Part shown: one piece after another, positions 1 to 64,000 of the stretch | Layout: the number at the start of each line of letters is the position of its first letter | Position numbering within the stretch: the stretch's first letter is position 1 | Assembly (NCBI GenBank): GCA_022800815.1 | Contig: JAAWRC010000017.1 | Span: forward strand, 1-64,000 | Origin: Lachnospiraceae bacterium | GTDB lineage: Bacteria; Bacillota; Clostridia; Lachnospirales; Lachnospiraceae | DNA: 64,000 bases | Direction: 5' to 3' | The notes under the pieces: model-generated | The model's input: the letters and a program-made list of their open reading frames with translations, nothing else | What the model was told of the DNA's origin: nothing | The model's database searches: none | Translations under genes and position numbers: made by a program

Positions 1-94
<94 letters not shown>

Positions 95-339
95 TTGATT
101 TGATCTTCCGGTTCTAGGATAAGCTCTAGCTCTTTTCCTATATCCCGTTTACTGTTGTTAGGTTGGTCTTCCGTCTGCTCCACTTTAGTCTCTAAAACCT
201 CTATGGCGCTTTCCGAAAGATCGGTTCTCTGAAACTTCTTTTTAAAAGAAACTTCAGGGGTTGGAATATACTGTTCAGTTGTCAAGGTTCTGTCCTGTCT
301 TCCGGCGTTTTCTTTTCTTTCGTCGGCGACAGCTTATTC

Positions 340-368
340 AATATACCACACGGAATCTGTCGTGTCAA
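340..368 (-). promoter_or_regulatory. rrn promoter: TTGACA-17 bp-TATATT with AT-rich upstream (UP-like) region
   Basis: Minus strand: AAAAAAATTTAAAAAAAGTGTTGACACGACAGATTCCGTGTGGTATATTG; -35 at 363-368, -10 at 340-345; lies ~245 bp upstream of 16S. Confidence 0.85.
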
Positions 369-508
369 CACTTTTTTTAAATTTTTTTGCCGTCGAATTT
401 TGTCTTTTTATACCCTCTCCCGATCCTCCTTCGCCGGCCGCCATTTTTGTCGAAAACGCCCAATTGATTTTCCGTGTTGGTCGGTCGAAGGAGAGCTCGG
501 GATTCAAG

Positions 509-1330
509 CTATCTGGCCCCCACCGTAATAAATGTATTATATCCCATCTGGCGAAGTCTCTGTTCCATGCGCACGGCGTTATCCAGTTTTTCGTAAGCGC
601 CCACTTTTACGCGGAAATAGCCGTCCTCCGCCTCAAGCCACGCCGGAAAACCTTCCGCCTGAAGCTGCTCCAGCATCTGGTCCGCAAAATCCCGGACACG
701 GTACGCCCCCACCTGTACCTGGTAGAGGGGCTGCCTTGCCGGTTCCGCCGTCTGGGTTTCCACATCGTCCATTCCCACCGTTTCCAGAAACCCTTCCGCT
801 ATAGCCCTTGCGATCTCATTGAACTGCCTGTCAAACTGCTCGTTGTCCTTCGGAGAGTCAATGAAACCCGCTTCCACCAGCACCGCCGGCATGGAAGTTC
901 TTCTAAGTACCACCAGATTGGGGCGCTCCGTAATTCCACGATTCTGGAAGCCCAAATCTTCCAGCTCGTCATTGATGTTTGCCGCCAGCCGTTCCGCCTC
1001 GCCGCCTTTGCTGTAGACAAGGGTCTCGATCCCCGAGGCGCCTCCGGGTGCCGCAGTCGCATTTCTATGGATGGAAATAAAATAATCGGCACCGGAATTA
1101 TTCCCCATCACCGCTTTTTCATAGGGCGTATTGTACACGTCCTCCGTTCTCGTGTAAGCCACGTCGATTCCCGCCTGCTCCAGAATCTCGCCCACTGCGA
1201 GAGCTAATGCCAGCGCATCGTCTTTTTCCTGTCTGTTCTGATAAACGGCTCCCGGATCGCGTCCTCCGTGACCTGCGTCTAAAATCACCTTGTATGGCAT
1301 AGCGTCCTCCTGCTGCCTGATATGCTTCAT
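509..1330 (-). CDS. N-acetylmuramoyl-L-alanine amidase (Amidase_3) with C-terminal SPOR-like repeat domain
   Basis: VILDAGHGGRDPGA, ISIHRNA and VLVEAGFI motifs; C-terminal YQVQVGAYR...YFRVKVGAY SPOR-type repeats. Confidence 0.93.
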   Translation of the reverse strand: MKHIRQQEDAMPYKVILDAGHGGRDPGAVYQNRQEKDDALALALAVGEILEQAGIDVAYTRTEDVYNTPYEKAVMGNNSGADYFISIHRNATAAPGGASGIETLVYSKGGEAERLAANINDELEDLGFQNRGITERPNLVVLRRTSMPAVLVEAGFIDSPKDNEQFDRQFNEIARAIAEGFLETVGMDDVETQTAEPARQPLYQVQVGAYRVRDFADQMLEQLQAEGFPAWLEAEDGYFRVKVGAYEKLDNAVRMEQRLRQMGYNTFITVGAR

Positions 1331-1442
1331 ACTATCATATGCGAAGCTGCCGGAAGCGTTCCAAATCCTCCCTCGTCGTATTGAGCAAAGACGTGTTTCA
1401 ACTAATTTGGGAAAGAAACCAAAAAATCCTGACCACTACAGC

Positions 1443-2456
1443 CTATTCCCATCTGGCAAACTTCTTATCCCCATCTTTCAAATCTTCCCTGCGGACCACC
1501 TTATTTCCTATCTTCTCGTCATAATATTCATCAATATAGACATAGTAATCGTCTATGCCCATCCCTTCCAACTGTCTTCCAATTTCCTGATGCCAAAGGC
1601 TCACAATAATAACCCTGCTATCCTTATCTGCCAAGGCAGGAAGTTCTGCGGGATTCTTTATCTCAACTCCATACAGTTCTTTTCCCCATTTGCCAGAAAA
1701 ATTGTCAAAGGCACATACCACCTGCCCCCTTAGGTTAAACCTTTCCAGCCAAATGCGCAGGGAATCAGCCGCCCCGAAGAGCAGTATTTTTTTTCCCTCT
1801 ATGCCCTCAAGCATTCCGGTATACCGCCTGATATAACCCTCGTATCCTCTCTCCGTATCAAAAAACCAACAGGAGGGACGGCTTTCCCTCACTCCGTGCG
1901 GCCACGCCCATTCTCCATAAACTTCATTCAGAATCTTCCTTGGCATAGCAGGTATCCTCATCTGCATTCCCTCGAACATTCCTGTCCCGGCAGGCTCGAA
2001 CCATGACTTCAGATAGACCGCTTCTTTCTTCTCCTTATTCAGCAGTGTAGGCGTATGGTAAGCCCCCATCCCCGGAAGCTCCGCCAAGGGGATGATATCA
2101 ATCGAAATTCCCTGATGCCCTTCCGTCTTCAAACAATCCAAAAACTCCTCCCGAAATGCCGTAGTCCCATTCTTCCGAAGTTTTGCAAATCGACAGAGCC
2201 CCAGATCCTGCGGAACCTGAAGCAGATACTTCTCCGTGTCAAACCACTCCCGGTGCTCGCACAGGTTCAGGTAATCCATCATCGGCATTGCCACATCTAT
2301 GTCATCGTCCCAGGGCAAAAAGCCCCCGTTGCGCTGTATGCCAAGCAACGTCCCCAAAAACGCATACCACTTAAGGTTATGCTCCTCGCACACATCAATG
2401 AACACTTCCAGCAGCTCCAACTCTACCTTTCTCAATCTCGAAACGTTATCTACCAT
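1443..2456 (-). CDS. LicD-family phosphotransferase with C-terminal Rossmann-like module
   Basis: LLGIQRNGGFLPWDDDIDVAM LicD/fukutin motif; C-terminal KKILLFGAADSLRIWL...AFDNFSGKWGKELYG. Confidence 0.88.
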   Translation of the reverse strand: MVDNVSRLRKVELELLEVFIDVCEEHNLKWYAFLGTLLGIQRNGGFLPWDDDIDVAMPMMDYLNLCEHREWFDTEKYLLQVPQDLGLCRFAKLRKNGTTAFREEFLDCLKTEGHQGISIDIIPLAELPGMGAYHTPTLLNKEKKEAVYLKSWFEPAGTGMFEGMQMRIPAMPRKILNEVYGEWAWPHGVRESRPSCWFFDTERGYEGYIRRYTGMLEGIEGKKILLFGAADSLRIWLERFNLRGQVVCAFDNFSGKWGKELYGVEIKNPAELPALADKDSRVIIVSLWHQEIGRQLEGMGIDDYYVYIDEYYDEKIGNKVVRREDLKDGDKKFARWE

Positions 2457-2480
2457 AGCCTCGCCCCCTCCTCACGAAAT

Positions 2481-3449
2481 CTATACCCACGCTGCCTTGT
2501 GATTTACAACCATTCTATCCCTGCCCGCACCAAACCTCGTAAAATAAATCTCTTTACTTCTACCGTCCACCTGCATGACGTCAAAGCTCTCCTGCGTCCG
2601 GTCACCAAGTCTACGGTAAGGAACCATGGCCCTCTCTGGTTTATGCTCCGTAAAATACTCGCACTTGGCACAGTTGACCGAAATAATCGGAAATTTCCCA
2701 TTCTTTAAATCATTGAACAAATGATCACAGTGATTATGTCCATTGATAAAGGCAAGTATCCTCCCCGCATACCGATCAAGCACAGTAATCAGTTTCTCTC
2801 TGTTCCGGATATTGTCTGTCCATGCCTGCAGACGCACCAATGGCGTCAGGTGGGAAAACACGATCGCTAAATAGTTCTCCGGCATCATACGAAATACCGA
2901 CTCCAGCCAATGGGTACAGTAATCCGTAAAGCCATATCGCACCGGCTCTTTTGGATCAAACGAGTCTATGAAGATGAACCTGAGTCCCTGATTCGGTATG
3001 TCCACATAATATTGCGGTCTGTCCGGATAACAAATGTCAGGATTACCGCGAAAATAATTATAATCATGATTGCCCGGAACAAGATATACATTTGGGCTGA
3101 TACTCTCCAAATCACTGATTACCTGTGCAGTTATTTTCCTTGTATCTCTTTCCGGGAGCAGGCCGTCCGTCAAGTCCCCCAGGTGGACAATCCCTGAAAT
3201 CGGACTGCGTTCCTCCAAGTTCTTCATAGCCGCCACGGTATCGTCCCAGGTGCCATGATAAGTAAAGTGAGAGTCGGCCAGCAGCAACCACGCTGGCAGG
3301 TCAGGCTTCAGCCTTCTCACGACATTATCAACCTCCGCATTCATCCAATCCGGAACGCCCTCCGACTCCCGCCACGGCTCCCAAACAGAATCCGGCGCAT
3401 AGTCGTAGGTATATATCCAACGGGAATTTTTATCCATCAATAACAACAC
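2481..3449 (-). CDS. Calcineurin-like metallophosphoesterase
   Basis: LLADSHFTYHG, HLGDLTDG, PGNHDYN, SHLTPL and INGHNHCD motifs. Confidence 0.85.
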   Translation of the reverse strand: MLLLMDKNSRWIYTYDYAPDSVWEPWRESEGVPDWMNAEVDNVVRRLKPDLPAWLLLADSHFTYHGTWDDTVAAMKNLEERSPISGIVHLGDLTDGLLPERDTRKITAQVISDLESISPNVYLVPGNHDYNYFRGNPDICYPDRPQYYVDIPNQGLRFIFIDSFDPKEPVRYGFTDYCTHWLESVFRMMPENYLAIVFSHLTPLVRLQAWTDNIRNREKLITVLDRYAGRILAFINGHNHCDHLFNDLKNGKFPIISVNCAKCEYFTEHKPERAMVPYRRLGDRTQESFDVMQVDGRSKEIYFTRFGAGRDRMVVNHKAAWV

Positions 3450-4522
3450 CTTTTCTGTTTTGTACCATTTTCTCTTCCCAGTATATCAAGAGTTCTTCTT
3501 ACCCCGGCTTTAATGTCATAGCGCATTTCCCACCCCAGTTGTTTCAACAGCTTTCCATTCAGCCTTGCCTTGACTGCAGTACTGTAGCCTGCCGCCTCCG
3601 TCTTGTCAGGCAATTCATAGATGACATTTTTTCCATTGTATTCCGCAATCAATCCCGCCAGTTCCTTCAGCCTGATATCAGATTTCTCATCGGCTATGTT
3701 ATAGGCCATCCCCTTCCTTCCGAGCAGCAGAACGCTCAAAAGGCCGCTCACGGCGTCCGACACGTAACAATACGAATAAAATTGCTCCCCATTGGACTTC
3801 AACACAACATCCTCACCGGATATTCCTTTTTTCAGAAACTGAGATAATGCTTTTGAATCCGTTGTTAGCATTGTCGGGCCATATGTCCTAGTAAGTCTCG
3901 CCACGACAGCATCCACACCTTTGCTTCGTATATATGCCTGACAAAGCGCCTCCGCACATCTTTTACTCTCCGGATACCCCGCCCGAAGCGTATTTGAATC
4001 AATATATCCGCAATACTCTTCATCAAAAAACTCTACATCCCCTCTGTTTTCTCCATAAATCTCATTTGAGGATGCCAGCAGGACCCGTTTCGTCTGGCAT
4101 GCGGCAGCTATATCTAACATATTCTGGGTTCCCACCACGTTCGTCATAATTGTTCCAATCGGATCACCTGAATATTGCAAGGGATGGGTATTGCTCGCCA
4201 AATGCAGCACATATGTAATCTTCTCGCTTTCCGGCAATCTAAGAGGTCTCTGAACATCATGGCTCAAAAACGAAAAATTACTATCCCCATAGCAATACGC
4301 AAATCTCCTCTTCGCCCTAGCCTCATCCCTTCCTATTGCAAATATCCTGCAATTCATGGCATAGGCCTGGTTCCTATACATAATCAAATCGACCAGAAAA
4401 CTTCCAATCAGGCCCGTGCTTCCGGTAATCAGGATTTCGGCATTATGAAGTTTCTCCCAAGGCAGACGAAGATCTGCCACATATTTTATATCCTCCATAT
4501 AAAGCTCATTATCCGTCAACAT
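3437..4522 (-). CDS. NAD-dependent epimerase/dehydratase (SDR)
   Basis: ITGSTGLIGS nucleotide-binding motif; YPESKRCAE active-site YxxxK. Confidence 0.88.
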   Translation of the reverse strand: MLTDNELYMEDIKYVADLRLPWEKLHNAEILITGSTGLIGSFLVDLIMYRNQAYAMNCRIFAIGRDEARAKRRFAYCYGDSNFSFLSHDVQRPLRLPESEKITYVLHLASNTHPLQYSGDPIGTIMTNVVGTQNMLDIAAACQTKRVLLASSNEIYGENRGDVEFFDEEYCGYIDSNTLRAGYPESKRCAEALCQAYIRSKGVDAVVARLTRTYGPTMLTTDSKALSQFLKKGISGEDVVLKSNGEQFYSYCYVSDAVSGLLSVLLLGRKGMAYNIADEKSDIRLKELAGLIAEYNGKNVIYELPDKTEAAGYSTAVKARLNGKLLKQLGWEMRYDIKAGVRRTLDILGRENGTKQKRCCY

Positions 4523-4543
4523 TCCCAGGACCTCCCCAAATCC

Positions 4544-5269
4544 TTACTTCAACCAGTTATCCTTCTCAGACCTTAAGTATGCCTTGAACATCTCCAGATC
4601 ATCCCTCGTTGTTAGCTTGATATTCTTATCCGACCCCGCCGCAAAATGAAGCTCCTCTCCCAGATCCACCATCATCGTGTTGGTATACGCCGAACCCGTA
4701 ATGCCAATTCCTTTATCAAGGGCTTCGTGGTATTTTTTATACAGTATCTCAAACTTGTAAGCCTGCGGTGTGGATACCCTCCGAAGCGTCTCCCGCGGAA
4801 CATATTCCTTCGTGATTTCGGGATTATCCTTGTCTACCACGAAAATCTGCTCGTTATAAGGAAGAGATGTAACAGCATTGCCATAAGCCTTGCATTTGAC
4901 AATCACATCTGTAAGCACGCTCTCATCTACAAGCGGACGAATGCCATCATGTATTATGACGATATCCTCAGGGCAAAGTTTCCCCTCAAGGCAGAAAACA
5001 CCGTTCCTGATGGATTCCTGTACGGAACCTCCTCCGTCAATCACCCATTCCAGCTTGTCAATATTAAATTGTTTTGCATAAGCCCATACGATATCCTTCC
5101 AGCCGGCCAGGCACACCACGCCAATGGAATCCACCTGCGCATGCCGCTGAAATCCTTCCAGCGTATATATCAGAATGGGCTTATCATAAACATGAATAAA
5201 CTGCTTTGGAATATCCTGACCCATCCTGTTCCCCGAGCCTCCGGCTACGATAATGGCATTTATTGACAC
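4544..5269 (-). CDS. IspD/TarI-like cytidylyltransferase
   Basis: AIIVAGGSGNRMGQDIPKQF; VIIHDGIRPLV; RVSTPQAYKFE. Glycan context favours a TarI-like polyol-phosphate role over IspD. Confidence 0.85.
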   Translation of the reverse strand: MSINAIIVAGGSGNRMGQDIPKQFIHVYDKPILIYTLEGFQRHAQVDSIGVVCLAGWKDIVWAYAKQFNIDKLEWVIDGGGSVQESIRNGVFCLEGKLCPEDIVIIHDGIRPLVDESVLTDVIVKCKAYGNAVTSLPYNEQIFVVDKDNPEITKEYVPRETLRRVSTPQAYKFEILYKKYHEALDKGIGITGSAYTNTMMVDLGEELHFAAGSDKNIKLTTRDDLEMFKAYLRSEKDNWLK

Positions 5270-5295
5270 CCTCGCCGTCCTCCTTTGTCCACCTT

Positions 5296-7572
5296 TTACA
5301 AAAGGTTCTTCTCAATCAGAGCTTTGATATTTGTCGAATTTGTACTTTTCGTATATGGAAGAAATACCAGATCCGCACCATGCTCTCTCAGATATTTCTG
5401 CGCATCCAGCCAATATGGCGCATTGATGTAGTCGCTCCCTGAAAACTGGACATCAAAATGATACATTGCGAAAGCTTCCTGCGGTCCGTTGTATTCAAGT
5501 GGAATTTCCACTACCTCGTCAACAAACCTGCAGCTCCTGACCAAATCCACTCTTTCATCAAAGGGAATAAACGGGTTTACGCCTTTCTTCTTTACAACGC
5601 CCTTGTCAGACACTACTCCGACGATCAGGTAGTCGCACATTGATTTTGCCTTCCGCAAAAGATTCAGATGCCCTACATGGTATAAATCAAACACTCCGGA
5701 AATATATCCCACGTGATATTTCTTTTTGCCATCCGCAACGTTCATTTCTGCCGTTGGCCGTCTTTTTTTAGGGTAAGGTTTTACCGGATCATAGATGCTG
5801 AATTCCGATACCCCCATATCCTCCAACTGTTTCATGACGGAAATATAATTTTTGATGCATACAAGAACCTTAAACTCCCCGGGTGAAAGCCTGTGGAGCA
5901 ATTCGGGGGACTGGATCCTGATACCATACAATTCCTCTCCCCATCGCTTTTCCTGATTGTCCACAATGGCATAAACCGGATAATCCTCACGATACATGCT
6001 CATAAACTGCTCTGCAAACCTGCCCGAACCAAAAAGGATGAGCTTCCTTGTATCACAATGATTAAAAATGTCCACAAAAAGACGGTAATAATCATCCGAA
6101 GTATAATTCATCCTCTGCCGGTTGGAATTTACGATATCCGCATTTCTACGGACCTTTTGATGATACTGCCACAATTCCCCCTCACTTCGAAGTTCCCATA
6201 AGAAGCGCCCTTCCATTTCCCGCCAATCCTGAATCCTCTGCCACAGATGATACCTCTCATAAAGGATCTCCGCCGGAAGTATTTTGTTAAGTTCACTGTT
6301 TCCAAAATACAGCGTGGTAATCACGCGGGCACGGATTGCGTTGGCGGGAAATCGCTCCTTGCGAAATTCCTGGTCAAAGAATACAAAATCTCCATTCACA
6401 TAAAAGCTGTTTAACGGCACCAAATCCAGATATCCGTATTCCAAAGTGAGTCCCAGGTCATCGTCCTCCTCCCCTCCCACGGCGACGGAAGAGGAGACGA
6501 CAAGATCCATGAAGCGATCCATCGCTTGATAAAAATCATCGAGATCTGTCCGAAGAAGATTCTTGAGATACAGTTGTCCAGTCGGTGCTTCCATATACGG
6601 CATGCGGATACTACCATCCGTACACTCCATCTCGACCGTCTTCAACCCATGCTTTCTTAAATCCTCCGAATAAGAAAGCATTCTGTTTATTCTCTCAGCC
6701 CCCTCCGGATATGCGGGTTTCTTTTCAACCGTATTGTCTTCACGTATAACGGTAAGCATCGCATTCCTGTGATTTCTCTCCATCGATGAAGTAACCTGGA
6801 GAACATCCGATAACCCCGCCCGCTCCGTGCAGCCCGCCTCCACCAGATATGCATTTGCCATGGGGTGAAACATCCCGTTAGAAAACAGCGATTGGTAAAG
6901 AGACTCCTCCTCAAGGAATACCGTTTCCGGCGAATAGTACGACGGGTACAGCCTGTTTGCCAGATCTTCATTCGGGATGTAGTCATACTTGAGCAAATGG
7001 CTGGGGTTTTCCAGGTTGGAAAGGACCGAATAAAAATTTCGCCGGAGAAACCCCTCGGATCCCAGAATCTGTTCTATTTCAAATTTTGCGTACATCCGCC
7101 CCCGGAAAACATCCTCGGATTTCATATATGCACGCCGATAATTTTCCACGCCGTCAAAATTTCGATTTGTATAGCAATCTCTGTCTCCACAGAAATATCG
7201 TATTCCAAAGCGGTTGTTAAAACCAAGCAGGCAAATGCCGTCCGGTTTCAAAAGACGCTTCCAGCAACGGAGCACGGTTTCCGGATCCTCCGCCTTTTCA
7301 ATTAAGCCAATACAAATAACGTAGTCGAACTGACCATTTCGTTCAGCGCAAAAGTCGTTTTCAACGGAACGCAAAAGGGTCGCCACGGTAACGCTCAGAT
7401 GATCTCCCACCTGATTTCCCTCATCATCGTAAACATACCCCGATTTACTCATCAAAAATTCACAGATGGCATCCCCTTCACGCCCCACATAAAGCACGTC
7501 GGCATCCTTATGAAATTTATACCACGCAATAAGTCCCTTTTGCAGTTCTTTGATCTGCGTCATATGATCCAT
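5296..7572 (-). CDS. Multidomain protein: SAM-methyltransferase-like / possible kinase-like segment / Rossmann-like module / C-terminal TagD-type cytidylyltransferase
   Basis: VLYVGREG...FDYVICIGLIEKAEDPETVLRCWKRLLKPDGICLLGFNN (MTase-like); LDLVPLNSFYVNGDFVFFDQEF; RKLILFGSGRFAEQF..VDNQEKRWGEELYG; VGYISGVFDLYHVGHLNLLRKAK and TKSTNSTNIK (CTase). Confidence 0.8.
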   Translation of the reverse strand: MDHMTQIKELQKGLIAWYKFHKDADVLYVGREGDAICEFLMSKSGYVYDDEGNQVGDHLSVTVATLLRSVENDFCAERNGQFDYVICIGLIEKAEDPETVLRCWKRLLKPDGICLLGFNNRFGIRYFCGDRDCYTNRNFDGVENYRRAYMKSEDVFRGRMYAKFEIEQILGSEGFLRRNFYSVLSNLENPSHLLKYDYIPNEDLANRLYPSYYSPETVFLEEESLYQSLFSNGMFHPMANAYLVEAGCTERAGLSDVLQVTSSMERNHRNAMLTVIREDNTVEKKPAYPEGAERINRMLSYSEDLRKHGLKTVEMECTDGSIRMPYMEAPTGQLYLKNLLRTDLDDFYQAMDRFMDLVVSSSVAVGGEEDDDLGLTLEYGYLDLVPLNSFYVNGDFVFFDQEFRKERFPANAIRARVITTLYFGNSELNKILPAEILYERYHLWQRIQDWREMEGRFLWELRSEGELWQYHQKVRRNADIVNSNRQRMNYTSDDYYRLFVDIFNHCDTRKLILFGSGRFAEQFMSMYREDYPVYAIVDNQEKRWGEELYGIRIQSPELLHRLSPGEFKVLVCIKNYISVMKQLEDMGVSEFSIYDPVKPYPKKRRPTAEMNVADGKKKYHVGYISGVFDLYHVGHLNLLRKAKSMCDYLIVGVVSDKGVVKKKGVNPFIPFDERVDLVRSCRFVDEVVEIPLEYNGPQEAFAMYHFDVQFSGSDYINAPYWLDAQKYLREHGADLVFLPYTKSTNSTNIKALIEKNLL

Positions 7573-7592
7573 AATTTATGTTCATCCCCTCA

Positions 7593-8897
7593 TCATATAA
7601 TCCAATAGAAATTATCAAACATGTCCTCACATTCCAGGAAGGAATGGATCCCCTTTTTATATAACTCCTCTTCGATTTCCCTGTGTGACCTTGAATGCCT
7701 CTTTGCTCCAATGATGAATTCACAGTTTTCTGTATGAATCTGCGGATCATAAATATTTCTGACAGGAAAAATGCCAATCATTGACGATTTCACTTCACCC
7801 TTGGTCACAATGAAACCAGCCAGTTTACTGACAATGCCAACAGAGTGTAATATACGCATCGTCCTCTGTGCCCTGTCTTCCATTCCGCATATCCATATAT
7901 GGTCTGCCTGATTCAGCCTGGACAGAATGCGATTCCGCATGTGGATTATATTTTCACAAAAAACTTCCGGAGCAGCGGAAAACCGTCTAAACCAGTCAAC
8001 CGCACTCCCGTCGGCCATTTTCTCAAGCAGATACCCATACTCCTCGTAATCCTTGGATATCACTTCCAAATAATCCATCTTTGTCTCATCAGAAATTCTC
8101 AGTAAATTTCCCGCATGGCGAAACAATTGATAATAATTGCAGTATTCCAAATCACTTCCGCTCAGGCCGTTTTCAGCCAATTTCTTTCTTACCCATCGGT
8201 ATTCCTCAAGCATTGCATATTCTTTATATTTCCCGCGTATCGACGATCCCTCATTGTCCTGCCTGTACAGGTACAGCGGCTCGTCGATCCACATGGCTCT
8301 TGAAGCATAGTACATCGTTTGTATCCAAAAACCATTGTCCTGAAAAGAAGCACCGGGAGATTCATGATGACGTATATGAAACTTGTCCAAAAATGTTTTC
8401 CTATATATTCCGCTCCAGGTATTCATAAAAAAGCGGAAAAATTTATCCCGATCATTCTCTTTTAACACAATTCCAAAATATCCATCCACTCCATAAGCAT
8501 GATGAGGAATACGGTATCCCATGGAATCCCAGCAAAAATAACATTCACCCTTTACCATGTCCAAGTCATGTTCACAGGCCAACGCATACAGTCTTTGATA
8601 CATATTGCCCAGTATGGAATCATCGCTTTCTACAATTCCAATATATTCACCTTTTGCACAGTCAATCCCGAAATTGACAGCACTCCCATACCCCCCATTA
8701 TTTCTGTGAAAAACCCTTATCCGCCCATCCATATCAGCATAGTAATCCAATATTTCAGGGCACCTGTCCGTTGCGCCATCATCGACGCAAATAATCTCAA
8801 TATCTTTTAATGTCTGGGCAAGTATGCTGTCAAGGCATTGCCTCAGGTATTTATCCACATTATAGACAGGGACAATAATGGAAACCGCTGGTCTCAT
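7593..8897 (-). CDS. Family-2 glycosyltransferase with C-terminal Rossmann-like module
   Basis: VSIIVPVYNVDKYLRQCLDSILAQTLKDIEIICVDDGATD; GIVESDD; C-terminal HIWICGMEDRAQRTM... Confidence 0.88.
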   Translation of the reverse strand: MRPAVSIIVPVYNVDKYLRQCLDSILAQTLKDIEIICVDDGATDRCPEILDYYADMDGRIRVFHRNNGGYGSAVNFGIDCAKGEYIGIVESDDSILGNMYQRLYALACEHDLDMVKGECYFCWDSMGYRIPHHAYGVDGYFGIVLKENDRDKFFRFFMNTWSGIYRKTFLDKFHIRHHESPGASFQDNGFWIQTMYYASRAMWIDEPLYLYRQDNEGSSIRGKYKEYAMLEEYRWVRKKLAENGLSGSDLEYCNYYQLFRHAGNLLRISDETKMDYLEVISKDYEEYGYLLEKMADGSAVDWFRRFSAAPEVFCENIIHMRNRILSRLNQADHIWICGMEDRAQRTMRILHSVGIVSKLAGFIVTKGEVKSSMIGIFPVRNIYDPQIHTENCEFIIGAKRHSRSHREIEEELYKKGIHSFLECEDMFDNFYWII

Positions 8898-10561
8898 TGT
8901 TTAACCTCGCAATCATTTAATATGTCAAAGTAGATCCGTTCAGAGGGAGTCCGATGATTCATACCCGCAACATGTTCACGAATGAACTGCATACGCTTAT
9001 CCTTATTCTTATCTTTCCCTTCAATTACCACTTCCTGAATAAATTCCCTTATGTCATCAAGTAAATTCACCGCATGATAATGCTGTTCAAAAACCTGTTT
9101 ACCGAACGAATTGAAATTAAGATTGCCCTCTGATGCCTGTGTGTAGATGGCGGGTTTTCCCGTAACAAGGTATTCCAATGTGAAACTACATCCGTCGAAA
9201 ATCATGGCGTCAGACGTCAAAAACAAATCCATGTATTGGCCTTCAACAAGTTGGGTATTCTCCATCTCCATCCACTTTTGATAGTATTTTTCAACCCTGT
9301 CTTTTCCCCAGGACTTCTTTACTTGTTCAAAGAGCAACGGATGCGGTTTAAAGGCAATTTGAATGTTCTTCTTAAATTCATTGGCAATTTCTATCATGTA
9401 ATCATACAAATCAAAAAAACTGGACAATGCATACGGACCTGTTTCTTTATAGATAAAATCGGTCCAGTGTGGCGCCCATATGATCCTCTTCTTTCCATCA
9501 TTGCCAGGCTTCCAACAATCCATGGGAATATATTTTTTATCAAAATAAGGATCCAGCTTTGAGGAACCCAGTGCGGCACAGTTTAAAGCGGCGTCCCCCC
9601 GGTAATGCGAAGCCAACGGTATTAAATCATTACTTGAAAGATACTCTTTCTTTGACAAATAATTAGCATACTCATTTAATTCTGATGCGTGGTCCATCAA
9701 TTGAATTCCATAATTAATCAGATAATTAAAGGAATCGGTATAGCGAAACAATTGATAATATTCATGGACATGCCCAGCCCAATTATGAGTAAAAAGCAGA
9801 ATGTCCGGTTTCAGTGTTAACGGGTCAAAAAACTCATCCGTATCTTCATCATATCCCGCTATGAAGGGAATCCCTTTCTGACGTAAAAAGCGTTTCATTT
9901 TCCCCAAAATTTCACACATAACGTCTTTGCCGCTCATCACAAAGGGAACTATGACAACACTTACCCTGAATAAACCATTTTCTTTAAACAAACGGTAAAG
10001 CGTGTCAAAAAACCATGTCTGCGACCGGCTCTCAAAAAACACGACGTTCAGCTTCTGTCCGTTTAAGAGCTTCCCTCTGATTTTTTTCATTGCCGTCTCC
10101 GCAATGCCTGAATGCATGGTATTGAGCCTGTTCTTTATTTCTGTAAAGAACGGGCATGCTGCGCTATCTGAAACTTGATAATAAATCACTCCGTCTCTTC
10201 CAACCAGCTTCTGATCTCCATAAAAATAAAATTCCTCCCAGTCAAAATAATAGGGCGTTTCACTGACAGCAAAGAGGATCCTGTCATCACCAATGCCCAT
10301 TTCGTGTAACTGGCCATACATTTCGGCGTAATGAACAGAAGCGATCAGTATATGGTTTGATTGCATCTCATACTGCAATCTTCCAGGCGAATAAACAGGC
10401 AAGCCATCCTGACATTCCACAACATCGCCAGATACTGCATTGTCTAAAAATCCGATAATATGATATTTATTCTCTATGCTTTTTCTTTTCGATTGAAAAT
10501 ATTTACCTCTGCCAAAAACAAGAACATCCATATCAATATACTCTCGCACTTCCTTTTCCAT
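8894..10561 (-). CDS. CDP-glycerol glycerophosphotransferase (TagB/TagF)-like transferase with N-terminal Rossmann-like module
   Basis: N-terminal DVLVFGRGKYFQ...GFLDNAVSGD; later RIIWAPHWTD...IAFKPHPLLFE...LFLTSDAMIFDGCSFTLEYLVTGKPAIY. Confidence 0.75.
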   Translation of the reverse strand: MEKEVREYIDMDVLVFGRGKYFQSKRKSIENKYHIIGFLDNAVSGDVVECQDGLPVYSPGRLQYEMQSNHILIASVHYAEMYGQLHEMGIGDDRILFAVSETPYYFDWEEFYFYGDQKLVGRDGVIYYQVSDSAACPFFTEIKNRLNTMHSGIAETAMKKIRGKLLNGQKLNVVFFESRSQTWFFDTLYRLFKENGLFRVSVVIVPFVMSGKDVMCEILGKMKRFLRQKGIPFIAGYDEDTDEFFDPLTLKPDILLFTHNWAGHVHEYYQLFRYTDSFNYLINYGIQLMDHASELNEYANYLSKKEYLSSNDLIPLASHYRGDAALNCAALGSSKLDPYFDKKYIPMDCWKPGNDGKKRIIWAPHWTDFIYKETGPYALSSFFDLYDYMIEIANEFKKNIQIAFKPHPLLFEQVKKSWGKDRVEKYYQKWMEMENTQLVEGQYMDLFLTSDAMIFDGCSFTLEYLVTGKPAIYTQASEGNLNFNSFGKQVFEQHYHAVNLLDDIREFIQEVVIEGKDKNKDKRMQFIREHVAGMNHRTPSERIYFDILNDCEVKQ

Positions 10562-10676
10562 AGGTATTCAAAGTATCCCTTTATTCAGCATTTCCCTCTA
10601 AGACTGCCCTACGCCAGGATTCTTTTCAGATTCCCGTCGTGATTCACTCCATCATCCGCAATTACTAAGACCGTCT

Positions 10677-11564
10677 TCATTCCATTCTGTCTCCCACCCT
10701 GACTTTTCCCTGATATTGATAATCCACAACTTCAACAAAGGTATCCCTTGTCTTTACATAAAATCCTTCTTTCGTCTTACCAAGGATCTGCCCCGGTATA
10801 TTAATATAAACCGGTGCACCCTCCACCAGCCGTACTTTGTTAATGTAAATTTCTTCTCCGTTCAGATGAGATAACGCCATGGGACCCGGCTCGCAGAGCG
10901 CCCGTACAAAATTAAAGATCTCGCGGCTTCCCGTGTTCCAGTTTATCACTTCATCCCCAGGTCTCCGTATGCCACAGTACATGCCGATTCTATCAATGGT
11001 ATCCTGCTTTACCGCACAAACCGTTCCCTGTTGAATCTCCTTCACGGCATCGTATAAAATCTCTGCGCAGCCTGTGTAGGCCTGTTCCAGCAATGTTTTA
11101 TAATCATCCTGATCCCGGATGGGATAGGTCCTTTGCAGAATGATATCGCCCGTATCAATCCCCTCGTCTATATAATGAACCGTGATACCAAACTCTCTTT
11201 CATCATTAATCAGAACCCAGTTTAGAATATTGCGTCCTCTGTAGTATGGTAATTTCCCTGCATGGCAGTTAATCGTCTTATATTTCGGCAGGTTTATCAT
11301 CTGTCTTTTAAATATCTGATTAAAAGACATGGACACGAACAAATCCGCCTGATAACCTTTCATTTTTCGAATAAATTCTTCCGTGTTGATATTCTGACTG
11401 ATCTCAATCGGAATGTTGTTTTCTCTTGCCAGCCTCAACAATACCGGATCCCTCTTATCATATCGAACCGAAACAAATTTAATCGCTATGCTTGTATCTT
11501 CATTCAATTTCTGAAACGCCTCGTGCGCCCAAGGCCCATCCCCGAAATATCCGATCGACAACAT
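10677..11564 (-). CDS. Sugar N-formyltransferase-like protein (formyltransferase family)
   Basis: TINCHAGKLPYYRGRNILNW...GITVHYIDEGIDTGDIIL carries the formyltransferase Asn/His/Asp motif. ATG at 11564 with AGGGG RBS preferred over the track start at 11618. Confidence 0.82.
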   Translation of the reverse strand: MLSIGYFGDGPWAHEAFQKLNEDTSIAIKFVSVRYDKRDPVLLRLARENNIPIEISQNINTEEFIRKMKGYQADLFVSMSFNQIFKRQMINLPKYKTINCHAGKLPYYRGRNILNWVLINDEREFGITVHYIDEGIDTGDIILQRTYPIRDQDDYKTLLEQAYTGCAEILYDAVKEIQQGTVCAVKQDTIDRIGMYCGIRRPGDEVINWNTGSREIFNFVRALCEPGPMALSHLNGEEIYINKVRLVEGAPVYINIPGQILGKTKEGFYVKTRDTFVEVVDYQYQGKVRVGDRME

Positions 11565-11683
11565 TTTTAATCCCCTTGTCTTTCCTACACCGCAAAATTT
11601 TTCATGCAACTTTTTCACTATGCCGTGAAGTATGAATTCCCTGTATCACGATTACCCGGCTTCTTAGTGATAAGACTTACAAC

Positions 11684-12781
11684 TCACAAATAAAATGTAT
11701 TGACACCATAAATGATGTTACTTATCTCCTCTTCGCTCATATAGTCCATCATCGGAAGGGATACAACAGTATCACAATCATGTTCTGCATTTGGATTTGC
11801 CCCTCTCTCGATTCCCAAAAATTTCAACGCCGGCTGTAGATAGGACGGCATTGGATATAATACATCCGTTTTTATGCCATGATCCAGCATATGTTTCCTA
11901 AATTCATCCCTCTCTTCCACATTTACAACAAATTGATGCCATATGGGATTGGCTCCCTCAGGAATCTCCGGCAGCCTGACTCTCGAACTATGTATCTCAT
12001 TCCTGTATCTTGATGCGATATGCATACGGTTATCCAGGTATGTTTTCCAGTGGAGCAATTTAACCCGAAGGAGACCCGCCTGAATTTCATCAAGCCTTGA
12101 ATTAAATCCAACCTCGACGTTATGGTATCTTCCCTCGCTGCCATAATTCCTCAATATTTTTATGCGGTCAATGATCCCCTTGTCTTTCGATACCACTGCG
12201 CCTCCATCTCCAAAGGCCCCAAGGTTCTTGGTCGGATAAAAGCTAAAGAAAGATACCTTTCCAAAAAGCCCGGTTGCCCTATTATTATACGTGGCAAAAT
12301 GAGATTGAGCGCAATCTTCAAATAACATCAGGTTATGCTTCTCACACAGCGACAGAATCCTGTCCATCTTCGTAGGCATCCCATAAAGATGAGTCACGAG
12401 TACCGCCTTGGTTTTTGACGAGATCTTTTCTTCTATCCTGTCTGCGTCTATATTATGATATTTGTCAGAATCCACAAATACCGGGACGGCGCCATTCTGA
12501 ATAATGCCCAGCATCGTCGCAATATATCCATTTGCCTGGACAATCACCTCGTCCCCCTGTCCTATGCCTGATGCATATAAACCCAATCGTATCGCATTAA
12601 GCCCATTATCGACGGAGGCAGCATATGCGTCTTCTCCCAGGGCAGCCGCAAATTCCTTTTCAAACTCCGCCACCTCGTTCCCCAGTATGTACCATCCGCT
12701 TTTCAGCACGGACAGCGCCTTTTGATCGTATTCGTCTTCAAAAAGTTTATAGCTTCGAGATAAATCATTTATCGGTATCAT
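11684..12781 (-). CDS. DegT/DnrJ/EryC1/StrS aminotransferase (FdtB/QdtB-like sugar 3-aminotransferase)
   Basis: SVDNGLNAIRLGL; EDCAQSHFA; FSFYPTKNLGAFGDGGAV; GFNSRLDEIQAGLL. Confidence 0.87.
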   Translation of the reverse strand: MIPINDLSRSYKLFEDEYDQKALSVLKSGWYILGNEVAEFEKEFAAALGEDAYAASVDNGLNAIRLGLYASGIGQGDEVIVQANGYIATMLGIIQNGAVPVFVDSDKYHNIDADRIEEKISSKTKAVLVTHLYGMPTKMDRILSLCEKHNLMLFEDCAQSHFATYNNRATGLFGKVSFFSFYPTKNLGAFGDGGAVVSKDKGIIDRIKILRNYGSEGRYHNVEVGFNSRLDEIQAGLLRVKLLHWKTYLDNRMHIASRYRNEIHSSRVRLPEIPEGANPIWHQFVVNVEERDEFRKHMLDHGIKTDVLYPMPSYLQPALKFLGIERGANPNAEHDCDTVVSLPMMDYMSEEEISNIIYGVNTFYL

Positions 12782-12834
12782 GTCGGTTTCCTCTCTCCCA
12801 GTTCATAACGTCTATCATTTCCTGCTTCGTATTG

Positions 12835-14331
12835 TTACTGCTCCTGATAATAAATGTACAGATAGTCTGTCCCTTTCTCAAAACCCTTCCGCTCCAGTTC
12901 CGAGACAATGTCCTTTAAATAATTGGCCAGCGATACCATAACCACGTGTTTCTGTGGATTCAACACGCCCGGATATTCCACCGGGATGTTGTTTACCTCT
13001 CTCATCCTGTCCGCATTTCTGTCCACAAAGAAATCTGTTTCCACATCCATTTTCTTCAGAAATCCCACGAGTTCCGTTCCCCGTTTACCGGCTCCCCAAA
13101 TCACAAGTTTCCTGTTCTTATTATTTGTCTTCTCCAGAAAACGAACAATATTATTCCTATATTTTTCTTTGACACGCTCCATAATATAAGTCATTTTTCT
13201 GTTATATTCTTCATATGTCAGCCTGGTGCCGTTAAGAGCACTTAGGAAAAAGTCATAGTTGTTGCAATGATTCCGCCTGTAATAATCCCGACATAATTGT
13301 CCGATCTCTTCCTTTCTGTCAGCGGTGTAAATATCATCTAATATTTCTTTGATCGTATGAGTTTTAATGTCAAACAGGTCAATCTGGTCCGGTCCCCATC
13401 CCAAAAGAAAACTGTTACATTCAAACAAATACGCATATCGATTGCAGTGAAAAGGCCTGACATCATTCGGGATCACCACGGAAGGCAGTCCGGCAGAAGC
13501 ACCCTCAAGAACAGAGGTACCCATGGCAAATAAAATGTCCGCCTTTTCCGACAACAAATTATTGATTTCCCCGATGCTCAGGGTACCGCAAAACACCAGA
13601 TTCACATATTCCGGTTTCATGTAGTCGGCCAGTACGTTTTTGCTGTCTCCCTCTCCAATGACATAGATATTTACAGCACAGCAAAACCGGAAGTCTTCTG
13701 CAATATTATCAATAAGATCCGTTATCGCATATACCTTATCAATAACAAGTCTCCCGACAACGGCAATATTGATTTCATCCGGATCAATTAAGTCTTTTGA
13801 TTTGATCCTTCTTCTTTCAGGAACCGTTATGGGAACATAGATTTCACGAAAATGTATTCCATACGATTCTTGGGCTTCCCAGTGGGCTTTGTCGCAATAG
13901 AATTCCGAATCCTTCTCGCTAATCAGCGCCAGCATGTCCTTTAAAAGATCCTGATCGCACCTTAACCCCGCCTGCAAGGATGGAATGCATAAATTGTGCC
14001 AGTTTAAAAACAACACTTTGGAGTTTCTGTTTAAAACCGGAATGCGATCACCCCAGTAAACAGGGGTAATCAGATATATTTCTTCTTCAACGAACAGTTC
14101 AAAAGGCTTTTCATCATGATATTCAATAATCTTTACCGAAGTATCACGTAATCTCTCCAGTGCGGCACCGTCATCGTATTCTGTGTAGTAAACAGAATAT
14201 TCCGAGTTTTCCGACAACATGATTGCCAAATTTGATAAAAATATGGGGCCTCCACTTATCACCCGAAACGGGAAGAAGAAGACGACTGTTCTTTTATTGG
14301 TATCCGTAATTGACCTGTCTTTTATTTCCAT
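12835..14331 (-). CDS. GT-B glycosyltransferase with C-terminal Rossmann-like module
   Basis: GTSVLEGASAGLPSVVIP; C-terminal RKLVIWGAGKRGTELVGFLKKMDVETDFFVDRNADR. Confidence 0.75.
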   Translation of the reverse strand: MEIKDRSITDTNKRTVVFFFPFRVISGGPIFLSNLAIMLSENSEYSVYYTEYDDGAALERLRDTSVKIIEYHDEKPFELFVEEEIYLITPVYWGDRIPVLNRNSKVLFLNWHNLCIPSLQAGLRCDQDLLKDMLALISEKDSEFYCDKAHWEAQESYGIHFREIYVPITVPERRRIKSKDLIDPDEINIAVVGRLVIDKVYAITDLIDNIAEDFRFCCAVNIYVIGEGDSKNVLADYMKPEYVNLVFCGTLSIGEINNLLSEKADILFAMGTSVLEGASAGLPSVVIPNDVRPFHCNRYAYLFECNSFLLGWGPDQIDLFDIKTHTIKEILDDIYTADRKEEIGQLCRDYYRRNHCNNYDFFLSALNGTRLTYEEYNRKMTYIMERVKEKYRNNIVRFLEKTNNKNRKLVIWGAGKRGTELVGFLKKMDVETDFFVDRNADRMREVNNIPVEYPGVLNPQKHVVMVSLANYLKDIVSELERKGFEKGTDYLYIYYQEQ

Positions 14332-14334
14332 AAT

Positions 14335-14748
14335 CTAGCTCTCACATAACTCTATCATTCCAACAAAATGGTTATACAAAAAACACACCCTTTTCCCATG
14401 AAAGGCGATTGCAGGCTTTGGCTCATCGGTTAAAATAAAATTATATTCCCTGAGCTTATCTATGGATTTTTCGAGATCCGGCACCAAATAGCAGCTGTGA
14501 TAGATGCTTTGGTTTTTGCCCTTTCCCAGAAAAGCATCCACCGGCGACTTCGCATCTTTATTTGATTTTTGAATCAGTTCGATCAATGTACTGCCATTGG
14601 ACATAAATACGATTCGCAAATTCCTGTCGGTATCCTCAACACTCCCTCCCTCACATTTAAAGCCAAGCATTTCGTATAACAAAATGCTCTCCTCCATATT
14701 CACAGTGGCAATTCCAAAATGGTGCAAATCCATTTTATCCCCCCTCAT
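14335..14748 (-). CDS. VOC (glyoxalase/methylmalonyl-CoA epimerase-like) protein
   Basis: MDLHHFGIATVNMEESILLYEMLGF...YHSCYLVPDLEKSIDKLRE. Confidence 0.8.
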   Translation of the reverse strand: MRGDKMDLHHFGIATVNMEESILLYEMLGFKCEGGSVEDTDRNLRIVFMSNGSTLIELIQKSNKDAKSPVDAFLGKGKNQSIYHSCYLVPDLEKSIDKLREYNFILTDEPKPAIAFHGKRVCFLYNHFVGMIELCES

Positions 14749-16358
14749 CCTTTCATTTTCATCAATCCCGTAAACTCCTGCTTCCTTATAATCTTAGTAT
14801 AATGCGACGGCAGCGCAGCTTCATCAAAACCGTACTCGTGGAGAAAATTACCGGCGGGAGCATTTTTTTTCGTGCTGATAAACTCTCCGTTTAAAACGGT
14901 AAAACCCTCCCTTTCCAGATCATTTTCTATAAAGTGCAGGAAATCATATTCCAGCTGCCTCTCCATTACCCGGCAGCTCATAAGAAATTCATCAATAGTT
15001 GCGCCTGTTTCATTTAATGTCAAAATGCAGAGCAGGGTTATGCCATTGTCACCAAATCTGTCCCTGACGCTTCCAATATAAATTCTTTTTCCCCTGTCTT
15101 TCAGGAATTGTCCAATCTCCAACTCCGTATATCGTTTCGTGGTCAGATTGAACTGATTGGTTTTCTGTGTCATCTGCGCAATTCTTCCAACATGGTCGGC
15201 GTCGGCTCTGGAAACCGTCAATTCCATTTCAAGGGACTTAATAAAGTCATCTATATTGTGTACCGTGCTTTTCAGCCTGTTCCTTTCCCGGTTGGCAATA
15301 TACATATCTGTCTTTTCAATATCTTCTTTCAACAGCTTGTCCGTCTTAAAATATTGCTCATATAAAAACAGGCCATACTGCTCAAGATTATCTGAATCAG
15401 CAGGAAAATCCGGGACCTCCACTTCCGTAAGACGTGTCTTTACCTCCTCCCTTTCCGCAGGATTGTCGTCCACAAAAACGATAGAATCCAACCCGATGTT
15501 AAGTTCATTGGCTATTTCGGTAATCGCCTGACTTTTTGGACCCCAGTTTATCCTACGCGAAACAAAATCATCCTTTTTCAGGGGCATGCCACCTTGATCA
15601 AATAACTCTTCCACATCCTCCTCATTGTTTTTTGATGAGATTGCCAGTATTACCCCGGTTCTTTTTATCTTTAATATCATTCGCTGAAAGTCATAATATT
15701 TCTTTCCTTCCTTATGGTCCGAAACAACAATGCCCTCTATACCGTCCTCACCGATGACTCCTCCCCAGAGCGTATTGTCCAAATCCAAAACCAGACACTT
15801 TTTCCGGGGATGTGTCCTGAAATAATCCACGGCCGATAATTCATCAGCTATCATTTTCAATGCGCTTATGGAATATGGACACGATGACAGGTACTCCATC
15901 TGCTTCGAGCAGGCCTTGTCTTCCCCAATGATTTCGATCATTCGCTTTATATTTATGCAAACAATATTTGCATAGTTCTCACACAAACCGTATATTTCAT
16001 TATTGATTTCCCATTCAAATGACTCGATTTTTTTCATATCCTCCAGACAAATGGAGGTTTTATGAGAACATCTGACATTGGAAATATATACGTGAATCTC
16101 TTTGTGCCGATATGAAAAATCTTCCAATGCAGACAGGACATGTCTGACATATCCGGCATCTTTACCGGACTCTAACAGCGCATTCCCATCCAGTATGATG
16201 AATATGCACGAATAACTGTGAAGCCCGTAATGATCAGGATCGATTAAATACTGTTCCCATGTTCCAAATCCATGATTAACTTGTACAGAGGAAAGCCTTT
16301 TATTTAATTTTATCAATCCGTCCATTGTCACATTTGAAATTAATAATTCACTTCCCAT
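14745..16358 (-). CDS. FkbH-like HAD-IIIC family protein
   Basis: KKCLVLDLDNTLWGGVIGEDGIEGI; SIVFVDDNPAEREEVK; C-terminal GNAT-like QMTQKTNQFNLTTKRYTE, all typical of FkbH-like proteins. Confidence 0.92.
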   Translation of the reverse strand: MGSELLISNVTMDGLIKLNKRLSSVQVNHGFGTWEQYLIDPDHYGLHSYSCIFIILDGNALLESGKDAGYVRHVLSALEDFSYRHKEIHVYISNVRCSHKTSICLEDMKKIESFEWEINNEIYGLCENYANIVCINIKRMIEIIGEDKACSKQMEYLSSCPYSISALKMIADELSAVDYFRTHPRKKCLVLDLDNTLWGGVIGEDGIEGIVVSDHKEGKKYYDFQRMILKIKRTGVILAISSKNNEEDVEELFDQGGMPLKKDDFVSRRINWGPKSQAITEIANELNIGLDSIVFVDDNPAEREEVKTRLTEVEVPDFPADSDNLEQYGLFLYEQYFKTDKLLKEDIEKTDMYIANRERNRLKSTVHNIDDFIKSLEMELTVSRADADHVGRIAQMTQKTNQFNLTTKRYTELEIGQFLKDRGKRIYIGSVRDRFGDNGITLLCILTLNETGATIDEFLMSCRVMERQLEYDFLHFIENDLEREGFTVLNGEFISTKKNAPAGNFLHEYGFDEAALPSHYTKIIRKQEFTGLMKMKG

Positions 16359-16563
16359 ATTTCAAGAAATCCCCCAAACAACGTATCTTTGCGGCATCAT
16401 CCACCGAAATGAAGACGCCAAAGTTTTCCACGACAGCCGCAATAAGCATTACATGGGCTAATGAATCCCACTTGCCGACATCCTTCATGTCCGTATCCAT
16501 TTCTATTTTTTCAGTCCCTAAAATATCCTTCGCAATACAAAGCAGCTTTTCTTTTTCAATCAT
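16348..16563 (-). CDS. Dedicated acyl carrier protein
   Basis: MIEKEKLLCIAKDILG...DMKDVGKWDSLAHVMLIAAVVENFGV; DSL phosphopantetheine site. ATG at 16563 preferred over the track start at 16587. Confidence 0.85.
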   Translation of the reverse strand: MIEKEKLLCIAKDILGTEKIEMDTDMKDVGKWDSLAHVMLIAAVVENFGVFISVDDAAKIRCLGDFLKYGK

Positions 16564-17110
16564 ATTTACCCTCCAGCAAACCTGCAAACCGGTTCCTTAT
16601 ATTTTTTTTGAATTCTCCCTTGCTGACAACATTGTAATATACGGTAAACTCACCAACATCCTTGTCATCCTCCCCCTCCCCGCCGAAACGTTTCCAAAAA
16701 TTTACTACTTTAACATTATCCTGTATTGTTTTCGTAAACACGGTATCAAGGTCAAGCACATCAAAGGCAAAATCATGCGCCAAAATGGCAGATTCCAAAT
16801 TCTCTACCGCCGTCCCATATGAGATCCACCTTCCCAACTCAGCATGATTCATCGCCTGATTAATCTCGTATATGGAAATTGTGCCCACCTGCGTCGTATT
16901 CTTTCTACTTATAATGGAAAAAAAGTAGTCGCCCGCACGTTCTCTTTGGGCTTCAATCCATCGAATTTCCTGGTTTAAATCATCATCAACCCTATGTACA
17001 AAAGCGTTTTTTGCACTGTCAAGCCTCATGTCAAGAATAAACTGCGCATCTTCCCTGGTAACGGATCTTAAAATAACATTTGTTCCAATTATTTCCTTAT
17101 CATAGACCAT
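16556..17110 (-). CDS. GNAT acyltransferase (RimJ/RimL/PseH-like)
   Basis: VILRSVTREDAQFILDMR; GTISIYEIN; AELGRWIS; NVKVVNFWKRFGG. Confidence 0.82.
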   Translation of the reverse strand: MVYDKEIIGTNVILRSVTREDAQFILDMRLDSAKNAFVHRVDDDLNQEIRWIEAQRERAGDYFFSIISRKNTTQVGTISIYEINQAMNHAELGRWISYGTAVENLESAILAHDFAFDVLDLDTVFTKTIQDNVKVVNFWKRFGGEGEDDKDVGEFTVYYNVVSKGEFKKNIRNRFAGLLEGKYD

Positions 17111-17537
17111 TTTTTACCTCTCTTTGCAAAGCTCGAAAATCATCATGATTTCTGATATACTCATTTCCATCGTACAGTTGATTTGACATACACAGGAGGA
17201 CCGAGTCCTTGCTGAAATCATACATGTTTTTCCAGATCATTGTAGGTAAGTACAGTCCCATATGCGGATGATCTAATACATATGTTTTCTTAGCCCCATA
17301 TATGTCCTCTACGTCAACCTTGCTCGTACCTGCGACGTTCACCAGAATAAATTCACTTTTCTTATTGGCATGGCGGCCTCGAATCACCGTTGAATCCGAT
17401 CCATATATGTAAAACACTCTTTGAACATTGAACGGAATCTCTTTTCCACACTCAGCCACTACCAGATGTCCTCTTTCGTCTCCAAGCTGTTGAAATTCCA
17501 TCAGCTTTACGGCGGTTACACTTTTATACATGATCAA
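17100..17537 (-). CDS. FdtA/QdtA-family sugar 3,4-ketoisomerase (cupin)
   Basis: LGDERGHLVVAECGKEIPFNVQRVFYIYG...RGRHANKKSEFILVNVAGTSKVDV...PHMGLYLPTMIWKNMYDFSKDSVLLCMSNQLYD. Confidence 0.9.
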   Translation of the reverse strand: MIMYKSVTAVKLMEFQQLGDERGHLVVAECGKEIPFNVQRVFYIYGSDSTVIRGRHANKKSEFILVNVAGTSKVDVEDIYGAKKTYVLDHPHMGLYLPTMIWKNMYDFSKDSVLLCMSNQLYDGNEYIRNHDDFRALQREVKNGL

Positions 17538-17556
17538 ATTCTCCTCATATAATTTT

Positions 17557-18765
17557 TTACTTTTCTTTAATTTTCATTTTCTTTGCATGCATACACTTCC
17601 TGAATTGATAAGAAACGTTTACCGCCCTGGAAGAACCCCTTTCCGGAATACTTGCGAAAGCATCCATAATTTTCCACGCATTCGATGTATTATCATATAA
17701 ATCCAACACTGTCCTGCGCGTTTGTTTTCCCAATGAAAAATACTCGTCATCGGTCATATCCATCACCGCCGAAATTTGCGCCGATACGTCATTTTCGTCA
17801 CCTTTGTCATAAAAGCCCAATTGCGGATGCTCATGTGAAAAAAAATCCCTTCCTATGATTCTCATCGTCCAGGGTTTTACTACAATACAGGGGATTCCGT
17901 ACTGTGCCGCATCCAGCACAGACGTTCCCATACCGATATACAGCGTACAATCCGAAAACACCTCCTTTAATTTTGTATATTCTGTCTTGCCATAAAGTTG
18001 AACCTCAATATTTTCAGGAAATTCTTTTTCCTTGATATGGTCCTCCAACCTTTGAACGCCGCTTCCATAGGAAATGATCGATACTTTTATCCTATAATCC
18101 GCCTTAAAAGTTTCAAGCAAATCCAGCAATCCTATCAGATACCCCTTAAAAGGAAATTCAGCCCTCGCTATGGAAACAATTTTCAATTCTCCCCGGTTTA
18201 TGGCCCTTTCCAAAATCGAGGCTTCTGTTACATCCACAATATCAATTCCAATATTTACATTATGAATATTCTTTACGGATCTGGCCGAAAGTTTATAATA
18301 GTCTGTCGCCCCCCTTAAATAATTATGGTCAGCTGTAATGATTCCGCCCACATTAAATATGCTCTTTATGGAAAAATGCGTAAAAACATAATTTAAGTGC
18401 GATAACTTGTCATCCTCCTTTATCTTATATTGGTAATCATCCCACAGATACATTGCGACTTTAATGTTGCCTGTTTTTAAAGCCGCAATTCGAAAATAAT
18501 CATTCAAGCTAAAAACCAGCACATAAACGCTTCCCGCTCCATATAGTCCTCGTCTCCATTCCTCCTCATTCCACCAGTCATTTACTTTTATACATTCAAT
18601 TTTTAATCTCTCAATTTCCTCACAGACAAAATCATCATTTATCTCCTGATAAATAATCCTCACGGAATACTCCCTGTGAATATATTGTTCTGCCCACCGC
18701 AAGGCAAGCAAATGACCGCCCCCTAAATTCCAAATTCTAAATGCGAAAACCACCGTCGATTTCAT
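17557..18765 (-). CDS. GT-B glycosyltransferase
   Basis: IRIWNLGGGHLLALRWAE; SIARAEFPFKGYLIGLLDLL; MGTSVLDAAQYGIPCIVVKP. Confidence 0.72.
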   Translation of the reverse strand: MKSTVVFAFRIWNLGGGHLLALRWAEQYIHREYSVRIIYQEINDDFVCEEIERLKIECIKVNDWWNEEEWRRGLYGAGSVYVLVFSLNDYFRIAALKTGNIKVAMYLWDDYQYKIKEDDKLSHLNYVFTHFSIKSIFNVGGIITADHNYLRGATDYYKLSARSVKNIHNVNIGIDIVDVTEASILERAINRGELKIVSIARAEFPFKGYLIGLLDLLETFKADYRIKVSIISYGSGVQRLEDHIKEKEFPENIEVQLYGKTEYTKLKEVFSDCTLYIGMGTSVLDAAQYGIPCIVVKPWTMRIIGRDFFSHEHPQLGFYDKGDENDVSAQISAVMDMTDDEYFSLGKQTRRTVLDLYDNTSNAWKIMDAFASIPERGSSRAVNVSYQFRKCMHAKKMKIKEK

Positions 18766-18797
18766 AACACTACCAGCCCTGTACTATCCTATATTCA

Positions 18798-19958
18798 TCA
18801 TTCATATTGCGAGCAATACTCCACGTATTTTTCTGCGACATTTTCCATATTAAAATTATCTGCGTATTTCCTGATAGCGCCTTCATCCCAATCCCTTTCA
18901 TACCACTTCAAAATCCCGTCTCCCAATGCGGCACTGCTTCTATCCCCCACCAGGATGGTTGCACAAGGGTCATTGACATCTCCTGCGGTTTCGTTATCCC
19001 CAAACATAATTACGGGCTTTCCATATATAAGTGCCTCCAAGGCCACAAGGCTTAACCCTTCATTCAGGCTTGGCATAACGAGCCCGTCAACCGCCGCATA
19101 AAGGCTATGCATCGTATCTCTGTCAAAGGTGCCTATATACCTAAGAGCGTCCTCCAGTCCCCTTGCCTTTATTTTCTCTTCAAGCACTTCCTTCTGCGGC
19201 ATCCTTTTAGAATCATTCCCGCAAAACAGAATTGCCGTATTCCGTTTTATTCCCTCCGGAAGCAGGTCGAAAGCGTCTACAAGCTGCACCTGATTCTTTC
19301 GTGGATGCAGGGTTCCCGAGCAAAGCAAAACTTTTTTATCTCCAAGATGGAATTCCCTGCGGAAATCCCTTGAAGCCACATCCCTCTTTTTAAACGGAGT
19401 GCCGTTAGGAATAGCAGTAACCCGATCCGGTCTAATCTTTGGATATGTATCAAGTATATTCTTACGCATCGCAGTACTCACCGCTATCGCATCTAAATTA
19501 TCATCTAAAAACGCTCGATCTTCCCACTTTCTTGTCTCAGCATCGAGTGCAATATCCCTATTCCCCTGAAATAAATGAACCACAAGCGCAAATTTTTGTT
19601 TTAAGCTTTTACAGATCTCAATACAATTAGATGAAAATTCACCTCCGCCCTGAACCAGAACGATATCGGGTTTTATTTTCAGCAAGGCTTCTTCAAATTG
19701 CCTGTTTAATCCCTCATGCCATTCATCTATATTCTCTTCCGTGCGAAATTGGGGTAAGTATTTCCCATTATTCACTATGTGAATATGGCCAAAAGAAGAT
19801 TGTGACAGTTTCATACTTCCCACAAAAAGATAAGATTCCTCTAAACGTCCAATGTACTCACATATATCGCATATCATAATGGAGCCGCCATTGCGCAGTA
19901 CTTCTAATTCTCCATCGTTTTCGTCAAATACCCTCCATGCCGTGGATAATATTTTCAA
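18798..19958 (-). CDS. Family-4 glycosyltransferase
   Basis: SGTLHPRKNQVQLVDAFDLL; VMPSLNEGLSLVALEALIYGKPVIMFG. TTG start at 19958 with strong AAGGAGGAA RBS, overlapping the upstream TGA (TTGA). Confidence 0.86.
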   Translation of the reverse strand: MKILSTAWRVFDENDGELEVLRNGGSIMICDICEYIGRLEESYLFVGSMKLSQSSFGHIHIVNNGKYLPQFRTEENIDEWHEGLNRQFEEALLKIKPDIVLVQGGGEFSSNCIEICKSLKQKFALVVHLFQGNRDIALDAETRKWEDRAFLDDNLDAIAVSTAMRKNILDTYPKIRPDRVTAIPNGTPFKKRDVASRDFRREFHLGDKKVLLCSGTLHPRKNQVQLVDAFDLLPEGIKRNTAILFCGNDSKRMPQKEVLEEKIKARGLEDALRYIGTFDRDTMHSLYAAVDGLVMPSLNEGLSLVALEALIYGKPVIMFGDNETAGDVNDPCATILVGDRSSAALGDGILKWYERDWDEGAIRKYADNFNMENVAEKYVEYCSQYE

Positions 19959-21094
19959 AGCGCCATTTCCTCCTTTAGCACTGAAACAACCCGATCCAGT
20001 TCCTCTTCGGTCAATCCGGCGCTGCATGGCAGATTTAAAATCCTGTCATGGTAGAAGACAGCCTTTTCAATCCGATATGAAAGCTCATCTCTATAAGGTT
20101 TTAACGTGTGAATCAGTTTCCATACGGGCCTTGCCTGTATTTCATTCTCTGCCAACAGCCTCATCGTCTCATCTCTGTCCTCCGCCATATATGAATAAAA
20201 CCAATAATTTGGTCTGGTATCCCTCCTGAACGGCAAAAGCTCAATATCCCGCTCAACATATCTGCGGTAATTATTTTCTTTTTGCAAAATGAATTCTTCC
20301 AGTTGTTCAAGCTGCGCCAGGCCTAATGCCGCTTGTAAATTTGTCATTCGGTAATTGTATCCAATTTCATCGTGATCAAAATATAGCAAATCAGATTTTG
20401 CCTGCGTCGATAAATGGCGGCACTCATTGGCAATCCGCTCATTACCCGTAACAATCATTCCCCCGCCGCCCGTGGTAATGATCTTATTTCCGTTAAACGA
20501 AAAAACACCAACATCTCCAATGGTTCCGGCATATCTGCCCGCATATTTCCCGCTCGTATAATATGTGCCAAGCGCTTCTGTTGCATCCTCAATAACCCTG
20601 ATCCCATATCTTTTTGCAACGTCCATGACAGACTCCATATCAGCCATGTTTCCAAATACATGTACTACTACAACTGCCCTTACCGATTTGCCTGTCTTAG
20701 TATGAATCAATCGTCCATCGGTAAAATGACACTCTTTTGCGCAAAACTCCTCCAGCTTATATGGGTCAATCGTCAAACTGTCATCGCAATCCATAAAAAC
20801 CGGTGTTGCATTGACATATTTAACAGGGTTTACCGCCGCTACAAAAGTCAGTGTAGGTACCAGAACAATATCATTTTTACCGATTCCCTGACTGAGCAGT
20901 GCCAGGTGTATTCCAGCCGTTCCACTCTGACAGGCGACTGCGTAATCCGCTTTTACATATTTTGATAATTGATCCTCAAAATTACCAATCGCCTTCCCCG
21001 CAGTCGAAACCCATTCCTCCTGTATGGCCTGTGTAACATATGCGATTTCATTTCCTCTGAAACAGGGAACCGATAAAGGAATATGCCGATTCAT
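19955..21094 (-). CDS. legC: LegC-like DegT/DnrJ/EryC1/StrS aminotransferase
   Basis: QEEWVSTAGKAIGNFEDQLSKYVKADYAVACQSGTAGIHLAL; GVFSFNGNKIITTGGGGMIV; adjacent to dehydratase and NeuB/NeuA genes. Confidence 0.85.
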   Translation of the reverse strand: MNRHIPLSVPCFRGNEIAYVTQAIQEEWVSTAGKAIGNFEDQLSKYVKADYAVACQSGTAGIHLALLSQGIGKNDIVLVPTLTFVAAVNPVKYVNATPVFMDCDDSLTIDPYKLEEFCAKECHFTDGRLIHTKTGKSVRAVVVVHVFGNMADMESVMDVAKRYGIRVIEDATEALGTYYTSGKYAGRYAGTIGDVGVFSFNGNKIITTGGGGMIVTGNERIANECRHLSTQAKSDLLYFDHDEIGYNYRMTNLQAALGLAQLEQLEEFILQKENNYRRYVERDIELLPFRRDTRPNYWFYSYMAEDRDETMRLLAENEIQARPVWKLIHTLKPYRDELSYRIEKAVFYHDRILNLPCSAGLTEEELDRVVSVLKEEMAL

Positions 21095-21133
21095 AAAAGT
21101 CCCTCCCATCGTTTGCTGCATGAACGCACGTAT

Positions 21134-22369
21134 TCACATCTTTTCATCAAGATTTTTTTCTGTTTCCAGGTGGGAAAATTCAGGCAAATATTTATGAATC
21201 ATTTCTATGATGTCCCCCTTATTCTTTTCATCCTGATTTAAAGCGTCCTCTAATCTCTTTATAAATGCCGTCACGTCATCTCTGTTCGGAATATTTCCCG
21301 GTCTGATAATTCCGACCGCATCATACTTTTTCATCTCGGTCAGCTCGTCTGAAGTGTAAAATTCTTCAAATTTCTTTTCTCCCGACGTGTCGGATTTTTC
21401 AAAAAGTACCGGGTATTCCCTGCTTCCCCGCTTTAATGCAGCCATTCTGCTGACAGCCTCCATATTTGATTTGCATTCAACCGGCTCATATCCTAAAACC
21501 CTCAAAAAATTCCTGGCAATATTATCAAAAGACTCCATCTGGCTTACTTGCAGTTCAGGGAAAAATATTGATCTACTTTCTCCCATGATCGCCGCCAGCA
21601 AACATATTTGCCCGCTCTCCACGGGACTGACAAAATATCTCTTAATGTCCGTGGGTGCGCTTATGGGCTGTAATTTAGAAATTCTGTGCATAAATCCATC
21701 CAACAGTGATCCATTCGAAAACGCCACATTGGCAAATCTCGCTGTCTTGACCGGAAATAATTCAGAATAACTAAATATTAAATCCTCCATGATTCTTTTC
21801 GAAACGCCCATGACATTAACCGGATTTACCGCCTTGTCCGTACTTACACAAAAAAAACTTTCCGGCGGATAAGTTGCCAGCAAATCCAGCAGGCCCATCG
21901 CATTGATCACATTGTTTCGCAGCATTGCCTCTATGCTGTATATATCTTTTTCACTTCTCACATGCTTATGGGCGGAAAAATTGCAGACGATGTCAAATCC
22001 CGCAATGCTTTTCCCTGTGTTTCTGTGTCCCATAAACATATGCCTGAACGGACGGCTGTTATAGTCCATTGGATAAGTGCGGTAAGTGTCAGGCATATAA
22101 ATCCCGCTGCACCTGAGATCTCTGGTCAGTTCCGTCAGGGCATTTTCATTGGTGTCTACAATTATGACCTCGCCCGGCTCAAATGGGAGCATTTCTTTTA
22201 TAAAAGAGCTTCCAATGCTTCCCGCCCCGCCTATGACAAGCACACTTTTTCCATGTATTTTTTCATACAGTTTTTTTTGATTGTCATCAATATCCTTCTG
22301 AAACATGCTGCCGGAACGTCTTATGACATATTCCGATATAAAATCATTAAGATCAAACATCAAATTCAT
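21134..22369 (-). CDS. legB: LegB-like nucleotide-sugar 4,6-dehydratase (CapD/FlaA1-related)
   Basis: SVLVIGGAGSIGSSFIKEML; NFSAHKHVRSEKD; FCVSTDKAVNPVNVMGVSKRIME. Confidence 0.83.
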   Translation of the reverse strand: MNLMFDLNDFISEYVIRRSGSMFQKDIDDNQKKLYEKIHGKSVLVIGGAGSIGSSFIKEMLPFEPGEVIIVDTNENALTELTRDLRCSGIYMPDTYRTYPMDYNSRPFRHMFMGHRNTGKSIAGFDIVCNFSAHKHVRSEKDIYSIEAMLRNNVINAMGLLDLLATYPPESFFCVSTDKAVNPVNVMGVSKRIMEDLIFSYSELFPVKTARFANVAFSNGSLLDGFMHRISKLQPISAPTDIKRYFVSPVESGQICLLAAIMGESRSIFFPELQVSQMESFDNIARNFLRVLGYEPVECKSNMEAVSRMAALKRGSREYPVLFEKSDTSGEKKFEEFYTSDELTEMKKYDAVGIIRPGNIPNRDDVTAFIKRLEDALNQDEKNKGDIIEMIHKYLPEFSHLETEKNLDEKM

Positions 22370-23189
22370 AGTTATTTAAATCTGGCACCGTTAAATTCCA
22401 CCAGAATCCTCCCGGTTTCTTCTTTATTTTTACCCTTCCTTCAAGATAAGCTTCATAATATTGAACAAATCGCTCATCATATTTGGATAATAATCTGTAA
22501 TGGCTCCGCTTCACCTCGATTTCTTTTCTCAGATTACAGTCTGTTTGAACGGAGACGCCTGCAAAATTATTGTCATGTATGCGATATCGTGTAAAAGCTG
22601 CCCGTCCCGTATGAATTCCCCTTAATCCCATAATCAACAGTCTCGAATACAGGTACCAGTCAAACACAAAGGTATCACAATCAAACAATGATGAAATGAA
22701 CTTCTCGTCAACGCTGCCAAGCCTCAAAGCGGTGTTTGACAGGCCAAGGAAATTAGAATTTGCAAGTATTTCAATGCCATTTGCCGAATCAGGCATTTGA
22801 AAGGCAGTGCTTTCACAGCCGTCCGGCAAAATGTCATTGTAAAAAAAATCAGCACCCGTAGTTCTAAAACAGTCCACCGTCTCCTGGATTCGCCCTTCTG
22901 AAAACGTATCATCCGCATCGCCAAAAACCAACAAATCCGCTCCCGACTCTTTGGATTCCTGTATCAGTTTGACCCTCAGGGCCTGCGGTGTAAGCTGCGA
23001 AAAATTCTCGATTACGTCAGCACGGACATCCAAAAAAGCGAGTTTCTTAAATATTTCCTGTTTCTTTACCTGATCGGTCAATATAAGAACAGAAAAATCA
23101 CGAAACGTCTGCGCTTGCAGACTCTGGATAAAATCTTCAAAATATTTTATGGCATCCGGGTATACCACCGTGACAACTACCGTTTTCAA
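22353..23189 (-). CDS. Family-2 glycosyltransferase
   Basis: VVTVVYPDAIKYFEDFIQSLQAQTFRDFSVLILTD; ADLLVFGDADDTF. TTG start with AGGAG inside the upstream NeuA-like ORF. Confidence 0.75.
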   Translation of the reverse strand: MKTVVVTVVYPDAIKYFEDFIQSLQAQTFRDFSVLILTDQVKKQEIFKKLAFLDVRADVIENFSQLTPQALRVKLIQESKESGADLLVFGDADDTFSEGRIQETVDCFRTTGADFFYNDILPDGCESTAFQMPDSANGIEILANSNFLGLSNTALRLGSVDEKFISSLFDCDTFVFDWYLYSRLLIMGLRGIHTGRAAFTRYRIHDNNFAGVSVQTDCNLRKEIEVKRSHYRLLSKYDERFVQYYEAYLEGRVKIKKKPGGFWWNLTVPDLNNYEFDV

Positions 23190-23880
23190 TATTCACTTTA
23201 CTCCTAATATATTCCGCATAGCAAAAATCATCATAAGTGTCAATATCAACAGAGTCGCTTTCACGCATAACGTAAGCCACTGTTTTATCTGTATAATACG
23301 TTCTCTCTTTCACCAGAATATCGAAATCAAGAATATATATGGCCCCATTGGGTATGCAATAACCGCCGTCATCCTGCCTGTTTCTTAATACGCCTGATTC
23401 CATTCCGAATCCACAGCTATGCAGATACCCGTTTTCACCAACCTTAAGATACCAGCTCGGTGGAACATCCGCCCGCCTGACTGAAATGAGCGTTTCGCAA
23501 TCGGATTGAGAAAACAACTCAAAGGCCTCGTCAATATGCCTGCTGTTCCTAAAAGGAACCGTCGGAAGAAGCACCATGAACTTCTTAAGATCGGCCCCAT
23601 CACGTTCAACCAGAAAATTAACTGCATGAATATAAACATCTACTGCCGACGCTGTATCTGTAGCTAATGCTTCCGGTCTTAAAAACGGTACCTCCGCACC
23701 ATACTGTTCAGCAATTCCGGCTATGCCGCGATCATCCGTAGTGACTATGACTCGATCCACACAGCTTGCACCAATTGCAGCCTTTATGGTATGTGCAATC
23801 AAAGGGATCCCGTCTAACTCCTTCACATTTTTTCCCGGGAGGCCTTTGGAGCCTCCCCGAGCGGGTATAATGGCTATCAT
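23137..23880 (-). CDS. CMP-nonulosonic acid (CMP-sialic/legionaminic) synthetase
   Basis: MIAIIPARGGSKGLPGKNVKELDGIPLIAHTI; VTTDDRGIAGIAEQYGAEVPFLRP; VDIDTYDDF. ATG at 23880. Confidence 0.92.
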   Translation of the reverse strand: MIAIIPARGGSKGLPGKNVKELDGIPLIAHTIKAAIGASCVDRVIVTTDDRGIAGIAEQYGAEVPFLRPEALATDTASAVDVYIHAVNFLVERDGADLKKFMVLLPTVPFRNSRHIDEAFELFSQSDCETLISVRRADVPPSWYLKVGENGYLHSCGFGMESGVLRNRQDDGGYCIPNGAIYILDFDILVKERTYYTDKTVAYVMRESDSVDIDTYDDFCYAEYIRSKVNIENGSCHGGIPGCHKIF

Positions 23881-23885
23881 ACTGT

Positions 23886-24923
23886 TCAAAAGTCCTCCCA
23901 TGATATGATCTCATCATACGCAATGTCCCTTTTTGCCGTACGCCCGACTACTGATTTATAGTATTTTGGCGCAATCCCCGTTCCCGGCCGTTTATAATCA
24001 ATCGCATCCTCGCTGATCACCATCCCTTTCTCGATCTGTCTGGCCGCTACGATACTTCTCTGGAACGCTTCCCTTCTCTCCCTGTCCTCATTGACGGTTT
24101 TGACACGGGAACCAAGCATCAAATGACCAATTTTTGCCGCTTCACAGATTACGGAAAGTTCCTCAGGGCTGGCTGATATTTTATGATCCCATCCCTCCAT
24201 CGCTTTATCCAACGTAAAATGCTTCTCAATGACACAAACCCCCTTAGCCAACGACATTACAGGAGCGACCGTCCCGATCGTGTGATCAGAATACCCAACC
24301 CTAACGTCAAAGCAAGTTCGCAGCATATCAATATTGTTCAAGTTGACTTCGTCATTGCGGGGCGGATAGATGGATACACAGTGTAACAAGATGATATCCG
24401 TACAGTGATTTGACTGTAAAGTTTCCACCGCAAGAGCCACGTCGCTAAGCGGACATAGTCCGGTGCTGAGAATTACCGGCTTTCCTTTTGTTGCGATATA
24501 CTCCAAAAACGGTATATTGTTAAGATCCATGGAGGCAACTTTTATAAACGGAACATCGAGTTCAATCAGCAAGTCAACCTCGTCCCTGGAAAAAGGAGTG
24601 GAGGCAAATTCAATCCCCTTCTCCTCACAATAGTTTTTCAGTTCGATATGTTTCTTTTTATCTATATGGTATTTATCAACGATCTGCTCCAATGTATAAT
24701 CCGTTCTGTTCCTATAGTCATCTCTCAAAAAAAAGTTATCTTGATAAACCTTTTTGGAGAAAATGGAATCCTTCGTCCATGATTGGAATTTTACACAATC
24801 AGCGCCACACGCAACTGCGGAATCAATCAGACGCTTTGCAAGCTCCATATCACCGTTATGATTTGCACCCGCTTCGGCGATAACATAGGTTTTTCCGTGC
24901 TCGCTCATATCCTTGAATTTCAT
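23886..24923 (-). CDS. NeuB/LegI-like nonulosonic acid synthase with C-terminal SAF domain
   Basis: VIAEAGANHNGDMELAKRLID; CVKFQSW; GYSDHTIG; VIEKHFTLDKAMEGWDHKIS; SIVAARQIEKGMVISEDAI. Confidence 0.93.
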   Translation of the reverse strand: MKFKDMSEHGKTYVIAEAGANHNGDMELAKRLIDSAVACGADCVKFQSWTKDSIFSKKVYQDNFFLRDDYRNRTDYTLEQIVDKYHIDKKKHIELKNYCEEKGIEFASTPFSRDEVDLLIELDVPFIKVASMDLNNIPFLEYIATKGKPVILSTGLCPLSDVALAVETLQSNHCTDIILLHCVSIYPPRNDEVNLNNIDMLRTCFDVRVGYSDHTIGTVAPVMSLAKGVCVIEKHFTLDKAMEGWDHKISASPEELSVICEAAKIGHLMLGSRVKTVNEDRERREAFQRSIVAARQIEKGMVISEDAIDYKRPGTGIAPKYYKSVVGRTAKRDIAYDEIISWEDF

Positions 24924-24960
24924 AAAGATGCACCTCCGTTTTTAAATTTCTTTTGCGGTT

Positions 24961-26070
24961 TCAAAAAGTATGCTCAAAAAAACTTTTGCTTAATCTCTTC
25001 TCCATATCCTCCATCGTATCAAGCTGTCCCATATCCAGCCAGGCATTCTCGCTGACAGGAAAAGCCCCCACCTTAAATCCCGAGTCCTTGCATCTTTTAA
25101 TAATCTCCGGGAATCCTATTTTTTCGTTATCGTTCACTTTTGATAGAGCCTCTTTCTCCACAATATAGCAGCCTGTATTTGTCAAATATGCAATCTCAGG
25201 CTTTTCTATCATGGAAATAACGCTCCCTCCATCTCCTGTTTGGATTACACCATACGGTATGGTGATTTTTTTTAGTGAAGAAATAATTGTTATCTTATTT
25301 TTTTCATTTTTATGATAATCAAGCATTTTAGCGAAATCATCCCGGATAAGAATGTCACAGTTCGATAAAATAAAGGTGGAACAAAGCCGGTTTCGCAATA
25401 AGGAAAGCCCGCCTCCCGTTCCTAATTCTTCCGTTTCATCAATGATCTCTAAATCATAGTCATGATTCAAATCCGCAAAATACGCTCTTATCATATTTTT
25501 TTTATAATTTACAATCACATAAAACGTGCGGGCGCCGAAGTTCTGAAACTGATGTATGATATGTTCTATGATCGGATACTCACAGATCGGTATCAACGGC
25601 TTGGGCAGTACCTTTGTATACGGATAAAGTCTTGAACCCCTCCCGCCCGCCATGATAACGATTGGTATAAAAGCAAGGGAATCATTTCTCTTTTTGTCAG
25701 AATTGCTAACCGCCCTGTTAAAGATCACTTTTATGATTCTGCGACTTTCATCAACAATGGGGATGGCCCTGAGGTTTTTTGAAACCATAAAGCCGATTGC
25801 TTCCTCCTCGCATTCCTCCGTCAGATATTCAGGGCTTCTATTAATAATATTGGAAATTTTCCCGCTCAGTTCACCTGTTTTTATAAGCCACCTTCTTATA
25901 TCGCCATCCGTTAAGCACCCCTCTAACTCCCTGTTTTCGTTTTGTATGAAGAGTATCCCGTTTCCCGTAATGTCAATCTTCTTCATGGCATCGGGGATGC
26001 TCATATCTGCATTCCCGACAATATTATTAAATTCTGCTTCATCCGATAAAATCGCAAACATAACATCCAC
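24961..26070 (-). CDS. Sugar-phosphate nucleotidyltransferase with N-terminal CBS pair (PtmE-like)
   Basis: FIPIVIMAGGRGSRLYPYTKVLPKPLIPICEYPIIEHII; N-terminal CBS-like repeats with LTDGDIRRWL. Confidence 0.88.
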   Translation of the reverse strand: MDVMFAILSDEAEFNNIVGNADMSIPDAMKKIDITGNGILFIQNENRELEGCLTDGDIRRWLIKTGELSGKISNIINRSPEYLTEECEEEAIGFMVSKNLRAIPIVDESRRIIKVIFNRAVSNSDKKRNDSLAFIPIVIMAGGRGSRLYPYTKVLPKPLIPICEYPIIEHIIHQFQNFGARTFYVIVNYKKNMIRAYFADLNHDYDLEIIDETEELGTGGGLSLLRNRLCSTFILSNCDILIRDDFAKMLDYHKNEKNKITIISSLKKITIPYGVIQTGDGGSVISMIEKPEIAYLTNTGCYIVEKEALSKVNDNEKIGFPEIIKRCKDSGFKVGAFPVSENAWLDMGQLDTMEDMEKRLSKSFFEHTF

Positions 26071-26103
26071 ATTATCATCCTAACCTGTCTATGCGTTTTA
26101 AAT

Positions 26104-28017
26104 TTACAACTTTCGAGCCATTTCCATATTCCTATAAAAAATATCCGGTTTCCATTCATCAAGCTCCTGAAAAATCCGATCCATTTTACCAATGATCTCT
26201 TCGTGTTTTTCTTTTGTCCAATTCTCAATATATCGGTCATACATCCATGTCCCGACTTCTTTCCCGACCTTCTTTAATTCTAAACGATCCATTCCTATAG
26301 GATTATTGTCAAAAAATATGTCTTTTCCTGTATATAAGCAACTTCTGTAATATAAGAATTCTACGCAAAAACACTTATATACGTCTTTTTGGCAGTTTTT
26401 AGGGCTTAAATCCTTCAAGTGAAAAAGCAAGTCATCATATTCGTCCATCGTCCTTGGATTCCATGCATGATTAAAGGCCATGCCTGGATTTGCCCCTGCA
26501 TTGATGACTTCTATCCCAATTAGCGGATATTCATACGAAATTGTTCCATAAACCGTCAATGCATAATTTAATCCTTCCTCTTTCATTTGGATTGGAGAAA
26601 CCATTGCGTCAATTTTCGTTATATTCGGATATCTTTTTAGATAATTCTCAATTATAATAAAATCTCTTTTTGACGCAGACGGATGCATTTTTAGATACCA
26701 ATCATAATCTGGTGTTTTTAGCGAAATTTCACCTATGTGGATTAACCACGAAATACGATTGTTATCAAAAATCTGTTCGCCACAAAAATAGCAATCCTCT
26801 TCAAAAATTGAAGGACAAATAAGCACTTTTATCTTATTATTGTCTTTTAATATTCTTTCGCTGCTTTTTATAGCAAAAACATTCCTGTCTTTTCCGTGCG
26901 TTGCTATGTATTCCCCTCCACCAAACAACCTTTCGTTCAGCTTCTCCTCAGCCCACTTTAAACCATAAATCTGTTCCTGTTCAGAAAGCTCATTCCAAAA
27001 TTTTTTGAAATATGGATAACTTTGGCAGACACAAAAATCCAAGGTCATCCTTGCAAAATAGTCGGTATCCGTATATGTCGGTATATGAAAGGAGACCGCA
27101 ATGTCCCTTATGAATCCATCCCAACACACTCCGTCCCCAAGTAAAACGGCTTTTACCTTTCCATTCTTTAAATAATCATACCAGAAGACAACATACTCTA
27201 TGGTTTCTATTAAAAAAGCTTTCAAAGATTCATCGTTTGCTTCAAATGGCGGCACAAAATGCCTTAACAAAAACCTGATTATGGTGGTTCCGAAGTGGAT
27301 ATCGTAAATTTTTATTTTGTCCCAATCCTGCCACGTGCGCAAATTACACCATATTGATGAAAACAACCGGTCAACTTCCTGCTTCTGCGTTTGTGAGAGC
27401 TCGTATCTTATGAGTTCATCCATGTTAAATGAGTTAAATATTTTCAACATCGTTTTGGACGCATTTCCATATGTTGCGCCAAACCTGAAATAGCCTTTTA
27501 TTTTTGCATTATACTTTTTTGCAAAATAGTTGCCGCAGTACGCCTGCGGTATTATCCTGATCAATGCATGTTTGTTATCAAAGGGAATAAGAATTTCGTT
27601 TTGTGTTTCTGCTTCATTGTCTACTCCAGCAAACCCATACCCGGACCATAACTTTTTGTTAAAGTCAATAAATCTTTTTATGGAATCATCTTCAATAAAA
27701 ATATGTCTGTCATCCCAAACGAAAAAATCAATCCCAATACTTAGGCCAATTTTGTTAAACGCATCAATAATATCATTGGCATATCTGTATGTCGCAATTA
27801 CGACAGGCCATTTTCTGACGGAGGCCGCATAATCATCTATACTAATTATAGGCTTATCATAAATCCGATTGCCGCATCTGCGATTATCTATAAAGGCTAT
27901 GATTTTATCCATATCAGAAATTGCATGAATCAGATCCTCCGCATCTATACCCGTCCCGTAAACATAAAACTCTCCAGCATTTTTCAGAAACTCCCTGTCT
28001 ATATATCCTTGTTCCAT
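26104..28017 (-). CDS. Glycan-biosynthesis protein with N-terminal Rossmann-like module; possible GT-B/capsule-type transferase domain
   Basis: FYVYGTGIDAEDLIHAI...FIDNRRCGN; KVLICPSIFEEDCYFCGEQIF; PDYDWYLKMHPSASKRD; LTVYGTISYEYPLIGIEVINAGANPG. Confidence 0.6.
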   Translation of the reverse strand: MEQGYIDREFLKNAGEFYVYGTGIDAEDLIHAISDMDKIIAFIDNRRCGNRIYDKPIISIDDYAASVRKWPVVIATYRYANDIIDAFNKIGLSIGIDFFVWDDRHIFIEDDSIKRFIDFNKKLWSGYGFAGVDNEAETQNEILIPFDNKHALIRIIPQAYCGNYFAKKYNAKIKGYFRFGATYGNASKTMLKIFNSFNMDELIRYELSQTQKQEVDRLFSSIWCNLRTWQDWDKIKIYDIHFGTTIIRFLLRHFVPPFEANDESLKAFLIETIEYVVFWYDYLKNGKVKAVLLGDGVCWDGFIRDIAVSFHIPTYTDTDYFARMTLDFCVCQSYPYFKKFWNELSEQEQIYGLKWAEEKLNERLFGGGEYIATHGKDRNVFAIKSSERILKDNNKIKVLICPSIFEEDCYFCGEQIFDNNRISWLIHIGEISLKTPDYDWYLKMHPSASKRDFIIIENYLKRYPNITKIDAMVSPIQMKEEGLNYALTVYGTISYEYPLIGIEVINAGANPGMAFNHAWNPRTMDEYDDLLFHLKDLSPKNCQKDVYKCFCVEFLYYRSCLYTGKDIFFDNNPIGMDRLELKKVGKEVGTWMYDRYIENWTKEKHEEIIGKMDRIFQELDEWKPDIFYRNMEMARKL

Positions 28018-28145
28018 ATATCGGTCCTCCCAATGTCATGTCTTCCATCTCCTGAAAGCTCTGTTGCTCCAGCATAGAAACTAACATTCCATTCGCCGTT
28101 TCCATCGTATGAACCAAATCTAACAGCCGTCTTTTATCTTCCGTG

Positions 28146-29357
28146 TCACTCCTGCCCTAATCTTTCAATCAGATCAACAACCCTCTTACTTGCACAGCCA
28201 TCCTCTATAATTCCGGTTCTTTTTATAAACCATTCCGCTTTTTCTCTATATACATCCTGATCAAATGTTAAAATGTTTTTTTCCAGTTCATCGTTTGTGC
28301 TCGCAACCGGAAAAGGAATTTCTTCCAATTCAAACATTAAATGTCCTCTGTCCACAATGTATTCCCGCAAATCATCCGCATAAATGAAACCTGGAACGTG
28401 CGTCAAAAAGCTTTCAAAAATAACAGTGGAATAATCCGTCAGGCATGCATCGCTTGCTGCGATAATCTCACTCACATCCGGCCTCTGGCTTACATCAATC
28501 AGTCTCCGATTGTTCTCACGTACTGGAAAGCGCTCCATCTGTGCCGCAAGCTGGGGATGCAAACGTAAAAATACATACCATTCCCCACCAAACCGTTTTT
28601 CCAGTGCGGTAATCAATCTTTCAAAATCAACAGAACAAAACTCCGCTTTTACGCTTCTGTTTTTAGTTTGACTCCCGCCTCGAAAAGTGGGGGCATACAA
28701 CAAAATCTTTGCATCAAGGGGAATATGACACTCCTTGCGAAACTGTACATGCATCTCCTCAATTTCATGAAATAAAGCATCGCATCGAGGTGTTCCTGTT
28801 TCCAATATCGTTCCCTTATATATCAGTCCTTCCGGCCACATATCGGTACACCATCTGCTGCCGGATAAAGCATAATCCATCATTTTAGAATCATACTCGC
28901 TGACCAGATAAGCCATCTGAGGCAACTGCTTTCCCCTATATTTACCAATCGGCTTTAACGCCAGAGTACCATGCCAAGTCTGCAGGTATACCGTTCCCTT
29001 TCTTTTTTTTGTTCCATAAACTGTTCTTGTATTCGCAATCCAGAATCTTGCCGTAGATAAATGATATGCTCTTGTCCATAATGAGCTTTTTACCTTCTGA
29101 ATTTCTTTTGGAAACTTCTTTTCCATATCGTCCACGAGCCAGATAATCTTATATGCGGTTTGGCCCTGTTGATTCCTTCTCAGCAGTTCTTTTGCAATAT
29201 ACTTTGGACTACATCCATATCCGCCCTTCCCCTCAAACGTCCACATCACTATTTTATATGGATCGATCGGAAAAACCCAACACGCATAATATGCCAGACT
29301 TGAAAGAAAAGCCTTCAATTTTCGCCAGAAGATATATTGTTTTTCCGCAAAATTCAT
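28146..29357 (-). CDS. CDP-glycerol glycerophosphotransferase family protein (TagB/TagF-like)
   Basis: YLQTWHGTLALKPIGKY; LYAPTFRGGSQ; FLRLHPQLA; DVSEIIAASDACLTDYSTVIFES. Confidence 0.93.
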   Translation of the reverse strand: MNFAEKQYIFWRKLKAFLSSLAYYACWVFPIDPYKIVMWTFEGKGGYGCSPKYIAKELLRRNQQGQTAYKIIWLVDDMEKKFPKEIQKVKSSLWTRAYHLSTARFWIANTRTVYGTKKRKGTVYLQTWHGTLALKPIGKYRGKQLPQMAYLVSEYDSKMMDYALSGSRWCTDMWPEGLIYKGTILETGTPRCDALFHEIEEMHVQFRKECHIPLDAKILLYAPTFRGGSQTKNRSVKAEFCSVDFERLITALEKRFGGEWYVFLRLHPQLAAQMERFPVRENNRRLIDVSQRPDVSEIIAASDACLTDYSTVIFESFLTHVPGFIYADDLREYIVDRGHLMFELEEIPFPVASTNDELEKNILTFDQDVYREKAEWFIKRTGIIEDGCASKRVVDLIERLGQE

Positions 29358-29375
29358 GCTTCCAGCCTCATCTCT

Positions 29376-30416
29376 TTATATTTCAAGCAAATTCAGAAAT
29401 CGTTCCAGACTATAAACCAAAAATTTCTGTTCTCCTGTCAATCCTTCTATGCAGCCTGGCCGAAATTCGTTTCTCACCGGTCCCTTCCAGTCCTTCATCC
29501 AGTCATCCGCCGGTCTGGACATCGGAAGTTTTTCAGGCACTTCTAAATCCGGATATTTCATTCGAAACAAATCTCGAATCAAATATTTGCTTTCTCCATT
29601 CCGCACTCTTTTTAAATCTAGGGGTTCTGCCATTTTGAGTCTTTCATAGGGATCAAATGGCTGTATCCCGGCAAATTTGCAAGCATTCGAAAGCGCACCT
29701 GATGCCGATGTGGTATATACCTCTTTGATGAATGCAATAAAATCAATCTTTTCATCGCCTATACGATATAAATCATATACTGACGACATATTTACCGGGT
29801 TCTTTAATACTTTTTCAGGAGCTACAAAGCTAAACCGCTCTACCCACTCGTCATAGTCCCAGTCCCGGGACAGAAGGCGATCCATTCCTCCAAATTCCGT
29901 GTCGGCACAATCTCCATAGACAATCCATTTTGCTCCATTCTCTCTTGCCTGCTTTGCCATTTTATACGCCTGCGGTTCATTCGGTATCGTAGGCGAGCCA
30001 TCATTGCGCATCAGCGCATCCATTGAATCTAAGTAATCCTCCCACCCAACCTCAACAATTACATGTTCAAGATGGTTAATCTCGCAAATCTGACGGGCGG
30101 CCTCTGTCTCGTCCACCGCATTTTTTCCAATACACTTTGCTGTATACGCTTTCGTTCCGGCCGGCATATAGGAAGCCAGTATTGCCGAATCCATCCCGCC
30201 ACTTAAAAATAATGCCGCATGGGACAAATCAAGTTGCGCTAACTGCTTTTTAATATTCAGGTCAATGTCCTCCGCTGTTTTGCATGGCGTTTTTTCCGTA
30301 CCTTTAATTAAGTCATGATCTTGATGCCGTACTCTTTCTTTAAAACAAATATCCTTATTATATACATAACGAAATGTTAAATACGAGCTCATACAGTATT
30401 CTTTATCAACTTTCAT
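29376..30416 (-). CDS. Asparagine synthase-related protein (synthetase domain, no glutaminase domain)
   Basis: ALFLSGGMDSAILAS PP-loop; YGDCADTEFGGMDRLL; N-terminus too short for a class II glutaminase and no Cys2. Confidence 0.82.
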   Translation of the reverse strand: MKVDKEYCMSSYLTFRYVYNKDICFKERVRHQDHDLIKGTEKTPCKTAEDIDLNIKKQLAQLDLSHAALFLSGGMDSAILASYMPAGTKAYTAKCIGKNAVDETEAARQICEINHLEHVIVEVGWEDYLDSMDALMRNDGSPTIPNEPQAYKMAKQARENGAKWIVYGDCADTEFGGMDRLLSRDWDYDEWVERFSFVAPEKVLKNPVNMSSVYDLYRIGDEKIDFIAFIKEVYTTSASGALSNACKFAGIQPFDPYERLKMAEPLDLKRVRNGESKYLIRDLFRMKYPDLEVPEKLPMSRPADDWMKDWKGPVRNEFRPGCIEGLTGEQKFLVYSLERFLNLLEI

Positions 30417-30475
30417 TTCCCTTTCACCTCACCCGTGTTCTCAGGATATAATTCTAAAACAAAAGCGTTGTCTCT

Positions 30476-30892
30476 CTAACAAATCTCTTTTCTTATTTTT
30501 GAAGATGATATTCCATCTGTGTATGGAAAATAAATCACATCAACACCTTCTTGACGAAGCTTTTTTTCATACTCCTTATAACATTCCTTTTTTGCGGCAT
30601 CACTTCCTTTAAACAGCACGTCAAAGCGATACCGCATCCAAGCTTCGTATTTATCTATATTTTCTTCACATACAACGCAATCCACATAACGAATACTTTC
30701 TACAATTTCAATTCTCTGTTTATATAAGATAACAGGAAGGTTTCCTTTTAACTCTAATGTAAGTTTATCACTGCATACCCCCACAATCAGATACTCACAT
30801 TGTTCTTTTGCTTTTCTCAAAATGTTCAGATGGCCTGTATGAAACAAATCAAATACGCCTGATGTATAACCAACTTTATATTTCTTCTCCAT
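30476..30892 (-). CDS. tagD: Glycerol-3-phosphate cytidylyltransferase-like (TagD)
   Basis: VGYTSGVFDLFHTGHLNILRKAKEQCEYLIVGV; ISSSKIRKEI. ATG at 30892. Confidence 0.9.
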   Translation of the reverse strand: MEKKYKVGYTSGVFDLFHTGHLNILRKAKEQCEYLIVGVCSDKLTLELKGNLPVILYKQRIEIVESIRYVDCVVCEENIDKYEAWMRYRFDVLFKGSDAAKKECYKEYEKKLRQEGVDVIYFPYTDGISSSKIRKEIC

Positions 30893-33446
30893 TTCTCCCT
30901 CTTTTGATAATAGCCTCATAAACCTTTTGCCCACAATTGCCCTCAGGCGAAGCATTCCAATCGGCACACACTTCCAAGCACCTGTCCCTTTCAAAGCTTT
31001 CTCCGATTATCCTGTCATTTGCTATTGCCAACATCGAATTCCAGACATCCTCAAAACAGATATAGCTTCCCCCGCTGTCATTAACCATAAAGCCTGTTTT
31101 ACTCTTAGATATTACTTCTTCCATGTCAAAATTTATTGGAACTTCTGTCATTTTCCCTGTATCAGGGTCGAAATCATACACCCTCCTTGTGGGAAAATAA
31201 TTGAATCGCATCTTATTTTGATTCTTGTCATTAAAACAAAAATTACCCATGGCCCAGTTAGGCATATAGGGACTAACATCGTTCGTTTCGGTTTTTATAG
31301 GCGGCTTCCACTCTGAAACCACTTTTGTATCCCGGTCCAGAAGTACAAACTTGTTCGCCAACATCGGTGGAAAAATACACTTTCCATCCGTCCGCCGTAC
31401 AGGTCCGGCAAAAAATAACCGGTTACATGCGTCGTGTTTATTTCTGTCAATGGACTCAAGCCCGTCAATATGCAAGTTATAATGCGTATAGGAATCATCT
31501 ACAATATTCCATACGGTTATGGCAGTTCCCTTATATGGAATAAACCACATTTCATCAGCATCCATCTTCTGGCAGGAAATCGAAGAACAAAAATACCCAA
31601 CTTCGATTGGCCTTCTTTCTATTTCAAGAGTTTCCTGATCTATAAACATGATTTCCTTTCCATCCGGCCTGATAATAATGAATTTTCCTTTCCAGATGGT
31701 GAAACCCGAAGGTACACTTATATTTTCATTCTCCTCGCCACTCGTCTCATACATATAGTACTTGCCAATGCCATCGACATAATCAACTTTCTCGCTGACC
31801 AAATCTACCTTGACAAAGGAATCATACTTGCCAGGCATCAAATACAGACAGTCATTTCTCACATAGCCCGCAACAAACATCTGCTCGCCGCTTTGGCATT
31901 TCTTTTTTAGATTGATGCGCCGTATGTCTTTCGTGTCCGTATCTATTATCAGAACATTCTCCGTTCTTATCGGAGTGCATATAATCTTTTCCTTCCATGC
32001 GATTACCGAGTTATACATATTCGGTTCACCGGGCAGTTCACAAAACCACCGATAATCGTATTGTCCGGTTACATCCTTATAGATCTGCCTTCCCTGTGTC
32101 AGACAATATGCGTTTAACGCTTTTTCAGATGTCAATACCTTGAAGACTTCCCCACGCCAGTCATTCTCATCAGGTGCAACACTTAATCTGTTATTCAATA
32201 TAAAGACCGGTTTTCCGGAAACCTCAAAAAGTGAAACCACGCTCGTCCCGGCATCCCCGATATACGCATCGCTGAACGCAATACTCGCCTCGATATCCGG
32301 CGTGTCATCGTAAATTCCGATATTTTCCTCCTTGAAATACCTGACTAAGACATCATATTCATCCAGATAATCTCGTCGCATGGATTCAAAGGTAGACCGG
32401 AGCAGCGGATGAGGTCTCCAGAGAATGCAGGCATCATCAACTTCCTTAAACGTGTCGAACACGTACTTAAGTTTCGTCAGGAAGTTCTCTGTGTTCTCCA
32501 GCATCCCGGCAATGGACGTGTTATAGAAATAAACCCGCTTCCCCTCCATTTTCTCTTTCCATTCCGTAGATGCTTCCGGCGGATCTTGACAAAGCCGGAG
32601 TACCCGGTCAAACTTTGGCGAACCAAGAGGAAGGAACTTACTCCTGGGTATCTGCAGGTCAAACTGATCAATGATCGCCTTTGACTGCACCACGATATAG
32701 TCCGCATAGATATATGAAGGACACAGGCTCTGCCCCTCGCTCATCTTTCCGCATGTAGCATAGTACGGGACATACACCAGGCAGTCCGTCAATGTCTTAA
32801 GTCTCTTCGAGTAGTAGTCCGGATGGACCGATGTCACGTAGTTGTATTCATCATAGGGATTATGGATGAAGATCATATCCGGATGATGCTCTTCCAGATT
32901 AAACCCCGCATAATTCACGATCGGTACATAGTCTGGATAATCCTCCGCCTCGTAATGGAATTTTGAAAAAGTTCCGTCAGAATTCCTGTCAAAATATGGT
33001 ATAGGAATCACATACGCCTGACAGTTTGAATCCGCATCTGCCGCCATCCAGATGGACTCCAGGGAATCCCACATGGATGCCTTGTACGGTAGGAACACCG
33101 CCTCGTACTGAGTCGGAATGTTGTGTCTGAGTTCATTCTCTGCGGCGATAATCCTCCTGTCGAGCCTCTTTCTTAACTGTCTGGCGCTCGGCCTCCCGGT
33201 CAGGATGTCCTCATGGAACTGGTAGACCTCCTCGCAGTATTCCTCCAGGATATGAACTGCCTCGGTTCCCTCCCCCTCCAGCCTGTCAACGAACGTCCCC
33301 ACCTGAATGGCTCCCTGTTGACAATCCTCCAGCAGCCGAGCGGCTTCGGCAAGCCGCTTCTTCTCTATACACTTTATCACCTGCTCATGAGCTTCCTCTA
33401 TTGATGACAGGACGTCCATGCACTGTGTTTTATAATATTTCCTCAT
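30876..33446 (-). CDS. TagB/F-like GT-B transferase fused to a C-terminal beta-propeller-like repeat region, with N-terminal helical module
   Basis: LLGSPKF-like FLPLGSPKFDRVL; ILWRPHPLLRST; SDAYIGDAGTSVVSLFEVSGKPVFIL; then six or so ~45-aa repeats of the form W(K)...ii...v..iDl.t..v. Start could also be 33470. Confidence 0.75.
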   Translation of the reverse strand: MRKYYKTQCMDVLSSIEEAHEQVIKCIEKKRLAEAARLLEDCQQGAIQVGTFVDRLEGEGTEAVHILEEYCEEVYQFHEDILTGRPSARQLRKRLDRRIIAAENELRHNIPTQYEAVFLPYKASMWDSLESIWMAADADSNCQAYVIPIPYFDRNSDGTFSKFHYEAEDYPDYVPIVNYAGFNLEEHHPDMIFIHNPYDEYNYVTSVHPDYYSKRLKTLTDCLVYVPYYATCGKMSEGQSLCPSYIYADYIVVQSKAIIDQFDLQIPRSKFLPLGSPKFDRVLRLCQDPPEASTEWKEKMEGKRVYFYNTSIAGMLENTENFLTKLKYVFDTFKEVDDACILWRPHPLLRSTFESMRRDYLDEYDVLVRYFKEENIGIYDDTPDIEASIAFSDAYIGDAGTSVVSLFEVSGKPVFILNNRLSVAPDENDWRGEVFKVLTSEKALNAYCLTQGRQIYKDVTGQYDYRWFCELPGEPNMYNSVIAWKEKIICTPIRTENVLIIDTDTKDIRRINLKKKCQSGEQMFVAGYVRNDCLYLMPGKYDSFVKVDLVSEKVDYVDGIGKYYMYETSGEENENISVPSGFTIWKGKFIIIRPDGKEIMFIDQETLEIERRPIEVGYFCSSISCQKMDADEMWFIPYKGTAITVWNIVDDSYTHYNLHIDGLESIDRNKHDACNRLFFAGPVRRTDGKCIFPPMLANKFVLLDRDTKVVSEWKPPIKTETNDVSPYMPNWAMGNFCFNDKNQNKMRFNYFPTRRVYDFDPDTGKMTEVPINFDMEEVISKSKTGFMVNDSGGSYICFEDVWNSMLAIANDRIIGESFERDRCLEVCADWNASPEGNCGQKVYEAIIKRGRNGEEI

Positions 33447-33447
33447 A

Positions 33448-34179
33448 CTACAGATAAACCTCCGGCTCATTTAAGAACACGTCCGTGATTCCTTTCTTTT
33501 CAAGTTCTTTCAATCCCAATCTGCCGCCCGTAGGCTTCTCCGGGTAGAGATGTCCGCCAAGCCAGGCTCTTACCGTATAGTCTTTTATCTTCCCGGCCGA
33601 CACGTCTATGCCCCGCCAGAATGGGTGAATCGCATTTGCCCCACAGCCGCCCTTCAACTTATAAAGACAGTCGGATGCCTTCCCGTCAAGGATCCCAATC
33701 TCAGCATCAGGCAAGAGATTCCTCAGCTTCTCCAATGATGAGGCGGAAAAGCTTGACCAGACAACTTGTTTCTGAAGACTGCGTTCTCTCACCAGCTCTG
33801 TGATCTTCCCTTCCATTCCCTCATAGGGATAGATACTGTTTTTCAGTTCAATGTTCAGAAGCAGCCCTGCCCTTAATTTATTCTCCAATAAATCCAGAAC
33901 CTCATCGATTGTAGGAATATGCTCCGGCTCTTCCTTCCCCGTATGGATGTGGAAAGTCTTTAACTCCTCCAGCGTATAATCCCTGACAAACCCGCAACCA
34001 TCTGTCGTGCGGTCAATCCGCTCGTCATGAATGACGACCATCTTGCTGTCCCTCGTAAGTTGTATGTCCAGTTCTATACCGCAGAGTCCCTTCTCATAGA
34101 GCTTTGCCGCCCTGGAAAACGCAGTCAGCGTGTTCTCCGGATATCGCTGCGAGCACCCTCTGTGCGCCCATATCTTCAT
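33448..34179 (-). CDS. Glycerophosphodiester phosphodiesterase
   Basis: MKIWAHRGCSQRYPENTLTAF; GIELDIQLTRDSKMVVIHDERIDRTTDG; LLNIELKN. Confidence 0.94.
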   Translation of the reverse strand: MKIWAHRGCSQRYPENTLTAFSRAAKLYEKGLCGIELDIQLTRDSKMVVIHDERIDRTTDGCGFVRDYTLEELKTFHIHTGKEEPEHIPTIDEVLDLLENKLRAGLLLNIELKNSIYPYEGMEGKITELVRERSLQKQVVWSSFSASSLEKLRNLLPDAEIGILDGKASDCLYKLKGGCGANAIHPFWRGIDVSAGKIKDYTVRAWLGGHLYPEKPTGGRLGLKELEKKGITDVFLNEPEVYL

Positions 34180-34234
34180 TTAGCCCTCACCCGCTTGTCT
34201 CCATAGCCAGTTATTCATGACCAATTTCAATTTC

Positions 34235-35194
34235 TTACCGACTGCGCCTGTCCCGAAGGAACCGTTCCATCAAACCCGCCATAATAATCGAACGGTCACC
34301 GGATGCCGCAAACGTCCTGTCATCTTTTCTTTTTATCCAGTCCGTAAATTCCCTGATCTCGTACCGCAGCCCGTCTCCCTCAAACGGAAAATCATAAGTG
34401 ACCATCCTTCTGGGATCCTCAAAATGGACCTCTATATGCGAGGTTTTCCACCACGGGGCCCTTACCAGAATATAACCCTTCGTACCGCTGACCATCATCC
34501 TTCCTTCCGCTTTGACTCCCAGCCCGCACAATGTGGAAGCGAAGTAATTCCGATAAGCCACATCTGTTTTCACAAAGATGTCGAGATCGTTTGCACCCCA
34601 TATCTCTGAAAATCTGACAGTCTCATAATCTCCGCCAAAGAGATCCAGGATCGGAAGAAGCACATAACTACCGAGCTCCGTAAAACTTCCGCCATATGCC
34701 GTATCGGTGAATTCTCTTTTCCCCTTATCCTCCAGCTTGGTAAAACAGCTTTCTATGTATCTAATATCTCCAATGATTCCGCTGCCGGCTATTTCAAGGA
34801 GTTTCCGGTATCCCGGACAGTAAGCCGTCTTAATGCCCTCCATCAGGACAAGGTCCTTCTCCGCCGCAGCCCCGAAGCACTCCTCTGCCTGTAGGCGGCT
34901 CAGCACCATCGGCTTCTCACATAGGACATGCTTCTCGTGGACAAGACACTCCATGATATAGCCATAATGGGTCTCATGGGGAGCTGCGATATAAACTGCA
35001 TCCACCGCATCCATAAACTCTTCCAAATCCATAGTTGCTGAAACCTGAAGCCCTTTGCACCTCTCCCCGGCAAAACGCTCCGCACTACCCACGTGCGGGT
35101 TATATACGGCCGTAATCTCAATATTTCCTGCAGCTAATGCCTCCGGCACGAACCTGCCCGCAATCCGCCCGGTTCCGATAATCCCAATCTTCAT
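34235..35194 (-). CDS. Gfo/Idh/MocA-family oxidoreductase
   Basis: KIGIIGTGRIAGRFVPEAL; YIAAPHETHYGYIMECLVHEKHVLCEKPM. Confidence 0.92.
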   Translation of the reverse strand: MKIGIIGTGRIAGRFVPEALAAGNIEITAVYNPHVGSAERFAGERCKGLQVSATMDLEEFMDAVDAVYIAAPHETHYGYIMECLVHEKHVLCEKPMVLSRLQAEECFGAAAEKDLVLMEGIKTAYCPGYRKLLEIAGSGIIGDIRYIESCFTKLEDKGKREFTDTAYGGSFTELGSYVLLPILDLFGGDYETVRFSEIWGANDLDIFVKTDVAYRNYFASTLCGLGVKAEGRMMVSGTKGYILVRAPWWKTSHIEVHFEDPRRMVTYDFPFEGDGLRYEIREFTDWIKRKDDRTFAASGDRSIIMAGLMERFLRDRRSR

Positions 35195-36588
35195 TGTAAT
35201 GTTTCCTGATATGCCCTGCGCTTTTCCATGAATTTCTCAACTACGCATGCCATGGCAATCGACTCACTTGCTGTCAGTTTATAATCTTTGCCTCCTGTAC
35301 CATTTATCTTCGATACAAATTCTGCGATCTCATACCGGAGACCGTCTTCACCACTGAAAGTGGATTCATAATGATCTATTTTCAAGGGATCCTCATATCT
35401 CACATCAAACTCCTTCGTGAGCCACCAGGGAGACTTTGCCAAGATATAGCCCTGCGTCCCGGATATGACCAGCTGACCTTCGGACTTTACACCCGCCCCG
35501 GACTTTGCCGTCGCAATCCTGTTATCGTAGAAGAAGTTCACCTTCGTATAAACGTCGATCCCGTTCTTGCCGTATACACAGTCAATCCTTAAATCCCGAT
35601 AATCCACGCCGAAAAGCTTGATGATCGGGAGCATGGTATAACTGCCATACTCAAGGAATGCCCCACTGTACTTCGCATCGGACATTTCCCTTGATGCCGG
35701 ATTTCCGATCCTGGTAAAACAGGCTTCAATATCCCGTATCTCACCGATCCCTCCGTTCCTTGCCACGGAAAGGATTTGTGAGAATCCCGGAAGGTATGCC
35801 GTGCGAATGCCCTCCATCAGTGTTACTCCATTTTTCTTTGCCAGTTCATACAGCTCCACAGCCTCCGCACAGGTAAAAGTCATAGGTTTCTCACACAAGA
35901 CATGCTTTCCCGCCATCAGAGCCTTACGCACATAATCACTGTGGGTCTCGTTCGGCGAGGCCACATAGATGGCATCCGTCCCATCAAGGAACTCCCCAAA
36001 CCTGCCCGTCCAGGTCTCAACCTGGTATTGGCTTTCAAACGCTTTCGCACTCTCAACCTCCGGGTTATAGGCACATACCACCTCAATTCCAGACACGAAG
36101 CTCGTCTCCTTAAAAAATCTCGGCACGATCCGCCCTGTCCCCACGATGCCGATCCGGACAATCTCCTGCCGTTTGTTCCTTATAGCTGTCGAGGATATCC
36201 CTGCGGTTCTCGGAAGGTAGACAACACCGCAGTACTGTCTCAGATAATCAAATTTCCCCTCCCAGTCGCTTCCAAGCGTAAATACGTCAATATCGTATCT
36301 CTGGATATCCTCAATCTTCTGTCCTTCATGGTCTTCTACGATAACCTTATCAGCAAAGCCTGTCTTTAAAACATTGTCGATTCTCGTCATAATCGGATCG
36401 ACAATATTCAATTTTCCCCTCATCAGGTCATAGTGCTCTGTCGTTACACCGACCGTCAAATGATCTCCCAGCGCTTTTGCCCTCTTAAGCAGTTGGTAAT
36501 GCCCCTCATGAAACAAATCAAAGGAGCCATAAGTAATAACCTTTCTCAACTCTCGCTCCAAACCAAGGCCCCAAAAACCAGTACTCAT
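35191..36588 (-). CDS. Fusion: TagD-type cytidylyltransferase plus Gfo/Idh/MocA oxidoreductase
   Basis: KVITYGSFDLFHEGHYQLLKRAKALGDHLTVGV...TAGISSTAIRNK, then IVRIGIVGTGRIVPRFF...AGKHVLCEKPMTF. TTG at 36549 with upstream GGAG is an alternative start. Confidence 0.9.
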   Translation of the reverse strand: MSTGFWGLGLERELRKVITYGSFDLFHEGHYQLLKRAKALGDHLTVGVTTEHYDLMRGKLNIVDPIMTRIDNVLKTGFADKVIVEDHEGQKIEDIQRYDIDVFTLGSDWEGKFDYLRQYCGVVYLPRTAGISSTAIRNKRQEIVRIGIVGTGRIVPRFFKETSFVSGIEVVCAYNPEVESAKAFESQYQVETWTGRFGEFLDGTDAIYVASPNETHSDYVRKALMAGKHVLCEKPMTFTCAEAVELYELAKKNGVTLMEGIRTAYLPGFSQILSVARNGGIGEIRDIEACFTRIGNPASREMSDAKYSGAFLEYGSYTMLPIIKLFGVDYRDLRIDCVYGKNGIDVYTKVNFFYDNRIATAKSGAGVKSEGQLVISGTQGYILAKSPWWLTKEFDVRYEDPLKIDHYESTFSGEDGLRYEIAEFVSKINGTGGKDYKLTASESIAMACVVEKFMEKRRAYQETLQ

Positions 36589-36968
36589 TGATTTTAGTGG
36601 CCTTCAAATTTTTCCAGCTTTTCCTTTTCCACATTGCAGTTCTTCATGCTTGGTTTTTATAAATAAGGCATATTGGTCATCTTCCCGTCCAAAATACAGA
36701 CGGATGGATGATGCGAAAATACTTTCGCTTCGCTCCCCGCTACGTCACGAAACAGATTCTGATTTTCCGTGTTCACGAGGTCCTGGCATATCCAATGCGC
36801 AGAAGTCCTGGTCTTTCCATTCGTTCTGCCTTCTAATGCCGTATCGTTTTTTATAGGGCAGATGTCACTGCATCTGTCCGATCATGGCCGCATCCTTCCG
36901 TCCCTTCGGTAAAATCACCGGCAGAAACACCGCAATTTATCAGAAAGACCGTCCTTATGACTCTATTT

Positions 36969-38285
36969 TTATTGTAAGGGAGTTTCCACTCCTCCCCGTT
37001 CCCTGGCGTTACGGGCAGTATTCATCTTTTCTTCCGCCTCATAGCCGCAAACCGGACAGAAAAAACGTCCCTCTTTCTTGATCCCACTGGCACCGCATCG
37101 GCTGCATTCACCGCTGATTCCCTTTCCAAATACCTGCACCAGTTCCACCGACTGTTCCTCACACTTCTGTTCCAGTCGTTTCCGTATATATCCCCTCTGC
37201 CACATGGAGGGGGATTGATTGATTCTCCGGTTCTTTCCACCGCTTCCTACACCGGGAAGCTTCGCCATATAGACGGTTTCGGGCTTCTCCGTCCGAAGGA
37301 AACGATTCAATTCCTGATTGACATAGCCGTGCAGCCGTTCCTGAAACCTGCGTTTCTTTGCATGAAATTTTTTCCGTCCCGGATTGTTCTCCCGGTTCCT
37401 GTTATAAATTCCCGTCTGCATGCGCATCCAGTCCGCATATTCTCTCTGAAGATTCCCGAGCTCTTCTCCATACCGGTTGCCGCCTTCTGTCGTCAGCATC
37501 GTATGGAACCCCAGTGCGATCCCGACCCGTCCGGTATAATCCGGATGGCTTCTGACAGCCACGTCCACGGGAACCCTGAACACAACCTTGTTTGTCTCCG
37601 GAAACAGTTTGATATAAAGCTGCCGTTCGTACCGATTATTGTCCGTCAATGGAATAAAAATACGCCTACGTTTTTCTTTTGTGGTAATGTAGATGCCATG
37701 ATCCCCATAGCGGTAGGTACGTTCGCTAAGCGCAAACCCTTCCTCCAAGTCCGTATGCTGTTTTATGTGATGTTTCCGCACCTGGCGGCAGAGATAACTT
37801 TGCAGATGCTCTGTGTCCACCTGCACCTCCATCTCGTCAAATGCTTGCCGGTATTCCTCCGGAAGCGATGGGATCGGCTCTCGGTTCAACACGGCCTCAA
37901 AGATCTTTCCGTTTTTCATAAGAAACCGCAGGTAATGTTTTTCCGTATCAGAAAAGCCCTCGTTTTTTCCGACACATTCCAAAACCTTCGTCTTGGTCCT
38001 GCTCCACTGGCTCTTTATATCTCCCAGCGCATCGAACACCGCCAGATAAAAATAAGCAGAGGGCATCCCAAGCCGTTCCCTGAGTCCGCTTTTTGTCATC
38101 TCATTCTGAATTGTATAGCCCGGATAAAGCTTTGGCAGACTACCAATCCCTCCAAAACGATCATACACATAATTTTTTACCGTCCGGTAGTCTTCTGCGA
38201 TTTCCTGCAGCTTTTGCATGTCTTCTGCCGAAAGCGGAACTTTGCTGTACTGATGTACCGTCTTACAGATTTTATCGGCCGGCAT
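36969..38285 (-). CDS. TnpB/IS605 OrfB-family protein, predicted nuclease-dead
   Basis: RuvC-I region GRVGIALGFHTMLTTEGG, RuvC-II region PETVYMAKLPGVG, Zn-ribbon CSRCG...CPVCGY, RuvC-III region EAEEKMNTARNA; canonical D/E/D positions occupied by A/A/K. Confidence 0.82.
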   Translation of the reverse strand: MPADKICKTVHQYSKVPLSAEDMQKLQEIAEDYRTVKNYVYDRFGGIGSLPKLYPGYTIQNEMTKSGLRERLGMPSAYFYLAVFDALGDIKSQWSRTKTKVLECVGKNEGFSDTEKHYLRFLMKNGKIFEAVLNREPIPSLPEEYRQAFDEMEVQVDTEHLQSYLCRQVRKHHIKQHTDLEEGFALSERTYRYGDHGIYITTKEKRRRIFIPLTDNNRYERQLYIKLFPETNKVVFRVPVDVAVRSHPDYTGRVGIALGFHTMLTTEGGNRYGEELGNLQREYADWMRMQTGIYNRNRENNPGRKKFHAKKRRFQERLHGYVNQELNRFLRTEKPETVYMAKLPGVGSGGKNRRINQSPSMWQRGYIRKRLEQKCEEQSVELVQVFGKGISGECSRCGASGIKKEGRFFCPVCGYEAEEKMNTARNARERGGVETPLQ

Positions 38286-38310
38286 CGGCTCTTTCCCTTC
38301 CCTTTCTCCT

Positions 38311-38334
38311 TTTCAAAAAGTACACTTTTTGCAA
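38311..38334. repeat. 24-bp palindrome (11-bp arms, AC core, one arm mismatch): TTTCAAAAAGT-AC-ACTTTTTGCAA
   Basis: Read directly; 26 bp upstream of the TnpB-like start codon. Confidence 0.9.
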
Positions 38335-38444
38335 AAACAGTTGTAAACAAAAAAATTATTTATTTTATTATTTTATATAAAATATCGTCGGAATTTCTCC
38401 AAACTTTAATTTTTTCTTGTGAACCATTACGCACTGATCATTTT

Positions 38445-38468
38445 TTGCAAAAAGTGTACTTTTTGCAA
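38445..38468. repeat. 24-bp perfect palindrome (11-bp arms, GT core): TTGCAAAAAGT-GT-ACTTTTTGCAA
   Basis: Read directly; 30 bp beyond the recombinase stop; core inverted relative to the 38311-38334 copy. Confidence 0.92.
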
Positions 38469-38497
38469 TTTTTTTTGTGTGCTTTAGACATATTCGG

Positions 38498-39130
<633 letters not shown>

Positions 39131-39178
39131 TTAAAAGTTCCATGAAACCACTTTTATTTTATACATTCCTGAAATCTC

Positions 39179-39206
39179 TTGCATTTTTCTTTTTTTCTGT
39201 TATAAT
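39179..39206 (+). promoter_or_regulatory. Sigma-A-like promoter TTGCAT-16 bp-TATAAT for the tyrS leader
   Basis: ctcTTGCATttttctttttttctgtTATAATgcc. Confidence 0.75.
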
Positions 39207-39209
39207 GCC

Positions 39210-39560
39210 AGTAAATCAATATCCCAAAGGCTTTGACGAGAAGAAGTAAGCTGGATTTCCCGCTTCCCAGAGAGCATCCGCCCGGTGGAAGGATGCAGGC
39301 GGCCCCGGTCTGAATACGTCTCAGAGCTGTCTCCTGAACCTGTTCCCGGTCCTGTTTTGAGGGAACCCAGTAGGGATGACCGGAGGCATCCGTTACCAGG
39401 CAGGGGAATCTGTGCACAAACTCCGGTGCGGACGATCAGTCTGCGGATCCGGGTTCTGCCAGTTGTTCTCCGTGAGGGGGAGCCTGTGAGGGCTTCCCGA
39501 AACAGAGGTGGTACCGCGAATTTCCTTCGCCCTCTGTCCGGATGGACAGAGGGCTTTTTA
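39210..39560 (+). promoter_or_regulatory. T-box riboswitch leader (Tyr specifier) with terminator/antiterminator
   Basis: T-box sequence AGAGGTGGTACCGCG at 39504-39518; AGTAGGGATGACCGG distal stem I element; terminator GCCCTCTGTCC-ggat-GGACAGAGGGC-TTTTT at 39529-39559; candidate TAC specifier in GAATACG. Confidence 0.92.
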
Positions 39561-39652
39561 CTGTGGATCATCCGACGAGGTTACGGAATGGATTTTATTT
39601 CAGAAAGGATTATTGATCAAAAGGACTATTTATCAGAAAGGACTATTTTATT

Positions 39653-40882
39653 ATGAAAATTTACGAAGAACTGCAGGCCAGGGGGCTGATCGCCCAGGTG
39701 ACGGACGAGCCGGAAATCCGGGACCTCGTCAACAACGGCAACGCCCGGTTTTATATCGGCTTCGACCCCACCGCCGACTCCCTCCACGTGGGACATTTTA
39801 TGGCGCTCTGCCTGATGAAGCGGCTCCAGATGGCTGGAAACAGGCCCATCGTCCTGATTGGCGGCGGCACGGGGCACGTGGGGGACCCTTCGGGACGGAC
39901 GGACATGCGCTCCATGATGACCAGGGAGACCATCGACCACAACTGCGAGTGCTTCAAAAAGCAGATGGAGCGTTTCATCGAGTTCGGCCCCGACAAGGCC
40001 GTCATGGTGAACAATGCAGATTGGCTTTTAAAACTGAACTACGTGGATCTGCTGAGAGAGGTGGGCGGCTGCTTTTCCGTCAACAACATGCTCCGGGCCG
40101 AGTGCTACAAGCAGCGCATGGAGAAGGGCTTAAGCTTCCTGGAATTCAACTACATGATCATGCAGGCCTATGATTTTTATTATCTGCATCAGCATTACGA
40201 CTGCAACATGCAGTTCGGCGGCAACGACCAGTGGTCCAACATGCTGGCCGGGACGGAGCTGATCCGCAAGAAGACCACGGAAAACGAGGACGCCTACGCC
40301 ATGACCATCACCCTCCTCATGAATTCCGAGGGCAAGAAGATGGGCAAGACCGCCAAGGGTGCCGTGTGGCTGGACCCGGAAAAGACCTCTCCCTTTGAAT
40401 TTTATCAGTACTGGAGAAATACCGGGGATGCCGACGTGTTAAAATGCATCCGCATGCTGACCTTCCTCCCCCTGGAGGAGATCGACAAGATGGACAAATG
40501 GGAGGGGAGCCAGCTCAACGAGGCCAAGGAGATCCTCGCCTGGGAACTGACCAGCCTGGTACACGGCCGTGAGGAGGCCGACAGGGCAAAACAGGCTTCC
40601 CACGCCCTTTTTGCGGGCGGCGGTGACGAGGAAGGCATGCCTTCCACAGAGCTTTCCAAAGAACAGCTCACGGACGGCGCCGTCGGCATCCTGGATCTGA
40701 TGATGGCCTGCAAGCTGGCCCCCACGAGGAGCGAGGCCAGACGGCTGGTCACCCAGGGCGGCGTCACCGTGGACGGCGAAAAGGCCACCCTGGATACCAG
40801 GGTGACCGAGGCCGCACTTGTGAACGGCGTAAAGATCCGCAAGGGCAAGAAGGTGTACCACAAGGCGCTGCTCAAGGCATAA
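39653..40882 (+). CDS. tyrS: Tyrosyl-tRNA synthetase
   Basis: FYIGFDPTADSLHVGHFMAL; IQFGGNDQWSN-like MQFGGNDQWSNMLAGTELI; GKKMGKTAKGAVWLD; C-terminal S4 region. Confidence 0.97.
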   Translation: MKIYEELQARGLIAQVTDEPEIRDLVNNGNARFYIGFDPTADSLHVGHFMALCLMKRLQMAGNRPIVLIGGGTGHVGDPSGRTDMRSMMTRETIDHNCECFKKQMERFIEFGPDKAVMVNNADWLLKLNYVDLLREVGGCFSVNNMLRAECYKQRMEKGLSFLEFNYMIMQAYDFYYLHQHYDCNMQFGGNDQWSNMLAGTELIRKKTTENEDAYAMTITLLMNSEGKKMGKTAKGAVWLDPEKTSPFEFYQYWRNTGDADVLKCIRMLTFLPLEEIDKMDKWEGSQLNEAKEILAWELTSLVHGREEADRAKQASHALFAGGGDEEGMPSTELSKEQLTDGAVGILDLMMACKLAPTRSEARRLVTQGGVTVDGEKATLDTRVTEAALVNGVKIRKGKKVYHKALLKA

Positions 40883-40897
40883 TTCGGACGGCCGAAA

Positions 40898-40975
40898 CCG
40901 GCAGACCTTTAAAAAAAGCCGGGGCGGGAAAATGCACATCCCACCCCGGCTTTTTTAAAGGTCTGCCGGCTTTTT
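40898..40975. terminator. Long bidirectional terminator between convergent tyrS and the ABC exporter operon
   Basis: CCGGCAGACCTTTAAAAAAAGCCGGGGCGGG / CCCACCCCGGCTTTTTTAAAGGTCTGCCGG near-perfect ~30-bp inverted repeat. Confidence 0.9.
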
Positions 40976-42977
40976 ATTCCAGCTCAAAGGCTCCCGTATA
41001 AAGCTGATAATATTTCCCACGCTCTGCGATCAACTCTTCATGGTCGCCCCGCTCGATGACCTGGCCGTGCTCCAACACCAGGATCGCATTGGAATTTTTC
41101 ACGGTGGACAGCCTGTGGGCGATGACGAAGACCGTCCTGCCCTTCATCAGGCTGTCCATGCCCCTCTGGACAATGGATTCCGTCCTGGTATCGATGCTGG
41201 AGGTGGCCTCGTCCAGGATCATCACCGGCGGGTCGGCCACGGCCGCCCTGGCGATGGAGAGAAGCTGCCGCTGGCCCTGGGAAAGGCTGGCGCCGTTTCC
41301 GGTCAGCATGGTGTCATACCCCTGAGGAAGCCGTCTGATAAAATCGTCGGCATTGGCCAGCCTTGCGGCGTAGATCACCTCCTCGTCGGTGGCATCCAGA
41401 CGCCCGTAGCGGATGTTCTCCATGACCGTCCCGGTAAAGAGACAGGTGTCCTGGAGGACCATTCCCAGGGAACGCCTGAGATCCGCCTTTTTGATCTTGT
41501 TGATATTGATGTTGTCGTAACGGATCTTTCCGTCGGCAATGTCGTAAAACCGGTTGATCAGATTGGTGATGGTGGTCTTCCCGGCCCCGGTGGCCCCCAC
41601 GAAAGCCAGCTTCTGGCCCGGCTTCGCATAGAGAGTCACATTGTGAAGGACCGTCTTCTCCGGCTCATAGCCGAAATCCACGTCAAAGAACCGCACATCC
41701 CCGGTCAGCTTCGTGTAGGTGAGGGTTCCCGTCTCGTGGGGATGCCGCCAGGCCCAGATGCCGTCCCGGTCCGTGGTTTCTTCCACAAGTTCTGCCGGAA
41801 TCTGCTCCGGAAGCTCTCCCGTCCCGTCCTTCGGCCGGATCCTCGTCAGGGTCACGTAGCCGTCGTCCGTCTCCGATTCCTCGTCGGTGAGGGCAAAGAT
41901 TCGCTCCGCCCCCGCCAGCGCCATGATGATGGCGTTCAACTGCATGGACATCTGGTTGATGGGCATGGTAAAGCTTCTGGAAAGCTGTAAAAAGGAAGCG
42001 ATGGTCCCCAGGGTAATGCCGCCGATGCCGTTTACGGCGAGAAGCCCGCCGAACACCGCCAGAAGAGCGTACTGAAGATTCCCCAGATTCATGGAAACGG
42101 GGCCGAGGACATTGGCAAAGCTGTTGGCCCTGGCCGCATTCCTACAGAGCTCCTCGTTCCTCTCGTCAAACTCCCGCTTGGACGCCTCCTCATGACAGAA
42201 AACCTTGATGACCTTCTGGCCGCCAACCATCTCCTCGATGTAGCCGTTGACGTCCCCCAGGGACTTTTGCTGGCGCACGAAATAAGATGCGCTCCGCCCG
42301 CCGATCTTCTTGGTAATCGTCACCAGGCAGGTGATCGTCACCAGGATGAACAGGGTCAGATACACACTGGTGTAAAGCATGGCGCAAAACACTAGCACGA
42401 TGGTCATGCAGGAAGAGAGAAGCTGCGGAAAGCTCTGGGACACCATCTGCCTCAAGGTGTCGATGTCGTTGGTGTAATGGCTCATCACGTCCCCGAAGGT
42501 GTGGGTGTCGAAATACCGGACGGGAAGGCTCTGCATGTGGGCGAACATCTCGTCCCGGATCCGCTTCTGCACTCCCTGGGAAATCCCGGCCATGAGCCAG
42601 TTGTAGGTAAACGTACAGGAAACTCCCGCCAGGTACACGCAGGCCATGGTGAGAATCGCCCCGATCAGCCCGTCAAACACCGGGTCCGCCGTCAAAAGGA
42701 GCGGCTCGATATACCGGTCAATGAGGATGCGCAGGAACATGGAGCCCGCCACATTAGCCGCCGTGCTCACCAGAATGCAGACAATGACCACCGCAAAAAG
42801 CGCCCTGTTCTGCCCGGCAATGTACCCGAACAGACGCTTCGCCGTCTTCGGATTTAATTTCATTCCCTTTGTCGGCGGCATTCCCCGCATGCCCATCCGT
42901 CCGGGCATCCGGGCCACCCGTGCCGTCTGCGGCGCCGCGCCGCGTCCCCCTGCCGCCGTGTTCTGCTCATTCGCCAT
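40974..42977 (-). CDS. ABC transporter, fused permease/ATPase (heterodimeric exporter subunit)
   Basis: FVGATGAGKTTITNLINRFYD Walker A; SLSQGQRQLLSIARA signature; MILDEATSSID. Confidence 0.94.
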   Translation of the reverse strand: MANEQNTAAGGRGAAPQTARVARMPGRMGMRGMPPTKGMKLNPKTAKRLFGYIAGQNRALFAVVIVCILVSTAANVAGSMFLRILIDRYIEPLLLTADPVFDGLIGAILTMACVYLAGVSCTFTYNWLMAGISQGVQKRIRDEMFAHMQSLPVRYFDTHTFGDVMSHYTNDIDTLRQMVSQSFPQLLSSCMTIVLVFCAMLYTSVYLTLFILVTITCLVTITKKIGGRSASYFVRQQKSLGDVNGYIEEMVGGQKVIKVFCHEEASKREFDERNEELCRNAARANSFANVLGPVSMNLGNLQYALLAVFGGLLAVNGIGGITLGTIASFLQLSRSFTMPINQMSMQLNAIIMALAGAERIFALTDEESETDDGYVTLTRIRPKDGTGELPEQIPAELVEETTDRDGIWAWRHPHETGTLTYTKLTGDVRFFDVDFGYEPEKTVLHNVTLYAKPGQKLAFVGATGAGKTTITNLINRFYDIADGKIRYDNININKIKKADLRRSLGMVLQDTCLFTGTVMENIRYGRLDATDEEVIYAARLANADDFIRRLPQGYDTMLTGNGASLSQGQRQLLSIARAAVADPPVMILDEATSSIDTRTESIVQRGMDSLMKGRTVFVIAHRLSTVKNSNAILVLEHGQVIERGDHEELIAERGKYYQLYTGAFELE

Positions 42978-44727
42978 CTGCCCTGCCTCCCTTCATCTGA
43001 GATTCGTAGACCTCCCTGTAGATTTCGTTCCCTTTAAGCAGCTCCTCGTGGGTGCCGAAGCCGCTCACCCGTCCCCCGTCCAGGACGATGATCTTGTCGG
43101 CATCCTCCACCGAGGAGATCCGCTGGGCAATGATAAACTTCGTCGTCTCCGGGATCTCCTCCCGGAAGGCCTTCCGGATCATGGCGTCCGTGGCCGTGTC
43201 CACGGCGCTGGTGGAATCGTCCAGGATCAGGATCTTCGGCTTCTTTAAGAGCGCCCTGGCAATGCAGAGCCTCTGTCTCTGGCCGCCGGACACGTTGGCG
43301 CCGCCCTGCTCAATGTGGGTATCGTAGCCCTCCGGAAGCTCCCGGATGAAGCCGTCGGCCTGGGCGAGCTTACAGGCCCTGACCAGCTCTTCGTCCGAGG
43401 CCTCCGGATTCCCCCAGCGGAGGTTTTCCTTGATGTTCCCAGAAAAAAGGACGTTTTTCTGGAGCACCATGGCCACCTGGTTCCGGAGCGTCTCAACGTC
43501 ATACTCCCGCACGTCAAGCCCCCCAACCAAAAGCCGCCCGCCGGTAACGTCATAGAGCCTGGGAATCAACTGGACCAGGGAACTTTTGGAAGAACCGGTC
43601 CCGCCGATGATCCCCACGGTCTCCCCCGATTTGACGTCCAGGTCAATGTCCATCAGGCAGAGCTTGTTTTTATCCCCCTTGTAGCTGAAGGACACGCCCT
43701 CAAAGCGGACGGAGCCGTCCGCCACCCGGAAAACCGGAGCCTGCGGATTTTTCAGACTGCTCTCCTCGTCCAGAATCTCCACGATCCGCTCCGCCGACGC
43801 CTTGGAAATGATCAGCATCACGAACACGTTGGACAACATCATCAGGCTCATGAGAATCTGCATGGTATAAGAAAACATGCTCATGAGCTGCCCCGTGGTC
43901 ATTCCGCCCGCCGTGCCGTTCCCCCCCACGATCAGCCTTGCACCGATCCAGGACAGGAGCAGCATGCAGGTGTACACCGAAATCTGCATCAGGGGCATGT
44001 TGAAAGCCACCGTCCGCTCCGCCTTCTTGAAATCCCGGTAAATGCTCTCCGACACCCGGCCGAACTTCTCCTTCTCGTGCTCCTCCCTCACGAAAGACTT
44101 CACCACCCGGATCCCGTGGAGATTCTCCTGCACCACCATGTTCAGCCGGTCATAGGTCTTGAACACCCGCTCGAAAAGAGGATGGGCACATTTCACGATC
44201 ACGAACAGCCCGACCCCGAGGACCGGAATCACACAGAGGTAAATGACCGCCAGCCTGGCGTTCACCAGAAAAGACATAAACAGGGCGAACACCAAAAGAA
44301 TCGGCGCCCGGACCGCCATGCGGATCACCATCTGGAACGCATTCTGCACGTTGGTCACGTCCGTTGTCAGCCTGGTGACGATACTGGCCGTGGAAAACCT
44401 GTCAATATTGGAAAATGAGTATTCCTGCACCCGGTAATACATGTCATGGCGCAGATTCTTCGCAAAACCGGCGGAAGCCCTGGCCGCATGAGTTCCCGCC
44501 AAGATGCCGAAACCCAGAGAAACCAGACAGCAGACCGCCAAAAGAAGCCCGATCTGCCAGATGGCCGTCATGCTCCCCCGGTCGATGCCCTGGTCGATGA
44601 GCCTCGCCATCAGCATGGGGATCAGAACCTCCATGGCCCCCTCCCCCACGATGTATGCAGGTGCCAGAATGGAATCCCTCTTAAATTCCCTGATACACCC
44701 CGCAAGCCGTTTGATCATAAATGTCAT
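42967..44727 (-). CDS. ABC transporter, fused permease/ATPase (heterodimeric exporter subunit)
   Basis: IIGGTGSSKSSLVQLIPRLYD; NVSGGQRQRLCIARALL; ILILDDSTSAVDTATD (degenerate site). Confidence 0.94.
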   Translation of the reverse strand: MTFMIKRLAGCIREFKRDSILAPAYIVGEGAMEVLIPMLMARLIDQGIDRGSMTAIWQIGLLLAVCCLVSLGFGILAGTHAARASAGFAKNLRHDMYYRVQEYSFSNIDRFSTASIVTRLTTDVTNVQNAFQMVIRMAVRAPILLVFALFMSFLVNARLAVIYLCVIPVLGVGLFVIVKCAHPLFERVFKTYDRLNMVVQENLHGIRVVKSFVREEHEKEKFGRVSESIYRDFKKAERTVAFNMPLMQISVYTCMLLLSWIGARLIVGGNGTAGGMTTGQLMSMFSYTMQILMSLMMLSNVFVMLIISKASAERIVEILDEESSLKNPQAPVFRVADGSVRFEGVSFSYKGDKNKLCLMDIDLDVKSGETVGIIGGTGSSKSSLVQLIPRLYDVTGGRLLVGGLDVREYDVETLRNQVAMVLQKNVLFSGNIKENLRWGNPEASDEELVRACKLAQADGFIRELPEGYDTHIEQGGANVSGGQRQRLCIARALLKKPKILILDDSTSAVDTATDAMIRKAFREEIPETTKFIIAQRISSVEDADKIIVLDGGRVSGFGTHEELLKGNEIYREVYESQMKGGRADGE

Positions 44728-44737
44728 CCTCCCTCCG

Positions 44738-45193
44738 TCACTGATCCATATCCCTGTCGATATTCTCCCGGATCCGGGTCAAAAAATCAGAAAGCGCCCT
44801 CAACTCCTCCTCCGAAAACCCGTGGGAAATCCGTTCCTCGATCAGCCCGATCTCCCGATGGATGGAAGCATTCAGCGCTTCTGCCTTCCCCGTGAGCCGA
44901 ATCCGCTTCAGCCTGGCGTCATAGGGCACCTCTTCCCGATAAATCAGTCCGTTTTTCTCCATCAACTGCAAGATCCCCGTGGCCGAAGACCGATTGATCC
45001 CAAACCGTTTCTCGATGTCCTTCTGAAAAATCTCCACGCCCTCATGCTCCTGCAAAAACCTGAGGATCCAGGCGTGAGTGCCTGTCATTTGATCGGCATA
45101 CCGCAGCGCCGCCGACCGGTCCATGTATTTCTTGATCAGCCTGGACGTCTGCTTGATCTCAAAACCGATGTGACGCAGATGAGTTTCATCCAT
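44738..45193 (-). CDS. MarR-family transcriptional regulator
   Basis: EGVEIFQKDIEKRFGINRSSATGILQLMEKNGLIYREEVPYDARLKRIRLTGKA wHTH. Confidence 0.92.
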   Translation of the reverse strand: MDETHLRHIGFEIKQTSRLIKKYMDRSAALRYADQMTGTHAWILRFLQEHEGVEIFQKDIEKRFGINRSSATGILQLMEKNGLIYREEVPYDARLKRIRLTGKAEALNASIHREIGLIEERISHGFSEEELRALSDFLTRIRENIDRDMDQ

Positions 45194-45323
45194 GCAGATA
45201 CCTCCCTCCCAGTTTCATCCGGACAAAAAGGCTGCCGCCCCATTTAGTTCCTGTCCGAACTGTTTTGTTCCGAACAATTTTACCACGAAACAACTGAGCT
45301 GTCAATCACTTTTTACACCCCCT

Positions 45324-46052
45324 TCAAAAAACCTCCGACCACCTCCGCCTGACCCGGTCCGCGACCTCCCTCCCCTTAAAACAATGCTCCCCCAGCCGCA
45401 CGGCCGGCATGACCCCCATCAGGGAATTGGTGAGAAAACACTCATCAAACAGTCCAACGTCCCCGGCTGGAATCCTCTCTTCCGCAACGTCATACCACTC
45501 CAAAAGGACCTCCCGCACGATGCCGGGAAGCAGGCCGCAGCAGAGTTTCGGCGTGAAAAGCCTTCCCTCCCGGACAAAAAAAAGATTAGAAGCACAGCCC
45601 TCGCAGACCTCCCCCCGTCCGTTCAGAAAAACCGCCTCGTCAAAGCCACCCGCCACCGCCCGCCGCCTTTCCAGCATGCAGTCCGCATAGTTCAGCGTTT
45701 TGAGAAACGTGAGGGGCGAATACTCGTTGCGCCTTCCCTCCGCAAAAGTCAGAGAAAAGCCCCTCCGGTAATCCACATCTGTATAAGGGTTCTCCCTGGG
45801 AAGGAACAGCCGGTTTTTTTCCGATACGACGATCTTCAAAGCCCCCTCTGTGATCCCCTCGGATTCCAGATAGCGACACACCTCTTCTTCCGTCACCCGC
45901 CCGGAAATCCCCAGAAACGAAAGCGCCCTGTCAAGACGTCTCAAATGCCGCCCCAGCAGCCGGGGACGGCCGCCCTTGAGGGCAACCGTCTCAAAGGCCC
46001 CCAATCCAAACAAAAAACCCTCGTCCAGCAGGATCCGCCCATTCTGTTCCAT
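45324..46052 (-). CDS. pabC: Aminodeoxychorismate lyase (class IV PLP)
   Basis: FGLGAFETVALKGGRPRLLGRHLRRL; NYADCMLERR; CASNLFFVREGRLFTP; follows pabB. Confidence 0.9.
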   Translation of the reverse strand: MEQNGRILLDEGFLFGLGAFETVALKGGRPRLLGRHLRRLDRALSFLGISGRVTEEEVCRYLESEGITEGALKIVVSEKNRLFLPRENPYTDVDYRRGFSLTFAEGRRNEYSPLTFLKTLNYADCMLERRRAVAGGFDEAVFLNGRGEVCEGCASNLFFVREGRLFTPKLCCGLLPGIVREVLLEWYDVAEERIPAGDVGLFDECFLTNSLMGVMPAVRLGEHCFKGREVADRVRRRWSEVF

Positions 46053-46093
46053 CTTCGTCTTCCTTTCCCCCGGCCTTCTGTAATTCGTCCTTT

Positions 46094-47506
46094 TTATGGC
46101 TCCCGGATCGCTTCCAGCAGCGCCTTCGCCTTCTGGAGCGTCTCCTCGTATTCAAATTCCCGTTCCGACTCACAGGTGATCCCCCCGCCCACGCCCAGCG
46201 AATAGACGCCGTCCCGGTGCAGGGCGGTCCGGATAACAATGTTAAGATCACAGTCCCCGTCCAGGGTCAGGTAGCCCATGGAGCCGGTGTAAAGCCCCCG
46301 CCGCCCCTGCTCCAGCTCGTCGATGAGCTCCATGGCCCGAAGCTTCGGCGCCCCGGTGATGGAGCCTCCCGGAAAAGCCGCTTCGATCAGGTCCATGACC
46401 GTCCTTCCCGGCTCCAACTTCCCCTCCACCTCCGCCTCCAGATGGAACACAGTCGCATAAGTCTCCACCTCGAACAGTTTCGTCACCCGGACACTCCCCG
46501 GCACACACACCCGGTTCAGGTCATTCCGCTCCAGGTCCACGATCATGAGGAGCTCGCTCTGATCCTTCCCAGACCCAAGAAGCTCCCGTTTAAGTCTCTC
46601 ATCCTCCGCTTCCGTCTCCCCCCGCCTCCTGGTCCCCTTGATGGGACGGGTCACCACATGGCCCCCTTTCATCCGAAGGAAACGCTCCGGCGACGCCGAG
46701 ATCACCTGAAAATCCCCGTACTGGAAATAGCCCCCAAAGGGGGAGGGATTGTCCCGGCGAAGAGCCCGAAACACTTCATAGGGCGGTTTCTCACTATAGA
46801 CCGCAAGCTGCTGCGTCATGTTCATGATATAAACGTCCCCCTCGACGATGTGGGAAACCACCTCGTCCACCGCCCTCAGATACGCTTCTTTCCCAAAATT
46901 CGCTTCCACCCGAAATCCGTCCGCCGCCCCGGTCCTCTCAGGGACTTCACGACCCGGCCCTTCGGACGGACCCGTCCCGGAAACCAGGCCCTCCTGGATT
47001 TCCTCAATTTCCTCGATTTCCCCGATCTGAGAAAGAAGCTCCTCCATCCTGATTCCGCTCTCCCCCGTCTTCCCGTTGACGATCAGATGCAGCATCCCGG
47101 TCCCGTGGTCCTCCACGAGAAACACGTCATAGAAGCACAGCACGCACTCCGGAATGGGGAGGCCCTCCTCATGGCGGCTCCCCACCCCCTCCTTCCTGCG
47201 CCCGTAATCATAAGAAAAATAGCCGATGGCGCCGGAGACGATGGGAAGAGACGTGGGATTCGCCTCCCTGTGGCTTTTCAGATATTCCCTCACATAAGAC
47301 TCAAAGCTCTGTCCGCACTCCCGGCCGTTCACCGTGAAGCGCTCCCCCTTCACCAGCGTCAGGTAAGGATACAGCCCCACGATGGAAAAACGGCCTAAGC
47401 GGTTTTGCAAAGAAGAATCCAGAAACACCGCCATGTCCTCCTCTGCATACCGGTCAAAAATCCGGAAAAGCGGCGGATGGGTTTCAAGCGTCCTGATGAT
47501 TCTCAT
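46094..47506 (-). CDS. pabB: Aminodeoxychorismate synthase component I
   Basis: SPERFLRMKGGHVVTRPIKGTRRRG; LIVIDLERNDLNRVC-type MIVDLERNDLNRVCVPGSV; FPGGSITGAPKLRAMELIDELE. Confidence 0.94.
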   Translation of the reverse strand: MRIIRTLETHPPLFRIFDRYAEEDMAVFLDSSLQNRLGRFSIVGLYPYLTLVKGERFTVNGRECGQSFESYVREYLKSHREANPTSLPIVSGAIGYFSYDYGRRKEGVGSRHEEGLPIPECVLCFYDVFLVEDHGTGMLHLIVNGKTGESGIRMEELLSQIGEIEEIEEIQEGLVSGTGPSEGPGREVPERTGAADGFRVEANFGKEAYLRAVDEVVSHIVEGDVYIMNMTQQLAVYSEKPPYEVFRALRRDNPSPFGGYFQYGDFQVISASPERFLRMKGGHVVTRPIKGTRRRGETEAEDERLKRELLGSGKDQSELLMIVDLERNDLNRVCVPGSVRVTKLFEVETYATVFHLEAEVEGKLEPGRTVMDLIEAAFPGGSITGAPKLRAMELIDELEQGRRGLYTGSMGYLTLDGDCDLNIVIRTALHRDGVYSLGVGGGITCESEREFEYEETLQKAKALLEAIREP

Positions 47507-48092
47507 GGTCCCGCCTCCATTTCCTGCAAATTTTACTGAAATTATCCAAAAGCCCCAGGCCGCATTCCGTCAGCACCGCCTCCGGATGGAACTGCACGCC
47601 GTACACCGGATGCCGCCTGTGGGAAATCCCCATGATCACGCCGTCAGACACAGACACCGCATCCACCGAAAGCTCCGGCGGGAAGTCCGTCCCACTGACC
47701 ATGAGCGAATGATACCTCGTGGCGGAAAACTCCTGCGCAAGGCCCGCAAAAAGCCCCCTTCCCCCGTGACGGATATCCGTCAGTTTCCCGTGCATGGGGC
47801 GTTCCCCCTTTTCCACACGGGCGCCAAAAAAATGGCCGATGGCCTGATGGCCCAGACACACGCCCAAAATCGGAATCTTCCCTTTCCATCGTTCCAGAAT
47901 CTGCAGAGACATTTCTGCGTCCGACGGCTTACCCGGCCCCGGAGAAAGGACGATTCCCTCCGGCCCAAGCGCCTCAATCTCAGAAAGCGTGATCTCATTC
48001 TCACGCCTCACCAGAATATCCTGTCCCAGCTCCCGAAAATAAGCCGACAGGTTGTAGACAAATGAATCATAATTATCCAGCATAAAATACAT
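47484..48092 (-). CDS. pabA: Aminodeoxychorismate synthase component II (glutamine amidotransferase)
   Basis: FMLDNYDSFVYNLSAYF; LSPGPGKPSDA; GVCLGHQAIGH; GVQFHPEAVLTECG. ATG at 48092. Confidence 0.95.
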   Translation of the reverse strand: MYFMLDNYDSFVYNLSAYFRELGQDILVRRENEITLSEIEALGPEGIVLSPGPGKPSDAEMSLQILERWKGKIPILGVCLGHQAIGHFFGARVEKGERPMHGKLTDIRHGGRGLFAGLAQEFSATRYHSLMVSGTDFPPELSVDAVSVSDGVIMGISHRRHPVYGVQFHPEAVLTECGLGLLDNFSKICRKWRRDHENHQDA

Positions 48093-48294
48093 GCTCTCTC
48101 CCCTCGCTTTCCAAATGTTCCGGCATAGTCGTTCTTGACACCGAAGCATCCCCGAAAGCGAAGCCTTGCACGGGGAGGGTCTGTCTCCGGGCCGCCATGG
48201 GCCCGGTCCGTATCCTTGCCTGTTTCATTTTCACAGTATACCGCAAAATCCGCAAAAATGCAAGAAGGCCGCCGTGCCGAGCGCCGTCAATGGA

Positions 48295-48804
48295 TCAGGA
48301 AGCCATCCACACACTCGCCACGACTCCGGCAAAAGTGGCAAGAAGCGCCCCGGCCAGAGTATATCTGGTCCTTTTGATCTTCACGCTCATGAAATAGACA
48401 CTCATGGTATAAAAGACAGTCTCCGTACAGCTTAGGATGATGGACACCATCCGCCCCGAAAGAGAGTCTGGACCGAATTCTTTGAAAATGTCCAGGGCCA
48501 GGCCAGTGGCCGCCGAGGAAGAAAACAGCTTTACCATAATGACGGGAAGCACCTGGGCCGGAAGAAGGACGGCCGGGATCAACTTCGACAGCCAGAAGGC
48601 CAGAAGGTCCAGGAAGCCGGAAGCCCTGAGGATCCCCGTCCCGATCATCAATCCCACCAGAGTCGGAAGGATCCCGCCCACGGTTTTCATTCCCTCCTTG
48701 GCCCCCCGGATGAAATCTTCAAAAATCGGGCGCTTTTCCAGCAGCCCGTACACGGCCACCAGACATACCAGAGCCGGAATCATCAGATTGGAAATATAAA
48801 CCAT
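48295..48804 (-). CDS. spmB: Spore maturation protein B-like (nucleoside recognition/Gate domain)
   Basis: GAKEGMKTVGGILPTLVGLMIGTGILRASG; LPVIMVKLFSSSAATGLALDIFKEFGPDS; SCTETVFYTMSVYF. Confidence 0.92.
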   Translation of the reverse strand: MVYISNLMIPALVCLVAVYGLLEKRPIFEDFIRGAKEGMKTVGGILPTLVGLMIGTGILRASGFLDLLAFWLSKLIPAVLLPAQVLPVIMVKLFSSSAATGLALDIFKEFGPDSLSGRMVSIILSCTETVFYTMSVYFMSVKIKRTRYTLAGALLATFAGVVASVWMAS

Positions 48805-48875
48805 AAAAAAACTCCCGCATACTGTTTATACATCGTATGCGGAAGCCACGGTTTTTCATGCATGATTCCCTCCGG

Positions 48876-50462
48876 CTACAGATTTGCAAACACGTCCATC
48901 TGCTTTCTCAGCTCCCCGACGATCTCCTGATTCGTATCCATGCGGGCGGCGATGCCGGCCATGTCCTCGGCCAGAACCCTGGTACTGCTTGCCGCACCGG
49001 TAACGTCAGGCAGCGCGCCTTCGATGGCCCCCGAGATGCCGGAGATCGAACCGGCAATTTCATCCATGGCGCCTTGCAGTCTGTCCGTCCGGCTGTTGAA
49101 CGCCTCCATGGAACGTTCCACGTAAACCGCATCTTCCCGGTACTGTCTGCCGGACCTGACCGAAGCCTCAAACTGCGTCAGAATGTTCTTACCCAGGTAA
49201 TCCACCAGCTCCCTGGCACTTTCAGAAAGATAGTCCACCGCACCGGTAACGACACCGCCAACCTCCTGGATGTGTCCGGCAGTGGTGGCGCAGGAATCTG
49301 CCAGGCGGCGGATCTCCTGGGCCACCACCGCAAAACCCTCCCCCGCCTTTCCGGCCCTAGCCGCCTCGATCGAAGCGTTGACGGCGATCAAGTCCGTGGT
49401 CGATGAAATAGAGAGGATATCCTCCGTCAGCACATGGATCTGATCGACACTCCGGCTCTTTACAATGGCCTCCTGAAGCACGGACATGATCTCCTCCGTC
49501 TTGGCGCGGATCGCCTCCATGTTCTGCTTCGCCGCCCGCTCCATCTCCTCCGCCCGGCTCCGCATGTCCGCGGAATAGACCGTGATTGCGGCGCATTCCT
49601 CCGCCATGCTCTTCGTGTCTCCCTGTGTGCCGGAGGCATTGGCATTGATGGAAGCGGCATTTCCGGCAATCTCTTCAAAAGCGGCCGACAATTCATCCGT
49701 CAGTCCGGAAAGCTTTCGGACACTGTCATGGGACGTCTTGGTCCTTTCCCGCACTTCGGCCACCACGCCGCTGATCCGCTCCGAACTGCCCTGAAGCGTC
49801 CCCATGGCGTCCCGGATCGGGGCGATGACCGATTTCCGGATAATGCGGAAAGCCGCCAGTACCAGAAGGACCCCCACCGCCAGAGTGACCGCACTGGTGA
49901 CCAGAGAGATCACGTACACCAGGAAAAGCCGGCCCCGCGCCCGCTCCGCCTGTGCGCTGACCGAAGCGTAAAGAGCGTCAATGCTTTCCTCGGCGGCATT
50001 GCTGTATGCGGCCACGTCCCCGTTGGCCACGGCATAAGCCTCCTGGGTTTTGCTGTCCGCACTGGCGCAGACCAGTTCTACCAGAGAATGCTTGAAGGAG
50101 TCATAGGACATAAGAAGCGTATCATAGACTTCCCGGTCCCCCTTGGCAACATAAGCCTCGTACTCTGCCAGCTTTTCATCCAGCGCCGCTTCCTCCTCCT
50201 TGATCTCTCCCACCACCCGGATCATCGTGGCATGGTCTGCCGCCACGATATGGGAAAGCGCCAGACGGTGGATATTCAGCATCGAATGCCGGACACTTTC
50301 CAGCTTCGTCTCACTGACCATGTACTCGTCAACAATGACGCCGGCATTGCCGTTTACATTATTGATCCCAAACGCCGCCAGGACATTGGACAACAGCGTG
50401 ATCACCCCCAGCAAAAGAATCGGCAGAAGCAGCCGTTTCTGCAGCGTCAGTTTGCCTTTCAT
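48876..50462 (-). CDS. Methyl-accepting chemotaxis protein
   Basis: N-terminal TM plus four-helix-bundle ligand region; ISSTTDLIAVNASIEAARAGKAGEGFAVVAQEIRRLADSCATTA signalling hairpin. Confidence 0.95.
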   Translation of the reverse strand: MKGKLTLQKRLLLPILLLGVITLLSNVLAAFGINNVNGNAGVIVDEYMVSETKLESVRHSMLNIHRLALSHIVAADHATMIRVVGEIKEEEAALDEKLAEYEAYVAKGDREVYDTLLMSYDSFKHSLVELVCASADSKTQEAYAVANGDVAAYSNAAEESIDALYASVSAQAERARGRLFLVYVISLVTSAVTLAVGVLLVLAAFRIIRKSVIAPIRDAMGTLQGSSERISGVVAEVRERTKTSHDSVRKLSGLTDELSAAFEEIAGNAASINANASGTQGDTKSMAEECAAITVYSADMRSRAEEMERAAKQNMEAIRAKTEEIMSVLQEAIVKSRSVDQIHVLTEDILSISSTTDLIAVNASIEAARAGKAGEGFAVVAQEIRRLADSCATTAGHIQEVGGVVTGAVDYLSESARELVDYLGKNILTQFEASVRSGRQYREDAVYVERSMEAFNSRTDRLQGAMDEIAGSISGISGAIEGALPDVTGAASSTRVLAEDMAGIAARMDTNQEIVGELRKQMDVFANL

Positions 50463-50530
50463 ACCATATTTCCTCCCAAAACGATCTTAATCCACTACCC
50501 AGATACTCTTTATCAAAAAACCCGCCTCTC

Positions 50531-51766
50531 CTACCTGGCAGTCACTTCTTCCACCAATCGGTCCAACTGCTCCTGAAGAGATGCGCCGGAGGGATTTCCC
50601 TGCGCCATGCCGTTCGCAAAGGCAGTCACAGGATCCCAGAACTTTCCGCCCACCCGCTGAAGCTGGGAAAATTCTGACTGCTCCAAAAGCGCCGCAATTG
50701 CAGGCGACTCCTGCACCTCGGCCGAGCCGGCCGCCCGGACATTGGACGGGCCCTGTCCCCGCTTCTCAAAGCGAAGCGTCTGACCGTCCTCGCTGGTGAT
50801 CCACTCCGCAAGCCTCGCTGACCACTCCGGATGCTGCGAATAGGCATTCACGCCGATCAGCTTGCAGCCGGAAAAAGAAGCCATCTGGATCTGCTCCCCC
50901 CCGCAGGTATAGGCCGGAAGTTTGGCGGCCCCCGTCTGGCTTCCCCAGGCCTCTTCGATCGCCACCTCGTTCCAGACACCGCTGACTCCGGCAATCACGG
51001 AGCCGTCCTTCACGCCGGCCAGAAATTCCTCGTCCGTACAGCTTCGAAAGCCGGGGCTGGCGGCGATGTCCAGCATGGCCTGAGCCACGTCCACCCCCTG
51101 GATCGGCCCGTCGGTGCCGTTCCAGGTACAAAAATTGGTCAGGCCGTCCTCATTGAGCCCCACCTCCAGACCCGTATTGCCAAAAAAGGAATAGACATAC
51201 CAGGCAGAAGACCAATCCATGGTCACAAGCTTCCCACCCTTCGCCGCAATCTCCACCATCCGGTTCAGGCTCCGTATGTCCTCCTCAGAAAAAAACTCCT
51301 TGTTATAATAAAGAAAATAACCGTTATCCGCCGTCAGCGGATAGGCATAAAGTGTACCGTCCACAGAAGCCGCATCCACGGAGGCGGGAAGATTTTCCGC
51401 CCGAACCTCCTCCGCATGCTCAATGGGATCCAGTGCGCCCGCGGCGGCCAGGGCCGCCACCTGGTCATCTGCAAAAGCAAACACATCCGCGCCGTTCTCG
51501 AGGTCTCCCAAAAGAACATCCTTGCAATTGGACTCGCTCTGCGCCTGATAGGAGATCTGAAAATCCGCCTGGTCCTTGTAATACGATTCAAAAGAAGCAA
51601 ACAGTTCCCGGAGAAGCTCCTCGTCATCCTCCCCGCCCCAGACCGTCAGTTCGATCACCTGGTCAGTGACCGCTTCCGTTTCCACCATCGTCTCCTGTTT
51701 TCCGCAGGCATTCAGGCAGAGCAGACTCCCCACCGCCCAAAAAAGGCAGATCCATCTTCTTTTCAT
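50531..51766 (-). CDS. ABC-transporter extracellular solute-binding lipoprotein
   Basis: SLLCLNACGKQE lipobox; LTVWGGEDDEELLRELFASFE; ITADNGYFLYYNKEFF-type PLTADNGYFLYYNKEFF. Confidence 0.88.
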   Translation of the reverse strand: MKRRWICLFWAVGSLLCLNACGKQETMVETEAVTDQVIELTVWGGEDDEELLRELFASFESYYKDQADFQISYQAQSESNCKDVLLGDLENGADVFAFADDQVAALAAAGALDPIEHAEEVRAENLPASVDAASVDGTLYAYPLTADNGYFLYYNKEFFSEEDIRSLNRMVEIAAKGGKLVTMDWSSAWYVYSFFGNTGLEVGLNEDGLTNFCTWNGTDGPIQGVDVAQAMLDIAASPGFRSCTDEEFLAGVKDGSVIAGVSGVWNEVAIEEAWGSQTGAAKLPAYTCGGEQIQMASFSGCKLIGVNAYSQHPEWSARLAEWITSEDGQTLRFEKRGQGPSNVRAAGSAEVQESPAIAALLEQSEFSQLQRVGGKFWDPVTAFANGMAQGNPSGASLQEQLDRLVEEVTAR

Positions 51767-51770
51767 AACC

Positions 51771-52400
51771 TCAACCCTTTCCCTTTGTTTCGTTTTTCCG
51801 GAAGGCCCCCGTGAAAACCCTCTGCGAATAGGATTTTACCTCTTCCCAGCCAATTTCCCGATACCGTTCCGGAAACATGCTGTAGGCGATCACTGGGGCA
51901 AGGGCGCTGTAAAGCGCCGTACGCCTTGCCATCCGCCCTCCCTCCGTCTCCAGGACCCCTTCCCGAAAACCAGACCGGACCAGGGCCTTCGTCACCTGCT
52001 CCGCCGTGTCCAGCCCCTCACGGTCCCCCCTTCCAGAATCATAAAGCTCCCTCTTTATGCCCTCCGGAAGCTTTCCCCCGTCCACGAACCGCATCAAGAA
52101 CAGCGTGCGGCCCTGGGGAGAGCCGACCCACTCGAGGATCACGTCCAGCATGGCCGCGAAACCGGAAGCCTCCTCCATCTTTCGGTAGATCTCCTCCGCC
52201 TCTTTTTTCAAAGACCAGATGATGGTTCCGGCAAGCAGCTGATCCTTGCTGTGAAAATGCTCATAAATGGTCCCCTTGGGGATGCCGGAAGCCCGGGCAA
52301 CCGCCTCCATGCGGATATTTCCCCAGTCCGTCCCCTCCATGTGTAGTCTCCAAACACTCTGAAACAACAATTCTTTTTTCGAAGCCGTCACCTTACTCAT
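51771..52400 (-). CDS. TetR/AcrR-family regulator
   Basis: LHMEGTDWGNIRMEAVARASGIPKGTIYEHFHSKDQLLAGTI HTH. ATG at 52400 overlaps the end of the RND gene. Confidence 0.92.
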   Translation of the reverse strand: MSKVTASKKELLFQSVWRLHMEGTDWGNIRMEAVARASGIPKGTIYEHFHSKDQLLAGTIIWSLKKEAEEIYRKMEEASGFAAMLDVILEWVGSPQGRTLFLMRFVDGGKLPEGIKRELYDSGRGDREGLDTAEQVTKALVRSGFREGVLETEGGRMARRTALYSALAPVIAYSMFPERYREIGWEEVKSYSQRVFTGAFRKNETKGKG

Positions 52401-55400
52401 CCAATATCTCCAGCTCCTCTTCCCTGACCACGCGCATCTTCTTTCTGTGGAACAAATCATAAAGCACCGGCACCACGAACAGCGTCATAAGAGTCGCATA
52501 CAGAAGGCCGCCGATGGTGACGATGGCCACCGGCTGCATCATTTCCGCCCCGGTTCCCACACCGATGGCCATGGTGGCAAGGCCCAGGATGGTGGTCAGG
52601 GCCGTCATGAGGATCGGCCGCATGCGGGTCGCACCCGCCTCCACGATGGCCTCCCGCTTTTCCACGCCGTCCCGCCTGAGCTGGTTCACGTAATCCACCA
52701 GAACGATGCCGTTGTTTACAATAATCCCAGCCAGCATGACAAAGCCGATCATGGCGATGACGCTGACCTCCTGCCCCGTGAGGAATAATCCCAGGAACCC
52801 TCCCGTGAAGGCCAGGGGGATCGTGAACATGACGATAAACGGCGACAGCAGGGACTGGAACTGGGCCACCATGATCAGATAGATGAAGGCCACCGCCACC
52901 AAAAGCATCTTCACAAGCTGTTCCATCGCCTCCACGATGGTCTCGTTTTCCCCGGCGAACTCCATGGCACATCCCTCCGGAAGCTCAAAATCCGCAAAAG
53001 CCGCCTCCACGTCATTGCTGACCAGGCCCACGTTGTAACCCTCCTCGATCTGGCCGCTGACCGTCAGGTAACGCCTCTGGCTCTCCCTTCTAATGGAAGA
53101 AAGGCTCTCCGTCTCCTCTATGGAAGCAATCTCCCTTAAAGCGATCACCTTCTCTTCCCCGTCCATTCCGGTCACGTGGAACTTGAAGCGCTCCAGATCC
53201 TCCCGGTCAAAATCCGCCAGGGACCCGTCGTCTACCACGACGGAAGACCCTTCCGCCCCCTCTGAAAGCTCCGTCGCCTCCTTCTCAGAGCGGAGGGCTC
53301 CCTGCAGATCCATGTAGGCCTGGGCAACCGTCACGCCCTTTGCCATGGCCTTTTCCTTGTCAATGACCACCCGAAGCTCCGGCGTGGGATCCTCGATGCC
53401 GTCCGTCACCTCGATGATTCCCTTCACTGTGGAAAGCCTCTCCGCCACGGCCTTCGCCGCCGACCGAAGCTCGTCTAAATCCCGTCCGCTCACGTTGATC
53501 GTCACCCCGGAACCGCCCAGAGCACTGATATCCATGGTGGAACCGCTGGCGGAAACGCCACATTCCAGGTCTGCGCAGGCCTCTTCGATCTGAAGAGCGA
53601 TCTCCTGACTGGAGGCCGACTTATCCTCCTTGAGAATCGCATAGACAGACACCGAATCAGAAGAGCCGCCGCCCATCATGGACATCATGCCGCCGCCCAT
53701 CATGGCGCCCACCGTCTCCACGTCCTCCACGGACATGATTCGCTCAATGGCCTGGTCGGCCAACTCCCGGACCTCCTCCGTGGTCACCTCCTCCGGCATC
53801 TCCAGAGAGACCGAAATCTGCGTGCCGTCCATCTCCGGCATATAGGCCGTCCCCCGGCTGGTGCTGGCGATGACGCTGAACACCAGCATGCCCACCGCCG
53901 CAAGAATGGTGAGAACCCGGTGCCTCAGACAAAAGCGGACCGCCTTCTCGTATCCCCTGAGCATCCCGTCAAAAAGCCGGTGGGACCGCTCCTTCTGCTT
54001 CTTCTTAAGCATCCCGGAAGCCATGGCCGGAACCAGGGTCATGGCCACGATCAGGCTCGCCACCAGGGAATAGGTGATGGTCAGGGCCATGTCCGTAAAC
54101 AATTGTCTCGTCATGCCATGGATGAACACGATGGGGACAAACACGCTGACGGTGGTAAGGGTGGACGAGGTGATGGCTCCCGCCACCTGAACCGTGCCGC
54201 TGACCGCCGCCTGGACCGCCGAGACTCCCTTGTTCCGCAGCCGGTAAATATTCTCAATGACCACCACCGAGTTATCCACCAGCATGCCCACTCCCACGGC
54301 CAGACCTGACAGGGAGATCATGTTGAGAGTCACGCCGGAAAAATACATGAGCACGATGGCAAAGATCACGCTGATGGGGATGGAGCAGGCGATGATCACC
54401 GTCGGCCGCAGATCCTTGAGGAACAAAAGCAGGATGACGATGGCCAGGACCGCCCCGTAAAGGAGGTTGTTGAGCACCGAATCCACCACCAGGTGAATAT
54501 AATCCCCTTGGTTGGAGAGCATGGTAAAATGGAGCCCCGGATGTTTTTCCTCCAGCTCGTCAAATTTCTTCTGAATGCTCTCCGCCACGTCGGCCGTGGC
54601 ATAAGTGGGCTGCTTTTCAAGGGAAAGCACCACGCCGTCGTTCTCGTTGATCTTCGCATAAATGTCCGCACTGTTGTCGCTCTTGTAAACCTCCGCCACG
54701 TCAGACAGGCGGATCGGCTCCGCATCCTCCATGCCGGGATCAAAAAGAATCAGATTTTGAAGCTCCTCGATGTCTTCCAATTTATTGCCCACGCGCACCA
54801 GATACTGGACTCCGTCCTCCGTCACGTAGCCTGCGGGCATGGCGAAATTCTGAGCCGTCAGAATCTGGGAGATCATCTCCACCGTCAGCTTATCGGAGAC
54901 GTCAGCTGCGTCGAGGGCAGTCTCCTTGGAGGAATCAAAGGTTTCCTTCTGGGTGTTGAATTCCTTCTCCCCCTCGGTAAGCTGCCGTTTGGCCTCGTCC
55001 AACTGGGCCTGGGCCTCGTACTTGGTCATGCCGGCCTCCTGGGCCTTGGCGAGAAGGGTCTCCTTCCCGGAGGCAAGCTCCGCCCTGGCCGCCGCCATCT
55101 GTGCCTTTCCCGACCGGAGGGCCTCAATCCCGGAAAGTCCTGCCTGAAGCTGCTCCAGGGTCCCCTCGCTCTTGATCTTGTCAATCTGGGCGACGGCCGT
55201 CTCCGCCTCTGCCTTTTTCGCCTCAAGTTCTTCCTTCTGCGCCGTAAGGGCCGTCTTGTTCGCCGTAAGCTCCGCTTCCGTGGCCTCCAGCTGCTCCATG
55301 GCGACCGGATAAGTATCCATGACCGCCTTAAGCTCCGCCGCCTGGGCCGCCAATTGATCGTACTGCGGCGTTCCCGGCTGGAGCACAGTGGTGATTATTT

Positions 55401-56487
55401 CTCCATCCTCATTGATGTATCCCCCTGCCACCAGCCCTTCAAAGGCCGTCTTCGCCGCCTCAAGCCGTTCCTTCCCCTCCGCCACCTGGGAAAGGCCGTC
55501 CTCGATCTGAGAGAGGCCCTCGTCCATCTGGGAAAGGCCCGTCTCAAGCTGGGAAAGACCGTCCCGGATCGTGCCCTCCTGGGCAAGGAGTCCGTTAAGC
55601 TGTTCCAGGGACGCTTTCAATCCGGCTTCCATCTCGTCCACGTTGGAATAGCCGGCCTGGCTCAAGGCCTCGCTTTCCTTGGTCTTTAATTCTTCCTCCG
55701 CCCGGTTTAAGGCGATCTCCCCCTGGAGAATCTGCATCCTGGCCTCAGAAAGAGCCTGGTCCGCCTGGACCATCCCGTTCTGGAACTGAGAGGTCTGCTT
55801 TTCCAGCTCCTCCTTCCCCTCGGCGATCTTATCCTCCGCCTCCCGGAGGGCGTCCTCGGCCTCGCTTAAAGAATCCCGAACAGAATCCTTCAGACCCTCA
55901 TTGACATCGTCCACCAGCTCCTCCCGGATTACCACATTGACCTGTTCCTCCAAAAGTCCGGAGGCCGACACGCTGGCCACACCGCCTACCCCCTCCAGGG
56001 CCGGCTGTACCGTCTCCTCCACGTAGGCGGAAATCTCCTTCACGTCCATGTCGTCGGCATCCACCGAAGCCACTACGATGGGAAGCATATCTGGATTGAT
56101 CTTCATGATCAACGGCGAACCGACGCCGTCGCTCCAATACCCCGTGATCTGATCCAGCTTTTCCCGGATGTCCACGGTCACCGAGTCCATGTTGACCTCG
56201 TCGTTAAATTCCAGAATGACCATGGACACGTTCTCACTGGAAACGGACGTCACCTCGCTTATGTCGTTGAGGGTCGCCATGGACTGCTCCACCGGCCTGG
56301 TCACGGTCGTCTCCACCTCCTCCGGGCTGGCTCCCGGGTAGGTGGTCACCACCACCGCATAGGGCAGGTTGATGCTGGGCAGAAGATCCGGCGTCATCTC
56401 CGTAAAAGAAACCACGCCCAGAATCAATACCAACACCACCGCCACGAACACGGTCATCGGCTTTTTTACGCTGAACTTTGCAAACAT
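52393..56487 (-). CDS. RND-family (HAE1/AcrB-like) efflux permease with a large coiled-coil insertion
   Basis: MFAKFSVKKPMTVFVAVVLVLILGVVSF; VTTYPGASPEEVETTVTRPVEQ; GVGMLVDNSVVVIENIYRLR; MTALTTILGLATMAIGVGTGAEMMQPVAIVTIGGLLYATLMTLFVVPVLYDLF. ATG at 56487 with AGGAGG. Confidence 0.95.
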   Translation of the reverse strand: MFAKFSVKKPMTVFVAVVLVLILGVVSFTEMTPDLLPSINLPYAVVVTTYPGASPEEVETTVTRPVEQSMATLNDISEVTSVSSENVSMVILEFNDEVNMDSVTVDIREKLDQITGYWSDGVGSPLIMKINPDMLPIVVASVDADDMDVKEISAYVEETVQPALEGVGGVASVSASGLLEEQVNVVIREELVDDVNEGLKDSVRDSLSEAEDALREAEDKIAEGKEELEKQTSQFQNGMVQADQALSEARMQILQGEIALNRAEEELKTKESEALSQAGYSNVDEMEAGLKASLEQLNGLLAQEGTIRDGLSQLETGLSQMDEGLSQIEDGLSQVAEGKERLEAAKTAFEGLVAGGYINEDGEIITTVLQPGTPQYDQLAAQAAELKAVMDTYPVAMEQLEATEAELTANKTALTAQKEELEAKKAEAETAVAQIDKIKSEGTLEQLQAGLSGIEALRSGKAQMAAARAELASGKETLLAKAQEAGMTKYEAQAQLDEAKRQLTEGEKEFNTQKETFDSSKETALDAADVSDKLTVEMISQILTAQNFAMPAGYVTEDGVQYLVRVGNKLEDIEELQNLILFDPGMEDAEPIRLSDVAEVYKSDNSADIYAKINENDGVVLSLEKQPTYATADVAESIQKKFDELEEKHPGLHFTMLSNQGDYIHLVVDSVLNNLLYGAVLAIVILLLFLKDLRPTVIIACSIPISVIFAIVLMYFSGVTLNMISLSGLAVGVGMLVDNSVVVIENIYRLRNKGVSAVQAAVSGTVQVAGAITSSTLTTVSVFVPIVFIHGMTRQLFTDMALTITYSLVASLIVAMTLVPAMASGMLKKKQKERSHRLFDGMLRGYEKAVRFCLRHRVLTILAAVGMLVFSVIASTSRGTAYMPEMDGTQISVSLEMPEEVTTEEVRELADQAIERIMSVEDVETVGAMMGGGMMSMMGGGSSDSVSVYAILKEDKSASSQEIALQIEEACADLECGVSASGSTMDISALGGSGVTINVSGRDLDELRSAAKAVAERLSTVKGIIEVTDGIEDPTPELRVVIDKEKAMAKGVTVAQAYMDLQGALRSEKEATELSEGAEGSSVVVDDGSLADFDREDLERFKFHVTGMDGEEKVIALREIASIEETESLSSIRRESQRRYLTVSGQIEEGYNVGLVSNDVEAAFADFELPEGCAMEFAGENETIVEAMEQLVKMLLVAVAFIYLIMVAQFQSLLSPFIVMFTIPLAFTGGFLGLFLTGQEVSVIAMIGFVMLAGIIVNNGIVLVDYVNQLRRDGVEKREAIVEAGATRMRPILMTALTTILGLATMAIGVGTGAEMMQPVAIVTIGGLLYATLMTLFVVPVLYDLFHRKKMRVVREEELEILDE

Positions 56488-56667
56488 GCTGCGCCTCCTG
56501 TCAGTAAGCCTTTTTTCTCTGTCCCATTTGATCGAGCAGGCATGCGCTCTTTTCCCCTGCTCACCGCACCGCCGATGCACCACTCCAACGGCATACCTTG
56601 TCTTTACAGTGCGAAATACCTGCATGAAGGTGTGCCTTTTGGGCTTTGCGTCGGCATGCGCATGAAA

Positions 56668-56689
56668 AAGCCGACCAGTTGGTCGGCTT
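56668..56689. promoter_or_regulatory. 22-bp perfect palindromic operator, probable TetR-family site: AAGCCGACCA-GT-TGGTCGGCTT
   Basis: Read directly; immediately downstream of a consensus promoter for the RND-TetR operon. Confidence 0.8.
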
Positions 56690-56702
56690 CCGGTCTGTGC
56701 CC

Positions 56703-56731
56703 ATTATATGCCAAAGGCGTCAGGATGTCAA
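56703..56731 (-). promoter_or_regulatory. Consensus sigma-A promoter TTGACA-17-TATAAT for the RND-TetR operon
   Basis: Minus strand aaatTTGACA-like attgacatcctgacgcctttggcatataatggg; -35 at 56726-56731, -10 at 56703-56708. Confidence 0.88.
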
Positions 56732-56810
56732 TTTATCGCATCTAAACTTTTTATAAAATTGCCCATGAAAGGTCCTGAAGACCTCGCCGGTAGTCTCCCG
56801 CTCTTTCGGG

Positions 56811-58421
56811 TCACGGAAGTTCCCGAATCATTCCGGCCATATATTCCATTACCCGATCGATTCCCGCCTCCTCTGCCTCCTGTCTCGTCTTTTCCAGCTT
56901 CTCCTCCCAGCTCTTGTTGCAGTCACAGGTTTCGGGCCGGGCGGAGCCGCCTCCGCCCCTCTCGTCCCCGTTGGCCTGACACTGGCACAGTTCTTCCCAG
57001 TCTTCCAGGTAAATCTCCTCCAGGGCCACCCACGGCCCCAAAAGCTCCTGCGGATCGACCTCATACTGCCGAAGCGACGGGGCCCGCTCCTGCCTCACCG
57101 CCTCCCACAGCCGTTCCCGCTTGTCTTTGGAATCCCCCCTCTCCGGAAGAGTTAAAAACTCGTTCCCCCCGTAGAAAAGCCTCCAATACCTGCCTTCCTC
57201 CCCGACTGCCCTCCCGTCCTTAACCTGGTAATCTATTCCGGGACTTCCATAGGACAGGGCGTTGGAAAGATCCGCATCGCTGTAAACGGCCGCCAGCAGG
57301 GCAAAGGCCTCCTCCTTTTTTTCGCCCCCCGTCAGAATTCCGGTTTTCCCGGAACTGCTGTAACAAATCCTGGCCTCCTCCGGAAGTTCCACCGCCGCCA
57401 GGGAAAGCTCCGCAGAAGGCTTCCAGTCCTCCCGAAAGCTTTCCAGGACCGCCTCCTCGCTGTAGCTGTAAGAGAACGTCATGAAAAAATCTCCGTTTTT
57501 CAGAGTATTTTCTTCCTGCGTTCCCGCCCGAAGCAGATACCCTTCTGACAAAAGATCCAGTCTGCGTTTCTTTTCCCGCAGATATTCCTCATCCCACAGA
57601 ATATTTTCCAGCTTCGGCTTTCCGTCCGCAAAGACGACTCGGATGAAAGGAAGCGCCGTCTGTTCGATCCCCCACTCCCATATGGGAAACTGGCCGCCGC
57701 TAAAGGCCCCGTTCCCTTCCGCCCACTCCCCCTCCGTCACTTTTCGAAGGGCCGCCTCCAGGCCCTCCGGCGTCAGATTCTCCATGGAAATCTGATATTT
57801 TTCCGCCAGATCCTCACGGAAGATCAGATAGGCATTCGTCGTTTTTACGACGGACGGGATCCCGCAGGGACTTCCATTGACCTCCACGCTCTCCCACATG
57901 CATTCCGGATAGGCCTCCTCCAGTTTTCTCCCCTCCTCCGTTCCAAAGTCGAGCGGTTCCAGGAACCCTTCCCTGGCCAGCATGCCGTAAAGCGAAACAT
58001 AGCCTGTGTCCATGCAGCTTATGATGTCGTAGTCCCCCTCTTCCACCTGGTCCTTATAGAACAGAGGATTCGCCATGCCGTTGGTCTTCGGTCCTTCCAT
58101 TCCCGTGAAGGACACCCGCCAGGAAAGTCCCTTCTCTTCAAGCGCCGCATTCAACGCCGTCTCGTAAGGCTCCACGCTCTCCTGGCCGATCTCCGTAAAG
58201 GCCCATTTAAAAACCGTGACGCCCTCCTCCGGCTCTTTCGTCTCCGTTCCCTCCGCCCTCTGCTTCCTCCACTGGTCCGCCTCCGCCAGCCGCTCTCCCA
58301 GACTTCGTCTCTCCACCTCTTTTTTGGCTTCCTTCCCGCCCAGGGAGAGCCGAATGCCGACCGTGAGCAGAACGGCCGCCAGAAGCAGAATCCCCATCAG
58401 CCACATTCCTCGTTTCTTCAT
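56811..58421 (-). CDS. Extracellular solute-binding-like protein with N-terminal membrane anchor
   Basis: N-terminal TM; VFKWAFTEIGQESVEPYETALNAALEEKG; YDIISCMDTGYVSLYGMLAREGFLEPLD; SBP-type arrangement. Confidence 0.7.
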   Translation of the reverse strand: MKKRGMWLMGILLLAAVLLTVGIRLSLGGKEAKKEVERRSLGERLAEADQWRKQRAEGTETKEPEEGVTVFKWAFTEIGQESVEPYETALNAALEEKGLSWRVSFTGMEGPKTNGMANPLFYKDQVEEGDYDIISCMDTGYVSLYGMLAREGFLEPLDFGTEEGRKLEEAYPECMWESVEVNGSPCGIPSVVKTTNAYLIFREDLAEKYQISMENLTPEGLEAALRKVTEGEWAEGNGAFSGGQFPIWEWGIEQTALPFIRVVFADGKPKLENILWDEEYLREKKRRLDLLSEGYLLRAGTQEENTLKNGDFFMTFSYSYSEEAVLESFREDWKPSAELSLAAVELPEEARICYSSSGKTGILTGGEKKEEAFALLAAVYSDADLSNALSYGSPGIDYQVKDGRAVGEEGRYWRLFYGGNEFLTLPERGDSKDKRERLWEAVRQERAPSLRQYEVDPQELLGPWVALEEIYLEDWEELCQCQANGDERGGGGSARPETCDCNKSWEEKLEKTRQEAEEAGIDRVMEYMAGMIRELP

Positions 58422-58428
58422 CGCCCGC

Positions 58429-59628
58429 TCACTCCTCCTCCACAATCAGGGTCCAGTTGGTCTTTCCCGCCAGAAAGTCTTCCTTTTTTATGATGGACTG
58501 CCTCAACATGGACTGTCCCGCTTTCACGCTGTAACCGATTACCCAATCCCCCCTCAGCATGCGGGGAAGGAACACCGTCTCCCCCTCGTAAAGCAACTGA
58601 CATTCTCCTTCCTCCGTATATTGGTAAACCCGGTACCCTTCATACCCTCCCGTCTCCGACGACTGAAGCGCACTGAAAGCTTTCAGATCCTCTTCCCACA
58701 CAATGTCGCCTGCGGCCTCGTCCTCCAAAATCATCGTCTTCTCTCCACTGTCCAAGTCAAATGCAACGAGTCCTCCTTCCGGCTTATTGTACAAGAGGAA
58801 ATTCCCGCTGACGCAGCCGGGGAAAAGAATTTCTCTGGCGACAATGTCAAGCTCCTCAACCTCCTTCGTCTCCAGGTCCAGTTTCCGAAGGCCGGAGACC
58901 ATGCTTCCTCCCTCGTCGTTCAAAAGTTCCGAGTAGATCAGTTGATTTTTGTAACTTCCCCAAAGCGTATAGCTGGGGATGCTCATGGTTTTCTCCGGAC
59001 ACAGCGCCTCCCGCTCTCCCGTGTCCAGGTCATACCGGTAGATGCCGCTCACCGTGGCAACGTTGCCCATGCCGCCCGGATTGTTCGGGAGATCTTCCAT
59101 TTTATCCATGCCAAGGGCCAGGAAGCAGCTTCCGTCCCGAAACAGGACGTTCCCCCACACGTTCCCCTCAAAATGTCCCCCTTCGTATTCTTCCCGGGCG
59201 TAGGTTTCGATCACCCGGTCATTTCCGCCGTCCAGGTCGCAGGAATGGAGTGCGCCATCCCCGTCGTAGGACGTCCAGTAATACCATTTTTCCCCGAGAC
59301 GTCCCATGAAGCGGGTCTGCTCGCAGAGAGCGTGGGCAAAGCATTCCTCCGAGTCATGAAAGCAATTGGGCCTGACGCAGAGCGGATAGAAGGCCCCCGT
59401 TTCATAGTCCAGGAATTTGACCAGCCCGGCGTTATAATCCAGATACGCCATCCCCTCTTCCATATCACATGCATGGTCATAATCCCGCCATGCGGACTCC
59501 TCCTCCCCCGCAGTCTCTTTCCCACACCCAAAAAGCCCCGCTCCCAGGACAGCCGCCAGGGCCGCTCCCGCCAGCATCCTCCTCCCCGACCCAAAAGCAC
59601 GTTTCCTTTTTCTTAAATTTCCTTTCAT
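58429..59628 (-). CDS. Lipoprotein with beta-propeller-like repeats (function unknown)
   Basis: AVLGAGLFGCGKE lipobox; repeats SGIYRYDLDTGERE, GLRKLDLETKEVEEL, GLVAFDLDSGEKTMI. ATG at 59628. Confidence 0.65.
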   Translation of the reverse strand: MKGNLRKRKRAFGSGRRMLAGAALAAVLGAGLFGCGKETAGEEESAWRDYDHACDMEEGMAYLDYNAGLVKFLDYETGAFYPLCVRPNCFHDSEECFAHALCEQTRFMGRLGEKWYYWTSYDGDGALHSCDLDGGNDRVIETYAREEYEGGHFEGNVWGNVLFRDGSCFLALGMDKMEDLPNNPGGMGNVATVSGIYRYDLDTGEREALCPEKTMSIPSYTLWGSYKNQLIYSELLNDEGGSMVSGLRKLDLETKEVEELDIVAREILFPGCVSGNFLLYNKPEGGLVAFDLDSGEKTMILEDEAAGDIVWEEDLKAFSALQSSETGGYEGYRVYQYTEEGECQLLYEGETVFLPRMLRGDWVIGYSVKAGQSMLRQSIIKKEDFLAGKTNWTLIVEEE

Positions 59629-59707
59629 AAAAAGTCTCCCCCTTCCCTCAGGCGCAAATAACAGTCTCCTGAATTTTTTCACACGAAACATACGAATTCC
59701 GATACGA

Positions 59708-59751
59708 CAAAAAATCCCGTGCTCCACCTTCATGGTAACACAGGATTTTTC
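59708..59751 (-). terminator. Intrinsic terminator downstream of asd
   Basis: Minus strand AAAAATCCTGTGttaccatgaaggtggagCACGGGATTTTTT. Confidence 0.7.
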
Positions 59752-59789
59752 TGTTCGCACGTGACGTTTTCGTAACCTTTCAACGCCCT

Positions 59790-60881
59790 CTATTTCTTTG
59801 CAATATACCCTTTCGCAGTCAGAAGCTCCGCGCACAGGAGGGCTCCGCCGGCCGCTCCCCGGAGGGTATTGTGGGAGAGTCCCACGAACTTGTAATCAAA
59901 AACCGTATCCTCCCTGAGACGGCCCAGGGTCACGCCCATGCCCCGCTCGTAGTCCCGGTCCAGGTTCGCCTGGGGTCTATTGTCCTCCTCGAAATATTTG
60001 AGAAACTGCTTCGGCGCACTGGGAAGGCCAAGTCTCTGGGGTTCTCCGGCGAAGTTCGCCCACCTCTCCAGGATCTCTTCCTTCGAAGGTTTTTTCTCAA
60101 AGCTCACGAACACCGCCGCCGTATGTCCGTTGCTGACCGGCACCCGGATGCACTGGGACGTGATGACCGGACCATCTGCTTTCTTGATCACGCCATCCTC
60201 GATTTTTCCCCATATTTTCAGAGGCTCCTGCTCGGACTTTTCTTCCTCGCCGCCAATATAGGGAATGACGTTGTCCACCATCTCCGGCCAGTCCTTGAAA
60301 GTCTTTCCCGCACCGGAGATGGCCTGGTAAGTGGTCACCACCGCCGTCTTCACGCCAAACTCCCGAAGCGCATGAAAGGCGGGGGTATAGCTCTGGATGG
60401 AGCAGTTGGGCTTCACGGCGATGAATCCCCGCTTCGTGCCGAGACGCTTCTTCTGAAATTCGATGACCTCGGCATGCTCCGGATTCAGCTCCGGAATGAT
60501 CATCGGCACGTCCGGAGTCCAGCGGTGAGCGCTGTTGTTGGAAACCACGGGCACCTCCGCCTTCGCATACGCCTCCTCGATGGCTCGGATCTCATCCTTG
60601 GTCATGTCCACGGCGCTGAACACGAAATCCACGTCCGCCGTCACTTCCTCAATGTTGTGCAGGTCCTTGACGACAAGCTTCTTCACGTTCTCCGGCATGG
60701 GATTGTCCAACTTCCAGCGGCCTCCCACGGCCTCCTCGTAGGTCTTTCCCGCACTCCGGGGGCTGGCCGCCACCGTCACCACCTCATACCAGGGATGATC
60801 GGCCAGCAGAGACACGAATCTCTGTCCCACCATGCCTGTCGCACCCAACACGCCAACTTTCAGCTTTTCCTTGATTTCCAT
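59790..60881 (-). CDS. asd: Aspartate-semialdehyde dehydrogenase
   Basis: KVGVLGATGMVGQRFVSLLADHPWYEVVTVAASPRSAGKTY; AVKPNCSIQSYTPA; ISGAGKTF. ATG at 60881. Confidence 0.95.
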   Translation of the reverse strand: MEIKEKLKVGVLGATGMVGQRFVSLLADHPWYEVVTVAASPRSAGKTYEEAVGGRWKLDNPMPENVKKLVVKDLHNIEEVTADVDFVFSAVDMTKDEIRAIEEAYAKAEVPVVSNNSAHRWTPDVPMIIPELNPEHAEVIEFQKKRLGTKRGFIAVKPNCSIQSYTPAFHALREFGVKTAVVTTYQAISGAGKTFKDWPEMVDNVIPYIGGEEEKSEQEPLKIWGKIEDGVIKKADGPVITSQCIRVPVSNGHTAAVFVSFEKKPSKEEILERWANFAGEPQRLGLPSAPKQFLKYFEEDNRPQANLDRDYERGMGVTLGRLREDTVFDYKFVGLSHNTLRGAAGGALLCAELLTAKGYIAKK

Positions 60882-61132
60882 TTTCACTCTCTCCTCGTAA
60901 TTCTGATTTCTTTGATTCACATTTCGCATTTGCGCCTGTCTTTGTACAGCGCACATTTGTCTTTCCTCTGCGTATTTTACACTATTTGTTTTTAAATTGC
61001 AAGTGTTTTTTATCAAATACCCCGTTACCCTTGAAAGCCGTCCACAAGATCTAACTATCAATCCCTCTTGCGTCCCCTGCGCAAAAAAACCTGCCTCCAA
61101 CTTCATCGGAAACAGGTCTCATAAATTCCAAA

Positions 61133-61205
61133 AGCTCCCGGCCGGACTTGAACCGGCGACCTATTGATTACGAATCAATCGCTCTACCGACTGAGCCACG
61201 GAAGC
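61133..61205 (-). tRNA. tRNA-Thr (anticodon CGT)
   Basis: GCTTCCGTGGCTCAGTCGGTAGAGCGATTGATTCGTAATCAATAGGTCGCCGGTTCAAGTCCGGCCGGGAGC folds as a cloverleaf; anticodon loop TTCGTAA. Confidence 0.93.
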
Positions 61206-61397
61206 ACGTTCACAAAAAATCTTGTCAACGTCAATACTATACTATAGGATTTTCCTCCTGTCAAGCCTTTCCTGAAATTTTCTCAAGCACCACTCTTTCC
61301 CGCCCTCCATACAATAAAATATACCCTGAAAGGCACGCATATCTCAACAATGAGCCGCCTCTCCAGGGCATGCACTACCCCATCGGAGGAACTTTTT

Positions 61398-62165
61398 ATG
61401 GAACCAGTCCTTGAATTTATAAATGTGTGTTTTTCCTATCACTCGCCGGACGGTGAGACCCCGGCTCTCTCCGGCATTTCCCTCTCGGTCCTGCCCGGCG
61501 AATTCATCGCCGTCGTGGGGCCTTCCGGCTGCGGCAAAACCACACTCCTCTCCTTAATCAGCGGTCTTCTCCGCCCGGAATCCGGCCAGATCCGGCTGTT
61601 TGGAAAGCCTTGCGGGTCATCCGGAACCAACATCGGCTATATGCTCCAGAAAGACCATTTATTTGAATGGCGAACCGTCTATGACAACGTCCTTCTCGGG
61701 CCCCAGATCCGGCACAGCTTAAATCAGGAGACAGAGACACAGGTGAGCGCCATGTTGGACACTTACGGACTTTCCGCCTTTAAGGACTCTCCGCCCTCGG
61801 CCCTGTCCGGCGGCATGCGCCAGCGGGCAGCCCTGATCCGCACCCTGGCTCTGGAGCCGGATCTTTTGCTCCTTGACGAGCCTTTTTCCGCCCTGGATTA
61901 CCAGACCCGTCTGGAGGTTGGGGACGACATCGGAGGGATCCTTCGAAAAGAGGGAAAAACCGCCGTCCTGGTGACCCACGATCTGGCGGAAGCCATCACT
62001 CTGGCGGACCGGGTGATCATTCTCTCCCACCGACCCGCCCGCATAAAAAAAATCCTCTCTCTGCATTTTGGCGAGGAATTCGACACTCCCCTAAAACGGC
62101 GGAGCGCCCCTTGCTTCAGCGAATATTTTGACAAAATCTGGAAGGAACTCAAATCCAATGGATAA
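61398..62165 (+). CDS. ABC transporter ATP-binding protein (SsuB/TauB-type)
   Basis: VVGPSGCGKTTLLSLISGLLRPESG; ALSGGMRQRAALIRTLALEPDLLLLDEPFSALD. ATG at 61398 after GGAGG. Confidence 0.93.
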   Translation: MEPVLEFINVCFSYHSPDGETPALSGISLSVLPGEFIAVVGPSGCGKTTLLSLISGLLRPESGQIRLFGKPCGSSGTNIGYMLQKDHLFEWRTVYDNVLLGPQIRHSLNQETETQVSAMLDTYGLSAFKDSPPSALSGGMRQRAALIRTLALEPDLLLLDEPFSALDYQTRLEVGDDIGGILRKEGKTAVLVTHDLAEAITLADRVIILSHRPARIKKILSLHFGEEFDTPLKRRSAPCFSEYFDKIWKELKSNG

Positions 62166-62955
62166 CTCTCTTTCTGTGGCCCAGGCCCGTTACCTGAAGG
62201 CCCGTTCCCGCCACAAACGAAGAATTCTGGCGGGACAAATCCTTTTGTTTTTCCTGTTTGTCGGCATCTGGGAGCTTACCGCCCGTACGGGCCTGCTCAA
62301 TGACTTCATCTTCAGCAGCCCCTCCCGCATGGTGTCCTGCTTCCTCAGCATGACAAAAGATTTCAGCATTTTCGGCCACATCGGCATCACCCTGGCTGAG
62401 ACCATCGGAAGCTTCCTTCTTGTCATGGCCTGCGGCATCCTCATTGCCATGATCCTCTGGCTGTTTCCCTCCTTGGCCGAACTTCTGGACCCCTATCTGG
62501 TCATGCTCAACAGCCTGCCCAAATCGGCCATGGCCCCAGTGCTCATCGTGTGGCTGGGCAATAATGTCAAGACCATCGTGGTGGCGGCCGTCTCTGTGGC
62601 TGTCTTCGGCTCCATCATGACCCTCCACACCGGCTTTAAGGAAGTGGACTCCGACAAGGTCAAGCTGATCTATACCCTGGGTGGACGCAAACGGGATGTT
62701 CTCCTTAAGGTCCTCGTTCCGAGCTCCGTGCCCCTGATCATCAATAACATGAAGGTCAACATCGGCCTCTGCCTGGTGGGCGTCATCATCGGCGAATTCC
62801 TGGCGGCCGACAAGGGGCTCGGCTACCTCATCATCTATGGAAGCCAGGTCTTCAAAATGGATATTGTGATGATGAGCATCGTGATCCTCTGCATCCTCTC
62901 CATGGGATTTTACCGGCTGATCTCCGCATTGGAAAAGCATGTGAGAAAGCGGTAA
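62158..62955 (+). CDS. ABC transporter permease (SsuC/TauC-type)
   Basis: GIWELTARTGLLNDFIFSSPSRMVSCF; LNSLPKSAMAPVLIVWLGNNVKTIVV; LGGRKRDVLLKVLVPSSVPLIINNMKVNIGLCLVGVIIGEFLAADKGLGYLI; overlaps the ATPase stop. Confidence 0.93.
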   Translation: MDNSLSVAQARYLKARSRHKRRILAGQILLFFLFVGIWELTARTGLLNDFIFSSPSRMVSCFLSMTKDFSIFGHIGITLAETIGSFLLVMACGILIAMILWLFPSLAELLDPYLVMLNSLPKSAMAPVLIVWLGNNVKTIVVAAVSVAVFGSIMTLHTGFKEVDSDKVKLIYTLGGRKRDVLLKVLVPSSVPLIINNMKVNIGLCLVGVIIGEFLAADKGLGYLIIYGSQVFKMDIVMMSIVILCILSMGFYRLISALEKHVRKR

Positions 62956-62984
62956 AAACAGGCGGGGAGTCCCCCGCCTGTTTC
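62955..62984. terminator. Intrinsic terminator between convergent genes
   Basis: AAACAGGCGGGG-agt-CCCCCGCCTGTTT. Confidence 0.85.
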
Positions 62985-62999
62985 ATATTCTCCTTAACC

Positions 63000-64000
63000 T
63001 TATCTCGTTATCCTGCGGTAACGCACCGCATTCTGGTGGGCCGGCTCCAGCAGGATTGCCTGGTCAAACGCCCGGGCAGCCGCCTCCTTTTCCCCCAGAC
63101 CCAGCCTTGCCAGCCCGATCAGGTAATGGCAGTGGGCCTGGTTCCGTCTGTCAAGGTCGTCGTCAAAGATCAGGAAGTCCGGCAGGGACACGGCGAAGTA
63201 GCTCACCCGCATCTCGTCAAACATGTGCTGCTCTCCATAGTCCAGGAGCTTATTGTATCGGGCCTTCGCCTCCACCGGCTTTCCAAGCTTCTCCTTCGCC
63301 AGTCCCTGGTAATAGATCATGTCGGCGGGCTGGTCATTGTAATACATCATGCCGGCCGGCTCGTTCGCTCCCACGGCCGCCTGTTCAAAGTATGCCCCTC
63401 GCCGCCTCCTGGTCTCCTCTCTGCTCTTCCACAAGGCCCATGTAATAGTTCACATGGTTGTCCTTTGTCTCCTCCAGCTTTCCTTCCCCCAAATTGTCCG
63501 GGTAACGGAAGGTTTTCTTCAGATACGCCTCCGCCTGCTACCAGTTCCCCGCCTCCATGGCCTCTTTGGCCAGCTCCACCAGGGCCACCGTGTACTGGGT
63601 GGTCACCTTGCCTTCGCCGCCCTCCCAGGGATGGAAGCGGTTTTCCATGATGAAGCTGTATGCTTCCCCATACCTTCCAAGCAGGTTCAGAAGGGTCGCA
63701 TATTCAATCTTCAGGTCATCCCGCCTCATAAACACGTCCCGGTCTGTCTCATAGCGGGCAAGCCGTTCCTTTGCCGGCACCTCCAGCTTTTTGTAGAGCT
63801 GGTCTGTCTCCAGGAAGATCCTCGCATCCTCCGGGGCCAGGCTGCGGGCCTTCTCCATGGCCGCCCTGGCCGCCTCCTTGTCCTTCTTCTTATTATAGTA
63901 AGCAAGGGACAGGTTCCGCCAGACAACCGCCAGTCCGGGTTCCATTTCCGCCGCCCGCTCATACTGCAACTTGTCGTAGAACAGATTGCCCAGGTAATAG
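63000..64000 (-). pseudogene. TPR-repeat protein, disrupted and running off the right edge
   Basis: TPR-like reading in two frames: ...MEAGNW-TAG-QAEAYLKKTFRYPDNLGEGKLEETKDNHVNYYMGLVEEQRGDQEAAR then +1 to AYFEQAAVGANEPAGMMYYNDQ. Upstream YYLGNLFYDKLQYERAAEMEP stays open to the window edge. Confidence 0.8.

What the first reader, a model, noticed from the sequence alone, without database searches (positions are those of the whole stretch)
36969..38285. Intact TnpB-family protein with all three RuvC catalytic residues substituted
Seen: aligned by eye to TnpB motifs, the RuvC-I Asp (G-[IV]-D-L-G) is Ala in GIALGF (codon GCA at 37515-37517). The RuvC-II Glu ([VI]-E-D-L) is Ala in VYMAKL (GCG at 37263-37265). 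The RuvC-III Asp (D-x-N-A-A-x-N) is Lys in EKMNTARN (AAG at 37026-37028). The Zn-ribbon CxxC...CxxC and the rest of the 438-aa frame are intact, so this does not look like random decay. Established: nuclease-dead TnpB derivatives (TldRs) act as RNA-guided transcription repressors. Inference: this is an exapted dead TnpB, possibly a regulator. The rearranged-active-site alternative seen in some TnpBs is unlikely because both Asp positions are also lost.
Basis: partly seen in the sequence, partly recalled or inferred. Interest (0 to 1): 0.85.

Follow-up and report, generated by a model that had tools for sequence, protein, structure and literature searches.

The report
Dead TnpB heading phase-variable surface operon
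A gene-editor-like protein (TnpB) that has lost its DNA-cutting residues, but is conserved together with its own structured RNA, sits as the first gene behind a flippable promoter of a large surface-polysaccharide operon in gut bacteria, and probably helps decide which surface coat a cell makes.

Summary
The 438-aa ORF (36969-38285, minus strand) is a full-length TnpB/Cas12f-fold protein with Ala257, Ala341 and Lys420 at the three RuvC positions. It is not a lone decayed copy: 31 near full-length family members, mostly 44-65% identical to it, lack all three acids where covered, and dN/dS is 0.08-0.15. The wider anatomy is the larger result. (1) Upstream lie a serine recombinase and a 104-bp segment between 27-bp inverted repeats, carrying a sigma-28-like promoter now facing the gene; 25 of 30 loci have such a segment, of serine- or tyrosine-recombinase type. 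(2) A ~300-nt structured RNA with strong covariation, absent from Rfam, follows or overlaps the stop codon in nearly every locus, one per gene. (3) A ~35-kb surface-polysaccharide cluster follows. A second dead TnpB family has similar contexts. Best reading: a domesticated, phase-variable, TldR-like regulator. RNA-guided DNA repression is inferred; no genomic guide target was found. Closest precedent: csrA-tldR with hin and a FliA-promoter inversion (PMC13418256); the polysaccharide linkage, the tyrosine-recombinase class and this RNA family appear new.

The parts
36969..38285 (-). nuclease-dead TnpB-family protein, 438 aa (A257/A341/K420 at RuvC I/II/III)
36660..36961 (-). conserved structured RNA (omega-RNA-like candidate) starting 8 nt after the dead-TnpB stop codon; covariance-model core 36660-36848
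   Evidence: 41-pair consensus structure, 27 pairs with changes on both sides, 0/500 shuffles; one per dead TnpB
38442..38468 (.). distal inverted repeat of the inverton, a palindromic serine-recombinase-type crossover site (TTGCAAAAAGT-GT-ACTTTTTGCAA)
   Evidence: only two copies of the core in the whole genome
38311..38337 (.). proximal inverted repeat of the inverton (96% complementary to the distal one)
38338..38441 (.). 104-bp invertible segment between the repeats
   Evidence: aligns with the L018 segment in the opposite orientation
38382..38408 (-). sigma-28/sigma-D-like promoter TAAA-N15-GACGATAT, pointing at the dead TnpB (ON in this assembly)
   Evidence: only match in 64 kb, 0.09 expected; same element in L018 and L021, near-matches in other serine-type segments
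38498..39094 (-). serine recombinase (198 aa), putative invertase of the segment
   Evidence: Pfam Resolvase 3e-29; PHROG DNA invertase 2.5e-52; relatives at the same place in L018, L022, L008, L009
1443..36588 (-). surface-polysaccharide biosynthesis cluster downstream on the same strand (cytidylyltransferase/GFO_IDH, GDPD, Glyphos_transf, NeuB and others)

Best explanation
A domesticated, nuclease-dead TnpB with its own omega-RNA-like RNA, built into a phase-variation switch. A serine invertase flips a 104-bp promoter segment. In the ON orientation (the one seen here) a single transcript probably makes the dead TnpB, its RNA and the polysaccharide enzymes together. The dead TnpB-RNA complex then most likely binds DNA without cutting and acts as a TldR-like transcription repressor of competing surface or motility genes, so that switching one coat on silences others. 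Shown by sequence: conserved loss of the active site, inverted repeats, opposite orientations among relatives, conserved promoters, the co-conserved structured RNA and the operon context. Inferred: co-transcription, RNA binding, DNA targeting, repression, and the identity of the targets. (Confidence in the anatomy alone: about 0.93; the figure below is for the whole mechanism.)
For: Dead active site in all members covered under purifying selection. Inverted repeats in 25/30 loci scoring 15 or more, against a maximum of 13 in 60 random windows. Orientation differs among loci: the tyrosine recombinase inside the segment is + in six loci and - in four; a promoter matching TTGACA-17-TATAAT at 11-12 of 12 positions sits at its 5' end, pointing outward, in nine of 11 segments, and none at the other end. 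W and L018 segments align in opposite orientation, and the L021 contig holds its 120-bp segment both ways. sigma-28-like promoter in the window segment. The RNA is one-to-one with the gene: 13 RNAs for 13 genes in 12 genomes, no orphan; 32/33 loci; strong covariation. Polysaccharide context. Precedent: csrA-linked TldRs behind hin and a ~120-bp FliA-promoter inversion use gRNAs to bind alternative flagellin genes (PMC13418256).
Against: No guide target found: candidate guides in two registers gave no match beyond chance in the own genome; the third copy, on C32, was searched genome-wide in one register only. The RNA's conserved 3' end runs on through TTATT, and a weak alignment to the intact relative suggests the guide position may itself be conserved, unlike a reprogrammable guide. 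One member (L082) lacks both repeats and RNA. No expression or binding data.
Confidence: 0.5

Rival explanations
1. The dead TnpB acts in cis on its own operon: it binds its RNA in the nascent leader and controls elongation or translation of the long polysaccharide transcript, as UpxY antiterminators do at the head of Bacteroides capsule operons, without DNA targeting.
For: The RNA lies between the dead TnpB and the next operon gene in the loci examined; no orphan RNAs; no guide target found; same position as upxY/upxZ behind invertible promoters (PMC12118408, PMC12632263).
Against: omega-RNAs of ordinary TnpBs also lie at the 3' end of the gene, so position does not discriminate; no terminator was identified in the gap by eye; csrA-TldRs, similar in layout, do target DNA.
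Confidence: 0.3
2. The dead TnpB-RNA complex regulates the inversion itself (accessory or directionality factor for the adjacent recombinase).
For: Usual proximity to invertons; two unrelated recombinase classes at the same place.
Against: Several short-segment loci have no adjacent recombinase yet keep the protein and RNA; one protein family would have to serve two unrelated recombination chemistries; Hin-type invertases have other known accessory factors (own knowledge).
Confidence: 0.1
3. A decayed or selfish transposon remnant carried along with the polysaccharide locus, without function.
For: TnpB ancestry; one broken copy in the family (G316:C75).
Against: dN/dS 0.08-0.15; full-length frames; covarying RNA; repeated association with invertons in many genera.
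Confidence: 0.03

Closest known systems
csrA-associated TldRs of Oscillibacter/Flavonifractor (PMC13418256)
   Same: Nuclease-dead TnpB; Hin-type invertase immediately upstream; ~100-120 bp inversion carrying a FliA-type promoter; RNA near the gene
   Different: Here no csrA or flagellin gene was seen at the locus; the operon makes surface polysaccharide or putative surface proteins; many members use a tyrosine recombinase inside a 1.4-kb segment with a sigma-70-type promoter; no guide target found
Phage-encoded fliC-linked TldRs of Enterobacter (PMC13418256 and its reference 5)
   Same: Dead RuvC, adjacent RNA, linked to surface-structure genes
   Different: No full-length member of our family found in the phage or plasmid collections; no flagellin gene; inverton control
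UpxY/UpxZ regulators of Bacteroides capsule loci (PMC12118408, PMC12632263)
   Same: First gene(s) behind an invertible promoter of a polysaccharide operon, several loci per genome
   Different: UpxY is an antiterminator of a different protein family; ours has the TnpB/Cas12f fold with its own RNA
Intact TnpB in an IStron-like insertion (L109, G574:C9)
   Same: Full-length homology (28-30% to most members, E about 1e-62); downstream sequence aligns weakly with the family RNA
   Different: Catalytic residues intact; sits inside an interrupted response-regulator gene; no promoter inverton found

Membership tests
TnpB RNA-guided nuclease | TnpB/Cas12f fold with TNB Zn-ribbon | tested here: met
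TnpB RNA-guided nuclease | RuvC D-E-D active site | tested here: not met
   A257, A341, K420; 0 acids in any member covered
TnpB RNA-guided nuclease | carried by an IS200/IS605/IS607 transposon | tested here: inconclusive
   The upstream serine recombinase scores only 25.8 bits against IS607 transposase (cut-off 110) and sits next to invertase-type sites; transposon ends were not searched for
TldR (TnpB-like nuclease-dead repressor) | inactivated RuvC conserved in a family with intact frames | tested here: met
TldR (TnpB-like nuclease-dead repressor) | stable linkage to non-transposon genes | tested here: met
   polysaccharide or putative surface-protein genes, inverton
TldR (TnpB-like nuclease-dead repressor) | adjacent structured RNA | tested here: met
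TldR (TnpB-like nuclease-dead repressor) | guide matching a target in the host genome | tested here: inconclusive
   no match beyond chance in the registers tried; guide boundary uncertain; a short seed match cannot be excluded
TldR (TnpB-like nuclease-dead repressor) | RNA-guided DNA binding and repression | not testable with these tools
   needs RIP/ChIP and a reporter
csrA-TldR with hin inverton | Hin-type recombinase and ~120-bp inversion with FliA promoter upstream | tested here: met
   104-bp segment, TAAA-N15-GACGATAT, serine recombinase; met only by serine-type members
csrA-TldR with hin inverton | csrA and flagellin genes adjacent | tested here: not met
   ORF lists and Pfam scans of part of the cluster show polysaccharide genes downstream; no csrA- or flagellin-like ORF seen
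UpxY/UpxZ capsule regulators | first gene behind an invertible promoter of a polysaccharide operon | tested here: met
UpxY/UpxZ capsule regulators | NusG-type antiterminator protein (UpxY) | tested here: not met
   fold is TnpB/Cas12f
Inverton (invertible promoter) | inverted repeats flanking a promoter, both orientations observed, recombinase present | tested here: met
   both orientations seen among relatives and in the L021 contig, not directly in this strain

The most novel reading that the evidence does not exclude
A Cas12-family effector has lost both cutting and programmable guiding and become a cis-acting, RNA-bound regulator of its own phase-variable surface operon: the RNA's conserved 3' end occupies the guide position, so the complex works on the operon leader (or with one fixed guide) rather than as a reprogrammable DNA targeter.
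Probability: 0.22. Interest if true: 0.92.

Novelty: new variant of a known kind. Interest (0 to 1): 0.74.

Why it matters
It extends dead-TnpB domestication from flagellin control to surface-polysaccharide switching in gut Lachnospiraceae, and joins two fields: invertible-promoter phase variation and RNA-guided effectors. It offers a candidate answer to how Clostridia coordinate several switchable surface loci per genome (three dead-TnpB loci in this one), a job done by UpxY/UpxZ in Bacteroides. Recurrence in a second, very divergent dead TnpB family (L103-L106) suggests a general design.

Tried and rejected
Guide search: 40-nt tails after the RNA against paralogous loci of the same genome (longest shared 12 nt at scattered positions in the own genome, judged chance); 16-mers of the window and C71 tails in the own genome at up to 2 mismatches (one 1-mismatch hit, in an apparently unrelated region); the conserved TATGCCTTATTT block as a fixed guide (only the three loci themselves below 2 mismatches). 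A 16-nt tail shared by the three G006 loci looked like a common guide but also occurs downstream of a ribosomal-protein S13-like gene within a longer shared hairpin element; set aside as unexplained. Rfam: no credible family match to the RNA. IS607 transposase identity of the serine recombinase: judged unlikely on score and site architecture. Lone pseudogene: rejected. Tree: the intact relative falls among dead members on a very long branch and the program warns its place is unsure; no claim is made on the order of loss.

Full report
OBSERVATION. The minus-strand ORF 36969-38285 encodes 438 aa with an ATG start and no internal stop. It matches Pfam Cas12f1-like_TNB above the cut-off and NCBIfam guided_TnpB below its cut-off. 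An AlphaFold2 model (pLDDT 83.4) finds AsCas12f as best PDB match and ISDra2 TnpB among the top ten.

NOT A LONE WRECK. Search of the own genome, its relatives and a public genome collection gave 21 full-length sequences, the 20 others about 50-62% identical to the window protein; 299 genomes of the same family added ten more at 44-65%, one of them cut short. None of the 31 carries an acid at the three positions; motif III of the truncated copy is not covered. dN/dS in six pairs is 0.08-0.15. The own genome has three paralogues. The public contigs are titled Lachnospiraceae, Clostridia or related names; that the window's own genome is Lachnospiraceae is inferred. Phage and plasmid collections gave only partial matches of 24-30% identity where listed.

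INVERTON. Between the gene and an upstream serine recombinase (38498-39094; Pfam Resolvase, PHROG DNA invertase) two 27-bp inverted repeats (38311-38337 and 38442-38468) flank 104 bp. Each is itself a palindrome around a two-base centre, AC and GT, as serine-recombinase crossover sites are (the site logic is own knowledge). The core occurs nowhere else in the genome. Of 30 loci with enough upstream sequence, 25 carry an inverted-repeat-flanked segment of one of two motif types; their best repeat scores are 15 or more, while 60 random windows of equal length reach at most 13. The serine type (AAAAAGT-GT-ACTTTTT-like) has spacers near 100-120 bp. The tyrosine type (TTCGCAGATT-N-AATCTGYGAA-like) either spans about 1.4 kb, enclosing a tyrosine recombinase in ten of eleven cases, or is a short 190-410 bp segment without one.

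ORIENTATION AND PROMOTER. In ten tyrosine-type loci the recombinase reads + in six and - in four relative to the dead TnpB. A promoter with at least 11 of 12 consensus matches (TTGACA-17-TATAAT) sits at the recombinase's 5' end pointing outward in nine of 11 segments, and none at the other end; so - loci are read as ON and + loci as OFF. For the serine type, TAAA-N15-GACGATAT at 38382-38408 is the only match to a sigma-28/sigma-D pattern in the 64-kb window (0.09 expected) and faces the gene, so this assembly is read as ON. The pattern was written after seeing this and related segments, so that expectation is post hoc. The same element is in L018 facing away and in L021 both ways; near-matches occur in other serine-type segments. 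The W and L018 segments align in opposite orientation, and the L021 contig contains its segment in both orientations; that contig has an N-joined palindrome, so this is supportive, not proof. Inversion in this very strain was not observed.

RNA. Directly after or overlapping the stop codon lies a conserved non-coding sequence. On 19 sequences RNAalifold gives 41 pairs, 27 with changes on both sides; counted separately, 93.8% of cells pair and 0 of 500 shuffles reach any of the five measures, while sliding the partners destroys the signal. The structure was derived from the same alignment, so the slide control is favourable to it. A covariance model of the 3' 159 positions finds 13 RNAs in 12 genomes, matching the dead TnpB genes found there, with none in the four of these genomes lacking the gene, and 32 of 33 loci overall, 19 of them not used to build it. 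Rfam has no credible match. The intact relative's downstream sequence is the model's best hit in its 600-nt stretch but weak (8.9 bits), so homology to omega-RNA is likely rather than shown.

CONTEXT. Downstream on the same strand, 36588 to 1443, lie polysaccharide genes (cytidylyltransferase/oxidoreductase, GDPD, Glyphos_transf, NeuB). Relatives are followed by related polysaccharide genes, or in some loci (L019, L032, L038, L083-L085) by putative secreted or anchored surface proteins, a reading from sequence inspection only, since the two such proteins scanned had no Pfam match.

MECHANISM. Co-expression with the coat operon in the ON phase is inferred from the layout. The TldR-like trans-repression model rests on fold, RNA and the csrA-tldR precedent, where hin, a ~120-bp FliA-promoter inversion and gRNA-dependent binding to flagellin genes have been reported (PMC13418256). 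Against it, no guide target was found in the registers tried. The cis model draws on the UpxY/UpxZ analogy. The two cannot be separated by sequence alone.

NOVELTY. Dead TnpB plus invertase is already reported for flagellin. Linkage to polysaccharide operons, the tyrosine-recombinase class, this RNA family and a second dead family in like contexts were not found in the papers searched. The founding TldR papers were not readable here, so prior listing of this clade cannot be excluded.

Noticed in passing
L103 6586-7797, L104 4104-5309, L105 5621-6826 (G296); L106 2908-4095 (G169): A second, very divergent family with the TNB domain whose RuvC motifs also look lost, next to polysaccharide genes; the three G296 copies have ~340-bp segments flanked by TCGCTTA/TAAGCGA-type inverted repeats upstream and a partly conserved non-coding stretch downstream.
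   Followed up: partly
L109 (G574:C9:41500-54500): Intact TnpB inside an insertion that splits a response-regulator gene, resembling an IStron (group I intron plus TnpB); Rfam at gathering threshold did not confirm the intron.
   Followed up: partly
L030 (G006:C55), about -1494 to -79 relative to the dead TnpB start: A tyrosine-type inverted-repeat segment of 1.4 kb that holds a lipoprotein/phosphate-binding-like ORF instead of a recombinase.
   Followed up: no
L030 from 7885, the corresponding tails in L034 and L035, and L045 (G006:C26): A shared 16-nt box followed by a hairpin and a second shared box directly after the RNA in all three G006 loci, and once downstream of a ribosomal-protein S13-like gene; function unknown.
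   Followed up: partly
window 39224-39300 (+): Partial T-box leader match (34.7 bits, below the gathering score, cut at the search end) upstream of a tyrosyl-tRNA-synthetase-like ORF at 39653.
   Followed up: no
L082/L107 (G316:C30): The one family member with neither the inverted repeats nor the RNA.
   Followed up: partly
L106 4575-5594: The contig end encodes MQRSLVGSEMCIRDR, which looks like sequencing-adapter read-through.
   Followed up: no

What the first reader, a model, noticed from the sequence alone, without database searches (positions are those of the whole stretch)
38311..38468. Candidate invertible switch: two inverted 24-bp palindromes with GT/AC cores between a serine recombinase and the dead TnpB
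Seen: TTTCAAAAAGT-AC-ACTTTTTGCAA (38311-38334) and TTGCAAAAAGT-GT-ACTTTTTGCAA (38445-38468), 134 bp centre to centre, sit exactly in the intergenic gap. They share a 24-bp identical inverted stretch (CAAAAAGTACACTTTTTGCAAAAA). The AC versus GT cores make the sites opposed. The segment between them is very AT-rich and includes a 14-bp palindrome (ATTTTATATAAAAT, 38370-38383). Established: small serine recombinases act at ~26-bp dyads with 2-bp cores, and opposed cores favour inversion (Hin/hix, Mpi). Inference: inversion could flip promoter activity toward or away from the TnpB-like gene and the co-directional glycan island.
Basis: partly seen in the sequence, partly recalled or inferred. Interest (0 to 1): 0.8.

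Follow-up and report, generated by a model that had tools for sequence, protein, structure and literature searches.

The report
Invertible promoter driving a dead TnpB
A short DNA segment carrying a promoter, bounded by two opposed recombination sites and next to its probable recombinase, flips on and off a nuclease-dead relative of the CRISPR ancestor TnpB, together with a conserved structured RNA and, in this window, a surface-sugar operon in gut Lachnospiraceae; the same arrangement recurs across the family, which points to a phase-variable RNA-protein regulator.

Summary
Observation exact: two 24-bp dyads (AC/GT cores, inverted, 134 bp apart) fill the gap between a small serine recombinase and a nuclease-dead TnpB-like gene; the core motif occurs only at these two sites in the 3.4-Mb genome. 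The switch reading is supported: in related loci the same paired dyads sit 3' of this recombinase, and close homologues carry the inter-dyad segment inverted between collinear flanks (98% over 2.3 kb up to the dyad, then the segment reversed). The segment holds a conserved central promoter; the window is in the orientation pointing at TnpB, though its own -35 is poor.

The larger finding lies outside the coordinates. About 24 of 34 relatives of this TnpB-like gene sit behind paired inverted sites, of two unrelated kinds: these serine-type dyads, or 28-bp dyads around a tyrosine-recombinase gene. The RuvC D-E-D triad is lost throughout. Nearly all are followed by a conserved, covarying, pseudoknotted RNA with no Rfam match, then usually a surface operon. 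In one genome three such RNAs lack a TnpB gene but keep the invertible promoter.

Published precedent: hin-inverton-csrA-TldR flagellin loci (PMC13418256). New variant. RNA target and action unproven.

The parts
38498..39094 (-). small serine recombinase, 198 aa (Resolvase domain 4-148, then a C-terminal stretch of about 50 aa of helix-turn-helix type)
   Evidence: Pfam PF00239 E 3e-29; PDB best Sin / Tn552 Bin3 2r0q E 6e-31, gamma-delta resolvase and DNA-invertase chains weaker; single copy in the genome. The helix-turn-helix label is a reading of the sequence, not a tool hit.
38445..38468 (.). recombinase-proximal crossover dyad, core AC when read in gene (minus) direction
38311..38334 (.). 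TnpB-proximal crossover dyad, core GT when read in gene direction; inverted relative to the other dyad
38335..38444 (.). invertible segment between the dyads
   Evidence: homologous segments found in both orientations between collinear flanks; window segment matches L042 in reverse orientation (score 18 vs 8)
38362..38391 (-). candidate promoter pointing at the TnpB-like gene (conserved GACGATAT 38389-38382 in the spacer; -10 TATAAA about 38377-38372 or TAAAAT 38367-38362; -35 poor here)
   Evidence: many homologues have TTGA..-17-TA..AT-type hexamers at the same place
36969..38285 (-). nuclease-dead TnpB-like protein, 438 aa
   Evidence: Cas12f1-like_TNB E 3e-8; guided_TnpB E 3e-13 but below cut-off; D/E/D replaced by A/A/K; AlphaFold model matches Cas12f/TnpB/Fanzor over the length, E 2e-8 to 2e-7 for the best
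36661..36842 (-). core of conserved structured RNA (ACGGCATTAG...CCAATATGCCTTATTT), with pseudoknot ATTGG/CCAAT
   Evidence: model R1 E 9.5e-27
36843..36968 (-). 5' domain of the same RNA, directly after the TnpB-like stop codon
   Evidence: alignment of 21 loci
509..36588 (-). co-directional surface-glycan island downstream (cytidylyltransferase/oxidoreductase, GDPD, CDP-glycerol glycerophosphotransferase, NTP transferase, NeuB, polysaccharide synthesis); extent as one transcript not shown
   Evidence: genes below 21134 not annotated

Best explanation
A site-specific, reversible promoter inversion (phase variation). The serine recombinase, most likely the adjacent one, pairs the two dyads, cuts at their 2-bp cores and inverts the ~134-bp segment. 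The segment carries one promoter; in one orientation it transcribes the nuclease-dead TnpB-like gene, the conserved RNA behind it and, by read-through, the glycan operon; in the other it fires back towards the recombinase. The window shows the ON orientation. Shown by sequence comparison: dyads, inversion in homologues, conserved promoter-like sequence, dead triad, RNA. Inferred: that the adjacent enzyme does it, that it happens in this strain, and that read-through reaches the operon. The protein and RNA most likely form an RNP derived from TnpB and its omegaRNA that regulates surface genes without cutting DNA; for that last step I put about 45-50% on RNA-guided repression in trans (TldR-like), 35% on a leader-RNA role in cis, the rest on something else.
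For: L074 vs L082: 2309 bp at 98.3% collinear up to the dyad, then 127 bp inverted at 90.6%; L063 vs L082: 90.1% collinear, segment inverted at 98.4%. L089 vs L099: collinear flank at 85-87%, segment inverted at 79%; L090 vs L117 likewise at 76%; L099 and L117 carry the TnpB-like gene. Within one genome (G283) two RNA-linked segments are near-identical in opposite orientation (score 75 vs 13). Promoter: 33 segments, combined p 6e-13 against dinucleotide shuffles; -35 central in 27 of 33 (p 3e-11). Paired dyads follow the recombinase in loci whose downstream genes are unrelated to TnpB. In L115, where the TnpB-like gene is divergent from the recombinase, the dyads still lie in front of the TnpB-like gene. 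A second, unrelated switch type precedes sister TnpB-like genes.
Against: No reads or strain-level assemblies were available for the window's own species, so both states are not shown for this copy. The window's -35 is weak. Several recombinases 72-84% identical (for example L041) have no such dyads next to them, and the genomes of five relatives searched have no pair of the motif, so recombinase identity does not predict the site. Some TnpB-linked dyads (L150, L152, L155) have no recombinase of this family within the roughly 6 kb fetched on each side, so the enzyme may act in trans. Core polarity in the window (AC..GT) is opposite to that of most relatives (GT..AC), which inversion alone cannot produce. 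Promoter calls rest on a consensus.
Confidence: 0.85

Rival explanations
1. Downstream step, version A: the protein and RNA are a TldR-like RNA-guided repressor acting in trans, with a guide 3' of the conserved CCTTATTT. (Compatible with the switch; rival to version B.)
For: RuvC triad lost in the family while the TnpB fold is kept; RNA directly 3' of the gene with covarying pseudoknot and divergent sequence after a conserved end; two members lie next to flagellin genes; published TldRs with upstream hin invertons regulate flagellins (PMC13418256); G283 has RNAs at three loci without a TnpB gene and one intact TnpB gene without the RNA.
Against: No target: two of the three own-genome sequences tested have no second match within 3 of 19 bases, one flagellin-linked member none in its genome, none convincingly above chance in local DNA or in own promoters.
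Confidence: 0.45
2. Downstream step, version B: the RNA is a cis-acting leader of the surface operon, and the protein binds it on the nascent transcript, for example for processive antitermination of a long operon. (Compatible with the switch; rival to version A.)
For: The RNA usually lies between promoter and operon, often 25-60 nt before the next start codon; three orphan RNAs in G283 keep that place behind an invertible promoter though TnpB is absent.
Against: In the flagellin-linked loci (L157, L158) no long operon follows closely; no known antitermination RNA matched in Rfam.
Confidence: 0.35
3. The dyads are a resolution site, operators or hairpins and do not invert.
For: The recombinase is closest to Sin / Tn552 Bin3; palindromes can bind regulators.
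Against: Natural inversions exactly between such dyads; only two dyads, opposed, at a steady spacing with a promoter between.
Confidence: 0.05
4. Remnant of an IS607-like transposon with serine transposase and TnpB.
For: Serine recombinase beside a tnpB homologue.
Against: The Resolvase domain is N-terminal (residues 4-148) and the IS607 model scores 26 bits against a cut-off of 110; TnpB dead throughout the family; the partner is often a tyrosine recombinase instead; recombinase present in one copy in the genome; no relative of the TnpB covering most of it in phage or plasmid records.
Confidence: 0.03

Closest known systems
hin - invertible promoter - csrA - tldR flagellin loci of Oscillibacter/Flavonifractor (Nat Microbiol 2026, PMC13418256)
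   Same: Hin-type recombinase upstream, ~120-bp promoter inversion immediately downstream of it, then a nuclease-dead TnpB with adjacent RNA; gut Clostridia; surface structure.
   Different: Here no csrA at the locus (the only csrA hit is on another contig); the family is in Lachnospiraceae; mostly glycan or secreted-protein operons, few flagellins; sigma-A-like promoter instead of the FliA-dependent one reported; a second, tyrosine-recombinase switch type; orphan RNAs; no guide target found. Protein and RNA relatedness to those TldRs not tested, their sequences not being at hand.
Hin/Gin/Mpi small serine invertase switches
   Same: ~24-26-bp dyads with 2-bp core, inverted, promoter between.
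   Different: Closer in sequence to Sin / Tn552 Bin3; sub-threshold to the NCBIfam Mpi model (41 vs 272 bits); some relatives have palindromic AT or TA cores; Fis-type enhancer not sought.
Bacteroides capsule loci (invertible promoter, then a regulator gene pair, then glycan genes; own knowledge)
   Same: Switch, then a regulator as first gene, then the surface-glycan operon.
   Different: Regulator is a TnpB derivative plus an RNA, not a NusG paralogue and its partner.

Membership tests
small serine invertase switch (Hin/Gin type) | Resolvase catalytic domain with a small C-terminal DNA-binding domain | tested here: met
   PF00239 residues 4-148 of 198; matches over most of the length to DNA-invertase and resolvase chains; that the last ~50 residues are a helix-turn-helix is read from the sequence only
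small serine invertase switch (Hin/Gin type) | two inverted ~26-bp dyads with 2-bp core | tested here: met
small serine invertase switch (Hin/Gin type) | inversion of the segment observed | tested here: met
   in homologues, not in this strain
small serine invertase switch (Hin/Gin type) | Fis-bound enhancer | not tested
   -
Mpi-type master invertase (NCBIfam PRK13413) | score above the curated cut-off | tested here: not met
   41 bits, cut-off 272
TldR (TnpB-like nuclease-dead repressor) | RuvC catalytic residues lost, fold kept | tested here: met
   (model of moderate confidence, pLDDT 69)
TldR (TnpB-like nuclease-dead repressor) | adjacent gRNA scaffold | tested here: inconclusive
   structured, covarying RNA present; that it is a guide RNA is not shown
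TldR (TnpB-like nuclease-dead repressor) | guide complementary to a chromosomal target | tested here: not met
   short or mismatched guides not excluded, third own-genome copy not searched genome-wide; hence not filed as a TldR
TldR (TnpB-like nuclease-dead repressor) | RNA-dependent DNA binding and repression | not testable with these tools
   -
csrA-associated TldR | csrA next to tldR | tested here: not met
   the only csrA hit of the genome is on contig 27, the TnpB-like genes on 32, 71, 72
IS607 element | IS607 transposase | tested here: not met
   26 bits vs cut-off 110

The most novel reading that the evidence does not exclude
A Lachnospiraceae-wide class of phase-variable RNP regulators: nuclease-dead TnpB plus a new structured RNA, placed at the head of surface operons and repeatedly put under invertible promoters by two unrelated recombinase types, with RNAs dispersed over several operons that share one protein to coordinate which surface structure is expressed.
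Probability: 0.4. Interest if true: 0.88.

Novelty: new variant of a known kind. Interest (0 to 1): 0.76.

Why it matters
It ties two fields that, in the papers I could search, have met once: DNA-inversion phase variation and exapted TnpB. If the RNP reading holds, individual cells in a clonal gut population would switch an RNA-protein regulator on or off together with their surface glycans. The orphan RNAs and the paralogous switches in one genome give a natural test of whether RNA and protein work in trans. The RNA, absent from Rfam, is a ready target for structure and pull-down work.

Tried and rejected
Guide search: 19-20-nt sequences after the RNA end show no second match with up to 3 mismatches in their genomes, nothing convincing against shuffles in flanking DNA or in own promoters; an 11-base match between two G283 elements was judged chance. 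Rfam: nothing for the RNA. My script's ON/OFF labels for L181, L195, L200 are reversed (the segments were stored reverse-complemented); read from the sequence, L181 is OFF, L195 and L200 ON. L112's strongest inverted repeat is not the dyad pair. The expectation that close recombinases share the site failed for L041 and the five genomes. The first protein alignment call had wrong coordinates and was redone. The first literature query found nothing; some searches gave the one direct precedent.

Full report
Observation. Both lie in the gap between a recombinase (38498-39094, minus) and a TnpB-like gene (36969-38285, minus). Their 18-bp core pattern has two exact matches in the whole 3.4-Mb genome, these two. 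The recombinase is single-copy; the TnpB-like gene has two paralogues, 61% and 51% identical, on other contigs.

Conservation. Eighty homologous recombinase loci with up to 5-kb flanks were fetched. In about thirty the pair of dyads, or a recognisable variant, stands just 3' of the recombinase, usually GT core first and AC core second, mostly 125-150 bp apart. Inverted-repeat pairs are about 14 times as frequent there as in control windows (17 of 69 against 3 of 174). Genes downstream are mostly unrelated to TnpB: fibronectin/cohesin proteins, acyltransferases, MmeI-type restriction, and others. TnpB-like genes are nearby in nine. The window's cores are AC first, GT second; others have AT/AT or TA/TA. 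Inversion cannot change the external core polarity, so this difference arose otherwise.

Inversion. L074 and L082 are collinear at 98.3% for 2309 bp ending at the first dyad; the next 127 bp match at 90.6% in reverse. L063 and L082 give 90.1% and then 98.4% in reverse. L089/L099 and L090/L117, where L099 and L117 carry the TnpB-like gene, show the same with more divergence. In genome G283 two segments in front of RNA copies are near-identical and opposed. These are comparisons of different species or of paralogues, but breakpoints at the dyads and intact flanks leave little room for another cause. The window's segment aligns with L042 only in reverse (score 18 against 8; chance 99th percentile 14) and shares the motif GACGATAT, present with at most one mismatch in 11 of 17 TnpB- or RNA-linked segments and 2 of 20 others.

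Promoter. Each segment has a best sigma-A-like promoter; over 33 segments the score exceeds shuffles (Fisher p 6e-13) and the -35 starts in the middle fifth in 27 (p 3e-11). By orientation of promoter or motif, the window, L089, L195 and L200 read as ON (L055 also by its motif, though its promoter scores conflict), and L042, L064, L091, L099, L115, L117, L150, L152, L155, L181 as OFF (with the correction for L181/L195/L200 given under rejected items). The window's own -35 is poor, so its ON state may be weak or need an activator.

The TnpB-like protein. It carries the Cas12f1-like zinc-binding domain, scores below the TnpB model cut-off, and its AlphaFold model (pLDDT 69, pTM 0.45) matches Cas12f, TnpB and Fanzor structures over about 400 columns (TM-scores are low, so domain placement is uncertain). 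The RuvC residues D, E, D are A/S, A/V/P, K/R in 32 of 33 proteins; the most divergent, L170, has Y, P, S. Loss of the nuclease with a shared replacement pattern argues for a retained non-cutting role. In 397 Lachnospiraceae genomes roughly 17 carry full-length or near-full-length members. No relative covering most of the protein was found in phage or plasmid records.

Two switch types. Classifying 34 loci: twelve have serine-type dyad pairs, one of them (L084) weak. Eleven have pairs of a different 28-bp dyad, of the form TTTTCGCAGATT-N6-AATCTGCGAAA with complementary spacers, nine of them ~1.4-1.5 kb apart around a tyrosine recombinase gene, two ~410 bp apart. L166 has yet another inverted repeat. 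In the tyrosine type the recombinase gene itself reverses: same direction as TnpB in L038, divergent in L154 of the same genus, where TTGACA-17-TATAAT points at TnpB. L038 is the window genome's own second copy and L039 its third, so all three copies in this genome sit behind paired inverted sites. Independent recruitment of two recombinase types to one gene family is the best argument that switching matters for its function.

The RNA. Behind nearly every TnpB-like gene lies a conserved element. On 21 sequences, 33 pairs in seven helices including a long-range pseudoknot are 92% paired against 80% in shuffles, 21 pairs change on both sides against 10.6, and sliding the partners destroys the signal. 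Related sequences inflate the first control; the sliding control does not suffer from that, though the structure was derived from these sequences. The model finds it in 18 of 397 genomes, nearly always beside a TnpB-like gene or its remnant. Exceptions: G283 has three copies (L181, L195, L200) with no TnpB gene, each directly behind an invertible promoter, plus one with a broken TnpB (L203), while its intact TnpB gene (L151) lacks the RNA. So RNA and protein are separable, and the RNA's link to the switch is at least as tight as the protein's.

Neighbours. In the window the genes that follow encode glycan enzymes of teichoic-acid-like and sialic-acid-like kind. Elsewhere they are secreted and membrane proteins, nucleotide-sugar enzymes, or (L157, L158) flagellin just upstream (named by reading the sequences).

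What is not shown. Inversion in this strain, the identity of the acting enzyme, transcription through the operon, and any target or binding of the RNA. The guide searches were negative, with limits: 19-20 nt with at most three mismatches in whole genomes, exact matches only in flanks.

Relation to the literature. [quoted passage not shown] The present family shares that layout but lacks csrA at the locus, and adds the second switch type, the glycan operons and the orphan RNAs. A survey of invertons in a gut community does not mention TnpB. The paper library is open-access only, so prior description elsewhere cannot be excluded.

Noticed in passing
window 39224-39455 (+): T-box leader (70.4 bits, below the gathering score of 93, E 1.6e-14) in front of the tyrosyl-tRNA-synthetase-like gene 39653-40882; ordinary.
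   Followed up: no
L038, L153, L154, L156, L160, L164, L165, L168, L169: Tyrosine recombinase gene lying inside its own ~1.4-1.5-kb invertible segment bounded by 28-bp dyads, in both orientations across loci.
   Followed up: partly
L157, L158: TnpB-like gene directly downstream of flagellin (in L157 with a FliB-like gene between), with no paired sites found.
   Followed up: partly
L041-L120, genes downstream of the recombinase: Same recombinase family in front of restriction (MmeI-type), cohesin/fn3 and acyltransferase genes: possible further phase-variable operons (assignment to individual loci not resolved).
   Followed up: no
L151 (G283): Intact TnpB-like gene whose adjacent RNA is missing.
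   Followed up: partly
L150, L152, L155, L115, L165, L156, L091: Recurrent downstream pair: ~180-aa membrane protein and ~340-aa secreted protein, possible surface fibre.
   Followed up: no
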